Source of the DNA: Sebaldella termitidis ATCC 33386
GTDB taxonomy: Bacteria > Fusobacteriota > Fusobacteriia > Fusobacteriales > Leptotrichiaceae
Direction: 5' to 3'
DNA: 64,000 bases
NCBI RefSeq assembly: GCF_000024405.1
Contig: NC_013517.1
Coordinates: 310,001 to 374,000 of the forward strand
The translations under genes and the position numbers were made by a program. Positions 1-64,000 of this stretch are shown here, one piece after another; positions within the stretch are counted from its first letter, which is position 1, and every line of letters starts with the position of its first letter. A model generated the notes under the pieces. That model was not told the DNA's origin, ran no database searches, and saw nothing but the letters and a program-made list of their open reading frames with translations.

Positions 1-3000
1 TATATGATGATGTATGGAGAAACTTAGATGATACTTATACACTGACAGGAAACAGTAGTTTGATAACTAGACTGAATGAATGGATATTTTCAGAAGGCAG
101 ATCAAATATGCAGGGTTGGGGAATAAATCCTAAAGATGAACTTGATGACATAAATAATGATTTAGACTATAAGCTTTATTACGGGAATCTGACAAGCAGC
201 CAGCTTAATCCTACAAAAAATTATATGACACAGGTACTAACAGGATATATAGATACAAGCAGACTTGTAACAGAGGGCGGAAGAATATTGTCAGGAGGAA
301 ATCTGACACTTGATGTAATAGAACTGGAAAATGTGAATTCAAAAATAAGTTCAGGAGGTACATTAAGAATAACAGATAAGGTTCAGACAATAAAAAATGA
401 AACAACAGCTTCCACAATAAAAGTTTATGACGGTGAAGAACAGGTAAAAACATGGGAATTACACTGGACAGCAGGAAATGGAGATACAAGAACAGGAGCA
501 GCACTGGGAGTAAGAAGAGATTTAAAAACAGCAGGAAGAGATGTAAATATAGCGGACAGTGTATCAGTAATAGAAGGAAATAATGTGATAATAGAGGGGA
601 GCCCTGTAATAAGTAACGGATATGTTATTCAATCAGGAGCAGTAGTAGACCCAAGTACAATAACATCAAAAGATGTAGATGTAGATCTATATTACGATCC
701 TGTAACAGTACATGTGGACAGAACAGCAGTAATAGATATAATAACAACAGGGACAATACCATTTAATCCAGGAGTATTTAACAGTTCTGTAAGTAAGTTA
801 TTTTCGGAGAATAAAGATCCTTCATCAAAGTACTTAATGGAAACAAGATCACAATATATAGATTTATCAAGATTTTATGGAAGTGATTATTTCTTAAGCA
901 GAATAGGATATAATGAATCAAATGACTGGAATAATGCAAGAAGATTAGGGGATGCATATTATGAAACTAAATATATGAATAATCTTCTTTTGGAAACACT
1001 GGGAACAAGATTTATAAATGGAAAAGCAGATACAGAATTAATGAAAGAAATGCTTGATAATGCAGTGGCAACAAGCGGGGATTTGCAGTTAACAATAGGA
1101 ATAGCTTTAACAGGAGATCAGATAGCAGCATTGAAGAGTGATATAATCTGGTATGTGGAACAGGAAGTAAACGGGGAAAAGGTATTAGTACCACAGGTAT
1201 ATTTAAGTCAGGCAACATTGGAGAATATAAAGAGTCCTACAACAACAATATCAGCACAGGAAACACTTGCAATAAACAGCAGCAGTCTTGTAAATCAGGG
1301 CAGACTTGAAGGAAATACAGTATATGTAAATACAGATAATCTGATAAATAAGAGTGTGGGAGCATTAACAGCAGAGATAACAGGAACAAATATACAGATA
1401 GATGCAAAAAATGATATACTGAATATAGGAGCTGTGATAGCAGCTAAGGAAAATGTTGTATTAACAGCAGGGGGAACAATAAGCAATATAACAACTGGGG
1501 TACAGGTAATAGAACATGATAGATTAAGAGGGGAAGAAAGAAGTTATACAGCAGATAATATACAGAATGTAGGAGTGATAAGCTCAGGAGATACAACATA
1601 TATCAGTGGAGAAAACTATGTATCGAGGGGAGCGGTAACACAGTCAGAGGGAACAACATATATAGAAGCAGAGAAAGATATTTCAATAAATACAATAAAT
1701 CTGAGAGAATCAGAAAGAGAAGGCATAAAGAACGGTTATCAATATACAGAAGTAAATCAGAAATTAGGTTCGGAAGTAACAGGTCTTGATAATGTGATAA
1801 TGAATGCCGGGAATGATATAAGTATAAAGGGAAGTACGGTAGTATCAGATGGAACAGTACAGTTAACAGCAGAAAATAATATAAATATATCAAATGATAA
1901 GAATACAATGTATCATGAGGAAAAGGAAGAGAAGAAAGGAACATTTTCAAGTTATTACAGATATGAGACGGATTACAGTGAAAGTGCAGTGGGAAGTACA
2001 TTAATAGGGAATAATGTAATACTGGATGCAGGGAAAGATGTAAATATAAAAGCATCAAATGTTATAGCAGTAAAAAATGACAATATTCAAAACAGTGGTG
2101 GAAATATAATAGTAACAGCGGGAAATGATATAAATATAACAACGGATGATATGAATAATGAATACTCCTTGACAGAAAAGAGAAGTGGATTTAGTTCAAG
2201 CTTTTCAACAGGAGGCGGGGGTATATCAGCAGGAGTGAGTTACAGCAGAAGTAGTCTGGAGAATGAAAGAAACAGTACAACAGTAGCAGTGTCAAGCTTA
2301 ATGTCAGAAGGAAGTACAGTATTAGATGCAGGAAACAGAGTAAGAACAGAAGCAATGCAGGCTGATATTGGAGAGAATCTTGTAATAAGGGGAGTAAATG
2401 GGGTAGAACTTCTGGATGCCAAAGAAGTATATGAAGAAAAAGTAAAACAGAAAAGTACAAGTATTGGTTTATCAGTGAGTGTAGGTTCTACAGTAACAAG
2501 CTTCATAGATCAGGCAAATAATATGTATAATGACAAGGATAAATACGGTGCTACAAATACATCAGAACTTATAAATTCAGCAGGAGACGGTTTTACTTTA
2601 TTTAGAAGCGGAGTAAGTGCTTTTAATGATGCGCAGTCTATTTACGATAAACTGGTAACTGGAATACATCCTGCAAATGCCTTGGCAGGAATAACAGCAA
2701 ATGCTTCATTAAGTTTTAGCCAGAGTAGTTATGAATCAAATACAAATAGTACAACATCAGTAGCAGGAAATATAAATGTAGGAAAAAACTTTGTGATAGA
2801 ATCAGATGGTGATGTAAGACTGATAAATCAAAAAGTTAATGTAGGAGAAAACTTTATTGTAGATGCTAAAAATTTTGAAGCAAGAGCAGGGGAAAATACT
2901 TACAGTAATAATACAAAGTCAAGTTCATCAGGAGGAAATATAGGATATGACTTTGCTCAGAGAACAATGACAGGCGGAGTAAATGTATCAGGCGGAAAAT

Positions 3001-5303
3001 CAAATACAGATTCTAAATATTATGATAATACAATAATAAATGTAGGAGGTATATTCCAGCTTACAACAAAAGAAGACGCTTTATTTGCAGGAGCTAATGT
3101 AACAGCAGATAAAATAAACTTTGATATTGGAAGAGATTTGAGTATAATATCCTTACAGGATGAATATAAGTCAGAAGGAAAGAATTATGGAATAGGCGGA
3201 GGCTATAGTCAGAATAATACAACTACAAATAAGCCGGAACCGGGAGCATTTACAGGAAACATAAGTTATAGCCAAAATAATGCAGAAAGTAAATGGGTAA
3301 GTAATCAGACAAGTATAATAGCAGAAAATGGCGGGAATATAAAAGTAGGAGAAACACTGACAAATATAGGATCAATTATAGGAAGTCTGAATGCAGATGA
3401 AAAACTGAGTATAGAAGCTAATAAAGTAGTGGTTTCTAACCTTGAGGATTATAACAGGGGAGAAAATGCAGGGGTTAATGTAGGAGGCATAGGCTTTAAT
3501 AATAAGGCACCAATAGGACAGACAGGTGTACAGTACGGAAGCCATGATAAGGAACAGGAAAGTAATGCAACATTTGTTAATACAGAAGTGACAGAAGCAG
3601 GAAAGAAGCTGAATCTTGAGGAGCTTGGAATAAATACAGATATTAATAAGGCTCAGATAGTAACAAAAGATGAAGTGGTGGAACAGATAGATACAAATCT
3701 TCATACGGATTTATTAAATACAACAACAAGACAGCAGTTTATGGAGGATACAAGAAAAGCAGGACATGGAATACTAGATATAATAGATTCGGCAGGCAGG
3801 GATAACTTAAGATATGAAGAAGCCAGAACAGACAGATATGCGCAGTATTATATAGAAAAGAATCCTCAGATGGCAGAATTTATAAAAGATCCTGATAGTA
3901 AGAGTGCAGCTGATATTGAAAAACTAACAAAAGATTATATAAAGTATATGACAGGAAAAGATGTTGAGGTAATAATAGTAGCAACAGGAGAAGGTTCTGG
4001 ATATATAAGAGGGGATCAAAAAGGTAAAGGTAAAGATAACGTTTTTCTTTTAGATTTAAATGATTTAGCAAGTGGTATGAGTGTATCAAATTTATATGGT
4101 CATGAGCCTAATCATATAGATGACCATAGAAGAGGGAGAGAAGCAGGAGAAGAGATAGCTTCAAATGCTGCAGGAGACAGATTAAGTGAAATATTAGGTG
4201 ATAAAGGAAAAAGCAATGTTTTTGATATTGATAAATGGCTTGATAATAAAGACAATTTACAAGCAATTCAGGATGGGAAAAATACTCTTGACTCAGAATA
4301 TGATGGATATGAAGGAGAAAATAGTTCTTATTTGGATCAAAGAACAAGAGAAGCGGGAAGTATTGCAAGCACAAAATCGGTTGCAAGTAAAAAATTAGAG
4401 AATAAAAAAGCAGATTTAGCAAAGTTGACAAATGAATATCAACAAAAATGTTCAGGAAGACAATTAAGTGGTTGTAGTAGTATTTTGAATCAGATATCAT
4501 CTTTGGAAAAAGAAATAAAATATCTTCAGGGAGTAGCAACAACAGGTCAAGGTAGTGTTCATGATTCAGAAACTAAATCTCAAAAAACTCCAAATAACAC
4601 TCAAAATGCTGGCAATAAGCCTAGTAATAAACCTAATAATAACACTTCTTCAAAAGCAGAGGCAAATAGTGCTAAGAAAATTAAAACAAAAGAAGAATTA
4701 GTATCAGAAATGTACAGTAAAGGCTACACACCTGATCAGTATGAGATAAGAGAAGAAAAAGGCGGAGTGTTAAGAGTAGTACTTGATTCATACAAAACTC
4801 CGGATAATTTAAATTATGATGACACAAATGTAATAGTTTGGAATAAAGGTTTAGATATACCATTAAAAGTAGCAGATGCCTATTTAAAAGCAGATAATGC
4901 ATCAATGATATTAACACAAGGGCATTTGACAGATACATTTGGCCCAGTTCTTTCAGGAGGACTAATAAATAAATTTGGACCTAATTCAGGATGGGGAAGC
5001 GTAAAAGATAAGACTGAACTATCAGGAAATTCTAACTATAAAAAACTTACAAATGAAGAAATAAAAAAAGTGGGTTCTCTTTCGGAACAAAAAGACATAA
5101 GGGAATTACCAGGGAATTCTGAAGATGCTTTAAAATTTTTTCAAGCTCAAGTATCTGATTATAAAGAAGTAAAACCTGGTGTTTTTGTTGGAAAAGATGA
5201 AAATGGAATCACATTTACCTATAGAGCTCAATCAAAATCTGGTCCCCCGACTATTGATGTGAATGGAATAAAAGGAATAAGAAAAATTAAATTTAAAGAA
5301 TAG
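1..5303 (+). CDS. CdiA/FHA-like exoprotein, 3' part with C-terminal toxin (5' end outside window)
   Basis: The reading frame is open from the left edge (frame of base 3), so the gene is 5'-truncated by the window; more than 1760 residues are visible. The first part is beta-helix repeat sequence typical of filamentous haemagglutinin/CdiA proteins secreted by two-partner secretion (many INxGGxx and AGxDxxI units). A conserved block ending in HTDLLN (about 3700-3718) is shared with the orphan copy downstream, and everything after it is unique. That unique part contains a putative pretoxin region with HEPNHIDDH (4101-4127, HExxH type), an N/P/K-rich linker (about 4570-4680) and a C-terminal domain of about 200 residues ending in a GITFTYRAQSKSGPPTIDV motif. 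The constant stalk with a switched tip, followed by a small gene, is the CDI/polymorphic-toxin layout. The toxin activity is not identified; an RNase fold is only a guess. A CdiB-type partner would be expected upstream. Confidence 0.85.
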   Translation, partial: YDDVWRNLDDTYTLTGNSSLITRLNEWIFSEGRSNMQGWGINPKDELDDINNDLDYKLYYGNLTSSQLNPTKNYMTQVLTGYIDTSRLVTEGGRILSGGNLTLDVIELENVNSKISSGGTLRITDKVQTIKNETTASTIKVYDGEEQVKTWELHWTAGNGDTRTGAALGVRRDLKTAGRDVNIADSVSVIEGNNVIIEGSPVISNGYVIQSGAVVDPSTITSKDVDVDLYYDPVTVHVDRTAVIDIITTGTIPFNPGVFNSSVSKLFSENKDPSSKYLMETRSQYIDLSRFYGSDYFLSRIGYNESNDWNNARRLGDAYYETKYMNNLLLETLGTRFINGKADTELMKEMLDNAVATSGDLQLTIGIALTGDQIAALKSDIIWYVEQEVNGEKVLVPQVYLSQATLENIKSPTTTISAQETLAINSSSLVNQGRLEGNTVYVNTDNLINKSVGALTAEITGTNIQIDAKNDILNIGAVIAAKENVVLTAGGTISNITTGVQVIEHDRLRGEERSYTADNIQNVGVISSGDTTYISGENYVSRGAVTQSEGTTYIEAEKDISINTINLRESEREGIKNGYQYTEVNQKLGSEVTGLDNVIMNAGNDISIKGSTVVSDGTVQLTAENNINISNDKNTMYHEEKEEKKGTFSSYYRYETDYSESAVGSTLIGNNVILDAGKDVNIKASNVIAVKNDNIQNSGGNIIVTAGNDINITTDDMNNEYSLTEKRSGFSSSFSTGGGGISAGVSYSRSSLENERNSTTVAVSSLMSEGSTVLDAGNRVRTEAMQADIGENLVIRGVNGVELLDAKEVYEEKVKQKSTSIGLSVSVGSTVTSFIDQANNMYNDKDKYGATNTSELINSAGDGFTLFRSGVSAFNDAQSIYDKLVTGIHPANALAGITANASLSFSQSSYESNTNSTTSVAGNINVGKNFVIESDGDVRLINQKVNVGENFIVDAKNFEARAGENTYSNNTKSSSSGGNIGYDFAQRTMTGGVNVSGGKSNTDSKYYDNTIINVGGIFQLTTKEDALFAGANVTADKINFDIGRDLSIISLQDEYKSEGKNYGIGGGYSQNNTTTNKPEPGAFTGNISYSQNNAESKWVSNQTSIIAENGGNIKVGETLTNIGSIIGSLNADEKLSIEANKVVVSNLEDYNRGENAGVNVGGIGFNNKAPIGQTGVQYGSHDKEQESNATFVNTEVTEAGKKLNLEELGINTDINKAQIVTKDEVVEQIDTNLHTDLLNTTTRQQFMEDTRKAGHGILDIIDSAGRDNLRYEEARTDRYAQYYIEKNPQMAEFIKDPDSKSAADIEKLTKDYIKYMTGKDVEVIIVATGEGSGYIRGDQKGKGKDNVFLLDLNDLASGMSVSNLYGHEPNHIDDHRRGREAGEEIASNAAGDRLSEILGDKGKSNVFDIDKWLDNKDNLQAIQDGKNTLDSEYDGYEGENSSYLDQRTREAGSIASTKSVASKKLENKKADLAKLTNEYQQKCSGRQLSGCSSILNQISSLEKEIKYLQGVATTGQGSVHDSETKSQKTPNNTQNAGNKPSNKPNNNTSSKAEANSAKKIKTKEELVSEMYSKGYTPDQYEIREEKGGVLRVVLDSYKTPDNLNYDDTNVIVWNKGLDIPLKVADAYLKADNASMILTQGHLTDTFGPVLSGGLINKFGPNSGWGSVKDKTELSGNSNYKKLTNEEIKKVGSLSEQKDIRELPGNSEDALKFFQAQVSDYKEVKPGVFVGKDENGITFTYRAQSKSGPPTIDVNGIKGIRKIKFKE

Positions 5304-5325
5304 ATGGCTGAGGTGGCTAAATAAT

Positions 5326-5856
5326 ATGGAAATGAAAAGATTAAAGGATTTGTATAAAAAAATTTTTAGTAATAATGATCCGTTTAATAATGTATTTAAT
5401 AATTATATAGAAAAAAAAATATTGATTTTTCCAACAGAAGGTTATTATTTATCAAAAGATCAATATGACAACTTAATAAAGGTATTAGATTTTTTCTTAG
5501 AGAAAGAGATATTTATATCAGAGATTGAAAATGGTGAAGAATCTTTTGAAAATACTGTTGAATATTGCTTTAATCACAATAGAATTGAACTAAAGACTTC
5601 ATATGAAGAATATTTAAAGATTCCTGTTTTTTTAGAAAATATTTTATATTCTACAACAGCAAAATGGGGAATGATGATTTCTCATGAGAATCATGCTTTA
5701 CTGGGAGGAAGTTCAAAATTTATACAAAAGTTTTTAGAGAATTATAATTATTTAGAAGATAAAGAAAAATTTTTAAGATATTGGCATTATAATAAACAAA
5801 ATTATAATTCAGATTTAAATTGGCAGAAAGAGTTTTTTAAATACTATGATGTTTAA
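5326..5856 (+). CDS. probable immunity protein (CdiI-like) for the upstream toxin
   Basis: This 176-aa acidic, cytoplasmic-looking protein (no signal peptide or membrane segment) starts 22 bases after the toxin gene, behind an AGGTGG ribosome site. I do not recognise its family. It is assigned from position: polymorphic toxin genes are followed directly by a small gene for the cognate immunity protein, which binds and neutralises the toxin tip in sibling cells. The C-terminal half contains WGMMISHENHALLGGS, a compact hydrophobic and charged stretch. Absence of an export signal implies that the toxin acts in the cytoplasm, in contrast to the second cassette. The stop codon overlaps the start of a decayed second immunity gene. 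Confidence 0.6.
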   Translation: MEMKRLKDLYKKIFSNNDPFNNVFNNYIEKKILIFPTEGYYLSKDQYDNLIKVLDFFLEKEIFISEIENGEESFENTVEYCFNHNRIELKTSYEEYLKIPVFLENILYSTTAKWGMMISHENHALLGGSSKFIQKFLENYNYLEDKEKFLRYWHYNKQNYNSDLNWQKEFFKYYDV

Positions 5857-5995
5857 ACAAAAAGTAATAGTTAGAGATTATCCGTATTTAAAATATTTTA
5901 TAGAATGCTATTTTAATTAGAGTATGGATTATGTTGATTTAAATCAGATTGCAGCAGAATATTTAAAAATACAAACAGAGAAGTATAATTTATAA
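5849..5995 (+). pseudogene. remnant of a second CdiI-type immunity gene
   Basis: An ATG at 5849 overlaps the end of the previous gene and opens a frame reading MFKQKVIVRDYPYLKYFIEC followed by YFN, an in-frame TAG (5918-5920), and then SMDYVDLNQIAAEYLK to a TAA at 5993. The pattern YPxLxxFxxxYFNxxxDY resembles the N-terminus of a CdiI family (CdiI_2 type, from memory). The central stop and the short length point to a decayed orphan immunity gene. Such remnants accumulate downstream of CDI toxins when toxin tips are exchanged. An alternative is that the gene is a read-through or split small protein. Confidence 0.5.
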
Positions 5996-6027
5996 TTAGA
6001 AAAAGAAATTAATAGTAAAAACTATAA

Positions 6028-6070
6028 AAAGGGGCTGTATCAAAAATTTTCATTTTGATACAGTCCCTTT
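6028..6070. repeat. GGGCTGTATCAAAA-type palindrome, copy A (terminator-like)
   Basis: Arms at 6028-6045 and 6053-6070 pair over 18 bases with one mismatch around a 7-base loop, and the flanks are A-rich on the left and T-rich on the right. It can act as a bidirectional intrinsic terminator. The same arm sequence recurs at 9219, 42083 and 63374, so it belongs to a repeat family. Confidence 0.8.
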
Positions 6071-6122
6071 AGTATAAATTTGAATTTGTAACACAATATT
6101 TAAAATAAATTTAAAATAATCC

Positions 6123-6150
6123 TTGAAAAAAATAAAATTTAAGGTATAAT
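6123..6150 (+). promoter_or_regulatory. candidate sigma70 promoter before orphan toxin cassette
   Basis: TTGAAA at 6123-6128, a 16-bp spacer and TATAAT at 6145-6150. It lies between palindrome copy A and the orphan CdiA-like end and points into it. If active, the orphan cassette would be transcribed independently of the main gene. Confidence 0.5.
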
Positions 6151-6271
6151 TAAATGCAGTTTTGTAATAAGAAAATATATAAATGGGTGTTGTTGTGGAA
6201 TATTAAAGAGAAGAAATAGTAAAATATTTATAGTTTCTGAAGGAAGTACATTACTATCAGCAGGAAATAAA

Positions 6272-8629
6272 GTGAGAACAGAAGCAATGCAGGCTAATGT
6301 TGGGGAAGATATGATTATCAGAGGAGTAAACGGAGTAGAATTACTTGATGCACAGGAAGTATACAATGAAAAAGTAAAACAGGAAAGTAAGAGTGTAGGA
6401 ATATCAGCGAGTTTGGGTTCAACAATAACAAACTTTATAAGTTCAGCAGATGAAAAATCACAAAATAATGGAAAATATGAATTTGGAAACAGATCAGAGC
6501 TTATAAATACATATGGTGACGGACTGGATTTATATAGAGAAGGAGTAAAGGCAGGAGCGGACTTATCTCAGTTAGTAGTAGACGGAATGAAAGGAAGTTA
6601 TGGCTCACTAGCAGGATACGGAGTAACAGCAAATGTATCTGCAAGTATAAATAAAAGTAAATATGAATCAAATACAAGCGGAACAAGTTCAGTAGCAGGC
6701 AATATAAATGTAGGTGGAAATCTAGTAATATCATCAGAAGGAGATGTGAAACTTGTAAATCAAAAAGTAAATGTTGGAGAAAATATTATAGTAGAAGCTA
6801 AAAGCTTTGAGGCATTGGCAGGAAAAAATACTTATAATAATACAACAGATTCAAGTTCACAGGGAATGTCAGCTGGATATGACTTTACAGGAGGAACAGT
6901 AACTGGTGGAGTAAACGGAAGTAAAGGAAATAGTAATTCATCATCAGTATATTATGATAATACAGTAATAAATGCAGGGGGAACATTTCAGTTAACAACA
7001 AAAGAAGATGCAACATTTAAAGGAGCAAATGTAACAGCAGATAAGATAGACTTTGAAATAGGTGGAAATTTAAATGTAATATCATTACAGGATGAATATA
7101 AGCTGAATGGAGAAAATAAAAGCGGTGGAATAAATTATGGTCATACAGAACAGAGTGATGGGAAAAGCTATAACTCACCGTCAGGAAACTTAAGTTATGG
7201 GGAAAGTAAAGGAGATAGTAAGTGGGTAAATAATCATACAAGTATAATAGCAGAAAATGGAGGAAGTATAAAGGTTGGGGAAACTTTAACTAATGTAGGA
7301 GCTATTATAGGAAGTATGAATGATAGCGTGAGAATAGAAGCAAAAGAGGTAGTGGTAGAAAATTTAAAAGATCATGATAATGGCAAGGGCTATAATGTAG
7401 GATTAAGTGGAGTAGACAGAAAGAATGTAGTTCCACAAACAGAATTACAGTATGGAAGTCATGATAAGGAACAGGATACAAATGCAACTTTTGTTAATAC
7501 AGTGGTAATAGAAAATGGTAAGGAAATAAATCTGGAAGAAAGAGGAATAAATACAGATATAGAGAAAGCACAGGTAATAACAAAAGATGATGTGGTTGAG
7601 CAGATAGATACTGTTCTTCATACAGATCTATTGAACAAAGAAAAGAGAAAAGAGTTAGTGAATGATTTAAATACTATAATTGGAAATTTAGGAGATATTA
7701 AAAATGAAGTAGCCAATATATATGATACAGCCATAAGTAAAATTGCAAATAATGATAAAAATCTGACTGCTGAAGAAGTAGAAATTTATTTAGCTATTGA
7801 ATCTTTAAATGGAATATCATATGATATAGAAGAAAATGCGACTAAATATTTAAATGACCTTAAAGCATATGCTAAAAAAAATAATATGGACTACTCAACT
7901 TTATCTGCAGGTGGTCTTGTAGATGAAATTATCAATATAAAAGATAAATATGATTCTGAAAATATGGTAGATTATTCAAGAGAAGATAAAATAAGGTTGG
8001 TTGTTCTTTTCGATTCTTTAAATCAAAAAGATAGTAGTTATCAAAAGATGACTGAGAAAGTTATTGGAAAAGTATTTAATTCATTAGTGACAACGAATGA
8101 ATATAAAGAATTAGCTCAAAATTGGTCTGAAGCTTATAATAATAGTGATAAAGAAAAAATGAATCAAATATACGGGAAATATGGAGAGTTGATTGACAAA
8201 AAAATAAAAGATGAATTTGGTATATCTCTAAAAAGTGATTATATGATATTACATTCTGGAGAAACACAGCTTGTTTTTGGCAACGATACATTTACTCCAG
8301 CTAATAATCTTTATGGTGCCTATATTCCAGGAGTAAATACCAACGTAATTAATTTAAACTATAATGATGAGAAATTCAATTTAGGATTATTGGATGATAT
8401 AAATACAATATCAAAACACGAGATAGGTGTCCATAATTTCTATAATACTTTATTTAATTCAAATTCTTCTACAACAAACAGAATTATAAAAAATAATAAA
8501 TTAGAGAGATATGAGAAAATAAGCAAAATGAAAATTCAACTACCGAAAAATTTTGATCCATTAAATACAATTTTATATTTAATAGAACCAGAGGAGGCGA
8601 TAGCAAGACATGCGGAAAAGTTTAATTAA
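6272..8629 (+). CDS. orphan, 5'-truncated CdiA-like end with metallopeptidase-like toxin tip
   Basis: This is a second copy of the stalk end of the upstream exoprotein. Homology begins abruptly at about 6235 with a VSEGSTL stretch, in frame before the first usual start codon (GTG 6272, weak AGGA site). The frame is open from 6143 without any ATG, GTG or TTG. There is no signal peptide or secretion domain, so on its own the product should not be exported. Similarity to the first gene runs to HTDLLN (about 7637), and the tip then differs completely. The C-terminus carries HEIGVH (8417-8434) and a later EEAIARHAE, together suggestive of a zinc metallopeptidase. This matches orphan cdiA-CT modules, which serve as a reservoir of tips exchanged by recombination through the shared stalk. 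The toxic activity is inference. Confidence 0.7.
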   Translation: MRTEAMQANVGEDMIIRGVNGVELLDAQEVYNEKVKQESKSVGISASLGSTITNFISSADEKSQNNGKYEFGNRSELINTYGDGLDLYREGVKAGADLSQLVVDGMKGSYGSLAGYGVTANVSASINKSKYESNTSGTSSVAGNINVGGNLVISSEGDVKLVNQKVNVGENIIVEAKSFEALAGKNTYNNTTDSSSQGMSAGYDFTGGTVTGGVNGSKGNSNSSSVYYDNTVINAGGTFQLTTKEDATFKGANVTADKIDFEIGGNLNVISLQDEYKLNGENKSGGINYGHTEQSDGKSYNSPSGNLSYGESKGDSKWVNNHTSIIAENGGSIKVGETLTNVGAIIGSMNDSVRIEAKEVVVENLKDHDNGKGYNVGLSGVDRKNVVPQTELQYGSHDKEQDTNATFVNTVVIENGKEINLEERGINTDIEKAQVITKDDVVEQIDTVLHTDLLNKEKRKELVNDLNTIIGNLGDIKNEVANIYDTAISKIANNDKNLTAEEVEIYLAIESLNGISYDIEENATKYLNDLKAYAKKNNMDYSTLSAGGLVDEIINIKDKYDSENMVDYSREDKIRLVVLFDSLNQKDSSYQKMTEKVIGKVFNSLVTTNEYKELAQNWSEAYNNSDKEKMNQIYGKYGELIDKKIKDEFGISLKSDYMILHSGETQLVFGNDTFTPANNLYGAYIPGVNTNVINLNYNDEKFNLGLLDDINTISKHEIGVHNFYNTLFNSNSSTTNRIIKNNKLERYEKISKMKIQLPKNFDPLNTILYLIEPEEAIARHAEKFN

Positions 8630-9161
8630 GATATGTGTGATATATGTACTAGTCTTATCTTTAACCATTGCTAACAGTAAATATATTATAATGGACATAG
8701 GTAATGATCCTTATGCAACTTCTGGATCATTAATAACTTCAAATGAAATTGAAACATTAAAAAATGTAAAAAAAATCGGTTTTATAGAAGTAAATGATGA
8801 AGAAAAAATTGAGAAAGTTTATTTTTTTGATGATAAAAAATATCAAGTAATAGAAGAATTTAAAGAAGGTGATACAATTAATATAGATAAATTTAAAGAA
8901 TTTAACCAAAAAAGTATTGAGGAATATAATAAATTTCGATGTTTTGGGATCCCATGCTCAAAGCCTGAAATATATAATGAAGATGAATCTGAACTATGGA
9001 ATTTTATAAAATATCTTTACAGAGCTTCAACACGAATTGTAGTATTAACAGATAGAGAATACCTGAAATATTTGAAATTAAAAAACAATGAAGAAAAAGT
9101 AAGGTTATTGAAAGAAAAAATAAAGGACGAAGTTATGTATGATACAAGTAAAAAAATATGA
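8610..9161 (+). CDS. secreted immunity-protein candidate for the orphan toxin tip
   Basis: This 183-aa protein has a clear N-terminal signal sequence (MRKSLIKICVIYVLVLSLTI and on to residue 23), with no lipobox. It overlaps the orphan toxin end by 20 bases; GAGGAGG at 8591-8597 lies 12 bases before the ATG. I do not recognise the family. By position it is the cognate immunity protein. Its predicted export means it would act in the periplasm, which fits a toxin tip that attacks envelope targets (the HEIGVH metallopeptidase-like motif) rather than cytoplasmic nucleic acid. The mature part is highly charged, with two cysteines (CFGIPC) that might form a disulphide. Confidence 0.55.
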   Translation: MRKSLIKICVIYVLVLSLTIANSKYIIMDIGNDPYATSGSLITSNEIETLKNVKKIGFIEVNDEEKIEKVYFFDDKKYQVIEEFKEGDTINIDKFKEFNQKSIEEYNKFRCFGIPCSKPEIYNEDESELWNFIKYLYRASTRIVVLTDREYLKYLKLKNNEEKVRLLKEKIKDEVMYDTSKKI

Positions 9162-9218
9162 TTGATTTTGAAGAATCGTAGTTAAACAAAAAAGTAGATA
9201 AATTCAACTGGATAATAT

Positions 9219-9264
9219 AAAAGGGGTTGTATCAAAATGAAAATTTTTTGATACAGTCCCTTTT
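9219..9264. repeat. GGGCTGTATCAAAA-type palindrome, copy B (terminator-like)
   Basis: Arms 9219-9237 and 9246-9264 are near-perfect complements with A and T tails. It separates the convergent immunity candidate and phoR and probably terminates both. With copy A it brackets the orphan toxin cassette. Confidence 0.8.
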
Positions 9265-9281
9265 AAAAATTTTGTATAAAA

Positions 9282-10580
9282 TTATTTTGGAATAATAACA
9301 TAAAATGTACTTCCCAATCCTGATTCACTGGTTAGTTTTATTTCCCCATTATAATTATGAACAATCTCTTTTACTATAGAAAGTCCAAGTCCCGAACCAG
9401 AAAAGTTCATAGGTCTTGATTTATCAACCCTGTAAAATTTCTCAAAAATCTTATCCCGTTCTTCTTCAGGAATTCCAAGACCGTTATCAGATATTTTAAA
9501 TATATAACTGTTCTCGTCTTCCAAAATTTCTATGTTTATTTCAGGTTTTTTTGAAGAATATATGAGTGCATTCTCAATAAGATTTTTCATAACAAGTTTA
9601 ATCTTTTCCACATCAATATAAATGTAGTGATTTTCGTCAAAAAGCATAAAATTTGTCTGTATTTTTGCATTTTTATTGTTAATAAGGAGAGTAAGACCGA
9701 ATAAAGTCTCGTTAATCAGCTCCTCAGCTTTAATATATGAAAGATTTAGTATTTTGAAGCCTTCGTATTTTGAGTAATTCAGAAAATCATATATCAGATT
9801 GTCGATTTTATTTATATTTGAATTTATGATTTTAAAGAAATTCTTTACATTATCATCTTTATTTTCTATAGATTCTTCAAGAGCTATTGTATATCCTTTT
9901 ATATTGGTAAGAGGTGTTTTCAGCTCATGTGAAACATTGGAAATAAAATCTTTCTGTATTTTTTCAAAATTTTTCGTTATTGTAATATCTCTCAGGCTTA
10001 TAATAATGGAAGGCTCAGTTTCCAGTCTGTAAGACTCGATAAGGTAATATTTATTCAGCTCGGTCAGAAAAAAGTCCTCTTTTATATTTTCTTTTGATAT
10101 AAGAATATCCTTTATTTTTTTTATAAGAGAATTATATTTTATTGTGTCGAAAAATTTTTTTGATTTTGAATTATATGTAAGAATATCCACATTTTTATTT
10201 TTTAATATTATCTCGTTATTATTTATCACAAAGATAATATCATCTATGGCTCTCAGTATTTCTTTCAGTTTCTGGCTCTCTTTTTCAAGATTTTTTTTGT
10301 AATTCTTAGTTTCTTTTTTTATATTAAAAATTTTCTGAAAAAAATCAAGAGATTTATTATTAATATAATAATCGATATTAAGCGTAAAATTATCATCAAT
10401 GATATTAATAATATTTTCCTTTAAAAATTCTATCTCTCTTTCTTTGCTTATATAAAGAGAATACAGCAAAAAGTTAAATATCAGAAATATGGCCAAAAAT
10501 GAAAGAAGTATAGTTATTTTTTCATGGAAAATAAACGCCAGAAATAAAACGAAAATCTCAAAAACAAGAATTAAAGTCAA
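9282..10580 (-). CDS. phoR: sensor histidine kinase of the phosphate two-component system
   Basis: This is a 432-aa membrane kinase. Two N-terminal hydrophobic segments (about residues 2-18 and 22-42) have almost no loop between them. A linker/PAS-like region follows, then a HisKA domain with the phospho-accepting His218 in SHELKTPLTNIKGY, and an HATPase_c domain with the N box (NLIENALIY), G1 (DNGLGIP) and G2 (GSGLGLSIVKEI). It should autophosphorylate and pass the phosphate to the adjacent response regulator. Its start overlaps the regulator's stop by four bases (ATGA), which indicates translational coupling. The near-absence of an extracellular sensor loop is typical of PhoR kinases that read phosphate status through PstB and PhoU. 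It is the last gene of the pstB-phoU-phoB-phoR operon. Confidence 0.88.
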   Translation of the reverse strand: MTLILVFEIFVLFLAFIFHEKITILLSFLAIFLIFNFLLYSLYISKEREIEFLKENIINIIDDNFTLNIDYYINNKSLDFFQKIFNIKKETKNYKKNLEKESQKLKEILRAIDDIIFVINNNEIILKNKNVDILTYNSKSKKFFDTIKYNSLIKKIKDILISKENIKEDFFLTELNKYYLIESYRLETEPSIIISLRDITITKNFEKIQKDFISNVSHELKTPLTNIKGYTIALEESIENKDDNVKNFFKIINSNINKIDNLIYDFLNYSKYEGFKILNLSYIKAEELINETLFGLTLLINNKNAKIQTNFMLFDENHYIYIDVEKIKLVMKNLIENALIYSSKKPEINIEILEDENSYIFKISDNGLGIPEEERDKIFEKFYRVDKSRPMNFSGSGLGLSIVKEIVHNYNGEIKLTSESGLGSTFYVIIPK

Positions 10581-11275
10581 ATTTCTTTTAATCGGTATCC
10601 AACTCCTTTTATAGTTTTTATATTTTCGGATATAGAAGGAAGTTTTTCACGGATTTTTCCTACATAGACATCTATTGTTCTGTCACCGAGATGATAATTT
10701 TCGTTCCATACCCTGCTCAGTATAGTCTCCCTGCTGAGGGCAAGACCTTTATTTTGTATAAGGAAAGCAATAAGTCTGAATTCTTTATTGGAAAGAATGA
10801 CTTCATTTCCGCTTTCTGTTACTGTATGCTTATCAAGATTAATTTCTATCTGGTCATATCGTAACAAGCCGCTTTCTTTTTCAGGAGCAAAGCCTTCCTT
10901 TTTCAGAGAAAGAAGCTTTTTTATCCTTAAAATAAGCTCCCGGGGGTCAAAAGGCTTTCTCAGATAGTCGTCACATCCGGCCTGAAAGCCGTCGATAACG
11001 TCTTCAGTTTCGGTCTTTGCAGTAAGCATGAAAATAAAAGGTGTCCCGTATTTATGTGATTCTTTTTTTATTAATTTTGCTATTTCCAGTCCGTTTAAGC
11101 CGGGAAGCATAATATCCAGAATAACCAGCTCGGGTTTGTTATTCTGTAACATTTCCAGAGCTTTTCCACTGTTTTGCGCAGTTATGACATTAAAATTTTC
11201 TTTCTCAAGAAAAAATTGTATGAGAGTTTTTATCTCAAGGTCGTCCTCTACAACAAGAATGGTATTTTTTTTCAT
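10577..11275 (-). CDS. phoB: phosphate response regulator, OmpR/PhoB family
   Basis: The 232-aa protein has a receiver domain (residues 1-120) with the acidic pocket ED/D at 10-12, phospho-acceptor Asp54 in LVILDIMLPG, a conserved Thr (MLTA) and Lys (LRKPFDP). A C-terminal winged helix of OmpR type (about 135-230, ending in TIKGVGYRL) follows. It is expected to bind direct TT(T/A)ACA repeats in phosphate-limited cells; four such repeats stand upstream of pstB. It could equally be called PhoP by the Bacillus convention. It lies 24 bases after phoU. Confidence 0.87.
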   Translation of the reverse strand: MKKNTILVVEDDLEIKTLIQFFLEKENFNVITAQNSGKALEMLQNNKPELVILDIMLPGLNGLEIAKLIKKESHKYGTPFIFMLTAKTETEDVIDGFQAGCDDYLRKPFDPRELILRIKKLLSLKKEGFAPEKESGLLRYDQIEINLDKHTVTESGNEVILSNKEFRLIAFLIQNKGLALSRETILSRVWNENYHLGDRTIDVYVGKIREKLPSISENIKTIKGVGYRLKEI

Positions 11276-11299
11276 ATTAATTTCCGCCTTTTAAAAAGT

Positions 11300-12004
11300 C
11301 TATTTTTTTCTTTTTAAAGTTATTTTTTCTTCTTCATAATCAATATGTCTTATATCAATTCCGTTATAAATGTAAATGACTATTTCGGCAAGGTTTTTTA
11401 TCGTATCTCCGATTCTCTCAAGATGCTGTGATATGAACAGTGCTCCAAGATAGATATCTTTATTTTCTCCCTTTTCGGAACCATTTCTGTCATTCATGAT
11501 TTTCTTTGTAGCTTCGATAACATTAGTTTTATATGCGTTTACCTCATCATCAAGACTTAGTATAAGATAAGCGTAGTTCAGCTCTTCTTCATAGTAACAT
11601 TTCAAAAACAGGTCAAACATCTGCTCTACCTTTGTGTGCATTTCAAGTATACTTTGTTTTTCAAGAGATTTTATATTTTCTGAATGTTTTAGTACTTTTA
11701 GAATATTCAGTGCAAGATCATTTATTCTTTCAGTGGCATTTCCTATTTTTATAACTCCTATAAGGAATCGCAGATTTATAGCCATAGGCTGAAATCTTGC
11801 TATAGTAGTAATTACCTCTTCGTCTATTTTTAATTCAGTATGATTCATTGTTTCTTCTATTGATTTTGCCTCACCGTATAAAGCCCTGTCAAAAGTACCG
11901 GAATTTAGTATAGTTCTGATAATTGCAAGGGATCTTTTACAGTTTTTTAAGGCCTCTGAAATAAGAGTTCTTATATCTTCCATTCTTTCATCTAAGTTTC
12001 TCAT
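11300..12004 (-). CDS. phoU: phosphate signalling protein PhoU
   Basis: The 234-aa all-helical protein has the two repeated PhoU domains (three-helix bundles, about residues 10-105 and 115-215), with conserved acidic metal-binding patches such as the ERINDLA and ERIGDTIKNLAE motifs. PhoU sits between the Pst transporter and PhoR and keeps the kinase off when phosphate is plentiful. It is 19 bases downstream of pstB and in the same transcript. Length and motifs are normal. Confidence 0.9.
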   Translation of the reverse strand: MRNLDERMEDIRTLISEALKNCKRSLAIIRTILNSGTFDRALYGEAKSIEETMNHTELKIDEEVITTIARFQPMAINLRFLIGVIKIGNATERINDLALNILKVLKHSENIKSLEKQSILEMHTKVEQMFDLFLKCYYEEELNYAYLILSLDDEVNAYKTNVIEATKKIMNDRNGSEKGENKDIYLGALFISQHLERIGDTIKNLAEIVIYIYNGIDIRHIDYEEEKITLKRKK

Positions 12005-12023
12005 TATATTGTCCTCCCGTTTT

Positions 12024-12827
12024 TTAACTGAATTTTCCGTTTATATATTCTTCGGTTTTTTTATTGCTCGGATTTGTGAATATTGTACTTGTTTTGTCAT
12101 ATTCTTCAATAACACCTTTGTAGAAAAATGCTGTGAAGTCGGAAATTCTTGCAGCCTGCTGCATATTATGCGTAACTATGACAATAGTATAGTTTTTTTC
12201 CAGTTCCCTCATCAGTTCTTCCACCTTAGATGTAGAAAGGGGGTCAAGTGCCGAAGTAGGCTCATCCATAAGGAGAATATCCGGTTTTATCGATATCGCT
12301 CTTGCAATACATAATCTTTGCTGCTGTCCTCCAGAGAGACCCATAGCTGATTTATGCAGCTTATCTTTTACTTCATCCCATAAAGCAACTGCTTTCAGAC
12401 TTTTTTCCGCTATTTCCATAAGCTTGTTTTTGTCTCTAAGCCCATGCAGTCTCGGAGCATATACAATATTTTCGTAGATAGATTTAGGGAAAGGATTTGG
12501 TTTTTGAAAAACCATACCGACTTTTTTTCTGAGTTCTACGACATCATATCCCGGCTCAAATATATTTTTTCCATTGATAATTATATCTCCTTCATATTTT
12601 GAAGTATCAATCAAATCGTTCATTCTGTTTATAGAACGCAGAAAGGTTGTTTTTCCGCATCCGCTGGGACCTATAAGTGCTGTAACATTATTTTTGGGTA
12701 TTTCCAGATTCAGGTCATACAGTGCCTGAAAATCTCCATAAAAAAAATTAAAATTTCTAACTGAAATTATATTTGTTAAGCCGTTGTCATTATTTATCAC
12801 CGGTTTATCTAATTTTGCCTCAGACAT
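12024..12827 (-). CDS. pstB: phosphate ABC transporter ATP-binding protein PstB
   Basis: The 267-aa ABC ATPase has Walker [10 protein letters not shown] (residues 53-61), a Q-loop, signature [15 protein letters not shown], Walker [14 protein letters not shown] and an H-loop (VTHNM). The Walker A followed by LRSINRMND and the [10 protein letters not shown] segment are typical of PstB. It powers high-affinity phosphate uptake with PstC/PstA and PstS, none of which is encoded here, so the permease genes must lie elsewhere. It is the first gene of a leftward operon behind a Pho box; AGGAGGAG precedes the start. Confidence 0.93.
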
Positions 12828-12857
12828 TTCTCCTCCTATAATACTTTCTTTATTTAA

Positions 12858-12925
12858 ATTATATCAGTGATATTATAAAATGTAAATGTAAAAGAAATAT
12901 AAACCCTATGTAAAAGAATTGTAAA
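12858..12925 (-). promoter_or_regulatory. Pho box and promoter of the pstB operon
   Basis: Read on the minus strand there are four TTTACA-like hexamers at an exact 11-bp period (12920-12925, 12909-12914, 12898-12903 as TTTATA, 12887-12892). A fifth abutting TTTACA (12881-12886) stands 17 bp before TATAAT (12863-12858). This is the classic PhoP/PhoB box of low-GC bacteria, replacing the -35 region. Phosphate limitation should activate it through the phoB product. Confidence 0.85.
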
Positions 12926-12991
12926 AAAATGACTGATTATATTGTAATTATATGATAGAATTAAGGAAGTATATTTAAGAGAGGCTGTCAT

Positions 12992-13843
12992 ATGAAAAAA
13001 TTTAAAATAGAAAAAGAACATCATGGATATAAAATATCGGAATATCTCCGGGAGATACAAAATTATTCGGGAAGAGGTCTTAGAAATATCGAGGTTTTTC
13101 TTGACGGGAAAAAAGTGAGAACTACCCAGAAAATAAGAAAACAGGGACTTCTTAAAGTAGTGGAAAAAGAAAAGGGTACTAATATAAAACCGATAAAAAT
13201 ACCTCTGGATATCGTATTTGAAGATGAAGATATACTTGTGGTAAATAAACAGCCTTATCTCGTTACACATCCCACAAAAAAGAAGGTAGATGTAACACTG
13301 GCAAACGGTATAGTATATTATTTTCAGGAAAAATACGGGAAAGAGATGGTTCCGAGATTTTACAACAGACTGGATATGGATACTTCCGGACTGATAATAA
13401 TAGCAAAAAATAGTTTTACACAGGCATTTTTACAGAATTTCGGCGATGTAAAAAAATATTACATGGCTTTGGTACACGGAATAATAAAAGAGGAAATGAT
13501 AAATATCGAAAAGCCTATTGCAAGGGTAGGAGATGACTTGAGAAGGAAGATTCTCGATGAAGGACAGTATGCCAAAACAGTGGTGAAAACTATAAAAAGA
13601 AATGAAGAAAAAAATATAACTTTAACAGAGTGTGAACTTTTTACGGGAAGAACCCATCAGATAAGAGTACATCTGTCTAATGAAGGCTATCCTATACTGG
13701 GAGACAAGCTTTACGGAGATATGGACGATAATGTAAAAAGACAGATGCTTCATTCTTATAAGGTGAGCTTTATACATCCCAGAACAAAAGAAAGAAAAGA
13801 GCTGGAAATAGAAATGTATGATGATATGAAAGAATTTATGTAA
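12992..13843 (+). CDS. RluA-family pseudouridine synthase
   Basis: The 283-aa protein has a short S4-like N-terminal region (about 12-60) and a RluA/RsuA catalytic domain. The catalytic aspartate is Asp128 in NRLDMDTSGL; the usual leading His of HRLD is replaced by Asn. The further motif ELFTGRTHQIRVHL is present. It converts specific uridines in rRNA (or tRNA) to pseudouridine, but the target position cannot be told from sequence. It is divergent from pstB and likely monocistronic. Confidence 0.88.
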   Translation: MKKFKIEKEHHGYKISEYLREIQNYSGRGLRNIEVFLDGKKVRTTQKIRKQGLLKVVEKEKGTNIKPIKIPLDIVFEDEDILVVNKQPYLVTHPTKKKVDVTLANGIVYYFQEKYGKEMVPRFYNRLDMDTSGLIIIAKNSFTQAFLQNFGDVKKYYMALVHGIIKEEMINIEKPIARVGDDLRRKILDEGQYAKTVVKTIKRNEEKNITLTECELFTGRTHQIRVHLSNEGYPILGDKLYGDMDDNVKRQMLHSYKVSFIHPRTKERKELEIEMYDDMKEFM

Positions 13844-13928
13844 AAATATTTTTAGCATAAATGTAAAGGATAGCTTCATAAAAAAGGATTTTGGTAACGG
13901 AATAATTGGAATAACAGGAGGAATGATA

Positions 13929-14555
13929 ATGAGAGTGATAGCAATTAACGGTAGTCCGCATAAAAACGGAAATACTTATGAAAGTCTGGCTGTAGTAACC
14001 AAAGAGCTGGAAAAGCAGGGAATCGAAACAGAAATTGTGCATATAGGCAATAAAGTAATAAGAGGCTGCACAGGGTGCAATTATTGCCAGAAAAATGAGC
14101 AGAATAACTGTGTTTTTAATGAAGATACTGTTAATGAAACAGCATTGAAAATGGCTGAGGCAGACGGCATAATTCTGGGTTCTCCGGTTTATTATTCAGG
14201 AATTGCCGGAACAATGAAGTCTTTTTTGGACAGGGTTTTTTACTCGAAATCACAATATTTCAGATATAAGGTGTGTACAGCAGTTGCTGCCGTGAGACGT
14301 TCAGGAGGAGTGGACACCTTTCATCAGCTGAATAACTATTTTAATCTCGGAGAAATGATAATAGTTCCTTCACATTACTGGAGTGTCATACATGGAAGAA
14401 GACCAGGGGAGGTTCTTCAGGACGAGGAAGGAGTTCAGACTCTGCGTGAAGCAGGAAAAAGCATGGCGTGGCTTATGAAAAGTCTGGATCATGCAAAAGA
14501 TACAGTAGAGAAACCTGAAAAAGAAGAGAGAAAATGGACACATTTTATAAGATAA
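13929..14555 (+). CDS. NADPH-dependent FMN reductase / flavodoxin-like oxidoreductase
   Basis: The 208-aa protein has a Rossmann-like flavodoxin fold: an N-terminal beta strand then GSPHKNGNT (FMN phosphate loop), and CTGCNYCQ, a cysteine cluster seen in iron-sulfur flavoprotein-like members. The GSPVYYSG loop contacts flavin. AGGAGG at 13916-13921 lies 7 bases before the ATG at 13929; the in-frame ATG at 13923 is only one base from it, so 13929 is preferred. It probably reduces flavin or quinone/azo/nitro substrates. Confidence 0.82.
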   Translation: MRVIAINGSPHKNGNTYESLAVVTKELEKQGIETEIVHIGNKVIRGCTGCNYCQKNEQNNCVFNEDTVNETALKMAEADGIILGSPVYYSGIAGTMKSFLDRVFYSKSQYFRYKVCTAVAAVRRSGGVDTFHQLNNYFNLGEMIIVPSHYWSVIHGRRPGEVLQDEEGVQTLREAGKSMAWLMKSLDHAKDTVEKPEKEERKWTHFIR

Positions 14556-14583
14556 TAAGTTAATTTTTAACACTGCTTGTCAC

Positions 14584-14625
14584 GGCTGTATTGAAACAGA
14601 TATTTGTTTTAGTACAGCTTTATTT
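14584..14625 (+). terminator. intrinsic terminator
   Basis: GCTGTA at 14585-14590 pairs with TACAGC at 14613-14618, and AAAC pairs with GTTT inside; a T-rich tail follows. It ends the flavin reductase transcript. The arm sequence is reminiscent of the GGGCTGTATCAAAA family. Confidence 0.7.
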
Positions 14626-14657
14626 TATATATTTTTTGTAAACTGAAAAATTATATC

Positions 14658-14688
14658 TTGACGTGGAGTTTACTCCATATTGTATAAT
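14658..14688 (+). promoter_or_regulatory. MerR-type promoter/operator of the SDR gene
   Basis: TTGACG (14658-14663) and TATAAT (14683-14688) are separated by an over-long 19-bp spacer that contains the dyad TGGAGTTTACTCCA (14664-14677). Long spacers with a central dyad are diagnostic of MerR-family activation, and the GGAGT..ACTCC core resembles the NmlR/AdhR class that responds to aldehyde or electrophile stress. No merR gene is adjacent. Confidence 0.7.
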
Positions 14689-14721
14689 AACATTATAAAA
14701 ATAAAACAGGAGGTCAGGAAA

Positions 14722-15489
14722 ATGAAATATACAGTTATTACAGGAGCAAGTACAGGAATAGGGTATGAAGCAGCACTTGCTTTTGCCGGAAAAAATAAAA
14801 ATCTTATTATTGTGGCGAGAAATAAGGAAAAGCTTGAGCATCTGAAAGAAGAGATAAAGAAGATTAATCCTGATTTAGATGTTATTATAAAAGTCTCGGA
14901 TTTATCTGTCGGTGAAAATGTGTATAAGCTTTATGAGGACTTAAAAAAATATACGCTGGAAACATGGGTTAATAATGCCGGATTTGGTAATACAGGCTTA
15001 GTTAAGGATCAGAATCTGGAAAAAATAGAAGCAATGCTGCATTTGAATATAGAAGCACTGACTATTTTATCTACTCTTTTTATAAAAGATTACAGTGATA
15101 CGGAAGGAAGCCAGCTGATTAATGTTTCTTCCGTGGGAGGGTATTCTGTTGTTGATAATAATGTTACATATTCAGCAACAAAGTTTTATGTAAGTGCTTT
15201 TACCGAAGGTGCGGCTCAGGAGCTCAAAAAAAGAGGAGGGAAAATGCAGGTAAAAGTTTTGGCACCTGCTGCTACTGAAACGGAGTTTGCTAATACAGCT
15301 ATGGGAATTGACGGCTTTGATTATGAAAAAAGCACGCCGAGATTTCATACTGCAAAAGAAATGGCGGAGTTTTTAATGAAGCTTTATGAATCAGATAAAT
15401 CAGTTGGAATTGTAGATATTCAGACATATGAATTCAAATTGACAGATCCTGTCTTTAATTTCAGACAAAGCCAGACAGAAAAACATTAA
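14722..15489 (+). CDS. short-chain dehydrogenase/reductase
   Basis: The 255-aa classical SDR has TGASTGIG (residues 8-15) for NAD(P) binding, NNAG in the form VNNAGFG, the catalytic Ser in INVSSVGGY and YSATK (Tyr/Lys). AGGAGGT at 14708-14714 fixes the ATG at 14722 rather than the upstream in-frame ATG at 14680, which falls inside the promoter. It oxidises or reduces a small carbonyl or alcohol substrate; the substrate is unknown. The aldehyde-type MerR promoter suggests a detoxifying role. Confidence 0.87.
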   Translation: MKYTVITGASTGIGYEAALAFAGKNKNLIIVARNKEKLEHLKEEIKKINPDLDVIIKVSDLSVGENVYKLYEDLKKYTLETWVNNAGFGNTGLVKDQNLEKIEAMLHLNIEALTILSTLFIKDYSDTEGSQLINVSSVGGYSVVDNNVTYSATKFYVSAFTEGAAQELKKRGGKMQVKVLAPAATETEFANTAMGIDGFDYEKSTPRFHTAKEMAEFLMKLYESDKSVGIVDIQTYEFKLTDPVFNFRQSQTEKH

Positions 15490-15529
15490 GGAGCATCAGC
15501 TTATTATTTTACTAACTGATACAATAGGA

Positions 15530-15560
15530 TATCACCTCACTGCTGGGGTGATTTTCTTAT
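15530..15560 (+). terminator. intrinsic terminator of the SDR gene
   Basis: ATCACC (15531-15536) pairs with GGTGAT (15547-15552), followed by TTTTCTTATTTT. Confidence 0.7.
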
Positions 15561-15663
15561 TTTGGGATGAGATAAACTGACTTTTATATTATAAATAATT
15601 ATACAGTTAATTATATGCGACGTTATCATTAGATATATATTTTAGATGATAATATAGTTTTAT

Positions 15664-15692
15664 TTGACATTGTATATATTTTTATATACAAT
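15664..15692 (+). promoter_or_regulatory. promoter with operator dyad of the HbpS/GlcG-like gene
   Basis: TTGACA (15664-15669), a 17-bp spacer and TACAAT (15687-15692). The spacer and -10 are covered by a dyad with arms TTGTATATA and TATATACAA (15670-15691), well placed for repression. A second dyad, TTATCAT/ATGATAA (15623-15629 and 15646-15652), lies just upstream. The regulator is unknown. Confidence 0.65.
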
Positions 15693-15725
15693 TGATATAA
15701 TTCAAAAATAATAAGAGGTGATTTA

Positions 15726-16199
15726 ATGAAAAGGTTTATTTACATTTTGGGGTTGTTGATATTAAGTCTGACTTCGTTCAGTAATGCACTTGTCCAGAAA
15801 AATATCTCACTTGATATTGCACAGAATTTAGCTTCTGAGGTATTGAAGGAAGCTAAAAAGGAAAAGGTTAATATTTCGCTGGTAATACTTGATAAAGGCG
15901 GAAATGTAGTCTTATCCATGAAAGAAGATAATGCTGCTGTACATACTATGAAAACGGCACAGAAAAAAGCATTTACAGCTCTTTCATTTGGGATTACCAC
16001 TACGGAATTTGCTTCTCGTGTCGAGAAGGTTCCGAATTTGACACAGATAGAAAATACAACTACTCTGGGTGGAGGAATTCCCATAAAAGCAGGAAATGAA
16101 ACAATAGGATCAATAGGAATAGGCGGTGCACCGTCAGGAGCAATAGATGAAAAAATAGGCAGTGCTGCTCTTTCAAGAATAAGTAATCTTTTAAAATAG
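15726..16199 (+). CDS. secreted heme-binding-like protein, GlcG/HbpS (DUF336) family
   Basis: The 157-aa protein has a cleavable signal peptide (residues 1-21, ending SFSNA). The mature part is a GlcG/HbpS domain, recognised by VSLVxLDKGGNVVLxMKED-like sequence, the TAQKKAFTALSFG helix and a GGIPIKAGNETIGSIGIGGA turn. Family members bind heme, cobalamin or small acids; the export signal favours an extracytoplasmic binding or sensing role. AGAGGTG precedes the ATG. A dyad-covered promoter indicates regulated expression. Confidence 0.8.
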   Translation: MKRFIYILGLLILSLTSFSNALVQKNISLDIAQNLASEVLKEAKKEKVNISLVILDKGGNVVLSMKEDNAAVHTMKTAQKKAFTALSFGITTTEFASRVEKVPNLTQIENTTTLGGGIPIKAGNETIGSIGIGGAPSGAIDEKIGSAALSRISNLLK

Positions 16200-16216
16200 T
16201 TAAGATATTCAAGATA

Positions 16217-16262
16217 CGGGACTATACAAAAATATAATTTTATTTTTGGTATAGTCCTTTTA
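16217..16262 (+). terminator. intrinsic terminator after the HbpS/GlcG-like gene
   Basis: GGGACTATACAAAAATA (from 16218) pairs with the complement ending at about 16258, followed by TTTT. The shape is similar to the GGGCTGTATCAAAA palindromes but the arm sequence is divergent. Confidence 0.7.
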
Positions 16263-16412
16263 TAATTATCCTGCGAATCAAATAAAAGAAAATTAACCGA
16301 CAGGGAGAAAAGCCGGTTATGTAATAAAATACGGGAAAAATGAATAATGATGTGTTATAATATGTTACAGATTTTAAAACTAAAAAATATGAAACAGAGA
16401 GGAGTTTTGTTT

Positions 16413-16472
16413 ATGTTAAATAAAGTATTAACGGATAGTGTATTAAGAAAGGAGGGAACTGAAAAAAGATAA
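16413..16472 (+). CDS. 19-codon leader ORF before rsgA (uncertain)
   Basis: An ATG behind GAGAGGAG (16396-16403) opens MLNKVLTDSVLRKEGTEKR and stops at 16472, 54 bases before rsgA. A hairpin formed by GGAGGGAA (16451-16458) and TTCCCTCC (16479-16486) straddles its last codons and stop. This arrangement can couple translation of a leader peptide to the accessibility of downstream RNA. No known leader family is recognised. Confidence 0.4.
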   Translation: MLNKVLTDSVLRKEGTEKR

Positions 16473-16525
16473 ATTAATTTCCCTCCGAAGTTCAAATAAA
16501 AAAACTATTTTGGAGGAAAAAAACA

Positions 16526-17602
16526 ATGTATTTAAATTTAAAAAAATATGGACTAAGCGACCGTTTTGAACAGGAAGCTTCATTATATAATAATCTGTTT
16601 CCAGCGAGAATTATCGAACAGCACCGTGATTTATACAAGGTGGTTTGTGAACACGGCGAGCTTATTGCAGGCATCTCAGGAAAATTAGCTTATCATGCAG
16701 AGGATCAAATGAGTTTTCCGGCAGTGGGAGACTGGGTAATGATAGACAGGACAGATAATAATTCAGGAAATGCAGTAATAAAAAATATTTTAGGACGAAA
16801 GAGCGTCTTTGTACGTCAGACAGCAGGGACATCAAATGAACAGCAGATCGTAGCGGCTAATATAGACATTATATTTATCTGCATGTCTTTGAACTCTGAT
16901 TTTAATATCAGAAGAATCGAACGTTATCTTGCTGTTACATGGGACAGTATGGCGACTCCGGTTATAGTACTTACCAAATCAGATTTATGCGACGATTTAC
17001 AGGAGAAGCTGGATGAGCTGTCATCAGTGAGTATAGGCATAGATGTGATCGTCTGTTCTTCTGAGGACGAAAACGGATATCAGGCTGTAAGCAGCTATAT
17101 TGAAAAAGGAAAAACCATAGCATTTATAGGTTCGTCAGGTGTAGGGAAGTCTACATTGATTAACAGGCTGGCAGGAGATGAAAATCAGGCTGTTCAGGAG
17201 ATTCGAAAAGGTGATGACAAGGGAAAACATACGACTACATACAGACAGCTGAAATTACTTCCGAACGGAGGTATCGTAATCGATACACCGGGAATGAGGG
17301 AATTACAGCTTTATACAGGTGATATTTCAAAAACATTTGAAGATATAGAGGAACTTGCAGCACAATGTAAATATAAAAACTGTTCACATGTTTCAGAACC
17401 TGGCTGTATGGTCAGAAATGCAATTGAAAACGGGATTTTATCCGAAGAACGTTTTGGAAGTTATTTGAAATTGCAGCGTGAAATGGAGTACAGTAATCTA
17501 AACTCACGTCAGACCGAACAGGAAAAGATAAACAGAATGTTTGGCAGTAAGAAAGAAATGAAGAATGTAATGAAACATCTGAAAGGCCGAAAGAACAGAT
17601 AA
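16526..17602 (+). CDS. rsgA: ribosome small subunit-dependent GTPase A
   Basis: This is a 358-aa circularly permuted GTPase. It has an N-terminal OB fold (about 25-100), G4 TKSD (150-153), G1 GSSGVGKST (202-210), a G2 switch with HTTTYR, G3 DTPGMRE (253-259), and a C-terminal zinc motif Cys281, Cys286, His288, Cys294. The family matures the 30S subunit near the decoding centre. The start follows GGAGGAAAAAAAC. The 54-base gap to the leader ORF and hairpin suggests translational control. Confidence 0.9.
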   Translation: MYLNLKKYGLSDRFEQEASLYNNLFPARIIEQHRDLYKVVCEHGELIAGISGKLAYHAEDQMSFPAVGDWVMIDRTDNNSGNAVIKNILGRKSVFVRQTAGTSNEQQIVAANIDIIFICMSLNSDFNIRRIERYLAVTWDSMATPVIVLTKSDLCDDLQEKLDELSSVSIGIDVIVCSSEDENGYQAVSSYIEKGKTIAFIGSSGVGKSTLINRLAGDENQAVQEIRKGDDKGKHTTTYRQLKLLPNGGIVIDTPGMRELQLYTGDISKTFEDIEELAAQCKYKNCSHVSEPGCMVRNAIENGILSEERFGSYLKLQREMEYSNLNSRQTEQEKINRMFGSKKEMKNVMKHLKGRKNR

Positions 17603-17671
17603 AATATCCGTCACAGGATATGTAAAAAAGTTCTTTTGTCAAGAGAAGCTTTTTTATGTCAAAACAAGCAG

Positions 17672-17700
17672 AAAACCAGAGACCAAATCTCTGGTTTTTA
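17672..17700. terminator. bidirectional terminator between rsgA and the DM13-like gene
   Basis: AAACCAGAGA and the complement TCTCTGGTTT pair around a short loop, with T's after and A's before. It serves the convergent genes on both sides. Confidence 0.8.
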
Positions 17701-17720
17701 GTTTGATTAAATTTTGAAAA

Positions 17721-18101
17721 TTACTGGACTTCTGATAAAGAAGCATCTCCAAAAGTTGATTTGTTTGTTTTTGTATAAACTGAAACAGTATTATAACCTT
17801 CATCTATTAATTTTTGCAGATTATTAACTTTTAGTGTGAGTGTTTCATTTACATATCCCTTTTTCAGCTCTTTAGATATGATCTTCATATCTTTGAAATC
17901 TCCGTCTTTTGTCAGAATAAGATAAACATTTTTCCCATTCCCGTCGTAAGTAAAATTTGATATTGTGATCTCTTTTCCAGTTGTTTCCAAAGATACCTCG
18001 CCGCTTATCTGATGTATTTTTGAAACAAAGCTTCCTGTAAGAATTTCAGAGAAGCTGACAACAGAAATCATTAAAATTCCCAGCAATAAAAACTTTTTCA
18101 T
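17721..18101 (-). CDS. secreted DM13-like domain protein
   Basis: The 126-aa protein has a signal peptide (residues 1-18, ending VVSFSE). The remainder fits the DM13 pattern: GSFVSKIHQISGEVSL, then ISNFTYDGNGKNVYLIL and a late VSVYTKTNKSTFGDASL. DM13 domains are small beta-rich extracytoplasmic modules thought to be involved in redox or electron transfer. The assignment is from the spacing of HxxSGxV, NFxxxxGxxxYL and FGxAxL. It is the only gene in its transcript. Confidence 0.6.
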   Translation of the reverse strand: MKKFLLLGILMISVVSFSEILTGSFVSKIHQISGEVSLETTGKEITISNFTYDGNGKNVYLILTKDGDFKDMKIISKELKKGYVNETLTLKVNNLQKLIDEGYNTVSVYTKTNKSTFGDASLSEVQ

Positions 18102-18193
18102 TTTTCCTCCTTGTAATATTTATATTTAGCAATTAATAAATTGTAGTATATTTAATAAATAAAGTCAATGACTGTCCGCTGGGAGATTTCATA

Positions 18194-19426
18194 TCATTTA
18201 TCGAATCTTTTGAACAGAAGTGATGCATTATGCCCGCCAAAGCCGAATCCATTGGAAACAGCATATTCGATATCATGTTTGACAGCAGTATTCGGTGTAT
18301 AATCGAGATCACATTTTTCATCGGGATTTTTCAGATTTATAGTAGGGGGCACAAGACCATTTTCTATTGCTTTCAGAGTTATTACAGCTTCTGCTCCGCC
18401 GGCAGCTCCGAATAAATGACCGGTTATTGATTTTGTGGCACTTATTTTTATATTTTTTGCATTTTCGCCAAAAACAGACTTAATAGCATTTGTTTCTGAT
18501 ATATCTCCTTCTTTAGTACTTGTGGCATGCGCATTGATGTAATTTACTCTTGAAGGCTGTATTTCCGCCATGGATAAAGCCAGACTCATTGCTCTTTCGG
18601 CACCGTGAAAATCAGGAGTCGTCATATGAAATGCATCTGATGTGGCACCATAGCCGACAACTTCCCCGAGTATTTCAGCACCGCGTTTTACGGCATGTTC
18701 ATATTCTTCAAGAAGGAGTATACCGGCACCTTCTGCAATTACAAAGCCGTCGCGGTCTTTATCAAACGGTCTGCTGGATTCTAAAGGATGGTCATTGTTT
18801 CTTGACATTGCTTTCATATTTGAAAAGCCGGCAAAGGTCAGCGGATTTATCGGAGCTTCTGCACCTCCTGCAAGAACAGCATCTGTATAGCCGTGCTTTA
18901 TGCTTAGAAAGGCCTCGCCTATAGCGTGATTTGACGTGGCACAGGCAGAAACAGGTGAGAAGCTCGGACCTTTGAATCCTGTATTTATAGATATGAAGCC
19001 GGCAGCCATATTGGTAATCATCATAGGAACCATAAACGGCGATACACGTCTGCTTCCTTTTTCCAAAAATATCCTGTGGTTTTTTAGGATGGTATCAAGT
19101 CCTCCTACACCGGAACCTATATAGATTCCAACCCTGTTTTTATCAAAGGTATTATCACTGACACCTCCTGATTCAAGGGCCTGAGCAGCTGCGGCATATG
19201 CATACTGAGTAAAAAGATCAGTTTTGTTGATATCTTTTTTATTCATATATTTTTCTGCATCAAAGCTTTCGATATAAGCCGCTATTCTTGTAGGGATATC
19301 AGAAAATTCAGGATCCTCTATCAGCTTTATTCCTGATTTTCCTTCGGCGATATTTTTCCAGAATATATCGACATTATTTCCCAGTGCGGATATAATTCCA
19401 TATCCTGTGATAACTACTCTTTTCAT
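18194..19426 (-). CDS. fabF: beta-ketoacyl-ACP synthase II
   Basis: The 410-aa thiolase-fold condensing enzyme has catalytic Cys162 in VSACATSNHAIG, His300 in NAHATST, and Lys332 with His337 in ATKSITGHLFGAAGG. It elongates acyl-ACP with malonyl-ACP in fatty acid synthesis. It starts immediately after the stop of a TetR gene (TAA directly abuts ATG), with its AGGAGAG site inside the tetR end, so the two are co-transcribed. The absence of acpP and fabD neighbours suggests a dedicated, TetR-controlled synthase rather than the main fab cluster copy. Confidence 0.9.
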   Translation of the reverse strand: MKRVVITGYGIISALGNNVDIFWKNIAEGKSGIKLIEDPEFSDIPTRIAAYIESFDAEKYMNKKDINKTDLFTQYAYAAAAQALESGGVSDNTFDKNRVGIYIGSGVGGLDTILKNHRIFLEKGSRRVSPFMVPMMITNMAAGFISINTGFKGPSFSPVSACATSNHAIGEAFLSIKHGYTDAVLAGGAEAPINPLTFAGFSNMKAMSRNNDHPLESSRPFDKDRDGFVIAEGAGILLLEEYEHAVKRGAEILGEVVGYGATSDAFHMTTPDFHGAERAMSLALSMAEIQPSRVNYINAHATSTKEGDISETNAIKSVFGENAKNIKISATKSITGHLFGAAGGAEAVITLKAIENGLVPPTINLKNPDEKCDLDYTPNTAVKHDIEYAVSNGFGFGGHNASLLFKRFDK

Positions 19427-20002
19427 TTAATTACTCTCCTTTTTGTCCAGAAAATCATAAAATTCTTTTTTTATGGACATAACAGATTCTTTGTAAAATT
19501 CTTCTCCCAGAATACGTCTGTATTGCAGTGCCCCTTTGAGGGCGAGGTAGGAATTCACTGCCTGTGAATAGTCGGTTAAGCCGGGGGCATACTTTTCAAC
19601 CAGTTTTTTAAAATGCTCAATTTCCATTTCTGTGGTCTTTTTTAGTTCTTTCTTTAATTTAGGCGAAAATTGATCAAAGTCTGACTGTAAGCTGGATATA
19701 GGACATATTTCCCCGGATTTTATGGTGTTTATTCTTGTTTCTGCAAAAATCCACGGGTGTAATCCCTGTTTAAGAATTTTGCCGCTGCCGTCTTCAATTT
19801 TTGACTGAAGGTATTGACAGACAGCTATGCCGAGATCTTCTTTCTTTTCAAAATGATGATGTACTGCTGCTTTGCTTATTTTTAGTTTTTGTGCGATATC
19901 ATCATAACTGAAAGAAGAATAGCCCTTTGTTTTTATTAATTTTATAGAATATTCAATAATTTTATCCTTTGTAGATATCAAAATATAAGACTTCCTTTCC
20001 AT
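19427..20002 (-). CDS. TetR-family repressor controlling fabF
   Basis: The 191-aa protein has an N-terminal TetR helix-turn-helix (about residues 12-58: YSSFSYDDIAQKLKISKAAVHHHFEKKEDL) and a C-terminal ligand domain with GEICPISSLQSDF, typical of the NemR/AcrR-like branch. A strong 22-bp dyad lies 7 bp before its start, so it is probably autorepressed together with fabF. The ligand is unknown; a fatty acyl or membrane-active compound would suit its partner gene. Confidence 0.85.
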   Translation of the reverse strand: MERKSYILISTKDKIIEYSIKLIKTKGYSSFSYDDIAQKLKISKAAVHHHFEKKEDLGIAVCQYLQSKIEDGSGKILKQGLHPWIFAETRINTIKSGEICPISSLQSDFDQFSPKLKKELKKTTEMEIEHFKKLVEKYAPGLTDYSQAVNSYLALKGALQYRRILGEEFYKESVMSIKKEFYDFLDKKESN

Positions 20003-20008
20003 TTATAC

Positions 20009-20030
20009 TTACTTACTGATAAGTATGTAA
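20009..20030. promoter_or_regulatory. TetR operator upstream of tetR-fabF
   Basis: This 22-bp dyad reads as TTACnTACTnATnAGTAnGTAA, symmetrical at 18 of 22 positions. The TTACTTACT/AAGTAnGTAA form is typical of TetR-type operators. It sits at the tetR start and overlaps the likely promoter/leader. Confidence 0.75.
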
Positions 20031-20109
20031 ATGTTAGCATGTTTTGAAATTTTAGTCAAGTCAGTATATTTTGAGATAATAATCTGGGAAAATAACAGGG
20101 CAGTTTTTG

Positions 20110-20138
20110 TTGACTGTTTTATACAGTAATGTTATATT
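20110..20138 (+). promoter_or_regulatory. promoter of the class D beta-lactamase
   Basis: TTGACT (20110-20115), a 17-bp spacer and TATATT (20133-20138). The dyad ACTGTttttatACAGT-like arms (20113-20117 and 20123-20127) overlap the -35 and spacer, which may be an operator. Confidence 0.6.
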
Positions 20139-20174
20139 GATGATATTGCGGCGTTTAATATATGGAGGTAAAAA

Positions 20175-20969
20175 ATGGAGATTCTTTTTTCTTTTTTATT
20201 ATCATTTGTGTTTTCTGTAAACACGATGGTATCAAACAGTAATGTAAATTTACAGAAAATTTTTGATGAAAATAAAATTACAGGCAGTGTTACTATTTAT
20301 GATTATAAAAATAAAATCTGGATTTACAGTAATGAAGAAGATTCCAAAATAAGAAGACTCCCGGCTTCTACTTTCAAAATACCGAATTCCCTTATTTTTC
20401 TTGAAGAAGAAGTGGTTAAGGATGAAAATGAAGCAATGGAATGGGACGGAATAAAGAGATATATTGAAAACTGGAATAAGGATTTGAATCTGAGGGAAGC
20501 CTATGAATATTCAGCTTTATGGTTTTATATGAAAGGTGCCGGAAAGATAAAGAGTGAAAAATATAAAGAATATCTGAAAGAATTTAATTATGGAAATCAG
20601 ATTGTGTCAGAGAAAAAGAATTCATTCTGGATTGACCGGAGCCTGAAAATTTCTCCGGAAGAACAAATAGATTTTCTAATAAATCTCTATGAAGAAAAAT
20701 TCATGCTTTCTGAAAAAACCTATAAAATTGTAAAAGACATTATGATAAATGAAAAAACTCCGGAGTATACGCTAAGGGGGAAAACCGGCTGGGGAAGAGA
20801 GGGTGCGGAAAATATCATATGGTATGTGGGGTATATCGAAGCAAAGGAAAATGTATATTTTTTTGCCGTAAGAATTATAAATGCTTCTGAGGAACGAAAC
20901 AGCTATCTACTGGACTTTAGAAAACAATTAACTATGATGGCTTTCAGAGAGCTGGGAATAATTAATTAA
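20175..20969 (+). CDS. class D (OXA-type) beta-lactamase
   Basis: The 264-aa protein has an N-terminal signal-like segment (1-20). Class D active-site motifs are present: Ser65-T-F-Lys68 in PASTFKIPNS (the Lys is carboxylated in the family), SAL at 113-115 (usually SxV), YGN at 139-141, a conserved FW at 151-152, and KTG at 203-205 in RGKTGWG. It hydrolyses beta-lactams in the periplasm. The overall form resembles fusobacterial OXA enzymes such as FUS-1/OXA-85 (recollection, not checked). There are no flanking mobile genes, so it looks chromosomal and intrinsic. Confidence 0.88.
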   Translation: MEILFSFLLSFVFSVNTMVSNSNVNLQKIFDENKITGSVTIYDYKNKIWIYSNEEDSKIRRLPASTFKIPNSLIFLEEEVVKDENEAMEWDGIKRYIENWNKDLNLREAYEYSALWFYMKGAGKIKSEKYKEYLKEFNYGNQIVSEKKNSFWIDRSLKISPEEQIDFLINLYEEKFMLSEKTYKIVKDIMINEKTPEYTLRGKTGWGREGAENIIWYVGYIEAKENVYFFAVRIINASEERNSYLLDFRKQLTMMAFRELGIIN

Positions 20970-21135
20970 TCTGATATAGAGAAAATAAAAATAAGAAGAT
21001 TTTTCACGAGACAAACCATATAAAAATTAGTGTTTGATATTTGAAACACTGTTTATATACGGATATAAAGCTTGAGCTCCTTATTTTTCAATGGTTTTAA
21101 AAGAAAAATAGAAAAAAGAAGAGTTTAAAAAGAGC

Positions 21136-21164
21136 TTGAAAAAAATTCATGAATGTGTTATTAT
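21136..21164 (+). promoter_or_regulatory. rplS promoter
   Basis: TTGAAA (21136-21141), a 17-bp spacer and TATTAT (21159-21164). A leader of about 70 bases follows, containing AAAAG/CTTTT arms near 21177-21197. Confidence 0.65.
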
Positions 21165-21243
21165 ATTTTGTATTGTAAAAAGGGCATTCCGCTTTTATAA
21201 ACAGTTATAAAATGAATGTCACGTAAAGAAGGGAGGAAATTTC

Positions 21244-21594
21244 TTGAAAGAGAAATTAATCGAGCTTGTAGAAAAAGACCAGTTGAAAACAGACATACCG
21301 GAATTTAAGGCAGGAGATACTGTTGCAGTTCATTATAAGGTAAAAGAGGGAAATAAAGAGAGAATACAGGTCTTTGAAGGTGTAGTTATAAGAGTATCTG
21401 GTGGAGGTATTTCTAAGAATTTTACTGTAAGAAAAGTTTCATCAGGAGTGGGCGTAGAAAGAATTATGCCTATTAATTCTCCACTAATTGAAAAAATAGA
21501 AGTTAAGAGAATCGGTAAAGTAAGAAGATCTAGACTATATTATTTAAGAGAATTATCAGGAAAAGCTGCTAGAATTAAAGAAATTAGAAAGTAG
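21244..21594 (+). CDS. rplS: 50S ribosomal protein L19
   Basis: The 116-aa protein is typical of L19: [20 protein letters not shown], the [13 protein letters not shown] turn and [13 protein letters not shown]. The start is TTG at 21244, supported by GGGAGG seven bases upstream and the normal family N-terminus. It is usually linked to rimM-trmD, which are absent here; a strong promoter immediately upstream and a terminator downstream make it a single-gene unit. Confidence 0.95.
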
Positions 21595-21599
21595 CTTAA

Positions 21600-21627
21600 G
21601 GCTAGCAAGTTGGCTAGCTTTTTTTAT
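21600..21627 (+). terminator. rplS terminator
   Basis: Self-complementary GCTAGC blocks at 21601-21606 and 21613-21618 are followed by eight T's. Confidence 0.8.
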
Positions 21628-21652
21628 ATAAATCACATGAAGGCGGTCATAT

Positions 21653-23137
21653 ATGAATTTAGTATTATGGGGTGTGTTCTATGTCATTCTGACAGGGATA
21701 TTACTTTACTTTTTTATAAAGGAAAAAGTTATAGTTGAGTGGTTAAAAGAAAAAGAAAAAAATATTGCGGACAGACTGGCATCAAAAGGTGATCTGGGCA
21801 AGATGAAAAAGACTGCCGATATAATAACAGTAGTACATATAATTATTCTGGCACTTTTATTCTGGAAAATAATGGATTCAGGTCAGGATCTGGATTTTTC
21901 ATTTAAAAGAAATATAATCATGGTTGTTTTTGCACTGAATGCCGGCGTGCTGATTCTGAGAAAGAAGCAGGAATGGGCTTTTGTAGTAAATGCTCTTCTT
22001 CTTGTATTGGGAAGACTTATGATGGATATGCAGGGAATATATCTCTATTCATATCTGGCACTGGGGTGTGTATTATTTCTGGTGGAAATATACCTTTATC
22101 AAAGTCAGATATTTGAAGCGGTACACTTAATAGAGACTAGTATTACTGCCGTAGTTATCGTACTTCTTATACAGAACTTTTATCTGGGGAATTTTATGAT
22201 TCCTACAGGCTCAATGAGACCGACAATAATCGAAAATGACAGATTTTTTGCCAATATGATATCATATAAATTTCAAGACCCTAAACGCGGGGATATTATC
22301 GCATTTAAAGAGCCTAAGGATAACAAGCTTCTTTATACCAAAAGACTTGTGGGACTTCCGGGCGAGACATTAAGTATAGATGATAACGGAGAGCTTGTCA
22401 TTAATGATAATGTAATAGAAATGAAGGCTCACTTAATAGGACAGGGAAAGAAAGCTCTTACAGTAACTAATGAGGGGCTTGTAGTTATTCTCCAGAATGG
22501 TTACGATAATCGTACCGGGACAGTATACGACGAAGTAATAAACTTTAAGACAAATCTTGAGGGAAAAGAAGGTACGCCTATACAGGTAGACAAAAAGGGA
22601 ATTCTTTTTTCCGACGGTGAGATGCTGGATACGAGAGTATTTTACAGAAAAGAAGGCTTTCTTGGTTTTGCAGGTAAAATATACATACCTAAAAAAGATG
22701 ATGTAGTAAAACTGGGAAAAATATATAAAATGATAATAGAACAGGAAATATCTACGCAAAGCTATGTAATAAACTATGTGGAAGTACCTTTGGAAGAGAT
22801 AATGGAACAAGTAAAAGCAGGTGAAAAATTTACAGATATATTCTATAATACCGATAATTTCAGAACAACCGGCGAGACATATATTTATACTCTTAATGTA
22901 AAGGGAAAAGATGATACGGTTATGAATATACTGGATTTTAAATATAATAAAGACACTATGAATTCACTCCTGGCAGGTCAGGAAATTACGCTTACGCATG
23001 ATTACTACTTCGCAATGGGTGATAACAGCAGTGACAGTGATGACTCGAGATATTGGGGTTATGTACAGGACAGCAGAATAAAAGGGAAGCTTTTATTTAG
23101 ATTCCTTCCTATAACTAAGTTTGGGATCGTAAAATAA
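21653..23137 (+). CDS. lepB: signal peptidase I with extended membrane domain
   Basis: At 494 aa it is unusually long. Residues 1-180 hold about five or six hydrophobic segments (roughly 4-21, 57-72, 88-103, 110-122, 131-149, 160-177) instead of one or two. The S26 catalytic domain follows: nucleophile Ser187 in IPTGSMRPT, general base Lys230 in LYTKRLVGLPGE and box E GDNSSDSDDSRYWG near the C-terminus. About 170 residues of extra beta-rich sequence lie between the Lys box and box E. It cleaves signal peptides at the outer face of the inner membrane, and the many exported giants here depend on it. It heads an operon with rimI, an unknown gene and GH57. Confidence 0.9.
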   Translation: MNLVLWGVFYVILTGILLYFFIKEKVIVEWLKEKEKNIADRLASKGDLGKMKKTADIITVVHIIILALLFWKIMDSGQDLDFSFKRNIIMVVFALNAGVLILRKKQEWAFVVNALLLVLGRLMMDMQGIYLYSYLALGCVLFLVEIYLYQSQIFEAVHLIETSITAVVIVLLIQNFYLGNFMIPTGSMRPTIIENDRFFANMISYKFQDPKRGDIIAFKEPKDNKLLYTKRLVGLPGETLSIDDNGELVINDNVIEMKAHLIGQGKKALTVTNEGLVVILQNGYDNRTGTVYDEVINFKTNLEGKEGTPIQVDKKGILFSDGEMLDTRVFYRKEGFLGFAGKIYIPKKDDVVKLGKIYKMIIEQEISTQSYVINYVEVPLEEIMEQVKAGEKFTDIFYNTDNFRTTGETYIYTLNVKGKDDTVMNILDFKYNKDTMNSLLAGQEITLTHDYYFAMGDNSSDSDDSRYWGYVQDSRIKGKLLFRFLPITKFGIVK

Positions 23138-23569
23138 ATGGAGGTTTTAATTTCCGAAAAAATAAAAGATTATGATAATATAATAAAAATTCATAATCTT
23201 TATTTTGATAATAAATGGCAGCCAAATGATATTGAGAATATGAACAGAACAGAAAATTACGGTTTTATAGTTATTAAGAAAGATAATGAAATAGCGGCTT
23301 ATTTAATTTCGTATGACACTTTGGACAGTATTGACCTGTTTGAGATAGCTGTAGACAGCAGTTATCATGGACAGGGAATGGGAACAATACTTCTGAAAAC
23401 ATTATCTGAAAAAAACCGTAACAGGGATATATTTCTGGAAGTAAGTGAAGATAATGAAAAAGCGCTTTTATTATACAAAAAAAATAATTTTAAGCAAATT
23501 TCTTTAAGAAAAAATTACTATAAAGACAATAAAAGTGCTATAATAATGGTGAGGAAATATGATAATTGA
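23138..23569 (+). CDS. rimI: GNAT acetyltransferase, RimI-like
   Basis: The 143-aa GNAT fold has the acetyl-CoA loop HGQGMGT (about residues 78-84) and a C-terminal EVSEDNEKALLLYKKNNF then RKNYY motif characteristic of RimI, which N-acetylates ribosomal protein S18. The ATG directly abuts the lepB stop, implying coupled translation. The usual tsaB/tsaD neighbours are absent, so a different protein substrate is possible. Confidence 0.72.
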   Translation: MEVLISEKIKDYDNIIKIHNLYFDNKWQPNDIENMNRTENYGFIVIKKDNEIAAYLISYDTLDSIDLFEIAVDSSYHGQGMGTILLKTLSEKNRNRDIFLEVSEDNEKALLLYKKNNFKQISLRKNYYKDNKSAIIMVRKYDN

Positions 23570-24032
23570 GTTTTTAGAAAGTAAAAGAATAATTAAAAGC
23601 AGGGAAATAGCGGGTTATCTTGAAAAAAACGAAGTATATCTGACACATTCCATGCTGAAAAAATTTACAGAATTAGCATATGAACTGGAAAACAGCACTG
23701 ATGAAAATTTTTATGAGAAACTGTCGGAAATAAAGCTGGACATGAAAAAATCCAAAAAAGACAGGGGAACAGAGCTCATAGAAAAGATAGAAAGAATGAA
23801 AATGCCGGTATATTCTGATACTTTAAGAGAATTTGAAAAAAGAATACGGAAGATAAAAAACAGTCAAATAAGTGTCAAATATCCCAGAGAACTTGAAGGA
23901 GGAGAAATTCTGCTGGAAATAAAGCTAAAAGATCACAGGGATGTGAAAAAATCACTGGACAGCTTAGATAAAAACAGAGAGATTATTGAAGAAATGATGA
24001 GAATTTTTGAAAACGGTATTTGGGAGGAATAA
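23559..24032 (+). CDS. conserved-looking protein of unknown function
   Basis: This 157-aa, lysine- and glutamate-rich, mostly helical protein has no signal peptide. Its start overlaps rimI by 11 bases and its stop lies just before the GH57 start, so it is translated as part of the operon. The N-terminal 30 residues (IIKSREIAGYLEKNEVYLTHSML) could form a small helical domain. The C-terminal half alternates strand and helix (GGEILLEIKLKDHRDVKKSL). I do not recognise a family. Confidence 0.7.
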   Translation: MIIEFLESKRIIKSREIAGYLEKNEVYLTHSMLKKFTELAYELENSTDENFYEKLSEIKLDMKKSKKDRGTELIEKIERMKMPVYSDTLREFEKRIRKIKNSQISVKYPRELEGGEILLEIKLKDHRDVKKSLDSLDKNREIIEEMMRIFENGIWEE

Positions 24033-24034
24033 GT

Positions 24035-25621
24035 ATGAGAGGATATTTTAGTATGATTCTTCACGCTCATCTGCCTTATGTTAGGCATCCAGAATATGAA
24101 GAATTTTTAGAAGAAGACTGGCTTTATGAAGCAATAAGTGAAACTTATATTCCTTTATTAAATATGTTTGAAAACCTTACAAGGGATAAAATTCCCTGGA
24201 GTATTACAATGACTATGTCTGGTACTCTGGCAAACATGTTAAATGACGAACTCTTAAGATCAAGATATGAAGTAAGTCTTAATAAGTCGCTGGAATTATG
24301 CAGGCTTGAAGTGGAAAGGCTGAAAGATCAAGAGGAACTCCTGAATGTAGCTAAATTCAACTTAAGCTTTTTTAAAAGGGCAAAAGAAACATTTCTGAGA
24401 TATAACGGGGATTTGATAAAAGCATTTAAAAAGTTTCAGGATAATGGAAATCTGGAGATTATACCCGTAGCTGCCACTCACGGCTTCCTTCCATTTATGA
24501 AAGACTTTCCCGAAGCAGTAAATGCACAGATATTAATGGCAAAAGAAGACTATAAAAATAATTACGGAAGAGATCCGAAAGGAATATGGCTTTCTGAGTG
24601 TGCTTATTATCCCGGACAGGATAAGTATCTTGAAAAAAATAATTTGAAATATTTTATAGTAGATGCTCATGGTATAATGTTCAGTTCTCCAAAGCCTTTG
24701 TACGGAGTATATGCTCCTGTTTATACGGCTAACGGTGTAGCTGCTTTTGCACGGGATCTGGAGTCTTCAGAACAGGTATGGAGTTCCGAAATAGGTTATC
24801 CAGGTGACGGAGCCTACAGAGAATTTCATAAGGATGCAGGATATGAGCTGGATTATGACTATGTAAAACCATTTCTGCACAGTGACGGGGTAAGAAGAAA
24901 TATAGGCATAAAATATTATGCTATTACTGACAAGAACAGCGGGGAGAAAAGAGTGTATAATCCCGGCGCTGCACATGACAGAGCTAAAGAGCATGCACGT
25001 GACTTTGTAAACAACAGGTCAAAGCAGATTGGATATCTGAAATCCCTTATGAGAACGAGAGAACCTATAGTGGTATCGCCTTATGATGCAGAATTATACG
25101 GTCACTGGTGGTTTGAGGGACCTGTGTTTCTGGAATGGGTCTTTAGATATATGAAAGACTCAGATTTTAAGAGTATAACACCATCAAGATATTTAGATAA
25201 ATATAAGGTTAACCAGATAGTTGATGTAAATCTTTCAAGCTGGGGTGCAAACGGATATTATGATGTATGGCTTGATGAAAGAAATGACTATGTATACAGA
25301 CATCTCCACAAGGCAGCACAAAAAATGATAGAGCTGGCAAACGGACGTGATCCTGAAACTGAACTGGAAGAAAGAGCATTAAATCAGGCTGCACGCGAGC
25401 TTCTCATGGCTCAGACTTCGTGCTGGGAGTTTATTATGTATACTGAAACAATGGTAGGATATGCCAAAAAGAAAATAAGCGATCACATAAACAGATTATA
25501 TAAGATTTATGAAGATTTTAAGGGAAAGACTCTCGAAGAAGAATGGCTTTGTGAAATAGAGAGCAGAGATAATATATTTCCTACAATGAATTATAGTATA
25601 TATAAGAGTGAGAGACTGTAA
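24035..25621 (+). CDS. glycoside hydrolase family 57, probable 1,4-alpha-glucan branching enzyme
   Basis: The 528-aa protein matches GH57 branching enzymes: motif 1 HAHLPYVRHP (10-19), motif 3 IWLSECAYYPG with nucleophile Glu188, motif 4 SPYDAELYGHWWFEGP with acid Asp351, and a C-terminal helical DUF1957-like domain (about 420-528). It should introduce alpha-1,6 branches in glycogen. GGGAGGAATAAG supports the ATG at 24035; the TTG 15 bases upstream lies inside the ribosome site. It is the last gene of the lepB operon. Confidence 0.87.
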   Translation: MRGYFSMILHAHLPYVRHPEYEEFLEEDWLYEAISETYIPLLNMFENLTRDKIPWSITMTMSGTLANMLNDELLRSRYEVSLNKSLELCRLEVERLKDQEELLNVAKFNLSFFKRAKETFLRYNGDLIKAFKKFQDNGNLEIIPVAATHGFLPFMKDFPEAVNAQILMAKEDYKNNYGRDPKGIWLSECAYYPGQDKYLEKNNLKYFIVDAHGIMFSSPKPLYGVYAPVYTANGVAAFARDLESSEQVWSSEIGYPGDGAYREFHKDAGYELDYDYVKPFLHSDGVRRNIGIKYYAITDKNSGEKRVYNPGAAHDRAKEHARDFVNNRSKQIGYLKSLMRTREPIVVSPYDAELYGHWWFEGPVFLEWVFRYMKDSDFKSITPSRYLDKYKVNQIVDVNLSSWGANGYYDVWLDERNDYVYRHLHKAAQKMIELANGRDPETELEERALNQAARELLMAQTSCWEFIMYTETMVGYAKKKISDHINRLYKIYEDFKGKTLEEEWLCEIESRDNIFPTMNYSIYKSERL

Positions 25622-25661
25622 ATATCTGGATTAATTTAAAGAATTACAATTACATTATAAA

Positions 25662-25719
25662 TAGAACCAAGGAGATATTGCAGAAAATCAGTGCAAAATT
25701 TCTTATGGTTCTTTTTTAT
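25662..25719 (+). terminator. terminator of the lepB operon
   Basis: AGAACC at 25662 onward pairs with GGTTCT near 25708-25713, extended by an inner TGC/GCA pairing, followed by a T run. Confidence 0.7.
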
Positions 25720-25723
25720 ATTA

Positions 25724-25739
25724 TGACAAACAGTTGTCA
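25724..25739. promoter_or_regulatory. operator-like dyad before the VOC gene
   Basis: TGACAAACAGTTGTCA is a perfect 6-bp inverted repeat with a 4-base centre. Its right arm overlaps a possible TTGTCA -35 element of the VOC gene. Confidence 0.45.
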
Positions 25740-25783
25740 GGTTTTGTGTAATAGACTAATAATAAATGAAAAGAGGTGTTTTT

Positions 25784-26143
25784 ATGAAAAGTTACGATAA
25801 TTTTTTTCTTCCGGCTGATGATATGGAAGTCGCAGAGGAATATTATTCAGAAATTTTGGGATTATCAATAAAGTTTAAATTTGAAAATATCGGAATGACA
25901 GCTTTTAATGTAGGAAAAGAAGAACCTGCAATAATCCTGAAAGACAGAAAAATATATGCTGATATGAAGCCTACAATCTGGTTTACCGTGGATAATGTCA
26001 TGGAAGAATATGAAAAACTATTGAAAAAAGGAGTGGAATTTCTCTCGGAGCCTTTTAAAATAAAAACAGGAATGGCAGCAGAATTCTGTGATCCCTTTGG
26101 AAACAGACTGGGAATAACTGATTATTCAGGTGTTCAAAAGTAA
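25784..26143 (+). CDS. VOC-superfamily (glyoxalase-like) protein
   Basis: The 119-aa single-domain protein contains the two beta-alpha-beta-beta-beta VOC modules (FFLPADDMEVAEEYYSEILG and IWFTVDNVMEEYEKLLKKGV), ending FCDPFGNRLGITD with a conserved metal or substrate-binding region. AGAGGTG fixes the ATG at 25784 instead of one six codons earlier. Members include glyoxalases, antibiotic-binding proteins and dioxygenases; the exact role cannot be read from sequence. Confidence 0.75.
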   Translation: MKSYDNFFLPADDMEVAEEYYSEILGLSIKFKFENIGMTAFNVGKEEPAIILKDRKIYADMKPTIWFTVDNVMEEYEKLLKKGVEFLSEPFKIKTGMAAEFCDPFGNRLGITDYSGVQK

Positions 26144-26467
26144 ATTTCGGCAGGTATCTGACTGACAAAAGAAGAAATCTAACAGCATTAATATTTTAAA
26201 TGACAGAAATCTGAAAAATAAAAACAGGAAAATATGAATAGAAGCAGATTCATTTTCTGGAAAATATCATTTTACAAATCTGGTGTATAAAAAAATAACT
26301 ATTATATCAGAAGCTTCAGGAAAATAATATCGAGCTTTCCTGTCTGCTTCTGATATTTTAGTTATAAAAAAAGGTTATTTAGATTTTGATATATTTACAG
26401 CCGGCTTAATATAAATATTTTCTTTAGATAAGTATCAGCTGTTTTGAATATAAGCAGGATAAAAATA
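26144..26467. other. 324-bp intergenic region with one strong hairpin
   Basis: Apart from the terminator at 26302-26360, nothing coding or regulatory was recognised. Frames are short and lack ribosome sites. Confidence 0.6.
26302..26360. terminator. strong two-part hairpin, probable terminator
   Basis: TATCAGAAGC pairs with GCTTCTGATA and, inside, CAGGAAA with TTTCCTG. A TTTTA tail follows. It can end the VOC transcript on the plus strand. Confidence 0.75.
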
Positions 26468-27286
26468 TTAATAACGTGTTCTTTTCAGCCAGTTTCTGAA
26501 ATATTCCCTGAACAGTTCGGGCTGTTCTATCTGCAGGTTATGCCCTGCCCCGTCAAGTATGGAAAAACCAGCACGAGGAAAATTATCAAGCAGTTTAAAC
26601 ATATCTTTGTAACCGACACTGTCATCCTGTCTTCCAGTGATTATAGCAGAAGGTTTATTATATGTAAGACTTTCAAAGTCGTTTTCAAAAGAAAAGCCAT
26701 ATCCATTCTCCCTATAACGGGCAAGAAAATCCTGATCGGCGATTTTAATTGACGGAAGTATATTAGTCCTATAGTCTGCCCATGTTTCATCTGTACTTAT
26801 AACAGCCATTTCGTTGAATTCCTTGATTTCATTCTCAAAATCTCCGGAATCAGTAATTTTTTCTGAAAAAACAACAGTAAAAGAGGGAAGATTTCTTTCA
26901 TTATAATCTGAAATAATGCACGGACACAGAAAAAATACTCCATCTGTCTGATGCTGCAGCTTTTTCAGTATTCCCATAGAAAGATAACAGCCGTATGATT
27001 CGGCAGCAAGCAAAAAGCTTTCTCCGTCAGTGATATAGTTAATAAATTCCAGAAGAACTTCCAGCATTATGTCTGCATTTTTTATCCAAGGTACGGCTTT
27101 TGTCTGCCCCATTCCCGGTAGATCAATATAAATTCGTTTATATTGTATTTTCTCCTCTTGAAACACAGGTTCAAGACAGCTTTTCATAAGATGATGATCT
27201 ACTGTATAACCGTGTATACAGATAACGGGTTTGCCTTCACCGCAGATCTCGTAATGAATATTCAGATCCTTTATTTTATATTCCAT
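26468..27286 (-). CDS. alpha/beta-hydrolase
   Basis: The 272-aa protein has an oxyanion region CIHGYTVDHH (23-32), a nucleophile elbow with Ser97 in AESYGCY (the first Gly of GxSxG is Ala), an acid in TGRQDDSVG and a His in DGAGHNLQIEQPE. It probably hydrolyses a small ester or amide or has a MhpC-like role. It is monocistronic on the minus strand; its A-rich upstream region suits a promoter, but none is clearly defined. Confidence 0.83.
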   Translation of the reverse strand: MEYKIKDLNIHYEICGEGKPVICIHGYTVDHHLMKSCLEPVFQEEKIQYKRIYIDLPGMGQTKAVPWIKNADIMLEVLLEFINYITDGESFLLAAESYGCYLSMGILKKLQHQTDGVFFLCPCIISDYNERNLPSFTVVFSEKITDSGDFENEIKEFNEMAVISTDETWADYRTNILPSIKIADQDFLARYRENGYGFSFENDFESLTYNKPSAIITGRQDDSVGYKDMFKLLDNFPRAGFSILDGAGHNLQIEQPELFREYFRNWLKRTRY

Positions 27287-27425
27287 ATTTCCTCCATATT
27301 AAAAAAAACTTTATTAATTATATATTATAGAGGAAAAAAGCCGTAAAATCAAATCTTACTGTTGTTTTTACCTAAAAATCAGAACTATATCAGTATATTT
27401 TTTGATATAATATTTAAATTTTAAA

Positions 27426-28208
27426 TTAAAAGCTTTTATTGCTTTCTGAAAGCACTTTCCAGCTTATATCAGGATAAGTGTATCGTCTTCTTTTTTGAGT
27501 TTTATTTTTAAAATTAACAGCCTTTTTAGGACAATACTGTATACATGCAGTACATTGTTCGCAATGATGTAAAAACTCAGGCTTTTTACCTTCCAGTTTT
27601 ATATTTTCCACCGGACAGACTTTTACACATATTCCGCAGGAAATACAGTCATCCGAGACATTGAAAAATTTATCCTTGGCAGGAACGGCCTTCATCTCTT
27701 TGTGATACCACCATTCTAACAGCGGATTTTTATTTCCGGTTTTGTTTTTATACTTATTTTTAATGTTTTCGATAATAGGAATAAGGTCTTTAGCAGATTT
27801 TTCAGTTATTTCCTTTACATTTTCTTTCATATTATACATAACTACATAGTTTGAGAACATTTTTAATTTTGCTGAATAGTCAAGGTGAACGCCTTTCTGC
27901 TCCAGAAGCTCCTTTAACTGTACGAATCCATTGCCTATAATGCTGCCGCATGTATTAACCGTATAATAATAGATGTCTTTATCTTCCGGCAGTATTAATT
28001 TTGAAATATAGTCAGCGACTTTGGCAGGAAGACCTGCAAAATATACAGGATATACAAAACCTATACTTTCATAGCTTCCTTCAAATTCATAAATGTGACT
28101 GCTCCCCATCGGAATGATTTCCGCGTTTGAAATATTTTCTGATATAGTTTTTGCTACTTTGAGATTATTTCCTGTGCCTGAAAAATAAAAAATTAGATTT
28201 TTTCCCAT
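27426..28208 (-). CDS. EFR1-family flavodoxin/ferredoxin protein
   Basis: In this 260-aa protein the N-terminal flavodoxin-like domain starts YFSGTGNNLKVAKTI (FMN-binding loop) and includes YPVYFAGLP. The C-terminal part has two 4Fe-4S motifs, CISCGICVKVCP and CEQCTACIQYCP. It should shuttle electrons between flavin and iron-sulfur partners in anaerobic metabolism. It stands 110 bp downstream of a MarR gene on the same strand, and each of the two genes is preceded by a copy of the same 25-bp dyad, so it is probably a MarR target. Confidence 0.85.
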   Translation of the reverse strand: MGKNLIFYFSGTGNNLKVAKTISENISNAEIIPMGSSHIYEFEGSYESIGFVYPVYFAGLPAKVADYISKLILPEDKDIYYYTVNTCGSIIGNGFVQLKELLEQKGVHLDYSAKLKMFSNYVVMYNMKENVKEITEKSAKDLIPIIENIKNKYKNKTGNKNPLLEWWYHKEMKAVPAKDKFFNVSDDCISCGICVKVCPVENIKLEGKKPEFLHHCEQCTACIQYCPKKAVNFKNKTQKRRRYTYPDISWKVLSESNKSF

Positions 28209-28261
28209 ATTTTTCTCCTTATAAAATAAATTTTAACTGTATCAAATATTTATTCAATACA

Positions 28262-28286
28262 ATAGTTAGTTCTGTGAATTAACTAT
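28262..28286. promoter_or_regulatory. MarR operator, site 1 (before the EFR1 gene)
   Basis: A 25-bp dyad of form ATAGTTAnTTC-3 bp-GAAnTAACTAT, nearly identical to the site upstream of marR at 28751. Confidence 0.75.
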
Positions 28287-28318
28287 TTTTATAAATTTTG
28301 AATAAAAAATTTTCATTT

Positions 28319-28726
28319 TTACTCAATAACCAGACATAATAAATGTACAAGCTGTTTGTATTCCTCTTCTGTGAGTTTTTCCGCAATATATTTTTCAAGA
28401 TCATTATGTGCCAGACGACAGCTGTTAAAAATTTTCAGACCATTTTTGGTAAGCTTTATATAAAATGTACGCTTATCTGTCATGGACTGCTCTTTATAAA
28501 CAAGATTCTGTTTTATTAATTTATTTACAATAGCAGTTATTGCAGGCTTGCTCAAATTTAATTTCTGGGCCAGCTCTCCGTAAGTAGGAGACTCCATATC
28601 GCCGATGACATCAATATACTGAAAGAAATTTACATTAATATTTTCTGCGTTATATTTTTCCAGCTCATGTATTTTATAGTTTAAAAATCTTTTGGAAAGA
28701 ATTTCAATAATATCTGCAAGTTTCAT
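28319..28726 (-). CDS. MarR-family transcriptional regulator
   Basis: The 135-aa winged-helix regulator has SPTYGELAQKLNLSKPAITAIVNKL (recognition helix, about residues 47-71) and a wing KEQSMTDKRTFYIKLTKNG. It probably represses itself and the downstream flavodoxin-ferredoxin gene through the paired dyads. The ligand is unknown, and no cysteine-based redox switch is evident. Confidence 0.88.
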   Translation of the reverse strand: MKLADIIEILSKRFLNYKIHELEKYNAENINVNFFQYIDVIGDMESPTYGELAQKLNLSKPAITAIVNKLIKQNLVYKEQSMTDKRTFYIKLTKNGLKIFNSCRLAHNDLEKYIAEKLTEEEYKQLVHLLCLVIE

Positions 28727-28750
28727 AATTATTCACCTGTTTTTACAAAA

Positions 28751-28775
28751 ATAGTTAATTCATTGAACTAATTAT
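28751..28775. promoter_or_regulatory. MarR operator, site 2 (before marR)
   Basis: A 25-bp dyad matching site 1 at 20 of 25 positions. It covers the likely promoter of marR 25 bp before its start. Confidence 0.75.
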
Positions 28776-28886
28776 ATTATAGATTTATGGTAATGTCAAC
28801 AGAAAAATAGAAAATTATTTAGAGGATCGTATTGTTTATGACTGGATATAGCAATAATAACTATATATTTTAAAAAAAGTGAAAAT

Positions 28887-28939
28887 AAAAAAATCCATAT
28901 AAAAAGCAGGTTATAAAAGCTATATACATGGATTTTTTA
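28887..28939 (-). terminator. terminator of the histidine phosphatase gene
   Basis: AAAAAATCCAT and ATGGATTTTTT arms flank the region just after the stop codon. A-run at the left gives U's on the minus-strand transcript. Confidence 0.75.
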
Positions 28940-28945
28940 TTATGA

Positions 28946-29653
28946 TTAGTTATCTATAAAAGAGGTATCTCCTACTTTTTCAAGGGAAAATTTTCCGTTT
29001 TCTATTTTTAGGATTGTGAGACTGCAGTTTGGAACAGTTTCTCCGTTATATTCATCCGGAATATACAAATGTAAAATAGTCGGTATTATGTTTCCATGTG
29101 AAACAACAAGAGCATTTCCTCCCCCTTTTTCAGCAGTATCCTTAATAAGGAAGTCAACGCCTTCTTTAGCACGTTTTAGGATATCATCATAATTTTCAGC
29201 TGTTTTTGCAGGATCATTTCGGGCAATTGAATCAGCAATTTCCCTGTCAGTGGTAAGAGCCGTGAATTCTTCCCAGTTTGAACGGTCAAGCCTGAATTCC
29301 ATATTTTTTTCCTCAAATAAAGGAACCCACATATTTACTTCGTCAATTCCTTCATAGCCTCCGTAATTCCATTCTCTGAGACCGAATACTTCCTGCAGCA
29401 CGGGTTTTTCATTTTTATTGGCACTAAGAATGAATCCGGCAGTATCGGCAGCCCTTTTGATATCACTGGAATAAGCGGTATTAAAAACAATGTCCTTTAT
29501 ACCTTCACCAACTTTTTTCGCCTGTGATATTCCGAGCTCGCTGAGAGGGCTGTCAGTCCAGCCGTGTACTTTAGCTTCCAGATTAGAGACAGTTTTTCCG
29601 TGCCTTACAATATAAAGAAATATTGGTTCGTTTTGACATTCTGATTTTTCCAT
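28946..29653 (-). CDS. histidine phosphatase (phosphoglycerate mutase-like)
   Basis: The 235-aa protein has the catalytic RHG motif (IVRHGKTVSN, residues 15-24), a conserved Arg in SDIKRAADTA, Glu in FGLREWNYG and a second His in VVSHGN. These form the phosphate pocket of branch-1 histidine phosphatases. The substrate (sugar phosphate, alpha-ribazole phosphate or similar) is not evident. AGGAAGAT precedes the start. Confidence 0.85.
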   Translation of the reverse strand: MEKSECQNEPIFLYIVRHGKTVSNLEAKVHGWTDSPLSELGISQAKKVGEGIKDIVFNTAYSSDIKRAADTAGFILSANKNEKPVLQEVFGLREWNYGGYEGIDEVNMWVPLFEEKNMEFRLDRSNWEEFTALTTDREIADSIARNDPAKTAENYDDILKRAKEGVDFLIKDTAEKGGGNALVVSHGNIIPTILHLYIPDEYNGETVPNCSLTILKIENGKFSLEKVGDTSFIDN

Positions 29654-30036
29654 ATCTTCCTCCCTGTATTAGAAAAATTTATTTGGCAGACTGATGGAAT
29701 ATATTCCAGAAAAACAGTCCGGCAGTATATTTTCTTAATAATTTTTACCTCATTTTCCGTGAGATTGCAACAGGAAATTCTGAATGGGACAGGATTTAGT
29801 ACTGTATATTATGGGGGAGGGATTTCCTTGATGTTATTGTTGTATGGTTTTACAGTTATTTAAAATTTTACTTGCAAAAATGATAAAACAGGGATGGGAT
29901 CAGAATTATAAGGGTGAAAAGCACTTAAGCAGTATCTCGAAATGTAAGAAAAGCTAATGCTTTGAGGAATGAGTTTTCATTTTTTTACATAATATATATA
30001 AAATGTTATAATCAAGGAAAAATATTGGAGGGGAAT
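29654..30036. other. 383-bp intergenic region, nothing recognised
   Basis: Only frames under 20 codons without matching ribosome sites occur. No clear hairpin or RNA family was seen. Confidence 0.5.
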
Positions 30037-30240
30037 ATGTCAGGAGTAAAAGGAAAGAGTGGAAGAAAGCCGGGATTTAAAAATCCAAATGCCGGAAGAC
30101 CGGAGAAATCAAAAGAAAATAAAAAAGTAACATTAAGTATCAGAATTAGTCCTGAAAATTTGAAATGGCTGAATGAGAATATAAAAAATAAATCAGAATA
30201 CATAGATAATTTATTGATAAATGAAAGAAACAAAAAATAA
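30037..30240 (+). CDS. small basic protein, ribbon-helix-helix-like
   Basis: The 67-aa protein has a basic Gly/Pro-rich N-terminal arm (GKSGRKPGFKNPNAGRP) followed by KKVTLSIRISPENLKWLNEN, the strand-helix-helix pattern of CopG/Arc DNA-binding proteins. GGAGGGG seven bases upstream fixes the start at 30037; frames extended upstream have no ribosome site. It could be a repressor of plasmid or phage origin. The next small ORF may be part of the same unit. Confidence 0.65.
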   Translation: MSGVKGKSGRKPGFKNPNAGRPEKSKENKKVTLSIRISPENLKWLNENIKNKSEYIDNLLINERNKK

Positions 30241-30316
30241 CTTAATTTTAATAAAAGTATTGCTTAAATTAAAATGTTGTGTTATATTATTGATATAAAT
30301 AAATGGAGGGATATCA

Positions 30317-30376
30317 ATGATATCAAAAGAAACAATATTTAACACATTATTTGAGGAAAATATGAGAGCAGATTAA
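30317..30376 (+). CDS. 19-aa mini-ORF (possible gene remnant)
   Basis: ATG at 30317 behind GGAGGG encodes MISKETIFNTLFEENMRAD and stops, followed after 17 bases by an intrinsic terminator. It reads like the N-terminus of a longer lost protein or a translated short peptide. There is no homology that I can name. Confidence 0.35.
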   Translation: MISKETIFNTLFEENMRAD

Positions 30377-30393
30377 TATGTGAAGCACCAAAG

Positions 30394-30421
30394 AAAGCTG
30401 GATGTGTTATCTAGCTTTTTT
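30394..30421 (+). terminator. intrinsic terminator
   Basis: AAAGCT with GAT pairs with ATC and AGCTTT, followed by T's. It ends the small-ORF unit. Confidence 0.7.
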
Positions 30422-30490
30422 ATATATATTCTGCTAAAATATTTTTAGGAATTTATAAAAGCCTGAAATTGCATAATTGGAGGAATACAG

Positions 30491-31168
30491 ATGTTTGAAA
30501 AAAAATTCAAAAAATACAAACAGACCTCGGATACTTTTCGAATAGGAATATTATTAAGTATGGCAGGGGGATTTACAGATGCCTATACTTTTGTTATAAG
30601 AGGAAATGTATTCGCAAATGCGCAGACAGGGAATATAGTTCTTTTAGGACTTAAACTCGTAGAAGCAAAATGGGGAGAAGCTGTTTTTTATCTTTTTCCG
30701 GTTTCGGCTTTTGTTCTGGGAATTTTAGCCGCCGAATTTATCAGGGCAAAACTTAAAGACAAGAAAAGAATACACTGGAGACAGATTGTCATTCTTATAG
30801 AAATTCTCGTATTGTTTTTCTCGGTCTTTGTACCTCAGGGAAACTATAATGTTGTTGTAAATATAGCAATTTCATTTATATGTTCGCTTCAGGTTCAGAG
30901 CTTCCGGAAAGTAAACGGTAATTTGTCTGCAACCACAATGTGTACAGGCAATTTGAGAAGCGGAACAGAGCAGCTGTATAAATATATAGTGCAGAAAGAC
31001 AGTGAGGCAAAAGAAAAATATATGATTTATTACGGATTAATACTGTTTTTTATAATCGGAGCAGTAATCGGAGCTCTTTTTACGGAAATACTGCGTGAAA
31101 AAGCATTATTTGTATGCTGCGGTATTTTAATAACAGTATTTGCTGTGATGTTTAGAGATGAAATGTAA
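30491..31168 (+). CDS. DUF1275 (YoaK-like) membrane protein
   Basis: This 225-aa protein has about six hydrophobic segments. The DUF1275 hallmarks are visible: AGGFTDAYTFVIRGNVFANAQTGNIVLLG near the N-terminus and FRKVNGNLSATTMCTGNLRSG in the middle. The function of the family is unknown; it is often a stand-alone inner-membrane protein. TTGGAGGAATACAG precedes the ATG. Confidence 0.85.
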   Translation: MFEKKFKKYKQTSDTFRIGILLSMAGGFTDAYTFVIRGNVFANAQTGNIVLLGLKLVEAKWGEAVFYLFPVSAFVLGILAAEFIRAKLKDKKRIHWRQIVILIEILVLFFSVFVPQGNYNVVVNIAISFICSLQVQSFRKVNGNLSATTMCTGNLRSGTEQLYKYIVQKDSEAKEKYMIYYGLILFFIIGAVIGALFTEILREKALFVCCGILITVFAVMFRDEM

Positions 31169-31365
31169 AATTATAAATTTTGAGATATAATTTAAAGGAA
31201 CAATGTGAAGAATAATGTCAGTAAAATGATGTTATTCTTTTTTAGTTTCTAGTATAAAGTAATTTACAGCATTGATAATGTCTGTCAATTAAAAGTCGAG
31301 AATAAAAAGCCAAAAATTTTAAAATAGAAAAATTATTAGTAGAAAATAGAAAAAGTTAAAATAAA

Positions 31366-31532
31366 ATTCGCACTTGTTGAATTTTACGAATATATTTATA
31401 TAAATATTGTACTAAAATAATTCTTTAAAGTCAATTTTAATATAAATAAAATATAAAAATAATAATTTGTCCGACTAATATTCAAGGCTTTATATGTCTA
31501 TTTTTCATTCGTAAAATTCAACAAATGCGAAT
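31366..31532. promoter_or_regulatory. putative invertible promoter element, copy 1
   Basis: Inverted repeats at 31366-31391 and 31507-31532 (26 bp, one mismatch) flank 115 bp. On the minus strand the centre holds TTGACT (31434-31429), 17 bp and TACAAT (31411-31406). A dyad TTTGTCCGACTAA lies at 31466-31478. A second element with the same layout is at 63817. The strong promoter points left, away from the secreted-protein/autotransporter operon that starts 46 bp after the right repeat. A weak rightward TTGTCC-17-TTATAT (31467-31495) is also present but is not conserved in the other copy. The layout fits a phase-variation switch in the OFF orientation; a MITE is the alternative. Confidence 0.65.
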
Positions 31533-31577
31533 ATTTAAATACATATATAGAGATTGTTATTTTGGAAGGGAGGTTTA

Positions 31578-31784
31578 ATGAAAAAGATTATAATTTTGAT
31601 GTCTATTATTGGGTGTTTTTCACTGGCAGCCAAAAAGAACGAAAAAACTCCTGAGATACCTGATATGAATGCACAAATGGAGAAAGCCGATAAAATAGAA
31701 AGCTATAGAGCCAAGAAAGATGTAGCATGGCATAAAACAGAATATAACAAGGTACTGAAATACCTTAACAAATCCAGAAAATAG
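31578..31784 (+). CDS. small secreted protein 1 of the autotransporter operon
   Basis: The 68-aa protein has a signal sequence (about 1-19, IIILMSIIGCFSLAA). The mature part is about 49 residues, lysine-rich and probably helical (MNAQMEKADKIESYRAKKDV). GGGAGG fixes ATG at 31578, not the ATG 24 bases upstream. It is the first gene behind the invertible-type element and is followed 8 bases later by the next small gene. There is no recognised family; it may assist or decorate the giant autotransporter. Confidence 0.7.
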   Translation: MKKIIILMSIIGCFSLAAKKNEKTPEIPDMNAQMEKADKIESYRAKKDVAWHKTEYNKVLKYLNKSRK

Positions 31785-31792
31785 GAGGCAGA

Positions 31793-32071
31793 ATGAAAAG
31801 GATGATTTTGATTTTTTCACTGTTAACACTGTCATTGATGGCTTTTGGCGAGGAAGTAAACGTAGACAGATCAGTGGAAGAAAGTATAACAAAGGACTAT
31901 GATCAGGACGGAGTTTATTCTTCATATGAAAAAGCTTTGAGAAGAGCTCAGGAGTCAGTATATGTAAAGCTTCCTGAAAAAAGAGGGTACTGGTATACAA
32001 TACTGGACAGAGTAAAAGCAGAGGAAGAGGAACTGATGCCGGAAGAAATTAACAGAATGAGAAGAAGGTAG
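31793..32071 (+). CDS. small secreted protein 2 with EF-hand-like loop
   Basis: The 92-aa protein has a signal peptide ending MAFGE (about residue 20). The mature sequence contains DYDQDGVYSSYE, which fits the canonical 12-residue calcium loop (D1, D3, D5, G6, S9, E12), followed by a helix EKALRRAQESVYVKL. The rest is charged (EEEELMPEEINRMRRR). A calcium-responsive role in envelope assembly is possible. AGGAGG lies five bases before the ATG. Confidence 0.7.
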   Translation: MKRMILIFSLLTLSLMAFGEEVNVDRSVEESITKDYDQDGVYSSYEKALRRAQESVYVKLPEKRGYWYTILDRVKAEEEELMPEEINRMRRR

Positions 32072-32087
32072 CACTTAGGGAGGAAAA

Positions 32088-32354
32088 ATGAAAAAAACAA
32101 TAATCTTGATATTTTTGACAGTAATGGGAACGATGCTTTATTCAGCGCCGACTTATGAATATAAAAGAGAATTAAGGGAAGGTGCAAGAGGAAAGTGGAC
32201 AAATCTGAGAAAACATCTGAACAGCGGTCAAAGACTGGAAAAAGAGCTTATAAAAGTAGATAAACAGATAGATAAAAAAGTAAATGAAATACAGGAAATA
32301 GAAGATTTATTATTCAGAATAGAGCAGTACAAAGCAGCAAATAATATAAGATAA
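32088..32354 (+). CDS. small secreted coiled-coil protein 3
   Basis: The 88-aa protein has a signal peptide (about 1-19, ending MLYSA). The mature 69 residues are strongly helical with heptad character (LEKELIKVDKQIDKKVNEIQ), recalling the short FadA-like coiled coils of fusobacteria, although FadA identity is not claimed. The gene ends 12 bases before the giant autotransporter, whose own mature N-terminus is also a predicted coiled coil, so a direct interaction is plausible. Confidence 0.7.
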   Translation: MKKTIILIFLTVMGTMLYSAPTYEYKRELREGARGKWTNLRKHLNSGQRLEKELIKVDKQIDKKVNEIQEIEDLLFRIEQYKAANNIR

Positions 32355-32366
32355 CAGGGAGGAATA

Positions 32367-35300
32367 ATGAAAAGAAATAAGAAATTATTAGTATCATTTC
32401 TAGCACTGAATGCGATACTAACATCTTACACACAGGCGGAAACGGTACAGTCCGCAAGATATGAGCGAATGTACAACAGTATAGTAAAAAATATGGAAAA
32501 AGGCAGTTCAAATGAAAAAACCTACCAAACAATAGAGAAAATATTAAATCAGAAAAATAAGGAATTAAAAGATTTGTATCTACAGGGAAATTATATAGTA
32601 AAGCCTGAATATCTGGAATGGCAGGTATTTTTTACAGGGTTTTATGATGAATACAGCGAAGGAAGAGATAATTCCCAAGAAAATGCAAGATATCACTCAA
32701 AGGTAACAGGTTATTATGATACAAACGGCAATTATATAGTAACAAGCGGAAGTATAAACGGACTGGCAGGAAAACCGCATCAATCATTACAACAGCCGAA
32801 AGAAATAGATTTGGGAATAGGGATACAGGTAAGAGAGCCAAACAGACAGCCAATATCTCTTGGTGTAGGAAAACCGTCAATGCCTTTAGTAACACCTATT
32901 ACACCAGGAAGCCCTTCGATAGCAGCTATTAATCCCGTATTACCGCCGCTGGCCTCTTTTTCAATACCGACAATATTAACTCCAACACCTCCAACGCCTG
33001 TAACTATAGCAGCACCAACGATAAGCACAGTAGTAGTAAGCAGTTTTTCTCCTGTAACACCGACTATTATTGTTCCATCAACATTTACTCCGCCAACACT
33101 GACTTTTATACCAAGTGGTTTTGGTCAATCACCATCTCCGGCATTTCATCCTAATAGCACTCCAATGATAGAAAATGTAAGTGCTAAAACTTTAGATCCT
33201 GGAGGAGTAACAATAGTAACAGGTGGCGCGGCTGGAACTTGGAATGGAAGAATACAATATGGGAATACTGCATATCCAACTGCACCTTGGAATACTTGGC
33301 AAACCAGTGCTGCTTCGTATGCATCTAATGGTAGTCCAAATGCAGTATTTAATTATGTTGATAATTACGATTATACTATTGAAGGAGATTGGACATTTAC
33401 AAATACAGGATCAACAAGAACAACTACAATGTTTTTAAGTTATAATCCATATGAAGTTGTTGCACCAGCAGGAAAAACGGTGGAATTTAAAGGGAACCTA
33501 ACTATGAACCACACAAATCCAACATTAAATTACATGACATTGGGATTTGAGCATCAGTTGTTATATGGAGATGGCGGCGGGAATACTGCATCAATGCTGA
33601 CAGGTTATTCAACATTACTAAATTCCGGGACTATCACTTTAAATAGTGGTCAAAATATGATTGCTATAATGATAGATTCAGAAGGAACCCAGTCTCCTTT
33701 AATGTCTTACACAATAAATAAAGGAACAATTGATATAAAAAGTACCCAGAGCATAGGTGTTGATTTTGGGCAGTATTTGAACAATGCTAGTATAGGGTCA
33801 GCTAATCCAAGAGTAACGGTAAGGCCGGGATATATATTGGTTGACGGGTCTGAAAATTATGGTATAAGGGTAGCAAATGTATTTACTGCTGATCCGACAT
33901 ATTATCGATATGCCAGTATAGACGGAACAAATCAGGGTAAAGGTGGAATAGTGGTTCAGGGAACGAAAAATGTTGGGTTATCACTATCTAAACAAATGGG
34001 AAGTAATCTGATAGGTAATATCTCTAACCTAAATATATCTGTAAATGGATCTGAGGGAATTGGAGTATTAAGAAGAAGTGATTATGCTCAAACAGGAAAT
34101 ATGGTTTTTACAGGAACTCATATTCAAACCCTTGATTTTGGAGCAAATGCGACAAAAAGTGTACTTTTAAGATCAGATAATGGAAATATAACATTAGATA
34201 GAAATATAACAATAAATAAAGGTTTAGGAAATAATGTAGTATTACAAGCAAATGGAGCAGGAACTTCTATTATTAACAATACATTGAGAACTATGACTTT
34301 GGATACAGGAGCAAAAACATCAATAGGATTACTGGCATCAGGAGGCGGATCTCTTGAAAATAAGGGAACTGTAGTCGTAACAGAAGAAAAGTCACAAGGA
34401 ATAGCAGTTTTAGGAGGAGCTTCAGGGGTAAATAGCGGAACTATAACTCTTAATGGAAAAGAAACGTTAGGAGTGAATAACTCGGGAACTTTTACAATGT
34501 CTAGTGGGACAATCACTTCAAAGGGAGAAAATTCAATAGGTGTTTATGCTTCAGGTACTACATCAAATACTACTGTAAGCGGCGGAAGTATAACTGCTGA
34601 AAATGGAGGGATAGGACTCTATTCCGGAGATAATGCTACAATAAACGTATCAGGATCAAATATAATAACTGCAAAAGCTGGCGGTTTAGCTTTCTATAAT
34701 CATGTTAATGGCGGAACAGTAACAGGGAAATATAATATAACAGCTCCGTCTACTTTAAAAGTGGAAGCAGGAGGAATGCTTCTTTATGCAAAAGTTACTT
34801 CATTATCTGGAATTACAAGCTTAGCAACAGCAATAAAGTCAGCCTTTATAGGTGCAGGAAATATGACAGCTAATATGGATCCAGGATCAAATATAATGTA
34901 TATAGATTCACCTGGAGGCACTGCAAGCATAAATAGTTTTGCCGGATTACCAAGTTTAACTACAGGGTTCTTTAGTTTTGTCGGAACTGGATATAATGAC
35001 TATGTAATGAATGGTTTTAATTTAACACTTGATAATACAGCGGAATCAAATTTAGATACAGGAGCATATGGAAAAATACAGTTTATCAATTCTGATATAA
35101 CAGTTGCAAGTAGTATAAATGTTGTAGGAACTCAAGCAGGTCAAGTAGCAGTTGCTCAGAAAAATAAAAGCGGAAGCATAACTCCGACTGACAGAAAGAT
35201 AATAAATAACGGAAATATTTTACTTTCAGGAGCAAATTCCACTGGTTTGGCAGGAGATTATATAACTATGACAAACAGCGGAACCGGAACTATAAAATTA

Positions 35301-38300
35301 GGTACAAATTCTGTAGGAATGTATATTGCTAACGGTTCTGAATCTTTGAATCAGGGATTAATAGAATTAGGAGCAGGATCTGTAGGAATGTACGGTAAAA
35401 ATGATTTTGGAAGTACAGCAGCAGCTTACGGAAACAGAAAAATAAATATTGAAAACCAAAAAGATATAAAGACAGTAAGTGGCGGGGTGACTGGAGATGC
35501 TTTCGGTATATATGCAAATAATGCGCTGACATTGGCAGATTCATCGGTTAATCTGACATCAGCTTCAAATATAGATCTGAAAGGAACAGGAACAATAATA
35601 GGCGCATATTTGAAAAAGACAGACCTGACAAGTGCAGGAATAATAAAAGTGGAGTCTCTTGGCGGAACTTCGGTGGGAATATACGGAGATGAGAGTACAG
35701 CAACATCAATAACAGAAAGTATAGATATTTCCGGAGGAGCAGGAACAGGAATTTATCTGAAAAATTCGTCAATGAGCAGCGGTGCGTCTATTAACGTGGA
35801 TAATGTTACTTCAGGGATAGGAATATACGTGGAAGCGTCTGCGGGAAACACTGCTTCCGGAGCAAATACGGGGACAATATCACTGGGTGATAATGTAACA
35901 GGAATGTATGCACTCGGAGTTTCGGCAGCAAATACAGGGACAGTAACAAATACAGGAACAATACAGTCACTGGCTACTTCAGCAGATAAAGCGATAGGAA
36001 TGTATATAGGAAATCATGGAATAGGAAATAATTCAGGGAATATCTATCTGACAGCATTAGGAACTAATGAGGATCAGGTAGGAGTGTATAATTCCGGAAC
36101 ATTTAACATGACAGGTGGAAATATAGAAGTATATTCCAAAAACGGGGCAGGTCTTTACGCTACAAGTACAGCTTCATTATCAGGGGGAACAATAAAAACA
36201 GGAAATGGAGCTATAGGTCTTTATGCAGACGGGACAACAATAAACCTGTCTGGGACATATAAATCAATAGTAGAGAATGGCGGTATTTTTGCTTTAAATA
36301 ACAGCGGTTCGGGAACTATAAATGTAACAGGAAATATAGCAGTGGATATAGAAGCCGGAGGAATGGCTTTTTCATCAACAGGAGCATTAAACACATATCT
36401 GTCAGGACTTGTAGCAGGTTCTGGAACACTTGAGATAAATCTGAAAGATCCTACATCAAAGCTGGCAATACTGGATTCTCCGGGAACTATACTTTTAAGT
36501 TCACTGGGGACAGCCTATGCACCGGGGTCAACAATAACACCAAATGTAAAAATATCAGCATCAAGTAATCCTAATTATACACCGTTTTCAATAACAAAAG
36601 GACATTTAGTAGTAGATCAGATTGTAAATCTGGACAGTACAACAGACAGTTATAATAAGTCCGATTTTATAAATTCAAGTGTGGATGTAAATTCTGCTAT
36701 ATCAGGAACAGGAACGGGACAGCTGGGAGTAGGACAGGTAAACTACGGAACAGGAGCAGCGGCAGCAGACAGAGCAAGAATAACAGTAAATAATAATAAC
36801 ACAATTGATTTATCAGGAAATAATTCCACAGGAATGCTTGCTGATTTTGGAGATATTACAAATACAAATATAATAAAAGTAACTGGTGAAGAATCAGTGG
36901 GAATTTATGGTGCAAACAGTGCTGTATCGACTAATACCGGAACAATAAATATAGGAAATAAAAGTGTGGGAATTTATGGAGTTAATTATTTATCAGGAGC
37001 AGAATTATATGGTGACGGAAAGATAATAATAAATAACAACGGAAATATAATTTCCACAGGAACGACGCACGGAGGATACGGAATATTTGCTAATGATACT
37101 GGAGCCCTAGGTTCAACGGTAACATTAGGTTCAGCATCCAATATAGATGTATCCAGCGGAGAAGCAGGAATCGGAGTGTATGCAGTAAATTCTACTTTAA
37201 GTATAGATGGTAATATAACAGTGGGAAAAGACGGAGTAGGAATATATGCAAGCGGAAGTACGGGTACAATAAACGGCGGAACGATATCATTAAACGGTGA
37301 TAATGCAATAGGCTATTATCTGACTAACGGGAGTGTTTTCACTAATCTGGGAGGAAGTATAGCAGTAAACGGTCAGAATATAACATTGATGATAACAGAT
37401 GCGAGTTCAAGCATAAACCTGACAACACCGTTTACGGTAACTTCAACACCGGGTTCTACATATGTAGTAGGAAATATGGTAGGAGGAGATTTCTATAATA
37501 ATACATCTGCTACATTAGGTTCAAACGGGTCATTGATAAATGGAATAGGAACAGTTGCGTTATTTGGAACTGCTTCAAATATAAATTCAACAGGGACAAA
37601 TGTATCGGGAATGGTGTTGAGCGGACAGCATGCTTCAATTCCAGTTCCAGGACATGTGGTGTCGGGATCTGCAATAACAGTGTATGAAGAAGGGACGAAT
37701 TTAGGTGTAATAGCACTGGGAGATTCATCAGCAGGAATGTATCTGACAGGAGGAGCCCGTGGAAGAAATGAAGGAATAATAACAATAACTAATAATTCAG
37801 TAGGAATGTATGCTGAAGGAACAGGCTCATATCTGGTAAATAATAACGGAATAATAACTGTGGGACAGGAATCGACAGGATTATTCCTTAAAGACGGAGT
37901 AAGTATTTCCAATACAGGAACAGCCGAAATAAACAGTACAGGGTTGAAAGCTGTAGGAATATATTCGGAAAATAATTTGGCGGGGTCAGCAACTGTAACA
38001 AACAGTAATAAAATAGACTTAAGCGGGGACCAGTCAATAGGAATATATACAACAGGAGAAAATAATGTAGCAAATACAGGAATAATAAATATAGGTAATT
38101 CATCAAGCCAGACACAGCCAGGTGTGGGAATATATGCAGATCATGCAGGGAGCAGTATTACAAATTCGGCTACAGGTTCTGTAAATGTAGGGGATAATTC
38201 AATAGGGTTATATAACCTAAACGGAAATGTAACAAACAGCGGAGCAATAACAGCAGGAAACGGCGGAACAGGAATATATTCCGAAGGAGGAACGATAACT

Positions 38301-40637
38301 TTAAATGCCGGATCATCAATAATAACCGGTCAGAATGATGCTGTGGGAGTATATGCAGTAAATCAGACAGGCATAGTAACAAATAACTCGACAGTATCTG
38401 TAGGAGACGGGTCATATGGATTTGTGTTTACAGGAGCAACAGCACCGACATTTATAAATAATCAGTCAGCTGTGATAGGAAATAACAGTATATTTGTATT
38501 TTCGGATTCGGCATTATCAGCAGATAACAGCGGAATATTAACAATGACAGGCTCTGATAATATAGGATATTATTTGAAAAATGGAGGGTCTTTCACGAAT
38601 AATATGGATATAATAGGTAATTCCGGAGTATCAAACATTGGAGTATACGCAAAAGGAGCCAATATAATAAACAATGCAGATATAATTTTGGGAGATTCCA
38701 ATCTTGTAGAACATACAGATGCAGGCGGTGTGAAATATAAGACAGGCTATTCAGTGGGAATATACGGAGAAGATTCCAATATAACAAATAATGCAGGAAA
38801 TACTATTCAGGTAGGAAAAGAAGGAATAGGAATTTATGTAAAAGGTTCGGGATATACAGCGGAAAACTATGGAATAATAAATGGTTTCGGAAATGATGCA
38901 AAAGGTATATTTGCAGCTGATTATGCAATAGTAAATAATTATGGAACGATTAATATGACTGGTGATAATGTAATGGGAATAGTGGGACAGAACGGAGCCC
39001 AAATATATAATCATTCAGGCTCGGTAATAAATGTAAGCGGAAATGATGTAACAGGAATATATCTGGCAGGAGATGATACAAAACTTGTGAATAACGGAAT
39101 TATAAACATTACAGGAACAGGTCTGGGTATCTCTTATACTCCGACGGTGGAATTAAGTAATGTAACAGATACGACAGGTACAACACAGGGTTATACATCA
39201 AAGCAGTATGATCTTCCTGATATGCCTACAGTGGTAAATTCGGGCATAATAAATATAAATGTAGGCGGAAATTTTAATTATGACGGAATAAGAGTAATAG
39301 TAACAATAGATCCATCTACAAATACACCTACTACTAATTCATCAAGCCAGGTAGGATTCGGCGGGACAATACCGAATAAACTTGAAGTAGCTCCTGATTT
39401 TGCAGTAGGAACAGCAGCAGACAGATATGTATTTGAGAATATATTCAAAGGAGCAACAGGAAAAGGAGAATATATATCGCAGTCACTGACATGGGATGCA
39501 ACAGCTCAGGGAAGCAATCTGATAATGACAAGAAAACCATACATGGATTTTACAGATGGATTATGGTTTGAGGATTTTGGAAAAATATTAAATGAAAAAT
39601 ATGCTGTTACAACAGGAGAAGGCAGAAAGATATTTGATAAGATTAACTACATAACAAATGAAGCAGATTTCAGACATATAATGGCAAGTATGGCAGGAAA
39701 TGTATATGCCAATATAAATCAGAGAGAATATGACATAGCAAAAGCATTTGAAGAATCACTTCATATATTGCAGGATTCATCAAATAATACAAAAGAAAAT
39801 ATAAAAGTAAGTCTGATAGGCGGAAAAGGTAAAAATAAAGAAGAAACTGACGGAGTAACAGGTTATGATTATACAACAACAGGAGTACTGGCATTAAGAG
39901 AAGTGGAAAGAACTTACAGACACACATTCGGGTATTCACTTGGATATCTGCATACAGGCTTTGAATTCAAAGACGGAAATGAAAGTGAAGAATGGGTGGA
40001 TACAATCCAGCTGGGAGTACATAACAAGTATAGATCAAATGGATGGAAAGTAGTAAATGATCTGACAGGAAGAGCAAGTATCCATAATGTGGACAGAAAT
40101 ATAGACTGGCCGAGTCCTAACAGCAGATCTGAAATGGACGGGACATATGAAACATACAGTATAACAAGTGACAATATACTCGGAAAAGAATTCGGATTAG
40201 GCAAAAAAGCAAGTATAATGCCGTACGGAGCCTTTAAGGCTATGTATGTAACAAGACCTGCATTTAATGAAAGCGGACTGGAAGCTCTTGAGGTGGAAGG
40301 AAATGATGCATGGAGTGCGAAGCCGAGAGCAGGGGTGGAGCTGAAAGGTGCACTACCTTTAGGAGCTAACTGGCAGTTAAAAGGAGCTCTTGATCTTGCA
40401 TACGAATATGAGCTTGCAGACCTTAATGAAAGAGAAAAAGCAAGACTGATAGCAATAGAAGACGGCTATCATAAATTATCAAAACCAGAAGATGAAAAAG
40501 GAACATTCAGAACAAGAGCAGCAATAGGAGTAGAGGTAGAGGACAGATACGGAATATTCCTGACAGGAGAATATTCAACAGGAAATGATAAAGAAGATGA
40601 TTACAGAGCAGGAGTAACTTTAAAGGCAGTATTTTAA
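32367..40637 (+). CDS. giant type Va autotransporter 1 (2756 aa)
   Basis: The signal peptide spans 1-24 (ending SYTQA). A helical module (about 30-75) is followed by KPEYLEWQVFF and VTGYYDTNGNYIV (about 78-125), shared with the two paralogues. A Pro/Thr-rich linker covers about 150-260. Then come more than 2000 residues of beta-helix passenger with NxGTIxxGxxSxGIYxxG-type rungs of about 20-25 residues. The C-terminal beta-barrel (about 2474-2756) ends in the outer-membrane Phe (LKAVF). The barrel threads the passenger to the cell surface, where it probably acts as an adhesin. It is the fourth gene of the operon behind the invertible-type element. Composition is Gly, Ser, Thr and Asn rich with few Cys. 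Confidence 0.92.
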   Translation: MKRNKKLLVSFLALNAILTSYTQAETVQSARYERMYNSIVKNMEKGSSNEKTYQTIEKILNQKNKELKDLYLQGNYIVKPEYLEWQVFFTGFYDEYSEGRDNSQENARYHSKVTGYYDTNGNYIVTSGSINGLAGKPHQSLQQPKEIDLGIGIQVREPNRQPISLGVGKPSMPLVTPITPGSPSIAAINPVLPPLASFSIPTILTPTPPTPVTIAAPTISTVVVSSFSPVTPTIIVPSTFTPPTLTFIPSGFGQSPSPAFHPNSTPMIENVSAKTLDPGGVTIVTGGAAGTWNGRIQYGNTAYPTAPWNTWQTSAASYASNGSPNAVFNYVDNYDYTIEGDWTFTNTGSTRTTTMFLSYNPYEVVAPAGKTVEFKGNLTMNHTNPTLNYMTLGFEHQLLYGDGGGNTASMLTGYSTLLNSGTITLNSGQNMIAIMIDSEGTQSPLMSYTINKGTIDIKSTQSIGVDFGQYLNNASIGSANPRVTVRPGYILVDGSENYGIRVANVFTADPTYYRYASIDGTNQGKGGIVVQGTKNVGLSLSKQMGSNLIGNISNLNISVNGSEGIGVLRRSDYAQTGNMVFTGTHIQTLDFGANATKSVLLRSDNGNITLDRNITINKGLGNNVVLQANGAGTSIINNTLRTMTLDTGAKTSIGLLASGGGSLENKGTVVVTEEKSQGIAVLGGASGVNSGTITLNGKETLGVNNSGTFTMSSGTITSKGENSIGVYASGTTSNTTVSGGSITAENGGIGLYSGDNATINVSGSNIITAKAGGLAFYNHVNGGTVTGKYNITAPSTLKVEAGGMLLYAKVTSLSGITSLATAIKSAFIGAGNMTANMDPGSNIMYIDSPGGTASINSFAGLPSLTTGFFSFVGTGYNDYVMNGFNLTLDNTAESNLDTGAYGKIQFINSDITVASSINVVGTQAGQVAVAQKNKSGSITPTDRKIINNGNILLSGANSTGLAGDYITMTNSGTGTIKLGTNSVGMYIANGSESLNQGLIELGAGSVGMYGKNDFGSTAAAYGNRKINIENQKDIKTVSGGVTGDAFGIYANNALTLADSSVNLTSASNIDLKGTGTIIGAYLKKTDLTSAGIIKVESLGGTSVGIYGDESTATSITESIDISGGAGTGIYLKNSSMSSGASINVDNVTSGIGIYVEASAGNTASGANTGTISLGDNVTGMYALGVSAANTGTVTNTGTIQSLATSADKAIGMYIGNHGIGNNSGNIYLTALGTNEDQVGVYNSGTFNMTGGNIEVYSKNGAGLYATSTASLSGGTIKTGNGAIGLYADGTTINLSGTYKSIVENGGIFALNNSGSGTINVTGNIAVDIEAGGMAFSSTGALNTYLSGLVAGSGTLEINLKDPTSKLAILDSPGTILLSSLGTAYAPGSTITPNVKISASSNPNYTPFSITKGHLVVDQIVNLDSTTDSYNKSDFINSSVDVNSAISGTGTGQLGVGQVNYGTGAAAADRARITVNNNNTIDLSGNNSTGMLADFGDITNTNIIKVTGEESVGIYGANSAVSTNTGTINIGNKSVGIYGVNYLSGAELYGDGKIIINNNGNIISTGTTHGGYGIFANDTGALGSTVTLGSASNIDVSSGEAGIGVYAVNSTLSIDGNITVGKDGVGIYASGSTGTINGGTISLNGDNAIGYYLTNGSVFTNLGGSIAVNGQNITLMITDASSSINLTTPFTVTSTPGSTYVVGNMVGGDFYNNTSATLGSNGSLINGIGTVALFGTASNINSTGTNVSGMVLSGQHASIPVPGHVVSGSAITVYEEGTNLGVIALGDSSAGMYLTGGARGRNEGIITITNNSVGMYAEGTGSYLVNNNGIITVGQESTGLFLKDGVSISNTGTAEINSTGLKAVGIYSENNLAGSATVTNSNKIDLSGDQSIGIYTTGENNVANTGIINIGNSSSQTQPGVGIYADHAGSSITNSATGSVNVGDNSIGLYNLNGNVTNSGAITAGNGGTGIYSEGGTITLNAGSSIITGQNDAVGVYAVNQTGIVTNNSTVSVGDGSYGFVFTGATAPTFINNQSAVIGNNSIFVFSDSALSADNSGILTMTGSDNIGYYLKNGGSFTNNMDIIGNSGVSNIGVYAKGANIINNADIILGDSNLVEHTDAGGVKYKTGYSVGIYGEDSNITNNAGNTIQVGKEGIGIYVKGSGYTAENYGIINGFGNDAKGIFAADYAIVNNYGTINMTGDNVMGIVGQNGAQIYNHSGSVINVSGNDVTGIYLAGDDTKLVNNGIINITGTGLGISYTPTVELSNVTDTTGTTQGYTSKQYDLPDMPTVVNSGIININVGGNFNYDGIRVIVTIDPSTNTPTTNSSSQVGFGGTIPNKLEVAPDFAVGTAADRYVFENIFKGATGKGEYISQSLTWDATAQGSNLIMTRKPYMDFTDGLWFEDFGKILNEKYAVTTGEGRKIFDKINYITNEADFRHIMASMAGNVYANINQREYDIAKAFEESLHILQDSSNNTKENIKVSLIGGKGKNKEETDGVTGYDYTTTGVLALREVERTYRHTFGYSLGYLHTGFEFKDGNESEEWVDTIQLGVHNKYRSNGWKVVNDLTGRASIHNVDRNIDWPSPNSRSEMDGTYETYSITSDNILGKEFGLGKKASIMPYGAFKAMYVTRPAFNESGLEALEVEGNDAWSAKPRAGVELKGALPLGANWQLKGALDLAYEYELADLNEREKARLIAIEDGYHKLSKPEDEKGTFRTRAAIGVEVEDRYGIFLTGEYSTGNDKEDDYRAGVTLKAVF

Positions 40638-40658
40638 TTAATAAAAATAGAAAGCAGA

Positions 40659-40708
40659 GTGTTTCCGGAAAAAACCTGGTATGTTCACTCCGGAAACATT
40701 CTTTTTCT
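40659..40708 (+). terminator. terminator of autotransporter 1
   Basis: TGTTTCCGG (40660-40668) pairs with CCGGAAACA (40690-40698), followed by TTCTTTTTC. Confidence 0.85.
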
Positions 40709-40807
40709 TATTAGAGAATTAAAGCAGAAGAAAACCACAGAAAGTATGAATATGAAAATTTGAAATTCGGATTATCTTAATACTATATTTATTATGGAAT
40801 GAGAATA

Positions 40808-40837
40808 GAAAATCAGGTTCTAAAAGACCTGATTTTG
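40808..40837. terminator. second hairpin terminator
   Basis: AAAATCAGGT pairs with ACCTGATTTT around an 8-base loop, with a T tail. No gene lies between this and the previous terminator on either strand. Confidence 0.7.
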
Positions 40838-40857
40838 TTAAGTAATTTATAAAAAAA

Positions 40858-40886
40858 TTGTATTTTTGAAATAATAGTTGTATAAT
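40858..40886 (+). promoter_or_regulatory. promoter of the esterase gene
   Basis: TTGTAT (40858-40863), a 17-bp spacer and TATAAT (40881-40886). A perfect 16-bp AT palindrome, TTATAATTAATTATAA, follows at 40902-40917 within the 150-base leader. Confidence 0.65.
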
Positions 40887-41047
40887 CAAAAAAGAAGGCT
40901 GTTATAATTAATTATAATATTAACAGGATGCAGATATGTGTAATTTAGTGTGAATAATCGGGTCATTTTTAATTTATTTTTTTTGAGCCTATATTTCTTT
41001 AAAATATTTTAAATGCTCAACAAAACTAAATTTTGGAGGTAGGATAA

Positions 41048-42037
41048 ATGGCAAATGGAAATAATGTGAAGAAGAGACCTGATTATCTGTCTGATGATCA
41101 TTTAAACACTGGAACAAAAGAATATCTGAAGGTTTTAAATTCAGGAGATACACCGGTAGAATCATTGCCGCCTGCAGAAGCACGAAAGGTTCTTGAAGGT
41201 GCTCAGTCTTCTGTGAATGTAGATTTATCAGGTATTGATGAAGAAGAAAAAACCATTGAAACAGACGGCTTCAAAATTGTCATAAACATCACAAGACCAA
41301 AAGGTGCGAAAGAAAAACTGCCTGTTTTCATATTTTTGCACGGAGGCGGATGGGTATTGGGAGATTATCCAACACACAGACGTCTGGTGCGTGATATTGT
41401 GGTAGAATCAGGATTTGTAAGTGTATTTGTAAATTATACAAGATCTCCGGAAGCAAAGTTTCCGCAGGCACTTGATGAAATTTATGCCGTTACAAAATGG
41501 GTCGCTGAAAATGGAGATCAGATAAATGTTGACGGGAAAAAGCTTGCCATTATCGGAAACAGTGTCGGAGGAAACATGACTATTGCGACTTCCATGAGAG
41601 CTAAACAAAATAACGGGCCGGAAATTAAATGTCAGGTATTGATGTGGCCGTATTCCAATGCTTCGACTGATGCAGATTCATATATTGAATACGGGGAACA
41701 GAGATTTTTGACTACTCCGCTGATGGAATGGATGAGAGATAATTATATACGAACACCGGAAGATCATAAAGATTTTTTTGTTTCGCCGGTGCTTGCTGAA
41801 AAAGACCAGCTGAAAGGGCTTCCGCCTACATTGATAGAGGTAGCGGAAAATGATATTTTGAGAGATGACGGAGAAACATTGGGACGACATCTGGATGAAG
41901 CCGGAGTTTATGTTTCGACAGTACGTTTTAATGGTGTTATTCATGACTGGGGTCTGTTGAACGGGTTTGCAGAACTTGCTCCTGTTCAAAGTCTGGTTTT
42001 GCTTTCGGCAGCAATGCTGAAGAAATATCTTAAATAA
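41048..42037 (+). CDS. alpha/beta-hydrolase, HSL/Aes-type esterase
   Basis: The 329-aa protein has the HSL-family oxyanion motif HGGGW (98-102), nucleophile Ser172 in IIGNSVGGN, an acid in VAENDILRDD and His299 in GVIHDWG. It has no signal peptide, so it is cytoplasmic. It should hydrolyse short-chain acyl esters or acetylated compounds. TTGGAGGTAGGATAA precedes the ATG. It stands alone between two autotransporter genes and has its own promoter. Confidence 0.87.
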   Translation: MANGNNVKKRPDYLSDDHLNTGTKEYLKVLNSGDTPVESLPPAEARKVLEGAQSSVNVDLSGIDEEEKTIETDGFKIVINITRPKGAKEKLPVFIFLHGGGWVLGDYPTHRRLVRDIVVESGFVSVFVNYTRSPEAKFPQALDEIYAVTKWVAENGDQINVDGKKLAIIGNSVGGNMTIATSMRAKQNNGPEIKCQVLMWPYSNASTDADSYIEYGEQRFLTTPLMEWMRDNYIRTPEDHKDFFVSPVLAEKDQLKGLPPTLIEVAENDILRDDGETLGRHLDEAGVYVSTVRFNGVIHDWGLLNGFAELAPVQSLVLLSAAMLKKYLK

Positions 42038-42082
42038 GAAACTGATTTTGTAATTTTCATAAGAAATTATAGAATACGGTAT

Positions 42083-42130
42083 AGAAGGGCTGTATCAAAA
42101 TGAAAAATTTTGGTACAGTCTCTATTTTTT
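42083..42130. repeat. GGGCTGTATCAAAA-type palindrome, copy C
   Basis: The left arm AGAAGGGCTGTATCAAAA and a slightly degenerate right arm (TTTTGGTACAGTCTC) end in a T run. It functions as the esterase terminator and belongs to the repeat family of copies A, B and D. Confidence 0.75.
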
Positions 42131-42334
42131 ATATTTAAAGAAATTTTTTTGCAGTATCTATAATTTAAAACAAAAAAATCAAAGTATTTCTTATCTTCTT
42201 TGAAAAAATATTCTTTATTTTTTCTAGTCTAAAAAATAAAATATTAGGTGGAAACTTTCCTGGCATGAAATTCAAGAATGGCATGGTTGTGAAGCATGAT
42301 TTTATACTGTTAAAATTTTAAATGAACTTATATG

Positions 42335-42380
42335 AAAATACTGAATCAGTTAATTATGATTATTCAGTATTTTTTATTTT
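42335..42380 (+). terminator. intrinsic terminator
   Basis: AAAATACTGAAT (42335-42346) pairs with ATTCAGTATTTT (42362-42373), then more T's. Confidence 0.8.
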
Positions 42381-42431
42381 GAATTATAAAATATTAAGAG
42401 TCGGTTTATGCTTTGACAATGTAAAATAGAA

Positions 42432-42460
42432 TTGACTTTACGAGTTGTTTTTATTAAAAT
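42432..42460 (+). promoter_or_regulatory. promoter of autotransporter 2
   Basis: TTGACT (42432-42437), a 17-bp spacer and TAAAAT (42455-42460), the same hexamers as in the copy-2 invertible element. Transcription from here gives a leader of about 240 bases. No flanking long inverted repeats were found, so this one looks fixed. Confidence 0.6.
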
Positions 42461-42631
42461 ATAAGAGATAGTATAAAATCAATAAAATTAGTATGCTGAT
42501 TTTATTGTGAAAATAATTTCAATGAGAGGAGATAAGGTAAAGTAATTTCGAATTTAGCTAAATTATAAAGAGTTTGTGGTATATTTGAGAGAATAGTCAG
42601 AAAGTTTTTATAATTAAAGTATGGGGAAGGC

Positions 42632-42679
42632 TGTCTTAATTAAAATAACATCTAAAAAGTTTTTTATTATTTAAGACAG
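42632..42679 (+). promoter_or_regulatory. leader hairpin of autotransporter 2
   Basis: CTGTCTTAA (42632-42640) is complementary to TTAAGACAG (42671-42679), 30 bases before the start codon. No T run follows, so it is not a terminator. It could stabilise or gate the mRNA. Confidence 0.45.
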
Positions 42680-42709
42680 AAAAGATTTATGGAAAAATAG
42701 GGAGGAACA

Positions 42710-45700
42710 ATGAAAACGAACAAAAAATTATTAGTATCATTTATGGCATTAAATGCGGTATTATCAACCGGTATAGAGGCTTCGGGAGCTTCGGCGCCGT
42801 CAAAATACGACAGAATGTATAATAATATGATAAAAAATCTTGATCAGAATAAATCTAACAGTAAAAATTACCAGATAATAGAGCAGGTACTTAATAAAAA
42901 AAACAAAGAGCTGAAAGATTTGTACATACAGAGTGATTATATCATAAAGCCGGAATATCTTGAATGGCAGGTATTCTTTTCGGGAGGTTATGAAGAATAT
43001 GGAAAGGGTGTAGATAACAGTTCCGATAATGCAAAGTACAGTTCAAAAGTAACAGGATATTATGATACCAGCGGAAATTATGTGGTTACCAGTGGGAATA
43101 AAGGAGGAACTTTAGGAAAACCATACCAGCCGCTGCAGACACCCAAGGAAATAAATCTGGGGGTAAATATACCAATCAGCGGAATCAGCCGTGATCCTTT
43201 GAATCTGACTATAAATCCTAAAACAGTCACTGTAGTGGCTCCAAGTCAGAAAACAGTACCGGCGCCTAACCCTAATGTAGTTCTTTTAAATCTCAGCGGT
43301 ATAGAAGTACCGACTGCTCCTGTTCCGCCTACAGGACTTGGAAGTTCGGGAATTATCATAAATCCGAATCAGATTTATTCGACTAATTCACAATTTACGA
43401 CAGGAGTAGGAACCATAACCGGTGGTACTTACGCCATAGATTCTGCACCATACAGCAGTTTATATACATTTACGACAAATAATGAAACTTTAAATTTTAC
43501 AGGAAATATAGATATTAACGGAAATACGGGAGTAATTGTGAGTAATAGCGGACCGACTACTATAACAGGGGCTTCCATTACCAATGATTCAACAATGACT
43601 GTGAAATCCAGCGGTTCAGGGCTGGGAGGATTTCATTCAAACAATAGTACAGCTGGTTATTTGGATTTTATAAATAATAATATACTTGATATAGAGTATG
43701 TTTCAGGTTCAGGTGCTACACAAAGTCTGTTTTTTTACGGGAATATAAACTTGAAAAATAATGGAACCATAAATTATGTAAATAATGACGGCGGAACAAA
43801 GGCTTTATATTCTATGTGGAATTCCTCTCCGGCGGATCCTAATCCGATGAGAGTAGAAAACAACGGAACAATAAACATAATTGGAAATTCAAGTTTAAGT
43901 TATTCAAGTACTGTTATGGCACACCATTTCGGACATTTGACTTCTACAGCCCTCGGGCAGCATACGGTTATAAATAACGGGACAATAGATCTGACAAATG
44001 CTCTCGGTTATCTGCAGGATTATTCTACCGGTGTTTATGATGCTTCAGGCGGCGGAATTATGAATGTGAGAGAAAATTCTGTGGGTATTGAGCTGACGTT
44101 AACAGGGAATTCGGAAAATATTTTTAACAGTTCAACATTAAAAGTGGGAACAATAAATGTTTACGGATCTACTAATACTGGAGGACAGTATAGTAAAGCT
44201 ATAAACATGAGTCTTAACGCATTTCCAAATGTAATAGTAAATATTTCCGACGGTGAAATAAATCTGGAATCAAATTCAATGGGAATTATAACGAATATTC
44301 CGGGTACTCAGACTATAAATAATTCTGCTGAAATTAATATATCGGGAGAAAATTCTTACGGAATAATAACTTATAATAATTCGGCCAGTGCCGGAAGTAT
44401 TGAAAATACCGGGGATATAACACTGGATGTTAATAATACATCAAAATTAAGTGCGGGAATTTTTCACCAGATAGCTCCCTCATTTGTAAATAAAGGGAAT
44501 ATATATGTAAAATCAACAGGAAGCAACGCTGAAGGAACTATAGGGATTTTGCTGTCACAGGGTGCAAAATTTACAAATGACGGCGGCGGAACGAAAGTAA
44601 TAAGTGTGGACGGAAGAAAAGCAACAGGAGTGTTTGCTAATCAAAATACCACTAATACAATAAAAAATACGGCAGTAAAAGTGGCTAACAGCGGAATAGG
44701 CTTTTTCTCATATAACGGCTCTGATATTAAGCTTGAGAATATTACAGCAGAAGCATCTGCCGGAGGAATATTATTTTATTCTTCCTCTACACCTTCAAAT
44801 TCTACAATAACATTTGTAAATTCTTCATCAGCAACGGTAAAAGACGGAGGAACTGCTTTTTATGTAGACGGACCTCTGTCAATGATTCCGACCTCTTATG
44901 TGAATTTGAATAATCTTAATTTGAAAATGGAGGACGGCTCTACGGTATTCCTGCTTGACAGTCCGGGGACATACTCGATAGGAGCTCTGCCGACAGCTTC
45001 TATGGCAGGATTAAATATAGATCCTTCATCAGGGAATTATAAAGATGTAACAATAAACAGAGGAACTATTAATATTGATAATGTAGGCGGAAATCAGGTC
45101 TTTGATCTGGATAATCCTAACGACGCACTTAATAAAAATAGTTTTTATTCTTCGAATCTTAATCTGATAACAGGGAGTACTATACAAGGCAGCGGAAGCG
45201 GTCAGCTTGCAATGGGGCAGACTTCTTACACGGGTGCTGCTTCCAATGCATTGGTAACGCTGACTAATGGCGGAACTATACAGCTTAGTGGTGCATCATC
45301 AGTCGGGATGTATTCTAATTACGGAACTCTTAATAATAATACAGCAATAAACGTTACAGGGACTGACAGTGTGGGAATGTATGGCGAAAACGGAACAGCG
45401 GTTATAAATTCGGGTAGTATTACGATAGGAAATAAAGGTGTAGGAATATACGGGATTTCAAATCAGAATATTTTATCTCCTGCATCATACGGAGATCAGA
45501 AAGTAAATATAACGAATAATACTTCTATAGTTTCCAACGCGGGGACAGCAGGAACAGTGGGAATATATGCCAATAATAACGCAGGAACAACAGGGAATAA
45601 TCTGATATTTGGCACAGGGTCAGTTATAAATCTCGGAGCCAGTGACAGTGCAATAGGTGTATATGCGAATCAGATTGATAATGTTCAGGCTCGAGGGGTA

Positions 45701-48700
45701 ATAACTGTTGGAAGCAACGGGATCGGGATGTATGCAAATAACAGTAATATTACTTTAAACAATTTTACAATAAATTTGAACGGTGATAATGCTCTGGGAT
45801 ACTATATAGAAGGAAACAGCTCTTCTTTTACAGGAAACGGGACAATAAATATAGATGGTCAGAATGTTACTTTGTTTAATATAAATTCAAACAGTCCGGC
45901 TGTAGATTTCAGCGGAATAACAGTGGGGACAGTTACAGCCGGTTCTAATTACACGCTCGGAAGTCTGACTAACGGAAAAATGACTTATGCTTCAGATGCA
46001 AGGCTGGCTACAAACGGAACAATGTTAAACGGAAGAAATACTAATATTTATTTAAACGGGACTTCAGATATAAAAGCAGAAGCCGGAGCAACAGGTGTGG
46101 TAGCTGTGGCACTGGACGGGCAGTATACTGGCGGAGCTCCTATTACACCGGGAGTAGACGGAAAGAATGACGGGCAAATTATATTAGGAAACAGCTCTGT
46201 AGGCTTATACGGAAAAAATGATGCAAGATTTGAAAATACTCATATAATAACAGTAGGAGATGATTCTGCCGGAATATATACGGACGGAGCGCTTGCAAGT
46301 ATTAAGAATACAGGAACAATAACAATTGGTAATAATTCACAGGGACTGTATCTTAAGAATGGAGATACAATAGATAACGGAGGATCAATATTAAGTTTGG
46401 GAATAAGTACAGTTGGTATTTTTGCGGATAATGTAACAAATCCCGTGATAAATACCGGTATAATAGATTTATCCGGCGATAAATCAGTGGGAATTTATAA
46501 AACTGGTGCTGTTAATTCTATTTCAAATAACAATATTATAAAAATAGGAGATTCATCTGATTTGAATGATCCGGGCATAGGAATATATTCTAATACTGCA
46601 GGGGATATAATAACAAACTCCGGAACTATAGATACCGGGAAAAATTCAATAGGGATATATGCAGAAGGCGCAGCAGTAAATCAAAATAACATACTGTCAG
46701 TCGGAGCAACAGGAACTGGTATATATACAAAAGGCGGGACAGTAACTCTGGGAGCCGGAAGCAATATAACAGTGGGTTCTAATGAATCAGTAGGTGTATA
46801 CGGAACTAACGGAACACATATAACTAATAACAGTACAAACGCAGTTAATATAAATAACGGAGGATACGGCTTTATACTGGAAACTGGATCTCTTCTGGAC
46901 AATCACGGGATACTGTCATTAAACGGAAAAGGGACAGGAGTGTATTCTGACGGATTAAACACTGTAAATAACTATACAGGAGCCGATATAAACATGTCAG
47001 GTGATAATAATATAGGTATTTATATGGTTTCGGGCGGTATTGTAAATAATGATGCAGATATAAACGGTGCTGCTGGAAAATCCAATATAGGAATATATAA
47101 CAAAAACGGTACGATTAATAATATAGGAACTATAAATGTAGGAAATTCAGTACTTGTATATAAGTCAGACGGAACAGTGGATTATGACAAAAGCGGCTAT
47201 GCAGTGGGAATATACGGCGACGGTTCTTATATAAATAACACAGGCAATATAACTGTAGGAGAGAACGGAATAGGGCTGTATACCAGAAATAACCCGGCAG
47301 CAGTGGTAAATAAAGGCAATATAACTGGAACAGGAAAAGGTGCTGTTGGTTTATTTGTAGATAACGGGGTAGTGGAAAATAATCTTGGTACTACAATAAC
47401 AATGACAGGCGATGATTCGATAGGAATGGTGGCTAATAAGAACGGAACAATAATAAATAACGGAGATATAATAATGTCTGGTAATAATGTATCCGGAATG
47501 TTTGCCAACATAAATTCTCATTCTGTAAATAACGGGACAATTGATATGACAGGAGCAACAGGTGACAAAAGTACGGCATTTTTATTAGGGGCAGGTTCGA
47601 CTTTTGAAAATAACGGGACATTACTTCTGGGATCAAATGCCGTTATATCAGGTGTGGCGGGAGAAACTTACAAAATACCGAGTATAGTAAACGGAGGTAT
47701 AATTTACTCAGACGGTGCACTGGCTGCAGACGGAATATCTCTGGCAATAAAGGTAAACCCTGAAACTGTAGTTTATCAGTCGTTATCTTCAGGTCCGCAG
47801 TTTACAGCTAACGGAACTTCGATAATAGCTGATACTCTTACTACAAGCAAGCCTATAGTTGTACTTCCCGGATTTGCAGACGGAACTAATGCTAATGTAT
47901 ATAAGATAGAAAATGCAGTAGTGGCTTCCGGCGGAAATTACGAATTTGTAAGCGGATCGTTATTATGGGAAGCAACTCCTGAAGCAACAGGTACAGGAGC
48001 AAATGTATATATGGAAAGAAAAAGCTTTACGGAATTTACTGACGGATTATGGTTTGAGGATTTTGGAAACGCTCTTGAGAAAAATTTCCTTGGTTCTAGA
48101 GGAGATGCAATGAAAATTTACAATAAAACAGGTTATATTGAAACAGAAGAAGATTTCAGACAGATAATGGGAAGTCTCGCAGGAAATGTGTACGCAAATA
48201 TGAATCAAAGAGAAAATGATATAGCCAGAACATTGGAAAATTCAATGCTTACTTTACATGAATCACCTAATAATACAAAAGAAAATGTAAAAATAAATAT
48301 TATAGGCGGAAAAGGGAAAAATAAAGAAGAAACAGACGGAGTTACGCCGTATGATTATACAACAGCAGGAGTTCTGGCATTAAGAGAGGTCGAACGTACA
48401 TACAGACATACATTTGGTTATTCATTGGGATATCTGCATACAGGATTTGAATTTAAAGATGGTAATGAAAGCGAAGAGAAAGCAGATACAATTCAGGTCG
48501 GAGCACATAATAAATACAGAGCAGGCGGCTGGGAACTGAGAAATGATCTTACAGGAAGAGTAAGCTTCCATAATGTGGACAGAAATATTGACTGGGGATC
48601 ATCGCTTGGAAAATCGGAAATGAACGGGACATATGAAACATACAGCATAACAAGTGATAATATACTTGGAAAGAAATTTGAGATTGGTAAAAAAACAAGT

Positions 48701-49129
48701 ATAATGCCATATGGCGCATTCAGGGCAATGTATGTAACAAGACCGACATTCAGCGAAAGCGGTCTGGAATCTCTTGAGGTAGAAGGAAATGATGCGTGGA
48801 GTGTAAAGCCGAGAGCAGGACTGGAACTGTCAGGTTCACTGCCGCTGGGAAGCAAAGCAGTCTGGCAGCTAAAGGGAACTTTGGATTTTGCTTATGAATA
48901 CGAGCTTGCAGATCTGAATGAAAGAGAAAAAGCAAGATTAACAGCGATAGAAAGCGGTTATCACAAACTTGCAAAGCCGCAGGATGAAAAAGGAATTTTC
49001 AGAACAAAAGGAATGCTGGGAATAGCTGTAGAAGACAGATATGGATTGTTTTTAACCGGTGAATACTCAACAGGAAATGACAAAGAAGATGATTATAGAA
49101 CCGGATTAATACTTAAAGCAGTATTCTAA
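42710..49129 (+). CDS. giant type Va autotransporter 2 (2139 aa)
   Basis: The signal peptide covers about 1-24. The shared N-terminal module follows (RMYNNMIKN, KPEYLEWQVFFSGGYEEY, TGYYDTSGNYVVTSG), then a Pro-rich linker (about 180-215), a beta-helix passenger with repeated SVGIYxxG and NNGTI units, and a C-terminal barrel (about 1855-2139) ending in LKAVF. The barrel is very close to that of autotransporter 1 (NGTYETYSITSDNILGK, GNDAWSVKPRAG), while the passenger is divergent. GGGAGGAACA precedes the ATG. It is transcribed alone, with a long leader. Confidence 0.92.
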   Translation: MKTNKKLLVSFMALNAVLSTGIEASGASAPSKYDRMYNNMIKNLDQNKSNSKNYQIIEQVLNKKNKELKDLYIQSDYIIKPEYLEWQVFFSGGYEEYGKGVDNSSDNAKYSSKVTGYYDTSGNYVVTSGNKGGTLGKPYQPLQTPKEINLGVNIPISGISRDPLNLTINPKTVTVVAPSQKTVPAPNPNVVLLNLSGIEVPTAPVPPTGLGSSGIIINPNQIYSTNSQFTTGVGTITGGTYAIDSAPYSSLYTFTTNNETLNFTGNIDINGNTGVIVSNSGPTTITGASITNDSTMTVKSSGSGLGGFHSNNSTAGYLDFINNNILDIEYVSGSGATQSLFFYGNINLKNNGTINYVNNDGGTKALYSMWNSSPADPNPMRVENNGTINIIGNSSLSYSSTVMAHHFGHLTSTALGQHTVINNGTIDLTNALGYLQDYSTGVYDASGGGIMNVRENSVGIELTLTGNSENIFNSSTLKVGTINVYGSTNTGGQYSKAINMSLNAFPNVIVNISDGEINLESNSMGIITNIPGTQTINNSAEINISGENSYGIITYNNSASAGSIENTGDITLDVNNTSKLSAGIFHQIAPSFVNKGNIYVKSTGSNAEGTIGILLSQGAKFTNDGGGTKVISVDGRKATGVFANQNTTNTIKNTAVKVANSGIGFFSYNGSDIKLENITAEASAGGILFYSSSTPSNSTITFVNSSSATVKDGGTAFYVDGPLSMIPTSYVNLNNLNLKMEDGSTVFLLDSPGTYSIGALPTASMAGLNIDPSSGNYKDVTINRGTINIDNVGGNQVFDLDNPNDALNKNSFYSSNLNLITGSTIQGSGSGQLAMGQTSYTGAASNALVTLTNGGTIQLSGASSVGMYSNYGTLNNNTAINVTGTDSVGMYGENGTAVINSGSITIGNKGVGIYGISNQNILSPASYGDQKVNITNNTSIVSNAGTAGTVGIYANNNAGTTGNNLIFGTGSVINLGASDSAIGVYANQIDNVQARGVITVGSNGIGMYANNSNITLNNFTINLNGDNALGYYIEGNSSSFTGNGTINIDGQNVTLFNINSNSPAVDFSGITVGTVTAGSNYTLGSLTNGKMTYASDARLATNGTMLNGRNTNIYLNGTSDIKAEAGATGVVAVALDGQYTGGAPITPGVDGKNDGQIILGNSSVGLYGKNDARFENTHIITVGDDSAGIYTDGALASIKNTGTITIGNNSQGLYLKNGDTIDNGGSILSLGISTVGIFADNVTNPVINTGIIDLSGDKSVGIYKTGAVNSISNNNIIKIGDSSDLNDPGIGIYSNTAGDIITNSGTIDTGKNSIGIYAEGAAVNQNNILSVGATGTGIYTKGGTVTLGAGSNITVGSNESVGVYGTNGTHITNNSTNAVNINNGGYGFILETGSLLDNHGILSLNGKGTGVYSDGLNTVNNYTGADINMSGDNNIGIYMVSGGIVNNDADINGAAGKSNIGIYNKNGTINNIGTINVGNSVLVYKSDGTVDYDKSGYAVGIYGDGSYINNTGNITVGENGIGLYTRNNPAAVVNKGNITGTGKGAVGLFVDNGVVENNLGTTITMTGDDSIGMVANKNGTIINNGDIIMSGNNVSGMFANINSHSVNNGTIDMTGATGDKSTAFLLGAGSTFENNGTLLLGSNAVISGVAGETYKIPSIVNGGIIYSDGALAADGISLAIKVNPETVVYQSLSSGPQFTANGTSIIADTLTTSKPIVVLPGFADGTNANVYKIENAVVASGGNYEFVSGSLLWEATPEATGTGANVYMERKSFTEFTDGLWFEDFGNALEKNFLGSRGDAMKIYNKTGYIETEEDFRQIMGSLAGNVYANMNQRENDIARTLENSMLTLHESPNNTKENVKINIIGGKGKNKEETDGVTPYDYTTAGVLALREVERTYRHTFGYSLGYLHTGFEFKDGNESEEKADTIQVGAHNKYRAGGWELRNDLTGRVSFHNVDRNIDWGSSLGKSEMNGTYETYSITSDNILGKKFEIGKKTSIMPYGAFRAMYVTRPTFSESGLESLEVEGNDAWSVKPRAGLELSGSLPLGSKAVWQLKGTLDFAYEYELADLNEREKARLTAIESGYHKLAKPQDEKGIFRTKGMLGIAVEDRYGLFLTGEYSTGNDKEDDYRTGLILKAVF

Positions 49130-49170
49130 AAGAATTATAAATAAATAATATAGTAAAATTTATAAAATAA

Positions 49171-49213
49171 AAAAACCTCCGGGTAGCAAAAAAATATTTT
49201 TCCGGAGGTTTTA
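49171..49213 (+). terminator. terminator of autotransporter 2
   Basis: AAAACCTCCGG (49172-49182) pairs with CCGGAGGTTTT (49202-49212). Confidence 0.85.
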
Positions 49214-49321
49214 AATTTACTTAATAACAGAATAAGAAAAACAGAGCGGCAGGATCACAGGAGGCGAAGCCTGACTTTAAAGTCTCTGAGAGAGTACAAG
49301 TGTATTTTTTATTATTCTTAC

Positions 49322-49349
49322 TTGACTTTAGTGTGTTTTATGGTAGAAT
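49322..49349 (+). promoter_or_regulatory. promoter upstream of the nucleotidase-like gene
   Basis: TTGACT (49322-49327), a 16-bp spacer and TAGAAT (49344-49349). Initiation at about 49356 places a strong terminator-like hairpin only 36 bases downstream. Confidence 0.55.
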
Positions 49350-49355
49350 ATTATC

Positions 49356-49448
49356 AATAGGATTAGAATTGTTACTCTATTTTTTTTGAGGCAAAATCTA
49401 AAAATCAAACATTTTTATGATGTTATTTTAGATTTTGTCTTTTTTTAT
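49356..49448 (+). ncRNA. candidate 90-nt RNA or attenuator
   Basis: From the predicted start at about 49356 to a terminator whose perfect 12-bp stem is CAAAATCTAAAA (49392-49403) with TTTTAGATTTTG (49426-49437), then eight or more T's. Either a short stand-alone RNA is made or transcription into the nucleotidase-like gene is attenuated. No known RNA family is recognised. Confidence 0.4.
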
Positions 49449-49530
49449 ATAAACAGAGAACTAAGAAAAATCCTTATTTTTAGACAGAAATATCTGTGGA
49501 ATACTATATATTGCGGAAATGGAGGAAGGT

Positions 49531-51000
49531 ATGAAAAAAATATTATTAATTTTTTTTGTGTTTATGAATTTTATCGGGGGGATAATTTACGGGAAAGAGG
49601 TAAAGCTTACTATTTTTCATACGAATGATACACACGGAAGAGGTCTGGACGATAAAAGCATAGGATACGGGAAAGTTACTGCATATGTAAATCAATACCG
49701 TGCTTCAAATAAAAATGTTCTTTTTTTAGATGCCGGTGATGCTTTTAACGGGCTTCCCGTGATAGATCTGAGTCTGGGGCGCGCTAATCTGGATGTGATG
49801 AATCTTATGGGGTATGATGCTTTTACAGCAGGAAATGCAGATTTTGTACAGGGTGGGAAACAGATTCTGGAGCTTGAAAAGGCTGCAAACTTTCCGTTTC
49901 TGTCTTCAAATATTTATTATAACGGCAAGCATGCATTTAAACCTTATATTATCAAAGAAATTGAGGGAGTAAAAATTGGAATTATAGGTGTTTCGCCGAT
50001 GAATTCCATGGTGGCTACCACTGATTCAAAGCTAAAAGGGTTTAAAGTTACTGATGCAATAAAAGAAGTGGAGAAGCAGGTCAAAATTGTGAAGAAAAAA
50101 GCAGATATTATAATAATTCTTGCACATCTGGGGAAGACAGATCCAGTGGTAAATGTTCAAAAACTGGTGGAAACTGTTCCGGGAATTGATATTATTGTGG
50201 ATGGTCATGATCATGTACTTATAAAAGAAGGAATGAAGATAAATGAAACTTTTGTGGTTAATGCAGGTCAGTATAATGAATATCTGGGAATGCTGGAGCT
50301 TAGGATAGAGGATAAGAAATTAGTTTCGGCTTCTGGAAAGCTTCTGGGAGCAGATGAATTTAAAAATATTTCTGCTGATAAAAATGTTGAAGAATTAATA
50401 CAGAAAATAACTAAAGAAAATGACAGAATTTTGAATGAAAAGGTAATGGTATTACCGTTTACCCTTGAAGGAAGAAGGGAGTTCGTAAGATCAGAACAGA
50501 CTAATCTGGGTTCTATACTGGCAGATGCCGAAAGAGAATATACAGGAGCTGATGTATCAATAACAGTAGGCGCCTTTTTACGCGAGAGTATTGAGGAGGG
50601 GCCTGTAACATACGGTAAAGTACTTTCTGCACTTCCTTTTACACTGCCTACGGTTACAAGAAATATGACGGGAAGACAGATAGTAGACTTTATAGAACAT
50701 AATTATACTGAGGAAAAAATAGTAAGTCCTGCTTATACACATGTGAGCGGTATGACCTTTACAGTAGATTTCAGCCGTCCGGCAGGAGCACGTATGACAG
50801 ATATTATGATTAACGGAAAGCCTATAGATATGAATAAAATTTATGTTTTGGCATGTAACGAACAAATAAGCGATTTTGGAATCAGAGATACAAAAATAGA
50901 AAATAGCTTTGATATAACAATGGCACAGCTGCTTATAAACTATATAAATAAGCATCCGGATATCAAAAATCCTGAAAACAGAGTTACAATAAAAAAATAA
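49531..51000 (+). CDS. secreted 5'-nucleotidase/UshA-like protein lacking the catalytic dyad
   Basis: The 489-aa protein has a signal peptide (1-21). The N-terminal metallophosphatase domain keeps HTNDTHGR (Asp33, His35), DAGDAFNG (Asp70), AHLG and DGHDH. However, the motif GNHEFD of UshA is GNADFV (101-106): the catalytic His and Asp are Ala103 and Val106, with the metal-binding Asn102 retained. The C-terminal 5'-nucleotidase domain (about 300-489, with RSEQTNLGSILADA and NMTGRQIVDFIE) is normal. It may bind nucleotides without hydrolysis or have altered activity. GGAGGAAGGT fixes the start at 49531. A DeoR regulator follows. Confidence 0.82.
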   Translation: MKKILLIFFVFMNFIGGIIYGKEVKLTIFHTNDTHGRGLDDKSIGYGKVTAYVNQYRASNKNVLFLDAGDAFNGLPVIDLSLGRANLDVMNLMGYDAFTAGNADFVQGGKQILELEKAANFPFLSSNIYYNGKHAFKPYIIKEIEGVKIGIIGVSPMNSMVATTDSKLKGFKVTDAIKEVEKQVKIVKKKADIIIILAHLGKTDPVVNVQKLVETVPGIDIIVDGHDHVLIKEGMKINETFVVNAGQYNEYLGMLELRIEDKKLVSASGKLLGADEFKNISADKNVEELIQKITKENDRILNEKVMVLPFTLEGRREFVRSEQTNLGSILADAEREYTGADVSITVGAFLRESIEEGPVTYGKVLSALPFTLPTVTRNMTGRQIVDFIEHNYTEEKIVSPAYTHVSGMTFTVDFSRPAGARMTDIMINGKPIDMNKIYVLACNEQISDFGIRDTKIENSFDITMAQLLINYINKHPDIKNPENRVTIKK

Positions 51001-51016
51001 ATAACTTTATTAAGTG

Positions 51017-51066
51017 AAATACACCTCAAAAGTCAGATGTACCTGATGAGAAGAGGTGTATTTTAT
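51017..51066 (+). terminator. terminator of the nucleotidase-like gene
   Basis: AAATACACCTC (51017-51027) pairs with GAGGTGTATTT, followed by T's (to 51064). Confidence 0.85.
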
Positions 51067-51202
51067 TATACTCGGAAATATAAGGAAGAGAATCTGTTAT
51101 ACAGCAATAAGAAAATATTAGAAAAATATACTTGCGAAATATGCAATATTGCCAGAGTTTAATATTTATAAGCATGAAACAGTTATTCTGAAAATCTGGA
51201 AG

Positions 51203-51263
51203 TTGACAAGTAAAATTAATAAGGGTAAAATTAGTGTAACAAATAAGAACATTTTGTAACAAA
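51203..51263 (+). promoter_or_regulatory. deoR-type promoter with direct-repeat operator
   Basis: TTGACA (51203-51208), a 17-bp spacer and TAAAAT (51226-51231). Immediately downstream are two direct TGTAACAAA repeats (51235-51243 and 51255-51263), 20 bp apart, on one face of the helix. This is a good autorepression site for the DeoR protein. Confidence 0.65.
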
Positions 51264-51289
51264 AAATATAGGAACTTTTGGGAGCAGGA

Positions 51290-52048
51290 ATGAAAGAAAA
51301 GAGAATAGATATTATAATGAAAGAAATAGAAAAGCACGGGATAGTTTCTGTGAATGATCTGATGAAGAAGCTTGGTGTTACCAGAATGACTATAGGGCGT
51401 GATTTGAAACTTCTGGAGGATTCAAACATGCTGAAGAGAATTCACGGCGGCGCTGTCAGAAATGAAGATTCAAAATTAACAGAGCTGACACATTTACAGA
51501 AAAAGAACATAAATATATCAAAAAAAGAAGAGATAGGAAGACAGGCCGCGGGTTATATAGAGAACGGCGATATAATCTTTATCGGGGCAAGCACTACAAA
51601 TGAGTGTCTGATGAAATATATAAAAAATAAACGAATAAGAATTATCACAAATTCTTTTTATATATTTGAACAATATAAGGGAAATGATGACTTTGAACTG
51701 ATATTAACAGGAGGAATATGGCGGGAAAAGTCAGGTGCATTTATAGGAGATGTAACTGACAGAATTTTGTCAGAAATAAAAGTGGACAAAAGTTTTATAG
51801 GTGCTAACGGAATTAAGAATAATAATGTAACAAACTCCAATAAGGAGGAAGCCGGACTTCAGAAAATTATTATGGATAATTCCCAGAAAAACTATATATT
51901 AATCGACAGCAATAAATTTGACTTAAAGGATCTGTATACTTTTTATCAGACTGACAAAATTAACGGAATAATAACAGACAGCAGGCTTGATAAAGAGCTC
52001 AGAGAAAAATACGGAAAATATACTCAGATTATCAATATAATTAAATAA
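51290..52048 (+). CDS. DeoR-family transcriptional regulator
   Basis: The 252-aa protein has an N-terminal DeoR helix-turn-helix (VSVNDLMKKLGVTRMTIGRDL, with the family IHGGAV wing) and a C-terminal sugar-phosphate sensor domain of DeoRC type (GASTTNECL, ITNSF, LTGG, and ILIDSNKFD). GGAGCAGGA before the ATG at 51290 is preferred over the upstream TTG. DeoR proteins sense phosphorylated sugars. The monocistronic setting gives no direct target except its own promoter and possibly its neighbours. Confidence 0.87.
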   Translation: MKEKRIDIIMKEIEKHGIVSVNDLMKKLGVTRMTIGRDLKLLEDSNMLKRIHGGAVRNEDSKLTELTHLQKKNINISKKEEIGRQAAGYIENGDIIFIGASTTNECLMKYIKNKRIRIITNSFYIFEQYKGNDDFELILTGGIWREKSGAFIGDVTDRILSEIKVDKSFIGANGIKNNNVTNSNKEEAGLQKIIMDNSQKNYILIDSNKFDLKDLYTFYQTDKINGIITDSRLDKELREKYGKYTQIINIIK

Positions 52049-52098
52049 GAAAATTACATTCCTAGAAAAAACGGATTTTTATAATATAAAGAATACAG

Positions 52099-52127
52099 TT
52101 GCAGTAAAGCGGAGGTTTTGTTATAAT
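52099..52127 (+). promoter_or_regulatory. promoter of the Nim-like gene
   Basis: TTGCAG (52099-52104), a 17-bp spacer and TATAAT (52122-52127). Confidence 0.6.
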
Positions 52128-52160
52128 CGGATAAATAATAGTATTTGCAGGAGGTAAATT

Positions 52161-52640
52161 ATGTTTAGGGAAATCAGAAGAATAAAGAAAAAGCTTCCTG
52201 AAAGTGAAGCGGTACGAATGCTTGAACAGCTGAGCTGCTGTACTCTTGCACTGTCAGGAGATGACGGATATACATACTCTGTTCCTGTAAGTTTTGTTTA
52301 TGACAACGGGAAAATTTTCTTTCATAGTGCTACGGAGGGGAAAAAATGCGATTCTATATTACAAAATAATAAGATTTCATTTTCAGCCGTGGAAAAAGAT
52401 GATATAAAACCCGCAGAATTTACTACACATTATAAAAGTGTAATAGGATTCGGAGAAATAACACTGCTTGAAAAAAGAGAGGAAATTCAGCATGCCATGG
52501 AGCTTATTCTGAAAAAATATTCTCCGGATTATATGAAAGAGGGGAAAGACTATATTGAAAGAGCATGGGGACATTTTTATACTTATGTGATTGATATTCA
52601 TCATATGACTGCCAAAGGGACAGAGAAGCAGAAGGAATAA
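52161..52640 (+). CDS. pyridoxamine 5'-phosphate oxidase-like flavoprotein (Nim-like)
   Basis: The 159-aa split-barrel protein has SCCTLALSGDDGYTYSVPVSFVYDNGKIFFHSA, followed by GKKCDSI and SVIGFGEI, as in the NimA/5-nitroimidazole-reductase group. It is expected to bind FMN or a similar cofactor and may reduce nitro compounds or act in redox housekeeping. GGAGGTAAATT precedes the ATG. It is monocistronic and stands next to the IS200-type element. Confidence 0.8.
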   Translation: MFREIRRIKKKLPESEAVRMLEQLSCCTLALSGDDGYTYSVPVSFVYDNGKIFFHSATEGKKCDSILQNNKISFSAVEKDDIKPAEFTTHYKSVIGFGEITLLEKREEIQHAMELILKKYSPDYMKEGKDYIERAWGHFYTYVIDIHHMTAKGTEKQKE

Positions 52641-52662
52641 AATTTATTTGATAAAAATTTTT

Positions 52663-53420
52663 GAAATTTTCGAATCAGGACCACCCCTTCAAGGGGTGGT
52701 TTGCTCCTTGGCTATAAGCCAACGGGTCTCTGACTACGCCTCAAGGCGTTCGCTTTCTCTTCGTTCAAGCTACTATTGTCTTTGACTCGTGGCTACCTCT
52801 TAAAGAGGTTTATTATCACTCCGACTTACCACCCCTAAAGGGGTCTTCGTATTCTTTCACACTCAGCTTATCTCGGGCTATATCCTGTTTTTCCTGTTCC
52901 TGAATATACTTTCTTATTGTCGTTTCATTCAAACCTACTGTACTTACATAATATCCTTCTGACCAAAAATGTCTATTCCCAAATTTATATTTTAAATTTG
53001 CATGCCTGTCAAACAGCATCAGCGCACTTTTCCCTTTCAAATATCCCATAAAACTTGATACACTTATTTTCGGCGGTATACTTACCAACATATGCACATG
53101 GTCCGTTTTTAAGTGTCCTTCCAGTAATTCTACTCCTTTATATTTACATAGACTCCTCAATATTTCTCCTACACTTTTTTTATATTGATTATATATTATT
53201 TTTCGTCTATACTTTGGGGTGAATACAATATGGTACTTACACATCCACTTTGTATGAGACAGGCTATTACTTTTTTTAGCCATTCTTACACCATCCTCTC
53301 TAATAGTAGCTTGAACAACTTCTATTATATTGGATTGGTGTTTTTTTGTACAACTTCGATTTCCTCACCCGCATAGCGGGTGGTTTTATGTTTCGTACGC
53401 TTTGCGTACTCAACTGACTT
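52663..53420 (-). mobile_element. IS200/IS605-type insertion sequence (solo tnpA)
   Basis: The element consists of a single HUH transposase gene flanked by hairpin-rich ends and has no inverted terminal repeats. The left end (plus-strand right side) has CACCCGC-ATA-GCGGGTG (53366-53382) and GTACGC-TTT-GCGTAC (53395-53409). The right end has CCACCCCTT/AAGGGGTGG (52681-52699), TTGGCT-ATA-AGCCAA (52708-52722), CGCC-TCAA-GGCG (52737-52748) and ACCTCTT/AAGAGGT (52795-52809). The exact ends are uncertain because these elements make no target duplication. Confidence 0.7.
52816..53283 (-). CDS. tnpA: IS200/IS605 family transposase TnpA
   Basis: This 155-aa Y1 HUH transposase has the HUH motif in KTDHVHMLVSIPP (metal-binding histidines) and the catalytic Tyr in the WSEGYYVSTVGLNE helix. 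Its start SLSHTKWMCKYHIVFTPKYR is typical. It transposes single-stranded DNA by recognising the end hairpins. Length and motifs are intact, so it may be active. No tnpB/IscB accessory gene is present. Confidence 0.92.
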   Translation of the reverse strand: MAKKSNSLSHTKWMCKYHIVFTPKYRRKIIYNQYKKSVGEILRSLCKYKGVELLEGHLKTDHVHMLVSIPPKISVSSFMGYLKGKSALMLFDRHANLKYKFGNRHFWSEGYYVSTVGLNETTIRKYIQEQEKQDIARDKLSVKEYEDPFRGGKSE

Positions 53421-53430
53421 AAGTCTATAA

Positions 53431-53463
53431 TAAAAAAACAGACCCCTTGTGGAAGGGGATCTG
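53431..53463 (-). terminator. terminator of the HAD phosphatase gene
   Basis: CAGACCCCTT pairs with AAGGGGATCTG. The preceding A run becomes the U tail on the minus strand. Confidence 0.8.
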
Positions 53464-53481
53464 CTCTTTTACTATTATCAA

Positions 53482-54309
53482 CTAGATTCTATTAATAATA
53501 AACTTTTCAATGAGCTCGGCTACAGCTCCTTTGTTATTGTCTGCCTCAGTTACATAATGGGCAGCTTTTTTGGCATCATCGACAGCATTGCTTACAGCTA
53601 TAGATAATCCTGCGGTTTTCAACATGGAAATATCATTGTAGTTATCACCGACTGCAATAGTATCCTTAACATCGATTCCCAAAATTTCAGCCAAAGACCG
53701 TAAACCGTTGCCTTTGTCGATTCCTATGGAATTAAACTCCATGTAGCGATTCGAGGAATAGCTTACAGTACAGTTTTCTGTGAGATTCTTCATGGGTTTC
53801 TCAAGACTCATAAGATATGGAACATCAGGATTCTGAAAAAGAATTTTGTAAATCTTTTCATTTTTCAAAAAATCAACGGAATTCTCCTCCATGTATACAC
53901 GGCCTCCGTTATAGCCGTCCATCTTTTCTTTTTCATACTGGTTTACATTAAAAACATAAACTGTATCTTTAGTGTAAACATGCTGACAGACGTTTTTGGT
54001 AAGCCCGAAATCAAATATCTCTTTCATGATATTGTAATCCAGACCGTTTGATCGAAGCAGTGTATTTCCTTTATTTTCCGTAATAATCGCCCCGTTATAG
54101 GAAATTACATATTCTCCGGGGAGATCATGTAATCCCAGCCGGGCAAGTTCATTCTGAATGGAAGCATAACCGCGTCCTGTAGCAGGAACAAACTTTATGC
54201 CGTATTTTTCCTTGGCAAGCTTGATCATTTTGAGATTGTTTTCACTGATTTCACGATTATCATTTAGCAAGGTTTCGTCCATATCACTTACAATAAGCTT
54301 ATATCCCAT
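53482..54309 (-). CDS. HAD-superfamily Cof-type phosphatase
   Basis: The 275-aa protein has motif I DMDETLLND (residues 9-17, nucleophile Asp), motif II with a conserved Thr in PATGRGY, and motif IV AVGDNYNDISML with a cap domain of Cof/YbjI type between. The family dephosphorylates sugar phosphates or related metabolites; the substrate is unknown. AAAGGAGATTC precedes the ATG. Confidence 0.88.
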   Translation of the reverse strand: MGYKLIVSDMDETLLNDNREISENNLKMIKLAKEKYGIKFVPATGRGYASIQNELARLGLHDLPGEYVISYNGAIITENKGNTLLRSNGLDYNIMKEIFDFGLTKNVCQHVYTKDTVYVFNVNQYEKEKMDGYNGGRVYMEENSVDFLKNEKIYKILFQNPDVPYLMSLEKPMKNLTENCTVSYSSNRYMEFNSIGIDKGNGLRSLAEILGIDVKDTIAVGDNYNDISMLKTAGLSIAVSNAVDDAKKAAHYVTEADNNKGAVAELIEKFIINRI

Positions 54310-54459
54310 TTTGAATCTCCTTTTTTCTTTTATTTACAATTTATAATTTGTGTAAAATTAAGATAAGTATTCAGTAATAATTTTAACATATTTTGTTTTA
54401 AAGAACCACAGTTTAATATAATAAAATTGTAAATATAAAAAAGTATTCAGGATGTGTGA

Positions 54460-54978
54460 TTAGATATCGTCCTTTTCATCAACTTTTATTTGCTCAGTAA
54501 TAAAAGGAATTACCTCATCAGGCTTGATGTTCAGAACATATGCAAATTCTTCATGAAGCTTTTTTTCTGCTTCCTTCATAAAATATCGGTCAGCTGCATG
54601 CATTTTTTTACCTTGGTCTAACAGCGACTGATGATAAACATGAAGTGTTTTTATCAGTATGATCAGTTCTTCCCTGTCCTCTCCCAATAAAACTTTTTCG
54701 TAATATTCCTTTCGTTGGTCCTTGTCCTGAATCCAAACGGGATATTCCGCGGGAAGAGCCTTAATTAAAGAATATATCTGATCTGCTGACAGAATACGGT
54801 GCATTTTTGACAGTGCATTATTGCTGTTTACAGGGATAAAAACCATGGATTTATCACGGTAAACGGGTTTGAGAGCATAGCACGAAGTATGATTTCCGCC
54901 AAAATCTTTCTCTGAAATCCCTACGATTTTACACACACCATGTGTGTTGTACAAAACTGTATCATTAACTTTATACAT
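54460..54978 (-). CDS. CarD/CdnL-family transcription factor
   Basis: This 172-aa protein has an N-terminal CarD/TRCF RNA-polymerase-interaction domain (residues 1-65: YKVNDTVLYNTHGVCKIVGI, then KPVYRDKSMVFIPVN) and a C-terminal helical part (about 75-172) that in CdnL binds promoter DNA. It probably modulates initiation at rRNA or stress promoters. AGGAGCTGG lies upstream. It is not in an operon with known partners. Confidence 0.82.
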   Translation of the reverse strand: MYKVNDTVLYNTHGVCKIVGISEKDFGGNHTSCYALKPVYRDKSMVFIPVNSNNALSKMHRILSADQIYSLIKALPAEYPVWIQDKDQRKEYYEKVLLGEDREELIILIKTLHVYHQSLLDQGKKMHAADRYFMKEAEKKLHEEFAYVLNIKPDEVIPFITEQIKVDEKDDI

Positions 54979-55194
54979 TATGTACCAGCTCCTTTCATTT
55001 ATATGATGGTATCTTAAAAAAATAAAAACATGCGGCTCACTATAACTGGGCTTACGTTTCTCCAGAGCAAACTACACGTTACATATATATTCTATCATAT
55101 TTTTGCAAAACTAGCTAGTAAGTAAAAAAATTTTAATTAATCATTTGAAAAGAAAAAAAATTTTATGCTGTAATTGTTAGTGCCGAATGGCGGG

Positions 55195-55236
55195 AAAGGC
55201 GTAAATCCGGCTTTGGATCTACACCTTTTATTTTTA
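55195..55236 (+). terminator. orphan intrinsic terminator
   Basis: AAAGGcGTAaATCC pairs with GGATcTACaCCTTT around GGCTTT, then a T-rich tail. No gene on the plus strand precedes it within 2 kb, so it may end an unannotated RNA or be a relic. Confidence 0.6.
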
Positions 55237-55964
55237 ATAAAAATCAGCAGTTTATGACAGCGTTCCTTAAAAGATTCAAAAAAATATTATTAACGGTGGT
55301 TATTATGGAAATAAAACAGACAATATTTGTAAATTCTCTGATGCTTAAGATGAGGCTGCCCGTGAATTTGTCAGTGGGATTCAGGCATTCTGGCAAAAGT
55401 CTCGGCGAAAACAATAGAAAATAACAGGGAATAGTATATTTTTAAGAATTTGCACATATGCGGTATTTCTGATTATAGATTTATTCAGAATAAATATTTG
55501 CGAATACAGGCAGCAGGCGTGAAAAGCTTTTCTGGCGGTTACTTCCTGCTTCGAAATGTGCTGCTTATGCTGTATTCTTTCAGACACTGAAAGAAAAAAT
55601 TCCGGCTTTGAAAGCAGATTAGCAATATAATATTACAGATGAAAGGCTACAAAGAAAAAATCTAGTTTAGAGTCTGGTTAATATAATAAAGAACTGTTCA
55701 AAATTTTGAAAAATTTATAGATTTTTCTTTTTTTATAGTAAAATCAATTCGGAACAATGTTTTCATAAATTTGAAATATTTTTTGTTATTTTAGGTTTGA
55801 CAGTTGTAAAGTATTGTAAAACCGTTTGATTTGATAAAGAAAATATTGATATTTAGATTTTAGTATTTTATAACTATAGATTACAAGAATATCATATGAA
55901 ATATAGGGCTTTTTCAAGATTAAAAATAACGCACATTTAATTTATAATATAGAATTAAGAATAG

Positions 55965-55993
55965 TTGACAAATATAAAAAAAGAGAATATAAT
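55965..55993 (+). promoter_or_regulatory. consensus promoter of autotransporter 3
   Basis: TTGACA (55965-55970), a 17-bp spacer and TATAAT (55988-55993): an exact sigma70 consensus. It predicts a 235-base leader. Confidence 0.75.
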
Positions 55994-56120
55994 TGATATA
56001 AATACAGTTCCGTTCTATTGACAAACTCATAGATTATAACTTTCCATAAATAAAATGAAAGATTAGTAAAATGATTGAGTTATTCAGAAAGATATATTAA
56101 TTTATCCAGTAAAATTTTTT

Positions 56121-56174
56121 ACTTTTAACTCTCTTGGAACAATGTTCTGGAAGAGTAATTTTTGGATTAAAAGT
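56121..56174 (+). promoter_or_regulatory. nested hairpin in the autotransporter 3 leader
   Basis: ACTTTTAA (56121-56128) pairs with TTAAAAGT (56167-56174). Nested inside are ACTCT/AGAGT and GGAAC/GTTC arms around GAACAATGTTC. A GGAACAATGTT core also occurs at about 55751. Confidence 0.5.
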
Positions 56175-56233
56175 TAGAGAACGAGAAAATTGGGAGAAAA
56201 TCATTTAAACTTTGAAGGAGAAAAAAGAAAAAT

Positions 56234-59200
56234 ATGAAAGTGAATAAAAAAATGCTTACGATGCTGGCATTAAATATTTTAGCGGTAATGCCGGCAATAG
56301 CCGGTGAAAGTAAAACAGACAGACTGTACAACAATATAGTAAAAAATATTCAAACCGGCAAATCGAATAACAGTAATTATAAATTAATAGAAAATATTTT
56401 GAAACAAAAGAATAAAGATCTGAAAGATTTGTATCTACAGGGGAATTATGTAGAAAAACCCGAGTATCTGGAATGGCAGATATTTTTTTCAGGTTTTTAT
56501 GAAGAATATAATAACGGAAAAGATAATACCGGAGAAAATGCAGAATATAATTCAAAAACGTCAGGATACTATGATGCGAACGGCAATTATGTTCTGACGG
56601 AACATTCAGTTAACGGAATACCCGTAAAGCCTTATGCGGAAGCACAGGATGGGAAATATATTAATTTAGGAATCAATATACAGGTAAAAGAAGTTGTTAA
56701 AGATGTTCTGACTCTGAATCCGTCTCCTGTCGTACCGGTAAATCTGGCTCTCAGTATAGGGAATGTTTCCGTACCTGTAATAGGAAGCATAGCACCGGTA
56801 AATGTGCCGCAGTTCAGTATTACACAGCCGAATATTAATATTACGACTCCGGCAGGAATAAATATTGTGATTCCTTCACTTTCCGCATATACAAACTGGA
56901 CAAGCATAACAGGTGCCCAGTGGGCGAATAATACACAATATGGGAATGTTAATCTGACTTCGCCGAGTTATAAGACCAGTGATGGAATTAATGCCATAGC
57001 ACAGTATACAATATCGGGAGATTATTATGCTGATTCAGATACAATAATGTATGTAGATGTATCACAGACGAGAGCAGTGACTGTAGATCTTACTGAAGAT
57101 CTCGGAAAACCTTCCAGTAATGTTTATACGACTTTTACCAATTACGGAAAAATATATCTGACTGCTTTAAGCACAGCAGGACTGGAGATTCAGAGCGATA
57201 ACAGAGGAGAGCACCCTACTCTGAAAAATTCAGGTTTAATAGAAGGACAGAATAAAACTCAGGTTGGGATGATATTCACCCCAGAGGGGTCCACTGATAT
57301 AAATGCAACCTATATAATGGAGAATACTTCCAGCGGTCAAATAATAATGGGCGGGAATGATTCATCCGGAATGGCTGTAAATAAAATGGGAGCAAGACCG
57401 CTTTTCCTTATTAATGCACTTAACACAGGCCTGATAGAAACCAGAGGACTGAATAACTACGGAATAGCTTTGGATTTAAATAATCTGAATTCAGCTTCTA
57501 GTATTCTTAATAAAGGAATAATAAATGTAAAAGGAGACAAATCAGGCGGAATTGTACTGAAAGGGTCTATTGGCAATACTGATGATAATGTAGTAAATAA
57601 AGGAAATATAAATGTAACATCATCAACTTCATTCGGGATTTATTCAAATGTAAGTGATACAAAATATGTAAATGAGGGAAATATAGATCTGACTTCTGCC
57701 GCTAATTCAATCGGCTTAAGAAATGAAGGCGGATTATTAAAAAACGGCAGTAATGGAATAATAAATCTGACAAACGGAACAAATAATATAGGACTTTATT
57801 CAACAGACGGAACGACAGAAAATAATGGGAAAATAATAATTTCCAATGGAACAGATAATATAGGAATATATGCTAAAGGTTCAGGTACCTCAGTAGTCAA
57901 CAGCGGAGAAATTAATGCAGTTTCTTCAGGAAAGATAAAAGGGATTGCTGTAACTGACAATGCTGATATAACAAATACTAAAGATATCAAGCTAAACGGA
58001 CAGTCGGGATCTGTCGGTATATATGCATCAAATTACGGGACTTTTACTTCTTCAGGTACGGGAGATGTGGATATCAAAGTATCAGGTACAGATTCAGTCG
58101 GGATATATTCCGAAAATAACGGGCTTGTTGCTGTAAACGGAAATATAGAAGCAGCAGACAATGCAATAAATTTATATGCTTCAAACGGAAAAATTCTTTT
58201 GACAGATGCTGCTTTAACCACAAAAGCAAACTCTCTGTTATTTTATATGACAAATAACGGGAAATTTTCTTTGACAAATACACAGGCAGACATAGAGAAC
58301 TCCGGAGCAGCCTTTTATTATGATGCTTCTTCATTAGGGGCCATAACTTCAGGAATAATGTCCGGATATATTTCAAATATGTTTTTATCCGGTTCTAATT
58401 CTGTTTTGAATATGTCTCAGGATTCCATACTTGTGTCTGTCAATAATGCAGCTGTGAATTTGAGCAATCTGCCGGATTTAAGAACAACACTTGGCTCTGT
58501 GGGAATAAATGTATCGGGAACTGGTTACAAAAGCTATCTGTTATATAAAAGTAACCTGACTGTAGATCAAAATGCAAATTTAGATACTGATATACTGGGA
58601 ACTATAGGACTTTCAGCAACCGGTGTGGTTAATAACAGTGAGATAACGGGAACTCTTGCAGATAAAAAGGCAATAGCTGTAGAAAATGAAGATCTATCTG
58701 CAAAAAGTGCCGTAACTATTACAAATAATAATTCCATAATATTGAGCGGGAATAATTCCATGGGAATTTATACAAATTATGGAATAATAAATAACAGCAG
58801 CGGTAAAATTATAAAATTAACCGGAGATAATTCCGTAGGATTATACGCTACAAACGGAACAAGTGTACAAAACTCGGGAGATATCTATATCAACGGAGCT
58901 GGAATTTACGCTACATCATATAAAGCAGACGGGGTAAGCCAGACTTTTGGCGACGGAAAGACCTCTATAGTGAATTCCGGAACAGTTACAAGCGGTTCAA
59001 AGGCTAATTCTGTCGGAATATATTCCAGAAATAATTCAGGTGGAACAGTTTCATCCAATGATTTTACACTGGATTTATCTTCCGGAGAAATAAACATGAC
59101 AGGTTCATCAGGAGGAACAGCTGTTTATGCAGAAAAAACAAAAGTAACAGACAGTGGCTCGACGATAAGTGTAGGTGAAAAAGGAATAGCTTTGTACGCG

Positions 59201-62200
59201 AAAGATAGTGATGTAACTTTAAACGGATCTGTAATTAATCTGCTGGGGGACAATGCAATAGGCTTTTATCTGGAAGGAGGAACAGCTTTTAACGGAACGG
59301 GAACTATAAATATCGACGGTAAGAACATAATTTTGATGATACCCGGAGCCAGCACAACTGTTTCAAATAACTTTACTGTAGGGACTGTAACATCGGGCTC
59401 TACATATACACTAAATGCCATGGTTGACAGTATATATACATATACAGGGACAGCTGCCTTAGAAAGCAACGGAACTCTGATAAACGGAGTAAGAACAGCT
59501 GCTTATATAGGCAATCCGGGAGGTGTTTATGCTAACCCTGGAGCAGAAAATATAGGAGCAATTGTATTAAACGGGCAGTATACTGCCGGAGGAACACTGC
59601 CGGCCGGAATGAGTGCAGGGGTAGACGGTGAGAATGCAGGAACTGTTATTTTAGGAAATGCATCTGCCGGATTATACGGAACAAACGGAACAAGACTTGG
59701 TAATACAGGAACAATTCAGGTAAATGATAATTCCGGTGCCATAATTACATCCGGATCAGGTTCTCTTGGACAAAACAGCGGATTTATCAGCATTGGTGCG
59801 AATTCACAGGCTATATATGTAAAGAACGGGGATACTGTTAATAATATGGCTTTTGGAAGTATTGAGAGTGCAGGACAAAAAGCTGTCGGACTGTTTGCTG
59901 ATACAGTAAATACCGTTGTTAATGACGGGTATATAAATATGACAGGTGCAAATTCCATGGGAATTTATACAGCAGGAGCTAACAGCACCTCAATAACCAA
60001 TAATGGCGCTGTTACAATCGGGGCTTCTTCTGATCCTGATAATCCTTCCATAGGAATATACAGCAGCTCGTCATCTGTAATTAACAATAACGGCAGTATA
60101 GCTTCCGGAGAAAACTCTGTAGGGATATATAGTAATAACGGGACGGTAAATCAAAACGGAGCCTTGAATGTCGGAACGAACGGGATAGGTCTATATCTTT
60201 CAGGGGGAGCAGCCAATATAACCAGTAATGCTTCGTTCAGTCTAGGGACTAATGCAGCAGGGGTTTATGCTGAAAATGCAGGTATTTCAAATGCTTCAAA
60301 TATGAGTGTAAATAATAACAGTTACGGCTTTGTACTAACGAACAGTGCATTTTCAAATACAGCTAATAATGTGTCTCTTGGAACAAATTCCGTTTTCGTA
60401 TATGCAGGCGGCGGAACGAATATTAATAACGGTAATATAATAATGAACGGTTCAGATAATATAGCTTTTTATACTTTTGACGGTGCAAGAGTAGAAAACT
60501 ATGGTACCATAACAGGAACTGCAGGAACAGCTAATGTTGGAATATATAATAAAGGCGGTTCGGTTTTAAATGATGTTTCCGGAGTAATCTCCGTCGGTGA
60601 TTCAATCCTTGCAAATGAAGAATATGCTGTGGGAATTTATGGAGTAAACTCTGCCATTAGTAATTCCGGGACAATATATGCGGGCTCTGGAGCTGTAGGT
60701 ATAGCAGCAGAAGGTGGAAGAGCAGAAAACACAGGGAATATTACAGCAGTAGGAACTCAGTCTATAGGAATGTATACCGAAGGTGGAATTATAGTTAATG
60801 AAACCGGCGGTTTGATTACTGTTTCCGGAAAAGATGCCATCGGTATGGCCGGAAAAGGCAGCGGATCACAAATAATAAATAACGGTATCATAAATGTAAC
60901 GGGAAATAATTCCAAAGGGATATACGGAGTAGAAGGAGCCACAGTTATAAATAACGGAAAAATTTATGCGGCGGGGAGTAATGCAGCAGGAATTGTTTTA
61001 GACAGCAAATCAACCCTTGTAGTTTCCGGAACTGGAGAAATAATAACTAACAGTATAGCAGCAGGAAACAGCTATAGAGAAATGACAGCATACGACACTC
61101 CGGAAATAATCAACTCAGGAGTAATACAGGTATTGGAAAAATTTGAAACTGACGGACTAAAGGTTACTATAAAAGTAGATCCTTCTTCTATGACAACGCC
61201 GGAAACTTCGGTTGTTTCATCCGGAGGGTACGATAATGTTGATATGGATGCTGAATATTTAATATCTAATGCGGTAAAAATAAAGGCACCTTCATTCAGC
61301 ATAAGTAATGCTATGGAAATAACAGCTGATTATGCTCTAGGAACAAATTTGAACAAATATAAACTGGAGGATGTCCTTGTTTCGGGCAGTAATGTAGCGG
61401 CTAATTCTTCTGATATTGCCGTAAAAAGCAGATCATTAACCTGGGAAGCCACTCCTGTGACTAATTCCAAGGGAAATATCGATATATGGATGACCAGAAT
61501 TTCTTATTCAAAATTTACTGACGGACTTTGGTATGAGGATTTTGGAAGAACTCTTGATGAAAAATATACTTCTGCAGGAAATGATGATGCTTTGAAAATA
61601 TATGATAAAATTGATCTTATAGAAAATGAAGTAGATTTCAGACATGTAATGGGAAGTATGGCAGGCAATATATATGCTAATATAAATCAGAGAGAAGAAG
61701 ATATAACAGGAGCATTTGAAAATACATTACAATTATTGCAGAATTCAGAAAATAATACAAAAGAAAATGTAAAGCTGGGTGTAATAGCAGGAAAAGGTAA
61801 GAACAAAGAGGAAACAGACGGAGTTGCAGGCTATGATTATACAACGACAGGAATACTGGCTCTGCGTGAAGTAGAAAGAACATATAAACATACCTTTGGT
61901 TATTCTTTGGGTTATACTCACACAGGATTTGAATTCCAGGACGGAAATGAAAGTGAGGAATGGGTAGATACAATACAGCTTGGAGTACATAATAAATATA
62001 AGACAAACGGCTGGGCGCTAAGAAATGATTTTACGGGAAGAGCAAGTATTCATAATACAGACAGAAATATAGACTGGCCGTCACCGAATAACAGATCAGA
62101 AATGAATGGAACGTATGAGACATACAGTGTAACAAGTGACAATATACTTGGAAAAGAAATAGAGCTCAGTAAAAATGTAAGCCTAATGCCTTACGGCGCA

Positions 62201-62605
62201 TTCAGATTAATGTATGTGACAAGACCGTCATTCAGTGAAAGCGGTCTTGAGGCTTTGGAAATAGAAGGAAATGATGTGTGGAGTGTGAAGCCCGGAGCAG
62301 GTCTGGAACTGAACGGGAAAGTATCATTAGGAAGAAACTGGCAGTTAAAGGGAACTCTTGATTTTTTATATGAATATGAACTTGCTGATATGAATGTAAG
62401 AGAAAAAGCAAAGCTGAATGCAATAGAGGACGGATATCACAAGTTATCAAAGCCACAGGATGAAAACGGAATATTCAGTACAAAAGCAGCTGTGGGATTG
62501 GAAGCAGCAGACAGATACGGAATATTTCTGACAGGGGAGTATAAAACAGGCAATAACAGTAAAAATGACTACAGAACAGGTGTGGTATTAAAAGCGGTGT
62601 TTTAA
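56234..62605 (+). CDS. giant type Va autotransporter 3 (2123 aa)
   Basis: The signal peptide covers about 1-23 (ending PAIAG). The shared N-terminal module (RLYNNIVKN, KPEYLEWQIFFSGFYEEY, SGYYDANGNYVLT) is followed by a shorter Pro-containing linker, a beta-helix passenger with SVGIYxxN and NSGxI rungs, and the C-terminal barrel (about 1840-2123) ending LKAVF. The barrel matches autotransporters 1 and 2 closely (GFEFQDGNESEEWVDTIQLG), while the passenger is distinct. It has a strong consensus promoter and is followed by a TetR gene 75 bp downstream. Confidence 0.92.
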   Translation: MKVNKKMLTMLALNILAVMPAIAGESKTDRLYNNIVKNIQTGKSNNSNYKLIENILKQKNKDLKDLYLQGNYVEKPEYLEWQIFFSGFYEEYNNGKDNTGENAEYNSKTSGYYDANGNYVLTEHSVNGIPVKPYAEAQDGKYINLGINIQVKEVVKDVLTLNPSPVVPVNLALSIGNVSVPVIGSIAPVNVPQFSITQPNINITTPAGINIVIPSLSAYTNWTSITGAQWANNTQYGNVNLTSPSYKTSDGINAIAQYTISGDYYADSDTIMYVDVSQTRAVTVDLTEDLGKPSSNVYTTFTNYGKIYLTALSTAGLEIQSDNRGEHPTLKNSGLIEGQNKTQVGMIFTPEGSTDINATYIMENTSSGQIIMGGNDSSGMAVNKMGARPLFLINALNTGLIETRGLNNYGIALDLNNLNSASSILNKGIINVKGDKSGGIVLKGSIGNTDDNVVNKGNINVTSSTSFGIYSNVSDTKYVNEGNIDLTSAANSIGLRNEGGLLKNGSNGIINLTNGTNNIGLYSTDGTTENNGKIIISNGTDNIGIYAKGSGTSVVNSGEINAVSSGKIKGIAVTDNADITNTKDIKLNGQSGSVGIYASNYGTFTSSGTGDVDIKVSGTDSVGIYSENNGLVAVNGNIEAADNAINLYASNGKILLTDAALTTKANSLLFYMTNNGKFSLTNTQADIENSGAAFYYDASSLGAITSGIMSGYISNMFLSGSNSVLNMSQDSILVSVNNAAVNLSNLPDLRTTLGSVGINVSGTGYKSYLLYKSNLTVDQNANLDTDILGTIGLSATGVVNNSEITGTLADKKAIAVENEDLSAKSAVTITNNNSIILSGNNSMGIYTNYGIINNSSGKIIKLTGDNSVGLYATNGTSVQNSGDIYINGAGIYATSYKADGVSQTFGDGKTSIVNSGTVTSGSKANSVGIYSRNNSGGTVSSNDFTLDLSSGEINMTGSSGGTAVYAEKTKVTDSGSTISVGEKGIALYAKDSDVTLNGSVINLLGDNAIGFYLEGGTAFNGTGTINIDGKNIILMIPGASTTVSNNFTVGTVTSGSTYTLNAMVDSIYTYTGTAALESNGTLINGVRTAAYIGNPGGVYANPGAENIGAIVLNGQYTAGGTLPAGMSAGVDGENAGTVILGNASAGLYGTNGTRLGNTGTIQVNDNSGAIITSGSGSLGQNSGFISIGANSQAIYVKNGDTVNNMAFGSIESAGQKAVGLFADTVNTVVNDGYINMTGANSMGIYTAGANSTSITNNGAVTIGASSDPDNPSIGIYSSSSSVINNNGSIASGENSVGIYSNNGTVNQNGALNVGTNGIGLYLSGGAANITSNASFSLGTNAAGVYAENAGISNASNMSVNNNSYGFVLTNSAFSNTANNVSLGTNSVFVYAGGGTNINNGNIIMNGSDNIAFYTFDGARVENYGTITGTAGTANVGIYNKGGSVLNDVSGVISVGDSILANEEYAVGIYGVNSAISNSGTIYAGSGAVGIAAEGGRAENTGNITAVGTQSIGMYTEGGIIVNETGGLITVSGKDAIGMAGKGSGSQIINNGIINVTGNNSKGIYGVEGATVINNGKIYAAGSNAAGIVLDSKSTLVVSGTGEIITNSIAAGNSYREMTAYDTPEIINSGVIQVLEKFETDGLKVTIKVDPSSMTTPETSVVSSGGYDNVDMDAEYLISNAVKIKAPSFSISNAMEITADYALGTNLNKYKLEDVLVSGSNVAANSSDIAVKSRSLTWEATPVTNSKGNIDIWMTRISYSKFTDGLWYEDFGRTLDEKYTSAGNDDALKIYDKIDLIENEVDFRHVMGSMAGNIYANINQREEDITGAFENTLQLLQNSENNTKENVKLGVIAGKGKNKEETDGVAGYDYTTTGILALREVERTYKHTFGYSLGYTHTGFEFQDGNESEEWVDTIQLGVHNKYKTNGWALRNDFTGRASIHNTDRNIDWPSPNNRSEMNGTYETYSVTSDNILGKEIELSKNVSLMPYGAFRLMYVTRPSFSESGLEALEIEGNDVWSVKPGAGLELNGKVSLGRNWQLKGTLDFLYEYELADMNVREKAKLNAIEDGYHKLSKPQDENGIFSTKAAVGLEAADRYGIFLTGEYKTGNNSKNDYRTGVVLKAVF

Positions 62606-62616
62606 TTAAGGAATAA

Positions 62617-62662
62617 GAAAAAAAGAAATTTTTGAATATTTGTTAAAAGTTTCTTTTTTCTT
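62617..62662 (+). terminator. terminator of autotransporter 3
   Basis: GAAAAAAAGAAA pairs with TTTCTTTTTTC across a 22-base loop. Confidence 0.65.
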
Positions 62663-62680
62663 CTTTGCGAAAGGATGTAA

Positions 62681-63241
62681 ATGAATAGAGAAGATGCTAT
62701 AAAAATGACATTGGAGGTAATAAAAGAGAAGAAACTTGAGAATTCCTCAATAGGTGAGATAGTAAAAAAAATGGATATAAGTCCGGGGAATTTATATTAT
62801 CATTTTAAAAGTAAAAATGAGTTATATAGAGAGGTGCTGGAATATTCGATTAATGAAATAGCAGATAGTCTGGATAAGGTAAAATTGGATATAAACAAAA
62901 AAAATAATTTATTTCAGCTGACTGAGAAGCTAATCAGATTTTTGGAAAAAAGAGAAGATATATTATTTTTTTTAATAACTATGAAAGGAAGCAGCTATCT
63001 GGAAAAAAAATCAAATTCAAGAGATCTTCTGCTGAATTTTAAAAATATGCTGGTAAATCAGGATTTGAACACTGAGCATGAAAAAAGAATAGCATTAAAA
63101 CTGAATATGTTTTTAGGTTCGGTATACGAAGTATTATATGAAAATAAATTATTAAAAAAAAGAAATCTGACTTCTGCGGAAATAAATGAAATTTATCTCT
63201 CTTTTTGGGGAAATGAAGGTAAAGAAGACAATGGAATATGA
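62681..63241 (+). CDS. TetR-family regulator
   Basis: The 186-aa protein has an N-terminal TetR domain (about residues 5-50: NSSIGEIVKKMDISPGNLYYHFKSKNELYREVLEYSI is the helix-turn-helix region) and a divergent helical C-terminal domain. GCGAAAGGATG precedes the ATG. Its place directly behind autotransporter 3 makes it a candidate regulator of surface-protein expression, but no operator was identified. The ligand is unknown. Confidence 0.82.
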   Translation: MNREDAIKMTLEVIKEKKLENSSIGEIVKKMDISPGNLYYHFKSKNELYREVLEYSINEIADSLDKVKLDINKKNNLFQLTEKLIRFLEKREDILFFLITMKGSSYLEKKSNSRDLLLNFKNMLVNQDLNTEHEKRIALKLNMFLGSVYEVLYENKLLKKRNLTSAEINEIYLSFWGNEGKEDNGI

Positions 63242-63816
63242 AGCAGTGTCCAAGTTTGGGTGATTATTTCAAGAATATCACAAAAGAAAACTTTGATTCT
63301 AAATATTGTTTAGTTTGCTGTTGATTGAGATATGAGTTTTCATTATTAACAATTATTAAATTTGACCGTTTATAAAGGGCTGTATCAAAATAAAATTTTT
63401 TGAAATTTGATTACAAAATATTGTGATAAATTACATAATGATATCAATATATTGTATTCAGGTATTTGGAAAGTTCTGTTTTGATACAGTCCCTTTTGGT
63501 ATTACTGAGAATAGCTGATTTTTTGAAATATAAAAAAATAGATAACAAAAATATATTTGTAGAACAATATCATATGTAATTACAAGTGCTTATGCAATAA
63601 AAATGAAAATAATTATTAAAATTTAATATTCAAAAAATTATATTTTTAATAAAAATAAAAATTTTGATACTGATTATGATAAAAAAAATACTTTTTTTTA
63701 GTAATTGAAATTATTATATTAATATAAAATTATAGAAAATAAATATTAAAATTTTATAAGAAAGAAAAAATGATTAGAAAAAAACTTATATATTTATATA
63801 AATAATTAAAAAAATG
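63242..63816. other. AT-rich intergenic region holding palindrome copy D
   Basis: No coding frame is supported. It contains the repeat at 63374-63497 and a very AT-rich stretch (63540-63816) leading into the second invertible-type element. Confidence 0.5.
63374..63497. repeat. GGGCTGTATCAAAA repeat, copy D, with 90-bp core (MITE-like)
   Basis: The same arms as copies A-C (63374-63390 and 63479-63497) enclose about 88 bp instead of a short loop, giving a 124-bp unit with terminal inverted repeats of 17-19 bp. This suggests that the short palindromes are deletion derivatives of, or shared ends with, a small mobile element. Confidence 0.6.
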
Positions 63817-63981
63817 TACGTATTTGTTAAATTTTACGAATAAATGATTATGAATATTTTACTAAATTTGAGCTTTAAAGTCAATTTTAATAGAAAAAAA
63901 ATTTTTTTATAATTATTTGTCAGACTAATATTTGATGCATGAAAGAATAATTTTTTATTCGTAAAATTTAACAAATACGAA
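63817..63981. promoter_or_regulatory. putative invertible promoter element, copy 2
   Basis: Inverted repeats 63817-63843 and 63955-63981 (27 bp, one mismatch) flank 111 bp. On the minus strand the core has TTGACT (63884-63879), 17 bp and TAAAAT (63861-63856), at the same position as in copy 1. The dyad TTTGTCAGACTAA (63916-63928) is also conserved. The promoter points left, away from whatever lies beyond the window. Confidence 0.65.
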
Positions 63982-64000
63982 TAAAAACTTGTTTAAGTAT

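What the first reader, a model, noticed from the sequence alone, without database searches (positions are those of the whole stretch)
31366..31532. Candidate phase-variable invertible promoter controlling the first autotransporter operon
Two 26-bp inverted repeats with a single mismatch flank 115 bp that contain a strong minus-strand promoter (TTGACT, 17 bp, TACAAT). The right repeat ends 46 bp before the first gene of the operon of secreted small proteins and autotransporter 1, and no comparable promoter lies in that gap. Inversion would place the promoter with its -10 near 31487-31492, reading into the operon. This is the standard layout of an inverton, here apparently OFF. A weak rightward TTGTCC-17-TTATAT could give basal expression.
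Basis: partly seen in the sequence, partly recalled or inferred. Interest (0 to 1): 0.82.

Follow-up and report, generated by a model that had tools for sequence, protein, structure and literature searches.

The report
Invertible promoter switch for giant adhesins
A short stretch of DNA carrying a promoter can flip between two matching repeats to switch a giant surface-adhesin operon on or off; the same switch heads several more adhesin operons in this genome, and a sister genome carries it in the flipped state.

Summary
Two 26-bp inverted arms (one mismatch) at 31366-31391 and 31507-31532 flank 115 bp with a leftward TTGACT-17-TACAAT. No such repeat arose in 60 shuffles of the window. The inverton interpretation is well supported. 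The genome, apparently Sebaldella termitidis, holds nine such elements: 24-bp TTCG-N16-CGAA sites, about 141 bp apart, around one conserved promoter. Seven head autotransporter operons, all with the promoter facing away (OFF). Strong copies of the promoter without repeats face into the operon. Orthologues in a related MAG show the inversion: at an intact element the flanks are 91-93% collinear but the interior is 91.5% identical only when reversed; at the window's own locus the interior is also reversed, faces the operon and has eroded repeats, a natural locked-ON form. Paired sites never differ at positions 10-18, though elements do, pointing to a tyrosine recombinase. A 190-aa one is the best candidate, unproven. 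The kind is known; this adhesin-wide family in Fusobacteriota appears undescribed in the library searched.

The parts
31367..31390 (+). Left (operon-distal) 24-bp recombination site TTCGCACTTGTTGAATTTTACGAA
   Evidence: TTCG-N16-CGAA site shared by the elements of G000, G001 and G002
31508..31531 (-). Right (operon-proximal) 24-bp recombination site, inverted; one mismatch to the left site
   Evidence: start-to-start spacing 141 bp, as in 10 of the 14 pairs listed (others 142-143)
31391..31507 (.). 117-bp invertible interior
   Evidence: Reversed relative to the orthologous G002 locus L066 (86% identity reversed, alignment score 78 versus 17 unreversed)
31405..31436 (-). Conserved promoter core AATTGACTTTAAAG-N6-TTTAGTACAATA (-35 at 31429-31434, -10 at 31406-31411), facing away from the operon
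   Evidence: 14 copies in the genome within 3 mismatches; reversed control pattern 0
31469..31475 (.). GTCNGAC palindrome inside the element, 39 bp upstream of the promoter core; inferred activator operator near -72
   Evidence: Same offset (39 bp, 36-38 in three) in most invertible and fixed copies
31578..31784 (+). First gene of the controlled operon: 68-aa small exported protein, possible lipoprotein
   Evidence: RBS-led ORF 46 nt from the right arm; close copies head several other inverton operons
31793..32071 (+). Second operon gene, 92-aa small exported protein
32088..32354 (+). Third operon gene, 88-aa small exported protein
32367..40637 (+). RadD-type autotransporter adhesin, 2756 aa, last operon gene
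   Evidence: Partial match to NF049908 RadD (E 2e-77, best stretch over its C-terminal 534 positions; below the whole-protein cut-off) and to fuso_auto_Nterm below cut-off
63817..63981 (.). Second copy of the same invertible element, heading the next autotransporter operon, which starts beyond the window; also OFF

Best explanation
The segment 31367-31531 is a site-specific invertible promoter (inverton). A tyrosine recombinase acts on the two 24-bp inverted sites and flips the 117 bp between them. In the sequenced state the promoter fires leftward, away from the operon (OFF). After inversion the -10 lies at 31487-31492 and transcription should start near 31499, reading through the right site into three small exported proteins and a RadD-type autotransporter (ON). 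It is one of nine copies of a modular switch in this genome that carry the same promoter and usually the same GTCNGAC upstream motif. Shown by comparison: site architecture, promoter conservation, and opposite orientation at two orthologous loci. Inferred: ongoing switching in cells, transcription from the promoter, and the 190-aa tyrosine recombinase at G000:C1:432484-433053 as the invertase acting in trans.
For: 1) The repeat is real and not chance. 2) Nine copies in the genome share site form and spacing, with one shared promoter. 3) Plasmid copy C2:53827-53991 against its orthologue G002:C7: flanks 91% and 93% collinear, interior 91.5% reversed (alignment score 97) versus 78.6% unreversed (score 19). 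4) Window locus against G002:C319: collinear 80% over 2.2 kb, interior matches only in reverse, promoter faces the operon, sites eroded. 5) Orientation contrast among the 49 autotransporter genes: repeat-flanked promoters 7 away and 1 toward; strong repeat-less promoters 0 away and 6 toward, Fisher p=0.005. 6) Within-pair site mismatches: 0 at positions 10-18 and 24 elsewhere, while random re-pairing gives a mean of 31.5 at positions 10-18. 7) The 190-aa tyrosine recombinase keeps invariant R52, H135, R138, H162 and Y171, lies in a syntenic locus in G000, G001 and G003, and has no close homologue in the 29 genomes of other genera in the family that were searched.
Against: No reads, expression data or mutant were available. 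In the closed genome nearly all copies are in one orientation, so present-day switching may be rare or biased to OFF. Recombinase and inverton distribution do not match perfectly: G002 (86% complete) has an intact element but no detected 190-aa recombinase, and G003 (87% complete) has the recombinase but no element of this form. At 1054809-1054974 the promoter faces an autotransporter 0.9 kb away, so the state of that copy is ambiguous.
Confidence: 0.9

Rival explanations
1. A former switch now frozen in this strain: the element inverted in the past, but the resident recombinase no longer acts on it, so the operon is permanently OFF or read from another promoter.
For: Nearly all copies in the closed genome face away. 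Sister loci show eroded, locked forms, so freezing does happen. Inversion is shown only between species.
Against: Nine paired sites remain nearly identical within pairs although the pairs differ from one another, which drift would erase. A full-length small tyrosine recombinase persists at a syntenic locus.
Confidence: 0.12
2. The inversion is carried out by another recombinase, such as the housekeeping XerC/XerD pair or another integrase, not the 190-aa protein.
For: The sites resemble Xer core sites in form (symmetric arms, short centre); seven other PF00589 proteins and four serine recombinases are encoded. G002 has an intact element without a detected 190-aa protein.
Against: Xer-type recombinases are expected in all relatives, yet the elements were found only in this genus among 60 genomes. 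The multi-base identity block at site centres disfavours serine enzymes, which exchange at 2 bp (mechanism from general knowledge).
Confidence: 0.35
3. A MITE-like transposable element with terminal inverted repeats that happens to lie upstream of the operon.
For: Multiple similar copies with terminal inverted repeats.
Against: Most copies sit at one fixed position 27-51 bp before an RBS-led gene. Orthologous loci keep the element in place while its interior flips. The same promoter exists without the repeats at other operon heads.
Confidence: 0.02
4. A fixed bidirectional regulatory region in which the operon is read from a rightward promoter inside the element and the repeats are regulator operators.
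For: A rightward TTGTCC-17-TTATAT can be drawn; palindromic arms could bind a regulator.
Against: The rightward -10 is not conserved among copies. TTGTCC is part of GTCNGAC, kept at the same offset upstream of the leftward promoter in repeat-less copies that face their gene. Orthologues have the interior reversed.
Confidence: 0.03

Closest known systems
fimS/hyxS/ipuS switches with Fim-type tyrosine recombinases in E. coli (ipuS drives the autotransporter UpaE; PMC6083910)
   Same: Short inverted repeats, promoter inside the segment, ON/OFF control of a surface protein including an autotransporter, small tyrosine recombinase of about 190-200 aa
   Different: E. coli switches usually lie beside their recombinase genes and have short core repeats (7 bp at ipuS). 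Here nine dispersed copies share one site form, promoter and constant spacing, with the candidate recombinase encoded elsewhere
Multiple invertible promoters under a global invertase, Bacteroides fragilis Mpi (Coyne 2003, cited in PMC11868660) and gut invertons (PMC11892184)
   Same: Many promoter inversions with related sites controlling surface structures from one genome-wide system
   Different: Mpi is a serine recombinase acting on capsule loci (general knowledge); here the site pattern points to a tyrosine recombinase and the targets are autotransporter operons in Fusobacteriota
RecV-controlled switches of Clostridioides difficile (PMC5903667)
   Same: One tyrosine recombinase acts in trans on several switches scattered in the genome
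   Different: The C. difficile switches have mostly unrelated repeats and different target functions; here a single repeated module with its own promoter is used
radABCD (rapA-rapB-fad-I-radD) operon of Fusobacterium nucleatum (PMC7023056, PMC12186487)
   Same: Three small envelope proteins followed by a RadD-type autotransporter; partial RadD profile match
   Different: F. nucleatum radABCD is reported to be controlled by CarSR; a find in PMC12186487 and literature searches gave no promoter inversion there. Here the operon family is multi-copy and inverton-controlled

Membership tests
Inverton (invertible promoter) | Inverted repeats flanking a short intergenic segment | tested here: met
Inverton (invertible promoter) | A promoter inside the segment that would read into the adjacent gene after inversion | tested here: met
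   conserved TTGACT-17-TACAAT moving to -10 at 31487-31492; sequence level only, no transcription assay
Inverton (invertible promoter) | Both orientations occur at the same locus | tested here: met
   Between species at two loci; not tested within one strain
Inverton (invertible promoter) | Reversible switching within a clonal population | not testable with these tools
   No reads available
Inverton (invertible promoter) | A cognate recombinase is encoded in the genome | tested here: inconclusive
   Eight PF00589 and four PF00239 hits; the 190-aa tyrosine recombinase is the best candidate but distribution in two incomplete MAGs does not match perfectly
Tyrosine-recombinase sites | Symmetric arms around a central overlap that must be identical between partner sites | tested here: met
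   0 within-pair mismatches at positions 10-18 against 24 elsewhere, while elements differ there
Fim-type small tyrosine recombinase | About 190-200 aa, catalytic domain only, with conserved R..H-x-x-R..H..Y | tested here: met
   190 aa, PF00589 E 3e-20, invariant R52, H135, R138, H162, Y171; activity on these sites not tested
RadD autotransporter operon | Small envelope-protein genes followed by a RadD-type autotransporter | tested here: inconclusive
   Gene order met, but RadD match is partial and below the whole-protein cut-off; small proteins gave no Pfam family
MITE | Insertion at varied sites with target duplications | tested here: not met
   Fixed position before RBS-led genes and conserved location between species; target duplications not searched for systematically

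The most novel reading that the evidence does not exclude
One trans-acting recombinase and one activator acting at GTCNGAC jointly run a genome-wide adhesin repertoire: a single promoter module serves many of the 49 giant autotransporters, part of it invertible and part fixed. Lineages would convert switches into constitutive promoters by capture in the ON orientation and loss of the repeats, as at the window orthologue in G002.
Probability: 0.35. Interest if true: 0.72.

Novelty: new member of a known kind. Interest (0 to 1): 0.6.

Why it matters
I found no description of promoter inversion in Fusobacteriota in the papers searched. RadD-type autotransporters are the main adhesins of this phylum, including oral fusobacteria. 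A family of nine switches with one shared promoter, plus natural fixed and locked-ON relatives, makes it directly testable how a termite-gut bacterium diversifies its surface and how phase variation is gained and lost.

Tried and rejected
A first promoter pattern with N7 instead of N6 found nothing (my miscount), and a first site pattern was also miscounted. No inverted repeats were found next to the recombinase genes. The dif-site search to test Xer involvement was not distinguishable from its control. The plasmid collection held no match and the genome-contig scan found only the G002 contig, JAITVW010000241.1. No paper found describes invertons in Sebaldella or Fusobacterium; the large gut inverton paper (PMC6543533) is not held, so its supplement was not checked. 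MITE and rightward-promoter readings were considered and rejected for the reasons under rivals.

Full report
Observation. The region was read directly. An inverted repeat with 26-nt arms at 31366-31391 and 31507-31532 (25/26) flanks 115 bp. The only inverted pairs in the window at 23/26 or better, 60-600 bp apart, are this one, a second copy at 63817-63981 and a MarR-operator-like pair; 60 Markov shuffles gave none. The leftward TTGACT-17-TACAAT scores 10/12. After in-silico inversion TACAAT falls at 31487-31492, and the first start codon is at 31578. Every number in the finding is correct, except that the weak rightward promoter is better read as something else (below).

Genome and copies. 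The window is G000:C1:310001-374000 of a 4,486,650-base genome in three contigs. The contig sizes match Sebaldella termitidis from memory; no tool named it. A 221-bp query found further copies. Six are full-length relatives including one on the 54-kb plasmid, and all six have the promoter facing away from the downstream gene. Three further repeat-flanked copies have different arm sequences. All sites have the form TTCG-N16-CGAA or a close variant, 141-143 bp start to start. Across 60 relatives, the paired-site pattern occurs only in this genus (G000, G001, G002), with few control hits.

The promoter module. AATTGACTTTAAAG-N6-TTTAGTANAATA occurs 14 times within 3 mismatches in the genome and never in the reversed control. 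A GTCNGAC palindrome lies 39 bp upstream of the core in most copies, invertible and fixed alike. If transcription starts 7 nt after the -10, the palindrome is centred near -72, a usual place for a class I activator (inference). Its partner -10 is not conserved, and in repeat-less copies the motif lies on the side away from the gene served.

Orientation against genes. The genome has 49 matches to the fusobacterial autotransporter N-terminal model, three of them above its cut-off. I examined the upstream region of each. Seven have a repeat-flanked promoter facing away. One (1054 kb) has a repeat-flanked promoter facing the gene from 0.9 kb, with a second, repeat-less promoter nearer to it. Six have strong repeat-less promoters, all facing the gene. 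The contrast gives Fisher p=0.005, although duplicated operons are not fully independent. The ninth element (601 kb) heads a putative lipoprotein gene. The 1054-kb element has, on its other side, a ribosome-binding site, a 19-aa ORF and a protein with an HNH-associated repeat, so its true target is open.

Proof of inversion between species. (a) Plasmid copy against G002:C7: flanks 91% and 93% identical and collinear; the 117-bp interior is 91.5% identical when reversed (score 97) and 78.6% when not (score 19). Both sites are perfect in G002 and its promoter faces the operon. (b) Window locus against G002:C319: 2.2 kb collinear at 80%, interior matching only in reverse. There the operon-proximal site is gone and the distal one degenerate, so the promoter is fixed in the ON direction. 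G002:C319 is JAITVW010000241.1 of MAG TD116_bin61. By contrast G001 has the window orthologue in the same orientation as the window. As these are different species, the comparison shows that inversion has occurred, not how often it occurs.

Recombination signature and enzyme. Among 14 site pairs, positions 10-18 never differ within a pair, yet differ between elements: random re-pairing gives a mean of 31.5 mismatches there and a minimum of 12. The 24 observed mismatches all lie outside. This is what a tyrosine recombinase with a 6-8 bp overlap requires; serine enzymes exchange at 2 bp (general knowledge). The genome encodes eight PF00589 matches and four serine-recombinase matches. The best candidate is the 190-aa protein at C1:432484-433053, of the size class of FimB/FimE, with the catalytic positions conserved. 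It is 92% identical in G001 and 75% in G003, about 46% in one genus of a neighbouring family, and has no close match in other genera of its own family. Its neighbourhood is syntenic in G001 and partly in G003. The link is circumstantial: G002 lacks a detected copy and G003 lacks elements of this form, both MAG-quality assemblies.

The operon. Three small exported proteins (68, 92, 88 aa) precede a 2756-aa autotransporter with a partial RadD match. The layout is like rapA-rapB-fad-I-radD of F. nucleatum (PMC7023056), reported to be under CarSR (PMC12186487); no promoter inversion was found described there.

Verdict. A genuine invertible promoter, OFF in the sequenced state, one of nine in the genome. 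The mechanism is a known kind. New, as far as the papers searched show, are the phylum, the link to RadD-type autotransporter operons, the single shared promoter module, and the natural series of invertible, eroded and fixed forms.

Noticed in passing
28262-28295 and 28742-28775: Inverted pair of TAGTTAATTC-like palindromes flanking a MarR-family gene (28319-28726, minus); probably two operators of that regulator, not an inverton.
   Followed up: partly
42430-42461: A weaker repeat-less copy of the same promoter (4 mismatches) facing the second autotransporter of the window (42710-49129).
   Followed up: partly
60-5303: 1747-aa protein with haemagglutinin repeats (PF13332) at the left edge of the window.
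   Followed up: no
L019 (G000:C1:1054809-1054974) and L065: Inverton with an RBS-led 19-aa ORF and an HNH-repeat protein on one side and an autotransporter on the other, the same in two species; the HNH-repeat protein could be a phase-variable DNA-binding regulator.
   Followed up: partly
G001:C181:373-535: A further paired-site element with a clearly different site centre; the controlled gene was not examined.
   Followed up: no
L009 against window 31532-31831: The operon at 605 kb is 97% identical to the window operon just downstream of the switch, but only 85% identical inside the switch and 73% upstream; recent duplication or gene conversion of operons.
   Followed up: partly
L014 (G000:C1:1014033-1014150) and L068 (G002): Relic left site beside a promoter that faces its autotransporter operon in both species; looks like an old inverton locked ON.
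   Followed up: partly
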